Shown piece after piece: positions 1-15,108 of a stretch of DNA of 15,108 bases. The notes under the pieces were generated by a model. The model was not told the DNA's origin. It searched no databases and worked only from the letters and a program-made list of their open reading frames with translations. Position 1 is the first letter of the stretch. The number at the start of each line of letters is the position of its first letter. This DNA comes from Candidatus Poribacteria bacterium. GTDB taxonomy: Bacteria > Poribacteria > DTPJ01 > WJIO01. A program made the position numbers and the translations under genes. The stretch spans positions 1-15,108 of the forward strand of contig WJIO01000382.1 of NCBI GenBank assembly GCA_014730235.1, given 5' to 3'.

Positions 1-1
1 G

Positions 2-748
2 CCTATTGCCACATGGGGAGCTATCGGAGCTGATGTTTCGTATGTCTACATGGGCGATATGGTGAGGACGCTGGAATCTCCCACTGAGGGATATGAAGAG
101 GATGGTACGTTTAATTATTCTGATATGAGCGGCAGGATCGCCTTTTCCGGTAAATTTATGGAAGACATACTGCTGGGCGGATCGATCCAGATTCTTCAGT
201 CAAACGTGAGGTTCGACGGAGTAACCAAGAAACGTGTTGGCGATCGGAAAGCACAAAGCACAGCAATTAACCTGGGATGTATATACAACACCCCTATACC
301 TAACCTCACAGCCGGAGCCAGTTTAAGGAACATGGGAAACCAGACAAAGGCCTTTTTTGATGAAGAAGAATCCCTGCCGTTTTCGTTTAGATTGGGCGCT
401 TCTTATAGAACCCTGGTTTCAAAACCGGAAGATCAACCGATAGTTGAGGACGAAGAGATCAGCAGTCCTGAAGAGGTCTTTGGCAAATTACCTAACGCTT
501 TACTGTTAGCTGTGGACCTGCATTTCCCGGCTGATAACTCATTTGGCCTTAGAATGGGTGGGGAGTATCGCTTCAGTAACGGTATTGCTGTGCGAGGTGG
601 ATATAGAACGGGAACGGGTTTGGAATTTCCATACGGTCTCTGCGGCGGGGCCGGATATAAAACCGAATCCTACCAGATTGATTATGCTATCGTGCCCTAC
701 GGTGATATTGGCAGTACCCACCGTTTTTCTCTTACTATTGTGTTTTGA
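2..748 (+). CDS. PorV/UPF0164-like outer-membrane beta-barrel protein, 5' truncated by the window edge
   Basis: The frame is open from base 2, and the residues before the first in-frame ATG (PIATWGAIGADVSYVYMGD) continue the same pattern, so the gene starts upstream and ATG 50 is internal. The visible 248 residues are alternating-hydrophobicity strands with glycine-rich turns typical of the UPF0164/PorV barrel group: 'AINLGCIYNTPIPNLTAGAS', then 'FGLRMGGEYRFSNGIAVRGG', and a final strand ending in phenylalanine (FSLTIVF), the usual C-terminal signal for outer-membrane barrel insertion. An acidic stretch (VEDEEISSPEEVF) interrupts the strands and is probably a surface or periplasmic loop. PorV proteins in Bacteroidetes work with type IX secretion, but many relatives outside that phylum have no known job, so family membership is firmer than function. 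The PHP gene follows after 8 bases, suggesting co-transcription. The missing N-terminus should carry the signal peptide. Confidence 0.8.
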   Translation, partial: PIATWGAIGADVSYVYMGDMVRTLESPTEGYEEDGTFNYSDMSGRIAFSGKFMEDILLGGSIQILQSNVRFDGVTKKRVGDRKAQSTAINLGCIYNTPIPNLTAGASLRNMGNQTKAFFDEEESLPFSFRLGASYRTLVSKPEDQPIVEDEEISSPEEVFGKLPNALLLAVDLHFPADNSFGLRMGGEYRFSNGIAVRGGYRTGTGLEFPYGLCGGAGYKTESYQIDYAIVPYGDIGSTHRFSLTIVF

Positions 749-756
749 GGTGTAAA

Positions 757-1380
757 ATGAAAATAGATTTGCATGTTCACTGTCGAGAACGTTCATCATG
801 TGCTAGTTCCTCTGAAGAAGAACAAATTCGCGCGGCTATTAATAATGGTCTTAACGCAATAGTTTTTACGGATCATGGTCGCTTTATGCCTCAAAAGCGA
901 TTGAAGGAACTGAATAAAAAATATGCTCCATTTAAGATTTACAGTGGAATTGAATTGGTGATAGAATGGGAAGATTTGCTTGTTATTGGTGTAAATAAAA
1001 GTTCCCTTGAGCGGAAAGAATGGAGCTATGTTAAATTGTACAACTTTGTTAAAAAGCATAAGGGTTTTATAGCCCTGGCCCATCCATTCCGCTATCATTC
1101 AATTGGGATAGATATAGAAAATTATCCTCCACATGCTATAGAGGCATATTCCAATAACATAAGCTCAGAAAACGTGAAGGATATTATGGAAGTTTCCAAT
1201 AGACTTGGTTTACCTGTATTATGCAATTCAGATGCCCATGATGAAGATCAAATTGGTAGTTATTATAATATTCTTGACAGAACCCCTGATAATGAGATGG
1301 AATTGGTGGATATGCTAATATCGGGTCAATTTAAGTGCAACCTGCCAGATCATATAAAAGGTGCTTTGTTTGCTTCTTAG
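757..1380 (+). CDS. PHP-domain metal-dependent phosphoesterase
   Basis: This 207-residue protein carries the PHP (polymerase and histidinol phosphatase) metal-site signature: DLHVH at residues 4-8, TDHG at 38-41, a glutamate in GIELV (E66), AHPFRYH at 108-114 and NSDAHD at 157-162. The family binds a two- or three-metal cluster and hydrolyses phosphoester bonds. The substrate cannot be read from sequence; small cytoplasmic PHP proteins include nucleotide and oligonucleotide phosphatases. There is no signal peptide. I chose ATG 757 because GAGG (747-750), overlapping the previous stop codon, sits six bases before it. An upstream in-frame TTG at 745 has no such site. The gene is tightly downstream of the PorV-like gene, so translation may be coupled. 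Its base composition stands out: three to four sampled 60-base lines give roughly 30-37% GC against about 52% in the preceding gene, suggesting separate ancestry. Confidence 0.85.
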   Translation: MKIDLHVHCRERSSCASSSEEEQIRAAINNGLNAIVFTDHGRFMPQKRLKELNKKYAPFKIYSGIELVIEWEDLLVIGVNKSSLERKEWSYVKLYNFVKKHKGFIALAHPFRYHSIGIDIENYPPHAIEAYSNNISSENVKDIMEVSNRLGLPVLCNSDAHDEDQIGSYYNILDRTPDNEMELVDMLISGQFKCNLPDHIKGALFAS

Positions 1381-1484
1381 TTACTATGTTTATTAGTGGA
1401 GTATATGGAGAATCCTGTGCCTGAAGAATGTATCAATCGGTGCGGCTTTGGAGTCAGATCGGTTATATGTAGGATATGAAAAGT

Positions 1485-2471
1485 TTAAAAATTTATAGAT
1501 ATTCCCACCTGGTGCGAGCCTGCTAAATCCTGCTTTTGATAGGAATAATCCACTGAGAATATTCCTTTTTTTATGCCAAAACCTGCCGAGAAGTCGGATT
1601 CCATCAATCCCAGACGCAAAGCTAATAATTTATTGTAGTTGTATTCTATGCCGAAACGCACTGTTGTTTTATATGCTGAGTCTCTGGCCAATGATATATT
1701 CAGGTCGTGTTTTACTCTATTCAGGGAATAGGCCATGCCCATTCGATAATTGGTGGGAAGGTTGTATTTTTGCTGCTGAGGTGTATTCCACTGGATTGAT
1801 GTATTTATGTCCTGAATATTCAGACCGATGCTGATTTGACCCACGTTTTCATAATCAAAGAGGCTTCCGGCATCCATGCGGAAAATTATTCCTGTGTCCA
1901 GTCCATTTCCGCTGGCCCGCTGACCGGCCAGGGATTGGGAAATTAGCTTTAAACTCCCTCCAACAGATAGGTTTGCCCATGTGTTTGTATAAAGCAATCC
2001 AGGGGTTATATTGATGCGGAAATTTTTTCCATAAGACAGGAATAAAGCGTTTTCCACGTCGCTGATATATCCCTCTGGTTCGGCTGACGGCCTGTATTTC
2101 AGGCTATTTTTTCGCTGACCTGAGTTGCCCTCTGGCTCCGGAAATATGGGTATTTCACCAACGCTGAAGCGCATCCAGTTTAGGCCTATAGAACCAATGG
2201 GCAGGGATTGGGAGTAACCGATGCAGTCAAAGCTGGCCAGACCTGAGAACTTGCTGGCGTGGGTAAGAATTATCTCCCGACCTTTTAGCTGACTCAGACC
2301 TGCGGGATTCCAGTAGCACGCGCTGCTGTCATCAGCAAGGGCTACAAAGGCACCACCCAAGGCAGTTGCCCTTACGCCTGAACCGATGTAAAGGAAATCG
2401 CTGGCGTAATTATCGGCAAGGGCTTTTGTTGGTAGTAGTATTAGCAGTATGATAATTGTCCTGATAAGCAT
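1485..2471 (-). CDS. PorV/UPF0164-like outer-membrane beta-barrel protein with signal peptide
   Basis: From ATG 2471 the protein is 328 residues. It begins with a clean Sec signal (MLIRTIIILLILLPTKALA, cleavage expected after ALA at residue 19). Next comes the hallmark N-terminal segment of the PorV/UPF0164 family, FLYIGSGVRATALGGAFVAL, then ADDSSACYWNPAGLSQL. The rest alternates as beta-strands and ends in GSHQVGISINF, a phenylalanine-terminated last strand as in barrels inserted by BAM. An in-frame ATG at 2504 would add 11 residues (MSIVQRPESRT) encoded by the heptamer repeat ahead of the signal peptide, so I reject it. It is a paralogue-level relative of the barrel protein at 2-748, and the two genes converge with the PHP gene between them. 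No strong Shine-Dalgarno is visible before ATG 2471. The stop is TAA. Known relatives include PorV and PorQ of type IX secretion, but nothing else here supports that system. Confidence 0.82.
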   Translation of the reverse strand: MLIRTIIILLILLPTKALADNYASDFLYIGSGVRATALGGAFVALADDSSACYWNPAGLSQLKGREIILTHASKFSGLASFDCIGYSQSLPIGSIGLNWMRFSVGEIPIFPEPEGNSGQRKNSLKYRPSAEPEGYISDVENALFLSYGKNFRINITPGLLYTNTWANLSVGGSLKLISQSLAGQRASGNGLDTGIIFRMDAGSLFDYENVGQISIGLNIQDINTSIQWNTPQQQKYNLPTNYRMGMAYSLNRVKHDLNISLARDSAYKTTVRFGIEYNYNKLLALRLGLMESDFSAGFGIKKGIFSVDYSYQKQDLAGSHQVGISINF

Positions 2472-2475
2472 TGTT

Positions 2476-2517
2476 CTGGACTCTGGACGCTGGACTATGG
2501 ACACTGGGCTATGGACT
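2476..2517. repeat. Heptamer tandem repeat, six units of (C/A)TGGACT
   Basis: Six consecutive 7-base units are visible: CTGGACT, CTGGACG, CTGGACT, ATGGACA, CTGGGCT and ATGGACT. The array begins four bases upstream of ATG 2471 of the barrel gene (minus strand), so it occupies the 5' untranslated region or ribosome-binding region. Seven is not a multiple of three, so unit gain or loss would change spacing and the frame of any longer N-terminal reading. Similar GGACT/AGTCC heptamer arrays are scattered through many bacterial genomes; whether it matters here is unknown. Confidence 0.8.
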
Positions 2518-2643
2518 TAGGATATAATAAATGGGGGTTTGTGTCAAATAGAAATATTTGGCCTGGTTGAGGTGTTTGATATACTATAGCATTATCTTAA
2601 TCTGTGAAAACCATTGGTCGTTATTTTTATATGAGGTGATTCC

Positions 2644-3738
2644 ATGTTTCGTATCAATCGAAGGGAGTTTATAAAGAGTATGGCAGCAGGTATTGGTGTT
2701 GTGAGTTTTGGGCCTGTTTTTGGTTCATTGGCCCAGGATGCTGGAAATAGTCATATACAGACGGTGCTGGGGCCTATTAAGCCTGATGAGCTTGGTTTGA
2801 CGCTTATCCATGAGCATGTGATGGTGGATTTTATCGGCGCTGATGAGGTCAATAAAGACCGATATGATCCGGATGAGGTTGTTGAGGTTATGCAGCCGTA
2901 TCTGGAGGAGATAAAAGCCCTGGGTGTTAACGGATTTGCCGAATGTACGCCCATGTTTCTGGCCCGGGACCCGGAGGTGCTGGCCCGGTTATCAAAGTCT
3001 GTGGGCATGCATATCATAACCAACACCGGGATGTATAAAGAGCCGTATTTGCCCCAGTATGCCTTTGAAAAATCGGCTCAGGAACTGGCGGATATGTGGA
3101 TCCATGAAGCCAGAAATGGCATAGAAAACACCGGCATAAAGCCTGGTTTTGTCAAGATCGCTGTGAATCCCGGCAGCCTTATTCCCATCCAGCAGAAGAT
3201 AGTCCGGGCAGCAGCCAGAACAAGTCTGGCTACCGGGCTTGTTATTGCATCCCATACGGGACACGGCGTAGCGGCTCTGGAAACTATGGATATTCTTGAA
3301 GAAGAGGGCCTTTCACCCGAAAGTTATATCTTCGTCCACGCCGGTTCTGAGAGCAACCAGGACTTTCATTTCCAGGTGGCAGAGCGCGGCGCATGGGTGG
3401 AATATGACCACATCGGGGAAAACAGCGCAGCCGGCGCATTGAAGCTGATCAAAAACATGCTGGAAAAAGGCTACGAAGACCAGCTTTTGCTCTCCCAGGA
3501 TGCGGGATGGTACAACGTAGGCCAACCAAAAGGCGGCAACATCCGGGGATTTGGTTATATTATCAGTGAATTCATGCCCATGATGGTGGAATCGGGCATA
3601 GATCAAAACACTGTGGACAAGCTGATGATAACGAATCCGGCTAAAGCCCTGACGGTAAAGAGTTCGGGCGGTGCAAAGGCCGTTAGTCCCGGGGGTAAAG
3701 CTGTTTCCACCTTTGGGAAAGTTAAGGGTGGGAAGTAA
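2644..3738 (+). CDS. Tat-exported phosphotriesterase-family (amidohydrolase superfamily) metal hydrolase
   Basis: This 364-residue protein starts with a textbook twin-arginine signal: NRREFIK at residues 5-11, a hydrophobic stretch to about residue 30 and a probable cleavage after SLA (28-30). It should therefore fold in the cytoplasm with its metals and be exported. The mature part opens with LGPIKPDELGLTLIHEH, the entry segment of the phosphotriesterase/lactonase family. All expected binuclear-metal ligands are present: H56 and H58 (HEH), bridging lysine K171 (GFVKIA), H204 (ASHTG), H232 (FVHAG) and D286 (SQDAGW). Family members hydrolyse phosphotriesters, lactones or acylated sugars; the natural substrate cannot be told from sequence. 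The usual end of the fold (ITNPAKAL, 329-336) is followed by an unusual tail rich in Lys, Gly, Ser and Ala up to residue 364. GAGGTGA at 2633-2639 is the ribosome-binding site, four bases before ATG. The gene is monocistronic by spacing. Confidence 0.88.
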   Translation: MFRINRREFIKSMAAGIGVVSFGPVFGSLAQDAGNSHIQTVLGPIKPDELGLTLIHEHVMVDFIGADEVNKDRYDPDEVVEVMQPYLEEIKALGVNGFAECTPMFLARDPEVLARLSKSVGMHIITNTGMYKEPYLPQYAFEKSAQELADMWIHEARNGIENTGIKPGFVKIAVNPGSLIPIQQKIVRAAARTSLATGLVIASHTGHGVAALETMDILEEEGLSPESYIFVHAGSESNQDFHFQVAERGAWVEYDHIGENSAAGALKLIKNMLEKGYEDQLLLSQDAGWYNVGQPKGGNIRGFGYIISEFMPMMVESGIDQNTVDKLMITNPAKALTVKSSGGAKAVSPGGKAVSTFGKVKGGK

Positions 3739-3852
3739 AGACGAAATTCTCGCAAAATACATCATAAATTCCCAATCTTTACCTGTAATTAACTCAATAT
3801 TTATAAAAATATGCTATAAAAGGGCGTTGGCTTATAGGCATATTGTCTTTTT

Positions 3853-4020
3853 TGGTTCTTCCGGATCGGATTTAGTGTGGTTATAGTTGAAAATTTTCTC
3901 AACTTGTCATTCCTGCTTCAAGCTTTTTGAAAAAGCTTGAGCAAAAAGGAATAAGAATTTCGTAGGAATGACAGCATACAGAAGTTTCTTACTTTTACCA
4001 CACTGAACCCGGAAGAGCCA
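3853..4020. mobile_element. MITE-like repeat copy A (complete, terminal inverted repeats)
   Basis: This copy fills most of the 315-base gap between two convergent genes. The left end reads TGGTTCTTCCGG (3853-3864) and the right end CCGGAAGAGCCA (4009-4020), an inverted pair with one mismatch. The pairing continues inward as TTTAGTGTGG against CCACACTGAA. The left repeat carries a five-base insertion (ATCGG after CCGG) that the other copies lack. Inside lies a decayed palindrome at 3905-3973, beginning TGTCATTCCTGC and ending GGAATGACA, with the same AAGCTTTTTGAAAAAGCTT centre as copy C on the left but extra bases on the right. The only flanking similarity is T-richness; no clear target duplication is visible. 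The first part of the gap (3739-3852) shows only AT-rich sequence with no gene or hairpin that I can support. Confidence 0.75.
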
Positions 4021-4027
4021 TATTTTT

Positions 4028-4066
4028 CAACATAGTGGCGTGTAAAAATGCCCCTATGTTGTTTTT
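4028..4066 (+). terminator. Rho-independent terminator reading rightward
   Basis: CAACATAG (4028-4035) pairs with CTATGTTG (4054-4061), and the stem resumes as GGC/GCC after one mismatch, with a loop around GTGTAAAAAT. The stem is followed at once by TTTTT (4062-4066). The T run is on the plus strand, so it should stop transcription coming from the phosphotriesterase-like gene about 290 bases upstream. The right arm overlaps the stop codon and last codons of the convergent GH57 gene. Confidence 0.6.
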
Positions 4067-5280
4067 ATATCTTTATTTTCAATTAACTTATATGCTATGG
4101 CCTGCTGGAAGTCCGTTAATATGGTGAAGAAGTTACCGATGGCTTTCCATATTGACCCGTAATGGCTGAAATAGCCATGTACATCCCCATCGCCTAACCA
4201 TTTGTTGCACATGAAATACAGGTGATCCGAAGTCTGGAGATTTCGCCATATTTTTATGAACTTTTCGTCTTTAGTGGCCTTTACCTGCTTTTCCAGATTT
4301 TTTAGCGCGCCAAAGGCAGCTTTTTGTGTGTCGTTACCCAGCCATGCGCTGCTGTCCCTCTCAAGATCTGCCCAGGATATGGTGCTGTATTCGTATACGT
4401 CTATCTCATCGTTGGGTGGTATGCTGGCGGCTACTTCGCCGGGAGTGGCGAATTTCAGGCTTTCGTATTTCATTATGGCATCAGGAAGGTGTCTCAGGAA
4501 TTCCATTATGCCTGTTTCCAGCCATTGATGCTCTCCAAAGGTCTCATAGTCCATGAATACATTGCAGGTCTCGCCGGTTATAGACGAAAGCCAGTAGGCG
4601 AAGTCATCGGCGGTTATTATCTTGTGGGAGAACCTGTAACCTACCTCGTCACTGACACCGTAATTTCGCATTAATAATTTGACATTGGAATTTTTCGCCT
4701 TATATACATAGTCCGGGGATCGCCATTGAAGTACATGGGGTAATCCCTCGGTAAGGACTGCGTTAAAGCCCATTTCCTGGGCGTTTTTCGCTATGGTATT
4801 GTTATAAAGGAGTTCGGTGTTTCTGAATGTAACGGGGGTGAATCCGAAGAGCTTCTTTATCTTATCTTTGTGCATTTCCACCTGGGCTTTGAACTCGTCT
4901 TTTTTTTCGTAAAGACCGGCCAGGGAGTGGTAATATGTCTCACCTAAAAATTCGGCACAACCGGTGTCGGCAAGCTTTTTGAATAGATCCAGGAGCTTTG
5001 GCTGGAAGGTTGCACACTGATCCAGAAATGTGCCGGAAATACCAAAAGCTACTTTGAATGGATTGGAAGTCTTTTTTAATCTTTCGACGCTGGAAAGGAT
5101 AATCTCCGTTGCGGGAAAATAGCATTTTTCGGATGCCCGGTTGAAGACAAGACTGTTAAGGCCTTCGTTGAAATAGGCTTTTTCCAGGTCTTTATGGTAA
5201 TGACCGGGGAAGCCTACCAGATCAACCTCGTTTAATCTTCGGGGTTGGTGTATCTGGAAATAGAACGTTATATATGCCAT
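4054..5280 (-). CDS. Glycoside hydrolase family 57 alpha-amylase-type enzyme
   Basis: This 408-residue protein has the conserved regions of GH57: region 1 FQIHQP (residues 8-13), region 2 AEFLGETYYHS (109-119), region 3 FRNTELLY (152-159) with nucleophile E156, region 4 FMDYETFGEHQ (242-252) with acid/base D244, and a last conserved stretch TSDHLYFM (350-357). The length and motifs resemble the short alpha-amylase-like GH57 group found in many anaerobes and archaea, which acts on alpha-1,4-glucans through a retaining mechanism. No signal peptide is present, so it probably handles intracellular storage glucan. The exact activity (amylase, branching or transferase) is uncertain. AGAGGT in the minus-strand leader lies about 11 bases before ATG 5280, slightly long spacing. 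A possible -10 (TATACT on the minus strand, 5327-5332) lies just outside repeat copy B, whose end would overlap the -35 position. The neighbouring iron-transport genes show no functional link. Confidence 0.87.
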   Translation of the reverse strand: MAYITFYFQIHQPRRLNEVDLVGFPGHYHKDLEKAYFNEGLNSLVFNRASEKCYFPATEIILSSVERLKKTSNPFKVAFGISGTFLDQCATFQPKLLDLFKKLADTGCAEFLGETYYHSLAGLYEKKDEFKAQVEMHKDKIKKLFGFTPVTFRNTELLYNNTIAKNAQEMGFNAVLTEGLPHVLQWRSPDYVYKAKNSNVKLLMRNYGVSDEVGYRFSHKIITADDFAYWLSSITGETCNVFMDYETFGEHQWLETGIMEFLRHLPDAIMKYESLKFATPGEVAASIPPNDEIDVYEYSTISWADLERDSSAWLGNDTQKAAFGALKNLEKQVKATKDEKFIKIWRNLQTSDHLYFMCNKWLGDGDVHGYFSHYGSIWKAIGNFFTILTDFQQAIAYKLIENKDIKTT

Positions 5281-5344
5281 GTTGTTTTTTTACCTCTTGG
5301 TTTTTCTGAATTAAGTGAGTGTGGTAAGTATATCTTTCATTTTT

Positions 5345-5463
5345 TGGTTCTTCCGGATTTAGTGTGGTTATAGTTGAAAATTCTCTCAGCTTGTCATTCC
5401 TGCGAAAGCAGGAATTCAGTCTTTATGCGGATCTACTGGATTCCTGCTTTCGCAGGAATGACA
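5345..5463. repeat. MITE-like repeat copy B (right end missing) with long internal hairpin
   Basis: The left terminal repeat is present (TGGTTCTTCCGG from 5345, then ATTTAGTGTGG and TTATAGTTGAAAA), matching copy A apart from its five-base insertion. The core differs from the other copies: two 24-base arms, 5392-5415 and 5440-5463, are perfect reverse complements, and each is itself a small palindrome built from ATTCCTGC, GAAA or TTTC, and GCAGG. After 5463 the right terminal repeat seen in A and C is absent. The copy lies downstream of feoB and upstream of the GH57 gene, so its hairpin could block 3'-end decay or limit read-through. Between it and feoB a weak inverted repeat, AATGTATAT/ATATACATT (5494-5533), is also visible. 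Confidence 0.72.
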
Positions 5464-5556
5464 ACTAAATTATATCCATTTTTTAACGATTACAATGTAT
5501 ATAAATTCTTTTCTTTTGATCAAAATATACATTAATATTTCCCTAAGTGTTGCCGG

Positions 5557-7584
5557 CTAACTTAATCCCAAAAGACTGCCAATCTGGAATATCATGGTGG
5601 CAAGCAGCCAGGCTAAAGCCAGAGAATAACTAACAGACAGGGATGTCCATTTCCATGAAGCAGTTTCCTTTTTTACGGCTGCTATGGTGGCGATACATGG
5701 AACATATATCAAAGTTACTACCATGAAGGCATAAGCTGACAATGGTGTCATGGCTGATTGTAGACGAGTTGATAGGGCCTGAGTGTCTTCCCCTGTTCCG
5801 TATAATACACCGAAAGTTCCTACTACTATTTCTTTTGCCACAAATCCAAATACCAGGGCCACTCCACCGCGCCAGTCAGAGCCAAAGGGTTTTACTACAG
5901 GTTCTATTACCTGACCCAGCATACCAGCGTAGCTGTCTTCACTGGCGTATTCAACACCCCAGGGGAATGTTCCCATGAACCATATTACGATAGAGCCTAC
6001 AAGGATTATGGTTCCCATCTTCTTGATAAACAGAGAACCCCGCTCCCACATATGAACCAGCGTTCCTTTAAGGGTTGGTACACGATAAGGCGGCAGTTCC
6101 AATACGAATGGGGCTGTTGGCCCCTTAAAGAATATATGTCCGAAAAGCTTACCTACTAAAACAGCGATGACGATGCCCATAAAATAGAGGGAAAAGATGA
6201 CAGTTCCTGCATGATTTGGAAAGAAAGCCGCAGTTAAAAGTGCGTAGACCGGAAGCCTCGCGCTGCATGACATTAATGGTGTTATGAGTATAGTTATTAT
6301 ACGGTCTTTTTTATTTTCCAGAGTTCTGGTGGCAAGGATTGCAGGCACGTTGCATCCAAAGCCCATGAGCATTGGTATAAAAGATTTTCCATGCAGGCCG
6401 AATATGTGCATAATCCGGTCTGTTATAAAAGCGGCTCTGGCCATGTAACCGCTATCTTCCAGAATTGATATTACAAAGAAAAGAGTGAATATATTGGGCA
6501 AAAAGACGGCTACACCGCCAACGCCACCGATGATTCCGTCAACCAGCAGGGAACGATACCATGTACGAGGTAAATTTTCCCGGAGGATTTCACTGAGCCA
6601 GCCGATGGCAAAATCAATCCATTCCATAGGGTAAGCCCCGATTTTGAAGGTCAACTGGAAGGTAAGCCACATGAGGAATAGAAAGATGGGTATTCCTACA
6701 AGACGGTTAAGAAGCACCTGATCCACACGATCTGACCATGTATGACGGTCTTCCCCGGTTCTGTGGATCACCTCATGGCCCACCCCGCTTATGAATCCAT
6801 AACGTCGGTCTATAATAACCGATTCGGCATCGTCTTTGAAAATCCTGTCTATATGCTCCATGCTGGTCTGGGCTGCTTTTACGGCTTGTTTTCCTTCACT
6901 GCTTTTGTTGAAGGCGTTGACAATTTTTTCGTCATTTTCCAGTATTTTCAAGGCAACCCAACGGGTTGGGTATTTTCGGGTTATGGGGTTATCCTCAATT
7001 GATTCGATAATGTTTTCAATTTTTGCTATTTCGTCACCCAGTTCACGTCCATAGTTTACCTTAACTTTCCGATCTTCCGGAGAGCCTTCCTGTAAGGTTT
7101 TAACTATAGTTTCCAGCAGTTCCTGAGTGCCTTTTTCTTTTGTTGCGATCATGGGAACTACCGGAACGTTTAACAGGCGGGATAAACGTTGGGCATCAAT
7201 AACCATACCCCTGGATTTAGCCACATCCACCATATTAAGGGCTATGACGAGATTTGCCCCCAGTTCCATAAGCTGGGTTGTGAGATAAAGATTCCTTTCT
7301 AGGTTTGAGGCATCCACGATATCAACCACTATGTCTGGTTTGTCTTTTACGATAAAATCCCGGGCTACTACTTCTTCCAGGGTATAGGTGGTAAGGCTGT
7401 AAGTACCGGGCAGGTCTACGACCTTCATCTCAATGTCTTTATACTTACATTTGCCTTCTTTTTTTTCGACGGTTACTCCAGGCCAGTTGCCGACATGCTG
7501 ATGCGCCCCGGTAATGCTATTGAATACCGTTGTTTTGCCGGAGTTGGGGTTGCCTGCCAGGGCTATTGTTATGGATTGTTTCAT
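5557..7584 (-). CDS. feoB: Ferrous iron transporter FeoB
   Basis: This 675-residue inner-membrane Fe(II) importer has an N-terminal G-protein domain with G1 GNPNSGKT (11-18), G2 around T38 in NWPGVTVEKKEG, G3 DLPG (57-60) and G4 NMVD (117-120). A helical linker runs to about 290, and the membrane part follows. Both gate repeats are visible: GCNVPAI at 410-416 with SCSARLPVY at 439-447, and FVAKEIVVGTFG at 581-592 with YVPCIATI at 627-634. Cysteines C411, C440 and C630 sit at the positions conserved in FeoB and implicated in iron passage. The length is slightly short of the roughly 770 residues of E. coli FeoB, ending after the last membrane helix without a cytoplasmic tail. ATG 7584 is chosen because the G1 motif then starts at the usual distance. 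The upstream site (CGGAAAATG) is a weak ribosome-binding site. It lies 79 bases after the repressor-FeoA gene and is probably translated from the same message. No feoC is seen; FeoA is supplied by the fusion upstream. Confidence 0.96.
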   Translation of the reverse strand: MKQSITIALAGNPNSGKTTVFNSITGAHQHVGNWPGVTVEKKEGKCKYKDIEMKVVDLPGTYSLTTYTLEEVVARDFIVKDKPDIVVDIVDASNLERNLYLTTQLMELGANLVIALNMVDVAKSRGMVIDAQRLSRLLNVPVVPMIATKEKGTQELLETIVKTLQEGSPEDRKVKVNYGRELGDEIAKIENIIESIEDNPITRKYPTRWVALKILENDEKIVNAFNKSSEGKQAVKAAQTSMEHIDRIFKDDAESVIIDRRYGFISGVGHEVIHRTGEDRHTWSDRVDQVLLNRLVGIPIFLFLMWLTFQLTFKIGAYPMEWIDFAIGWLSEILRENLPRTWYRSLLVDGIIGGVGGVAVFLPNIFTLFFVISILEDSGYMARAAFITDRIMHIFGLHGKSFIPMLMGFGCNVPAILATRTLENKKDRIITILITPLMSCSARLPVYALLTAAFFPNHAGTVIFSLYFMGIVIAVLVGKLFGHIFFKGPTAPFVLELPPYRVPTLKGTLVHMWERGSLFIKKMGTIILVGSIVIWFMGTFPWGVEYASEDSYAGMLGQVIEPVVKPFGSDWRGGVALVFGFVAKEIVVGTFGVLYGTGEDTQALSTRLQSAMTPLSAYAFMVVTLIYVPCIATIAAVKKETASWKWTSLSVSYSLALAWLLATMIFQIGSLLGLS

Positions 7585-7663
7585 TTTCCGTAATCCGTGT
7601 CAGTGATCTGTAATTTGTTAATAATTATGTTTCTTTTGAGTTATTGTGCTTTTGCAGGCCCTT

Positions 7664-8383
7664 TTAAATATTCTTATCCACAAATACATTACTTGCTTCG
7701 GCTTTTCTCAGGGACAGGTGGTAATCTTTTATTTTTATCTCCACTGGATCGCCCAGAGGTGCTACTCTTTCTATTTCTACATTTGCGCCGGGAACTACTC
7801 CCATATCCATCATGCGTCTTTTTGTAGGTCCTCTACCGCAGACCTTTGTTATTACAGCTTTTGTGCCAGTTTCAAGCATATCCAGAGATAATGTATCTTC
7901 TTCGGTTAATTCCTTTGTGCAAAAGGCTATAGGTGGTTTTTTACCTTTTTCCACGTAATCCTGAAACCTTATTATACATTCAGGCACGCCTTTTGGGCAG
8001 TCTTCTATACATTCAATGAACTTAAGCAAACGTTCAAGAGTTTCTGAACCTATAGCGTGTTCCATGCCGCAGGCGTCTTTTTCCGCGGTTTCGGTGTCCA
8101 TCTTGAGAACTTCAGTCAGGAATTTTAGGACTGCATCGTGACGACGGCGGATTTCCTGGGCTATTTTTTCACCTTTTGGCGTCAAAGCTACATATTCATA
8201 TTTTTCATGCTCAACCAGATTTCTTTTAGACAAGGTGCGCAAAGCACCGGTGACACTGGACATACTAACGTTCATATGTTTGGCTATATCCCTCACTCTC
8301 ACGTATTTCATTTCTTCATCGAGTAGAGATATGGCTTCTAAGTAATCTTCCATGCTGTTCGTAAGGGTTAAATTATTACCCAT
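7664..8383 (-). CDS. DtxR-family iron-dependent repressor fused to a C-terminal FeoA domain
   Basis: This 239-residue protein has three parts: a winged helix-turn-helix (about 5-70, with DIAKHMNVSMSSVTGALRTLSKRNLV), the metal-binding/dimerization domain (about 71-150), and a FeoA/SH3-like domain (about 165-235, LETGTKAVITKV, then GRGPTKRRMMDMGVVPG). Residues lining up with DtxR metal ligands are visible: M11, H82 in RRRHD, and C105, E108, H109 in ACGMEH. The cysteine at the first of these is the DtxR/IdeR pattern, favouring iron over manganese sensing. A cysteine-rich stretch (C125, C129, C136, C155) links the two halves. When iron is plentiful the protein should bind the palindrome in its own promoter and shut off itself and feoB; the FeoA part could also touch the FeoB G-domain. 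GAGGTG seven bases before ATG 8383 supports the start. DtxR-FeoA fusions are known in other bacteria, so the architecture is recognised, though the dual role is inferred. Confidence 0.92.
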   Translation of the reverse strand: MGNNLTLTNSMEDYLEAISLLDEEMKYVRVRDIAKHMNVSMSSVTGALRTLSKRNLVEHEKYEYVALTPKGEKIAQEIRRRHDAVLKFLTEVLKMDTETAEKDACGMEHAIGSETLERLLKFIECIEDCPKGVPECIIRFQDYVEKGKKPPIAFCTKELTEEDTLSLDMLETGTKAVITKVCGRGPTKRRMMDMGVVPGANVEIERVAPLGDPVEIKIKDYHLSLRKAEASNVFVDKNI

Positions 8384-8410
8384 ATTGGAACACCTCTTTG
8401 ATTGAATTGA

Positions 8411-8434
8411 TAGAGTTAGGTATACCTAACTCTA
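8411..8434. promoter_or_regulatory. DtxR/IdeR-type iron operator palindrome
   Basis: TAGAGTTAGG, TATA and CCTAACTCTA form a perfect 24-base palindrome, extendable by one more A-T pair. Its centre, TTAGG-N4-CCTAA, matches the core of the DtxR/IdeR box. It begins at the -10 hexamer and spans the expected transcription start, so a bound repressor would block RNA polymerase. The fused repressor gene begins 27 bases further on. Confidence 0.9.
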
Positions 8435-8462
8435 TTATATAAGGTTAATAAAATAATGTCAA
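8434..8462 (-). promoter_or_regulatory. Consensus sigma-70 promoter for the repressor-FeoA/feoB unit
   Basis: On the minus strand TTGACA (8462-8457) and TATAAT (8439-8434) are separated by exactly 17 bases, matching both housekeeping hexamers perfectly. The start of transcription should fall near 8427, inside the operator palindrome. Such a strong promoter fits a unit held off by repressor and released when iron is scarce. Confidence 0.88.
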
Positions 8463-8488
8463 GACATTTTTGGGAGTTTAAAATTTAA

Positions 8489-8627
8489 GTTCTTCCGGGT
8501 TCAGTGTGGTTATAATTGAAAATTCCCTCAGCTTGTCATTCCTGCTTCAAGCTTTTTGAAAAAGCTTGAAGCAGGAATGACAGCATAAAGAAGTTTCTTA
8601 TCTTTACCACACTGAACCCGGAAGAAC
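8489..8627. mobile_element. MITE-like repeat copy C (complete, perfect terminal inverted repeats)
   Basis: This is the best-preserved copy. The 22 bases at 8489-8510 (GTTCTTCCGGGTTCAGTG and four more) are the exact reverse complement of 8606-8627. Inside, 8534-8582 is a perfect palindrome with two 24-base arms around a single G, starting TGTCATTCCTGC and centred on AAGCTTTTTGAAAAAGCTT. The spacers between ends and core (TATAATTGAAAATTCCCTC on the left, GCATAAAGAAGTTTCTTATC on the right) match copies A and D. It lies 27 bases upstream of the iron promoter's -35, in the gap between divergent genes. No coding capacity exists, so any movement would need a transposase from elsewhere. Flanks show no certain target duplication. 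Confidence 0.82.
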
Positions 8628-8782
8628 CAAAACTTATAACAAAATAACTTTATCGCTACCTAAAATTAATCTTTATATGCTATAATTCGCGCGGTTAATT
8701 GTAATTATAGATAATAGATAGAAGTAATGATGAATGGATCAGGTTTCAAACGCATTTCCATAAATATATGAGATTTGAATAT

Positions 8783-8811
8783 TTGAAGGTCTTTGTAATT
8801 ACTGCTATAAT
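8783..8811 (+). promoter_or_regulatory. Candidate sigma-70 promoter for phnX
   Basis: TTGAAG (8783-8788), a 17-base spacer and TATAAT (8806-8811) are preceded by TGC, an extended -10. Transcripts would start near 8818 and carry about 170 untranslated bases, including the inverted-repeat cluster, before phnX. No known phosphate-regulator box is evident. Confidence 0.5.
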
Positions 8812-8850
8812 AATATTTGTTTTTCGTTGGTTTCCGCTTTTGGTATGGGG

Positions 8851-8910
8851 AAGCTCTTGCTAGGCCTTTTGGCCAATAACGATTGCAGGGCTCAGCAGGA
8901 GCTTCGGCCT
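8851..8910. repeat. Inverted-repeat cluster in the phnX leader
   Basis: AAGCTCTTGCT (8851-8861) pairs with AGCAGGAGCTT (8894-8904) with one mismatch. Between them GGCC-TTTT-GGCC forms a small hairpin, and CGGCCTA just downstream (from 8905) can compete for TAGGCC. The outer and inner pairings could alternate. It may be a REP-like intergenic palindrome or a structured leader; the sequence alone does not decide. Confidence 0.5.
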
Positions 8911-8990
8911 ACTATTTTGAATTTTCCACATTTAATTTTGAAGAGCCAAATTTATATGCTGGGTAATGGTAAAAAATTGGGGGACTATAA

Positions 8991-9821
8991 ATGGATTTTG
9001 TATTTCGCAGGATTTATCGGGGGCCGGTTAAGGCTGTAATATTTGATCTGGCTGGAACCACAGTTGATTATGGTAGCTGCGCGCCGGCGGGATCTTTTAT
9101 AGAGCTTTTTAAAAGGCATGATATAGAAATTACTAACAAACAAGCCCGGGAGCCTATGGGAATGCACAAAAAAGACCATATTCGGACTATACTCCAGATG
9201 GAGCCGGTATCAAAGCAGTGGGAGAACAAGCAGGACAGAAGATGGAATGAGGACGACGTTAGTTCCATGTATGAGGAATTTATACCTATACAGTTAGAGT
9301 GTCTGCCTGATTACCTGGAACTGATCCCCGGAACGCTGGAGATATTCAGCAAGCTTTTAGCCCGTAATATCAAGATCGGAGTGACTACAGGTTATAACCG
9401 GGAGATGCTGGATCTTATTACAGATGGCATTGAAAAACAGGGATTTGTTCCTGACCTGGCTATATGTGCCACCGATGTTCCTGGCGGCAGACCTGCTCCC
9501 TGGATGATATTCAAAAGTATGCAGGATATGAATGTTTATCCTCCTGAATCGGTAATAAAGATCGGAGATACCATACCGGATATAGAAGCCGGCCTTAACG
9601 CAGGTGTGTGGACTGTGGGTGTGGCAAAAACCGGTAATATGCTGGGAATGGGCTATGATGAAATGACCTCTATGTCTGATGAAGAACTGGCTCCGCTTAT
9701 GGTATCCGCCTATGAATCAATGTATAAAGCCGGAGCCCAATATGTTGTCGATGGTGTGGGTGAGAGTATGAAGGCTATATATGATATTACCAAAAAGGTG
9801 GAAGATGGGGAAAGACCTTAA
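8991..9821 (+). CDS. phnX: Phosphonoacetaldehyde hydrolase (phosphonatase)
   Basis: This 276-residue HAD-superfamily enzyme cleaves the carbon-phosphorus bond of phosphonoacetaldehyde, giving acetaldehyde and phosphate, in the cytoplasm. The nucleophile loop is FDLAGTTVD (18-26, nucleophile D19). The cap carries MGMHKKDH (56-63), where K60 aligns with the Schiff-base lysine that distinguishes phosphonatases from other HAD phosphatases. Further family motifs are TTGYNREM (132-139), GGRPAPWMIF (165-174) and KIGDTIPDIEAG (190-201) with the Mg-binding aspartates. The length is close to the usual 265-270. ATG 8991 is preceded by GGGGGA at good spacing. A class-III PLP enzyme follows 218 bases later, with repeat copy D in between. 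The expected upstream step, from 2-aminoethylphosphonate or its hydroxy form to phosphonoacetaldehyde, would be done by that neighbour. No class-V transaminase phnW lies in the window. Confidence 0.94.
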   Translation: MDFVFRRIYRGPVKAVIFDLAGTTVDYGSCAPAGSFIELFKRHDIEITNKQAREPMGMHKKDHIRTILQMEPVSKQWENKQDRRWNEDDVSSMYEEFIPIQLECLPDYLELIPGTLEIFSKLLARNIKIGVTTGYNREMLDLITDGIEKQGFVPDLAICATDVPGGRPAPWMIFKSMQDMNVYPPESVIKIGDTIPDIEAGLNAGVWTVGVAKTGNMLGMGYDEMTSMSDEELAPLMVSAYESMYKAGAQYVVDGVGESMKAIYDITKKVEDGERP

Positions 9822-9866
9822 TAGACTCTGGGTGCTATATAAAACTCAAATATTTCCTGAAAATTC

Positions 9867-9965
9867 TGGTTCTTCCGGGTTTAGTGTGGTAATAATTTGA
9901 AATTCTCTCAACTTGTCATTCCTGCTTTCGCAGGAATGACAGCATAAAGACGTTTCTTATCTTTT
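9867..9965. repeat. MITE-like repeat copy D (right end missing)
   Basis: The left end (TGGTTCTTCCGGGTTTAGTG) begins at 9867. The core at 9914-9941 is a minimal hairpin with 12-base arms, TGTCATTCCTGC/GCAGGAATGACA, around TTTC. The right spacer GCATAAAGACGTTTCTTATC follows as in copies A and C, but homology stops near 9965, before the terminal CACACTGAACCC repeat. It separates phnX from the class-III PLP enzyme gene, so its hairpin may reduce read-through or stabilise the phnX message. Confidence 0.75.
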
Positions 9966-10039
9966 ACTCCATTTTTGATATATAAAAAGTGCGAAAATAT
10001 AGTAAGACTTAAAACTTTTGACATTGGATATTCTGTGGT

Positions 10040-11356
10040 ATGAAGAATAAAGATATTAACAAACCAGAGCGTTCTGAAGGGGATATAAACCTTTCTCCGC
10101 TTCGTAAAAAATGGCTGACAGATAGTATAGATCATAAGACTCAAAAGATACTGGATGAAGATGCGAAGTATTTTTTGCATCAATCCCTGTCTACCCCATG
10201 TCTGGACGTTTTGAAATCCTGCCAGGGAAGCAGCATAACCGACATGCAGGATCGGCAGTTCCTGGACTTTCACGGCAACAGCGTCCATCAGGTGGGCTAT
10301 GGGAATGAGTATGTTTTGAAAGCTGTTAAAGATCAACTGGATATACTTCCCTTCTGTCCCAGGAGATATACAAACCGAACTGCTGTGGAATTGGCAAAGA
10401 AATTAGCAGAGATTACTCCGGGAAAACTTAACAAGGTGCTTTTAGCCCCTGGAGGTACTACAGTTGTTGGTATGGCCCTTAAGCTGGCCAGGGTTGTTAC
10501 CGGAAGATTTAAGACTATAAGCTGGTGGGATTCGTTTCACGGTGCGTCATTGGATGCTATAAGCATAGGTGGGGAAGCCCTTTTCCGAAGCGGGATGGGG
10601 CCTCTTTTACCGGGTGCTATTCACGTTCCGCCGCCTTCTTCATTCGGTGGAGTATCGGAAATGGAGTCGGCGGATTACGTGGAATACGTCATGGATCATG
10701 AAGGGTATATAGGGGCTTTTATTGCAGAGCCTGTGAGATGCACAAATGTTATTATCCCCTCGCCTGAATACTGGAAGCGGATAAGGGAGATATGCGATAA
10801 ACACGGCGCGCTGCTTATCTTTGATGAAATACCTATATGTCTCGGTCGAACAGGTCGGATGTTTGCCTGTGAATATTTCGGTATTACACCGGATATACTT
10901 TGCATTGGCAAAGGTCTGGGCGGGGGAGTGTTTCCCATGGCGGCTATGATAACCGGGGAAGAACTAGACGCTGCTCATGATAAGGCTTTAGGACACTATA
11001 CCCACGAAAAAAGCCCGGTGGGATGCGCGGCGGCTCTGGCTACTATTGAATACATAGAAAAACATGACCTGGTGGAAAAATCCAGATGCATGGGTGAGGA
11101 AACTGTGGAACGGTTGTGGAAAATGGCCAAGAACTATGAATTTATAAAAGACATTAGGGGCCTTGGGCTTCTTATTGGTGTGGAACTGGATAATGATGGA
11201 AAAGCCGAAAAGATATTGTATTCGGCTCTGGAAAAGGGATTGAGCTTTAAAGTATCTATGGGTAATGTGTTGACTTTGACGCCGTCTTTGACTATCAGTC
11301 AGGACGAGATGGAAAAGGCGTTGGAGATTTTGAGAGAGTGTTTTGATAGTTTTTAA
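10040..11356 (+). CDS. Class-III aminotransferase-fold PLP enzyme; candidate hydroxy-aminoethylphosphonate ammonia-lyase (PbfA-like) or AEP transaminase
   Basis: This 438-residue fold-type-I PLP enzyme shows the class-III pattern: phosphate-binding APGGTTVVGMALKLAR (136-151), SWWDSFHG (161-168), EPVRC (230-234), IFDEIPICLGRTG (260-272) with D262 for the pyridine nitrogen, and IGKGLGGGVFP (289-299) with Schiff-base lysine K291, then HYTHEKSP (319-326). Its place beside phnX suggests it makes phosphonoacetaldehyde. PbfA, a class-III-fold lyase acting on (R)-1-hydroxy-2-aminoethylphosphonate, is known from phosphonatase clusters. The C-terminal segment VLTLTPSLTIS (410-420) lacks the arginine that several true class-III transaminases use to bind the carboxylate of the amino donor or acceptor, which mildly favours a lyase. 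Ordinary amino-acid transaminase activity remains possible. ATG 10040 has only a poor ribosome-binding site. The PQQ/methyltransferase gene follows after 20 bases, very likely in the same transcript. Confidence 0.85.
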   Translation: MKNKDINKPERSEGDINLSPLRKKWLTDSIDHKTQKILDEDAKYFLHQSLSTPCLDVLKSCQGSSITDMQDRQFLDFHGNSVHQVGYGNEYVLKAVKDQLDILPFCPRRYTNRTAVELAKKLAEITPGKLNKVLLAPGGTTVVGMALKLARVVTGRFKTISWWDSFHGASLDAISIGGEALFRSGMGPLLPGAIHVPPPSSFGGVSEMESADYVEYVMDHEGYIGAFIAEPVRCTNVIIPSPEYWKRIREICDKHGALLIFDEIPICLGRTGRMFACEYFGITPDILCIGKGLGGGVFPMAAMITGEELDAAHDKALGHYTHEKSPVGCAAALATIEYIEKHDLVEKSRCMGEETVERLWKMAKNYEFIKDIRGLGLLIGVELDNDGKAEKILYSALEKGLSFKVSMGNVLTLTPSLTISQDEMEKALEILRECFDSF

Positions 11357-11376
11357 AGTACATTAGAAAGGGAAGT

Positions 11377-14300
11377 ATGATGAAGAAGCTGTATTTACTT
11401 TTCGGCGTTTTTCTGATCCTTGGTTTATGTAGATCGGTAATGGCTGGAAACTGGCCCACTTATCAGATGGATTATTCCAGAAGCGGGGTCAGTGACGAAA
11501 AGCTGAATTTACCTCTGAAAGAGGTGTGGTCTTATAACGCAAGGCATGCACCTGAACCAGCATGGCCGCCGCCTGCAAAGGCTGATTACTGGCATAACCT
11601 TATAAACCCCAGGGCCAGGGTTACTTATGATAGGGCATTTCACCTGGTTTCTGTGGATGGTTCTGTTTATTTCAGTTCATCTGCGGATGACAAGGTTTAT
11701 TGTCTTGATGCCTCTACAGGGGAGGAAAAATGGGCTTTCTTTACAGAAGGGCCTGTAAGACTTGCACCTACTGTATGGGAAAATCGTGTATACTTCGGTT
11801 CGGATGATGGCTACGTTTACTGCCTTAAGGCCAACAACGGCGAACTTGTATGGAAATACAGAGCTTCACCGGAGGATAGAAGAATTCCGGGCAACGGTCG
11901 GATAATATCCACATGGCCTGTGCGAAGCGGTGTTGTTGTTGACAGGAACATCGCATATTTCTGCTCAGGTATATTCCCTAAAGAAGGGGTTTATGTATGC
12001 GCCCTGGACGCGCTGGATGGTTCGGAAATCTGGAAGGTAAAACAGGATATTTCCCCCCAGGGTTATATGCTGGCTTCAAAAGACCGACTATACCTGCCGT
12101 TGGGAAGAGTGTCTCCTGCTGTAGTAAACCGGGAAAACGGTGAACTTCTTGGTATTTTAAGCTGTCCCAGGGCTGAAGGTGGAACCTATACCTTGTTGAC
12201 TGATGAAGCCCTAATTTCAGGCCCCGGAACACAGTTGACAGCTTTTCATCCTGAGGAAAACGACAGGCTGGCGACTTTTAACGGCTATATGGTTATTGTA
12301 AGCAGTGATACCTCTTATCTCCTTTCGGAACAGACCCTTACGGCCGTTGACAGAAAAAAACAGGCTGATCTATACGGTCAACGGGAAGGTTATATTGACA
12401 GCAAAGCAATGCTGGGACAAAAACTTACTGAATTACGAGATCAAAGGGGTGAACTCAGCGGCGAGGCCCTGGAATATATAGACAACAAAATCAACGAAGT
12501 TGTGGAGCAGATGTCAGAACTGGACAGCAAGCTGAAAGCCCTGGAAGGTAAAGAATATAACTGGCATAAGCCATGCGATAAAATCTACTACTCTATGGCC
12601 CTGGCTGGAGATACCCTTTATATGGGCGGTGATGGCGTGATTGAGGCTGTCAACGTAAAAGATGGCAAGACAATATGGGAAGCAAAAGTTGATGGCAAGG
12701 CCTACAGCCTTATAGTTGCTAACAAGCAGATTATGGTCAGCACCGATAAAGGTTCTATACACTGCTTCGGTTCTGGAAACGTATCACAGGCTAAACAAGA
12801 CGAAAATTCTGATGCTTTTGACGATATTCCAAAAGAATGTGTTTCAGCCATTGGTCGGATCGCTGAAGAACTGGAAATAAGTAAGGGTTACTGCTTTGTG
12901 GTGGGATGCGAAGATGGATGCCTGGCCCGTGAACTGGTCAAAGCTACCAAAATGCAGATCATCTGTGTCTGTGATGATGAGAAAAAGGCTGAGGAAATGC
13001 GGGAGAAGTTTGACAGGGAAGGGCTTTACGGTGTCCGGGTATCTGTGCATAACGTAGAACTGGACAAGCTGCCTTATTCGGATTACCTGGCAAACCTGGT
13101 GGTTTCTGAAAGCATGCTTATGAAGGGTGAAATGCCAACTTCGCAGGAAGAGGTTTACAGGATACTGAAACCCTTTGGCGGTCTGGCCTATCTGGGTTCT
13201 TATGAAGATATTAATAAGAACATGCTGGAAAGCTGGGTAGACAAGAACAAAGGCTGGTATACAGTTGATGGCGACGGCATGTGGGCTATAGTTCACAGAG
13301 CACCCCTGGCTAACAGCGGCGAATGGACTCATGTCTATGCCGATCCGGGAAATACTACATGCAGCAACGACCAGTTGATCTACGGTAAAACCAGGGTTCA
13401 ATGGTTTGGTAACCCGGGGCCTGCTCTTATGCTAGACAGGCATCACCGAGCTTCTGTGTCGTTATTCAAAAACGGCAGGCTTTTTGTTCCAGCCGATGAC
13501 TTCTTTATTGGTGTGGACGCCTATAATGGTACAATTTTGTGGGAAACAGAAGTTCCTGGATCAAGGCGTGTTGGCGCTAATCGGGACGCCGGTAACATGG
13601 TAGCTACCGATGATTTTCTTTATGTTACCACAAACGACGAATGCTGGGCCATTGACGCCGCAACAGGTGAAGTTGCAGAGAAGCTGAAAGTTCCACAACT
13701 TATAGATGGGGAAGTTCGTCACTGGGGCTACCTGGCGTGTATAGACGATAAGATTTACGGCAGCGGCAGAAAAGAAGAGGCTATTTACAACGAAACAAGC
13801 AAATCCGCCGACTGGGAACTGGCCTGGGGCGATTTCAAGCGCATGATAACCAGCGACTATATGTTCTGTATGGACAGGCACAGCGGAGATGTGATCTGGA
13901 CATACAAAGACGGTATTATCATAAATCCGGCCACAGCTATCGGCAACGGCAGGCTTTACCTCGTTGAAAGCCAAAATTCCGAAGTTTTTACTGACGATGA
14001 CGGCAAAGTCCAGCTTATCCCTCTCCTTAAGGACGGCGCCAATATGCTGGCTATCAACCTTGAAACCGGTGATGTTGATTGGAAGCATAAGGTTGATTTT
14101 GGCGTGGCACATCATATTATATATCTCATCTATTCCGATGGAATCCTGCTTTTTACAGGATCAATGAATGTAAAGAACAACACTCACTATTATCTCAGGG
14201 CTTTTAATGCTGATGATGGCTCTTTTATATGGGAATCTGACCACAGGAATAACGTGCCGGGAGTCGGCGGCGATCACGGCGAACAGGTTCATCATCCGGT

Positions 14301-14652
14301 TGTTATAGATGGTATCGTGTATGCTGAACCGGTTGCATATAACCTGGAGACAGGCAAAAGGGTTAATACTGACGGCAGGAGCGGCGAATGGGAGATGCCC
14401 AGAAGGAAGGGCTGTGGAACTGTGTCAGGTTCATCATACTGCCTGTTCTATCGAGATCATGAGCCATCCATGTATGACCTGAGACCCAGCGGCGGACTAA
14501 CAAAGCTAAACCATGTAACCCGCCTGGGTTGCTGGATTAATGTTATTCCGGCTGGCGGTCTGGTTTTGATCCCTGAAGCCAGTTCGGGTTGTACCTGTTC
14601 TTACCCGCTTCAGACATCAATGGCCTTTATTCCTTATAATCAGGTTGATTAA
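11377..14652 (+). CDS. Exported PQQ-like beta-propeller protein with inserted coiled coil and methyltransferase-fold domain
   Basis: This 1091-residue protein begins with a Sec signal (MMKKLYLLFGVFLILGLCRS, cleavage probably after VMA at 23). Propeller repeats follow in two blocks, about 24-325 with 396-465 and about 646-1091. Typical blades are KVYCLDASTGEEKWAF (106-121) and YVYCLKANNGELVWKY (146-161). A charged, heptad-like helix (about 323-395) is inserted in the first propeller. Between the propellers (about 485-640) lies a class-I methyltransferase-like domain: CFVVGCEDGCLARELV (506-521) at the SAM loop, IICVCDDE (528-535) as strand 2, then ELDKLPYSDYLANLVVSE (561-578). The glycine loop is GCEDGC rather than GxGxG, and an exported protein would not meet SAM, so catalysis is doubtful. 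The end has GCWINVIPAGGLVLIPEASS and a GCTC cysteine pair, a conserved block I recall in planctomycete-type relatives. It starts 20 bases after the PLP-enzyme gene with a GGGA site. Function is unknown. Confidence 0.85.
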   Translation: MMKKLYLLFGVFLILGLCRSVMAGNWPTYQMDYSRSGVSDEKLNLPLKEVWSYNARHAPEPAWPPPAKADYWHNLINPRARVTYDRAFHLVSVDGSVYFSSSADDKVYCLDASTGEEKWAFFTEGPVRLAPTVWENRVYFGSDDGYVYCLKANNGELVWKYRASPEDRRIPGNGRIISTWPVRSGVVVDRNIAYFCSGIFPKEGVYVCALDALDGSEIWKVKQDISPQGYMLASKDRLYLPLGRVSPAVVNRENGELLGILSCPRAEGGTYTLLTDEALISGPGTQLTAFHPEENDRLATFNGYMVIVSSDTSYLLSEQTLTAVDRKKQADLYGQREGYIDSKAMLGQKLTELRDQRGELSGEALEYIDNKINEVVEQMSELDSKLKALEGKEYNWHKPCDKIYYSMALAGDTLYMGGDGVIEAVNVKDGKTIWEAKVDGKAYSLIVANKQIMVSTDKGSIHCFGSGNVSQAKQDENSDAFDDIPKECVSAIGRIAEELEISKGYCFVVGCEDGCLARELVKATKMQIICVCDDEKKAEEMREKFDREGLYGVRVSVHNVELDKLPYSDYLANLVVSESMLMKGEMPTSQEEVYRILKPFGGLAYLGSYEDINKNMLESWVDKNKGWYTVDGDGMWAIVHRAPLANSGEWTHVYADPGNTTCSNDQLIYGKTRVQWFGNPGPALMLDRHHRASVSLFKNGRLFVPADDFFIGVDAYNGTILWETEVPGSRRVGANRDAGNMVATDDFLYVTTNDECWAIDAATGEVAEKLKVPQLIDGEVRHWGYLACIDDKIYGSGRKEEAIYNETSKSADWELAWGDFKRMITSDYMFCMDRHSGDVIWTYKDGIIINPATAIGNGRLYLVESQNSEVFTDDDGKVQLIPLLKDGANMLAINLETGDVDWKHKVDFGVAHHIIYLIYSDGILLFTGSMNVKNNTHYYLRAFNADDGSFIWESDHRNNVPGVGGDHGEQVHHPVVIDGIVYAEPVAYNLETGKRVNTDGRSGEWEMPRRKGCGTVSGSSYCLFYRDHEPSMYDLRPSGGLTKLNHVTRLGCWINVIPAGGLVLIPEASSGCTCSYPLQTSMAFIPYNQVD

Positions 14653-14681
14653 TACTTTGACTTTATTTTATTGTGATTGTT

Positions 14682-14712
14682 TAGTTTGAGTTTGGATGCC
14701 AAACTCAAACTA
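14682..14712 (+). terminator. Hairpin after the PQQ/methyltransferase-fold gene, possible terminator
   Basis: TAGTTTGAGTTTGG and CCAAACTCAAACTA form 14 perfect pairs around ATG, 29 bases after the stop codon. No T run follows (TATCAATATAAG), so termination would be imperfect or the hairpin may serve as a 3'-end stabiliser. Confidence 0.5.
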
Positions 14713-14730
14713 TATCAATATAAGACTGGG

Positions 14731-14753
14731 TTCTTGCATTCGCAAGAATGACA
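14731..14753. repeat. Isolated core palindrome related to the repeat family
   Basis: TTCTTGC-ATTC-GCAAGAA followed by TGACA resembles the TTTC-looped core of copy D (ATTCCTGC-TTTC-GCAGGAATGACA) with compensatory changes that preserve pairing. No terminal CTTCCGG repeats are nearby, so it is a core without the surrounding element. Confidence 0.5.
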
Positions 14754-14793
14754 AAACTACACTTATACTATATTAAGAAAATGGAGGACTTAA

Positions 14794-15108
14794 GTGAAAT
14801 TAAGATTTTCGCTGTCAAGTGTATTTGCGCTTTTTGTTGCTGTTATATTGGTTTCCGCAAGTTATGGTGATATAGATCCGGATACCTGCGTTGGTGTGTG
14901 GCTGTTTGACGCTGGTGAAGGGGATACTGCAATAGATTCCTCTGGGAATGATCTTGATGGAACAATATTCAACGGCCCGGAATGGGTTGACGGGAAGTTT
15001 AGTAAAGCCCTTAAATTTGATGGCGCGGATGATTATATAAATCTGCCTACAACAGTATCAGACGGTTGGGAAGGTTTGACAGTTTTAGCATGGATAACCA
15101 TAGAACTA
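14794..15108 (+). CDS. Secreted LamG/concanavalin-A-like domain protein, 3' truncated by the window edge
   Basis: The start is GTG 14794, preceded by GGAGG (14783-14787) at seven bases, a strong site that fixes the start. The 105 visible residues begin with a signal peptide (MKLRFSLSSVFALFVAVILV, then SASYG) and a likely cleavage near residue 23-25. The mature part is the opening of a LamG/laminin-G jelly-roll domain: CVGVWLFDAGEGDTAIDSS at about 32-50, then GNDLDGTIFNGPEWVDGKF (51-69) and ALKFDGADDYINLP (72-85). These domains usually bind or enclose polysaccharide or glycoprotein at the cell surface, and are expanded in Poribacteria and some Planctomycetes. The frame is open to the last base, so length and further domains are unknown. 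The hairpin and core palindrome upstream suggest its own promoter rather than the preceding operon. Confidence 0.82.
   Translation, partial: MKLRFSLSSVFALFVAVILVSASYGDIDPDTCVGVWLFDAGEGDTAIDSSGNDLDGTIFNGPEWVDGKFSKALKFDGADDYINLPTTVSDGWEGLTVLAWITIEL

Follow-up and report, generated by a model that had tools for sequence, protein, structure and literature searches.

A gene for a putatively exported double-propeller protein starts only a few bases behind a phosphonate-degradation gene in a member of the Candidatus Poribacteria. Its position raises the question of whether the protein takes part in the use of phosphonates. Well studied as the enzymes of phosphonate breakdown are, the same cannot, to our knowledge, be said of the way in which cells acquire (R)-1-hydroxy-2-aminoethylphosphonate (R-HAEP) from glycans or lipids. 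The window analyzed here, that is, the entire stretch of DNA, comprises 15,108 nt (assembly GCA_014730235.1, contig WJIO01000382.1, positions 1-15,108, forward strand).

The locus

The features of the locus are as follows:

8991-9821, + strand: phnX, phosphonoacetaldehyde hydrolase, a HAD enzyme, 276 aa (TIGR01422, 325 bits, cut-off 220; motifs FDLAGTTVDYG and MGMHKKDHIR)
9914-9941, no strand: palindromic repeat between phnX and pbfA, a 12-bp perfect inverted repeat with arms TGTCATTCCTGC/GCAGGAATGACA
10040-11356, + strand: pbfA, class-III PLP enzyme, 438 aa (NF049939, 662 bits, curated equivalog-domain cut-off 525)
11357-11376, + strand: pbfA-propeller intergenic junction, with Shine-Dalgarno-like AAAGGGAAG (from the sequence)
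11377-14652, + strand: exported (predicted) double-propeller/methyltransferase-fold protein, 1091 aa (open reading frame, PQQ_2 repeats, AlphaFold model, fold matches)
14682-14712, no strand: perfect 14-bp inverted repeat shortly 3' of the propeller stop, a possible transcript end

Judged by their scores, the products of phnX and pbfA are the known cytosolic route from R-HAEP through phosphonoacetaldehyde to acetaldehyde and phosphate. In that route, PbfA yields phosphonoacetaldehyde and ammonia, and PhnX cleaves the phosphonoacetaldehyde (PMC8154272). R-HAEP itself occurs in an amoebal surface polysaccharide, and HAEP is found in a membrane lipid of Bdellovibrio stolpii (PMC8154272). As in the described pathway (PMC8154272), both enzymes are encoded in one neighborhood and each scores above its curated cut-off; unlike it, the window has no phnW and carries the propeller gene behind pbfA. 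Propellers are not mentioned in PMC8154272.

The pairing of pbfA with the propeller gene is real. The two genes lie on the same strand, and the pbfA stop codon (11354-11356) is separated from the propeller ATG (11377) by 20 bases; the open reading frames and coordinates thus bear out the original prediction on this point. The propeller gene has its own ribosome-binding-like AAAGGGAAG close 5' of the ATG, and we infer from the sequence that it shares a transcript with pbfA. The same prediction had phnX as the next gene upstream, which it is, and spoke of a propeller “locked” to the phosphonate enzyme, a description that fits the pbfA-propeller pair only: phnX lies 218 bases from pbfA, and the palindromic repeat stands in this gap. 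A single tight phnX-pbfA-propeller operon is therefore unsupported. The gap also holds a promoter-like site (9975-10003), which is a consensus match only.

Other elements of the window deserve mention. Further copies of the palindrome are found at 5393-5415 and 5440-5462, so that this REP-like element, ATTCCTGCTTTCGCAGGAATGAC, is present three times (the 5393-5462 region and 9914-9941), where chance predicts none. FeoB and a DtxR-type repressor fused to a FeoA domain are encoded divergently from phnX (5557-8383). At 2644-3738 lies a gene for a phosphotriesterase-family protein (PF02126) with an export-signal-like N-terminus, which falls under every curated NCBIfam cut-off.

Architecture of the propeller protein

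The AlphaFold model of the 1091-residue protein has a mean pLDDT of 92.4, and a second model, of residues 468-1091, has a pLDDT of 91.1. Together with fold matches, the model describes two eight-bladed PQQ/BamB-type propellers with a class I methyltransferase-fold domain between them:

11377-11445, + strand: signal peptide, residues 1-23 (from the sequence, with cleavage after VMA judged by eye; model helix 2-19)
11446-12777, + strand: propeller 1, eight-bladed, residues 24-467 (Z 35.0, 2.3 A over 330 residues to 9p3g)
12832-13296, + strand: class I methyltransferase-fold domain, residues ~486-640 (3dlc profile E 7.4e-13; Foldseek 3dlc rmsd 2.6 A)
13324-14640, + strand: propeller 2, residues ~650-1088 (best Foldseek match tetrathionate hydrolase, E 9e-20; Z 28.4 to 9p3g)
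14413-14598, + strand: near-invariant cysteines C1013, C1052, C1072 and C1074 (family consensus HGCG, PGCWIN, GCTC)

The signal-peptide-like N-terminus suggests that the protein is exported. With the PQQ_2 repeats, the confident model and the 3dlc matches, it agrees with the earlier description of an exported PQQ-propeller/methyltransferase-fold fusion.

Propeller 1 also matches tetrathionate hydrolase (7cqy, Z 34.6) and BamB (Z ~30), and it contains a helical hairpin insert (residues 326-389). Each propeller superposes well on BamB/YfgL, Rv3035, YxaL and tetrathionate hydrolase (Z 24-35). Unlike these proteins, the window protein has two propellers in one chain, the methyltransferase-fold domain between them, the hairpin insert and the four near-invariant cysteines. 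Among 98 family members, and counting only sequences with a residue at the position, the cysteines are conserved in 93/93 (C1013), 92/92 (C1052), 91/92 (C1072) and 88/92 (C1074); all four, which belong to propeller 2, are present in the window copy.

The likeness to BamB is one of fold only, as the protein scores 77 bits against the TIGR03300 cut-off of 285. Its score for PQQ-dependent alcohol dehydrogenases is 59.5 bits, against a TIGR03075 cut-off of 480. Residues 486-640 do have the class I SAM methyltransferase fold, by profile and by structure, and resemble in both respects enzymes such as 3dlc (MMP1179). They differ from such enzymes in belonging to a presumably exported protein and in having partly degenerate cofactor motifs: motif I and the acidic loop read VVGCEDG...VCDD in the window copy against a family consensus of VLGcgdG...vEpD. 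Heme binding was considered and rejected, there being no CxxCH in the protein.

Neighborhoods of the propeller family

One pattern scan of genome contigs returned 462 propeller relatives. By record title, the best 80 of these belong to Hydrogenedentota, Planctomycetota, Omnitrophota, Bacteroidota, Verrucomicrobiota, KSB1 and other groups, and in none of the 80 does phnX or pbfA occur at a distance of up to 10 kb. The organism's own genome contains several full or partial paralogues of the propeller, none near phosphonate genes, and no other copy in its phylum lies near phnX or pbfA. At 40 further propeller loci of pbfA-bearing genomes, which partly overlap the best 80, phnX, pbfA, phnW, phnA and phnY were absent from the neighborhood (0/40). 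Little weight attaches to this last count, since few matches would be expected by chance in any case; it does exclude a strong family-wide phosphonate link. Viewed from the propeller side, then, the enrichment of homologues near phosphonate genes that the original prediction called for largely failed to appear, and these counts led us to reject the propeller as a phosphonate-dedicated family.

At the level of whole genomes, a close propeller is present in 8, PbfA in 6 and PhnX in 13 of the 97 genomes around the window's own, and propeller and phosphonate genes share a contig in the window only. Propellers co-occur with pbfA in 5/6 and 4/5 pbfA genomes, a pattern that relatedness or lifestyle may explain. 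With the phylum's largest family dropped, the PbfA co-occurrence has P 0.0045, relatedness and lifestyle being uncontrolled, and that of PhnX is not significant (P 0.10).

The nearest relatives of the window propeller (L096 and L097) adjoin other genes, in L096 a ceramidase-like one. Indeed, Ceramidase_alk genes lie near some relatives, the closest included (L096, 6053-7414; L111, 13602-15008). HAEP is known also as a sphingolipid head group.

A recurrent partner module

Neighbor-ORF clustering and targeted tblastn revealed a recurrent set of genes beside many propellers. These encode an FtsX-type permease and a LolD-type ATPase, an exported protein of ~410 residues that has no Pfam family (hereafter the CEC protein), a Mod-type solute-binding protein and permease, and MoaD-like and MoeB/ThiF-like proteins; an exported methyltransferase-like protein is sometimes present. 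A CLC motif is invariant in the FtsX permease (12/12), and a CEC-type motif occurs in 21/22 of the ~410-residue proteins. In the window's phylum, all 8 propeller genomes also have the CEC protein, which is found in 9 genomes (P 6e-6 without the largest family). Among 246 Planctomycetota, the propeller is present in 7/8 CEC genomes (P 2e-7). The domains of these partners are those of known FtsX/LolD (MacB-type) ABC transporters and of Mod-type and MoaD/MoeB-type genes; the difference from such transporters lies in their combination with the propeller/methyltransferase protein and CxC proteins.

The FtsX-CLC, LolD and CEC genes do not adjoin the window propeller. They form a block, with an exported methyltransferase-like gene, on another contig of the same genome (C313; L182, 7406-11221), and the window propeller is thus best viewed as an off-cluster copy.

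Two side observations concern this module. In two genomes from the phylum of the window, a UxuA-like and a PHP-like gene stand inside it where flavobacteria have pbfA (L183, 10862-13513; L184, 6422-9117). Further, a DUF5690 membrane protein, possibly a transporter, is the neighbor of phnX in two of the phylum's genomes and of the module in another two (L087, 7767-9149; L071, 16076-17326; L073, 5317-6594). A limited literature search returned no papers on DUF5690.

The view from pbfA

We also considered 50 pbfA loci other than that of the window: 5 from its phylum, 12 from propeller-bearing genomes, 4 more from Planctomycetota and 29 from Flavobacteriaceae besides Snuella. Some are close to contig ends and hence have short flanks. 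Propeller or partner genes lie within 10 kb of pbfA in 5/50, spread over three other phyla. Snuella sedimenti (L195) shares with a relative (L229) the gene order solute-binding protein, pbfA, ModB, ModC, MoaD, ThiF, FtsX, LolD, propeller and CEC protein; in another member of the Flavobacteriaceae (L223), pbfA is convergent and stands behind the same set. In a Verrucomicrobium (L235), genes for ThiF, the CEC protein, FtsX and LolD adjoin phnW, phnA, phnY and pbfA, the first three of these phosphonate genes each scoring above cut-off. Finally, in a planctomycete (L190), a split propeller precedes pbfA by 4 kb, the interval being occupied by genes for a transposase and a transporter and by phnW.

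Partner genes (CEC, FtsX) occur near pbfA 4 times against an expected 0.23, a figure that assumes one such partner locus in every genome; P is 1e-4 if all loci are independent and 0.02 if the flavobacterial loci are counted once. Proximity of the propeller alone to pbfA is not significant: across 21 genomes, we counted 2 cases where chance predicts 0.65 (P 0.14). The pbfA genes of the three flavobacterial loci fall in one starred clade of five, so that the five linked loci amount to about three independent events. Orthology of the window propeller with the pbfA-linked flavobacterial propellers is unsupported, as they belong to different subfamilies (FastTree, long branches). Therefore the link, if functional, arose more than once. 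The undescribed functional association that had been predicted thus survives as a weak recurrent link seen from the pbfA side (5/50 loci), and finds no echo among the best 80 relatives.

As an aside, the combination of pbfA with phnY and phnA has been stated to be confined to Proteobacteria (PMC12366243). We observed it outside that group in the Verrucomicrobium (L235, 939-6171), a planctomycete (L201, ~9373-16189) and a member of the Flavobacteriaceae (L208, ~9283-14454).

Weighing the explanations

What, then, accounts for the pair? It is quite possible that the neighborhood is accidental, one of many propeller paralogues having landed behind pbfA, where it may be co-transcribed while being unrelated to phosphonates. 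The paralogues of the same genome, remote from phosphonate genes, speak for an accident, as do the missing linkage among the best 80 relatives, the other genes (such as the ceramidase-like one) adjoining the nearest relatives and a propeller-only proximity to pbfA that is within chance. Against it, pbfA is found within the partner module or next to it in Flavobacteriaceae and Verrucomicrobiota, and close to a propeller in Planctomycetota. The genome co-occurrence also counts against an accident, though kinship or lifestyle may account for it. The explanation that we favor, tentatively and as the likeliest of those considered, is a loose link: a general envelope module would operate alongside cytosolic enzymes that can replace one another, PbfA among them. 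We prefer it because pbfA is rare in the module and because other enzymes, UxuA-like and PHP-like, hold a similar position there. A loose recurrent association of pbfA with the module is plausible.

A more specialized function is harder to reconcile with the data. The original prediction considered capture or sensing of a phosphonate-bearing surface polymer. Outside the cell, the propeller could bind or process glycans or lipids that carry phosphonates and so feed R-HAEP or AEP to PbfA and PhnX. Propellers are often glycan-binding, the junction with pbfA is short, and the polysaccharide and lipid sources of (R-)HAEP noted above would offer substrates. Yet the family is far broader than phosphonate use, no hydrolase-type catalytic domain was found in the 1091-residue protein, and by fold the protein matches BamB, Rv3035, YxaL and tetrathionate hydrolase. 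We consider such dedicated acquisition improbable, and a dedicated phosphonate role of the propeller is unsupported. It is more improbable still that the protein is an active exported enzyme, either a PQQ-dependent dehydrogenase or a functional SAM methyltransferase. Sequence matches to quinoprotein alcohol dehydrogenases and SAM methyltransferases invite this idea, and the family consensus does keep the glycine-rich loop and the acidic residue. However, no NCBIfam PQQ-enzyme model comes close to its cut-off, and the window copy carries E in place of a consensus G and C in place of a consensus E. Further, we know of no SAM available outside the cytoplasm.

If the loose link that we favor is correct, the window propeller would be an off-cluster paralogue of a broad envelope module that includes the FtsX/LolD ABC transporter with its CLC motif, the CEC protein, the Mod-type importer and the MoaD/MoeB-like pair. 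This module may convey thiols, or metal bound to a thiol, through the envelope during nutrient uptake, a proposal that we draw from the motifs only. The cytosolic enzyme encoded alongside would be exchangeable, with PbfA as one example; because of this interchangeability, the propeller would serve the envelope side of a shared uptake program and would not itself act on phosphonates. A bolder version, which we think rather unlikely, sees in the module an envelope system that has escaped description, extends over several phyla and depends on thiols or metal. Equipped with Mod-type import and sulfur carriers of the MoaD/MoeB type, it would have been drawn into phosphonate use repeatedly, PbfA being one of its cytosolic enzymes. 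The window would then be its compact, two-gene form.

Implications

Individually, pbfA, phnX and the propeller fold are already known. In a limited literature search, we found no description of the pbfA-propeller pairing, of the CxC module or of the propeller/methyltransferase-CxC combination. Should the envelope module take part in phosphonate use, it would be candidate machinery for obtaining R-HAEP from glycans or lipids. Apart from phosphonates, this co-occurring envelope set of a permease, an exported partner and a propeller, with their CxC motifs, is found in at least five phyla and presents a tractable target for study.
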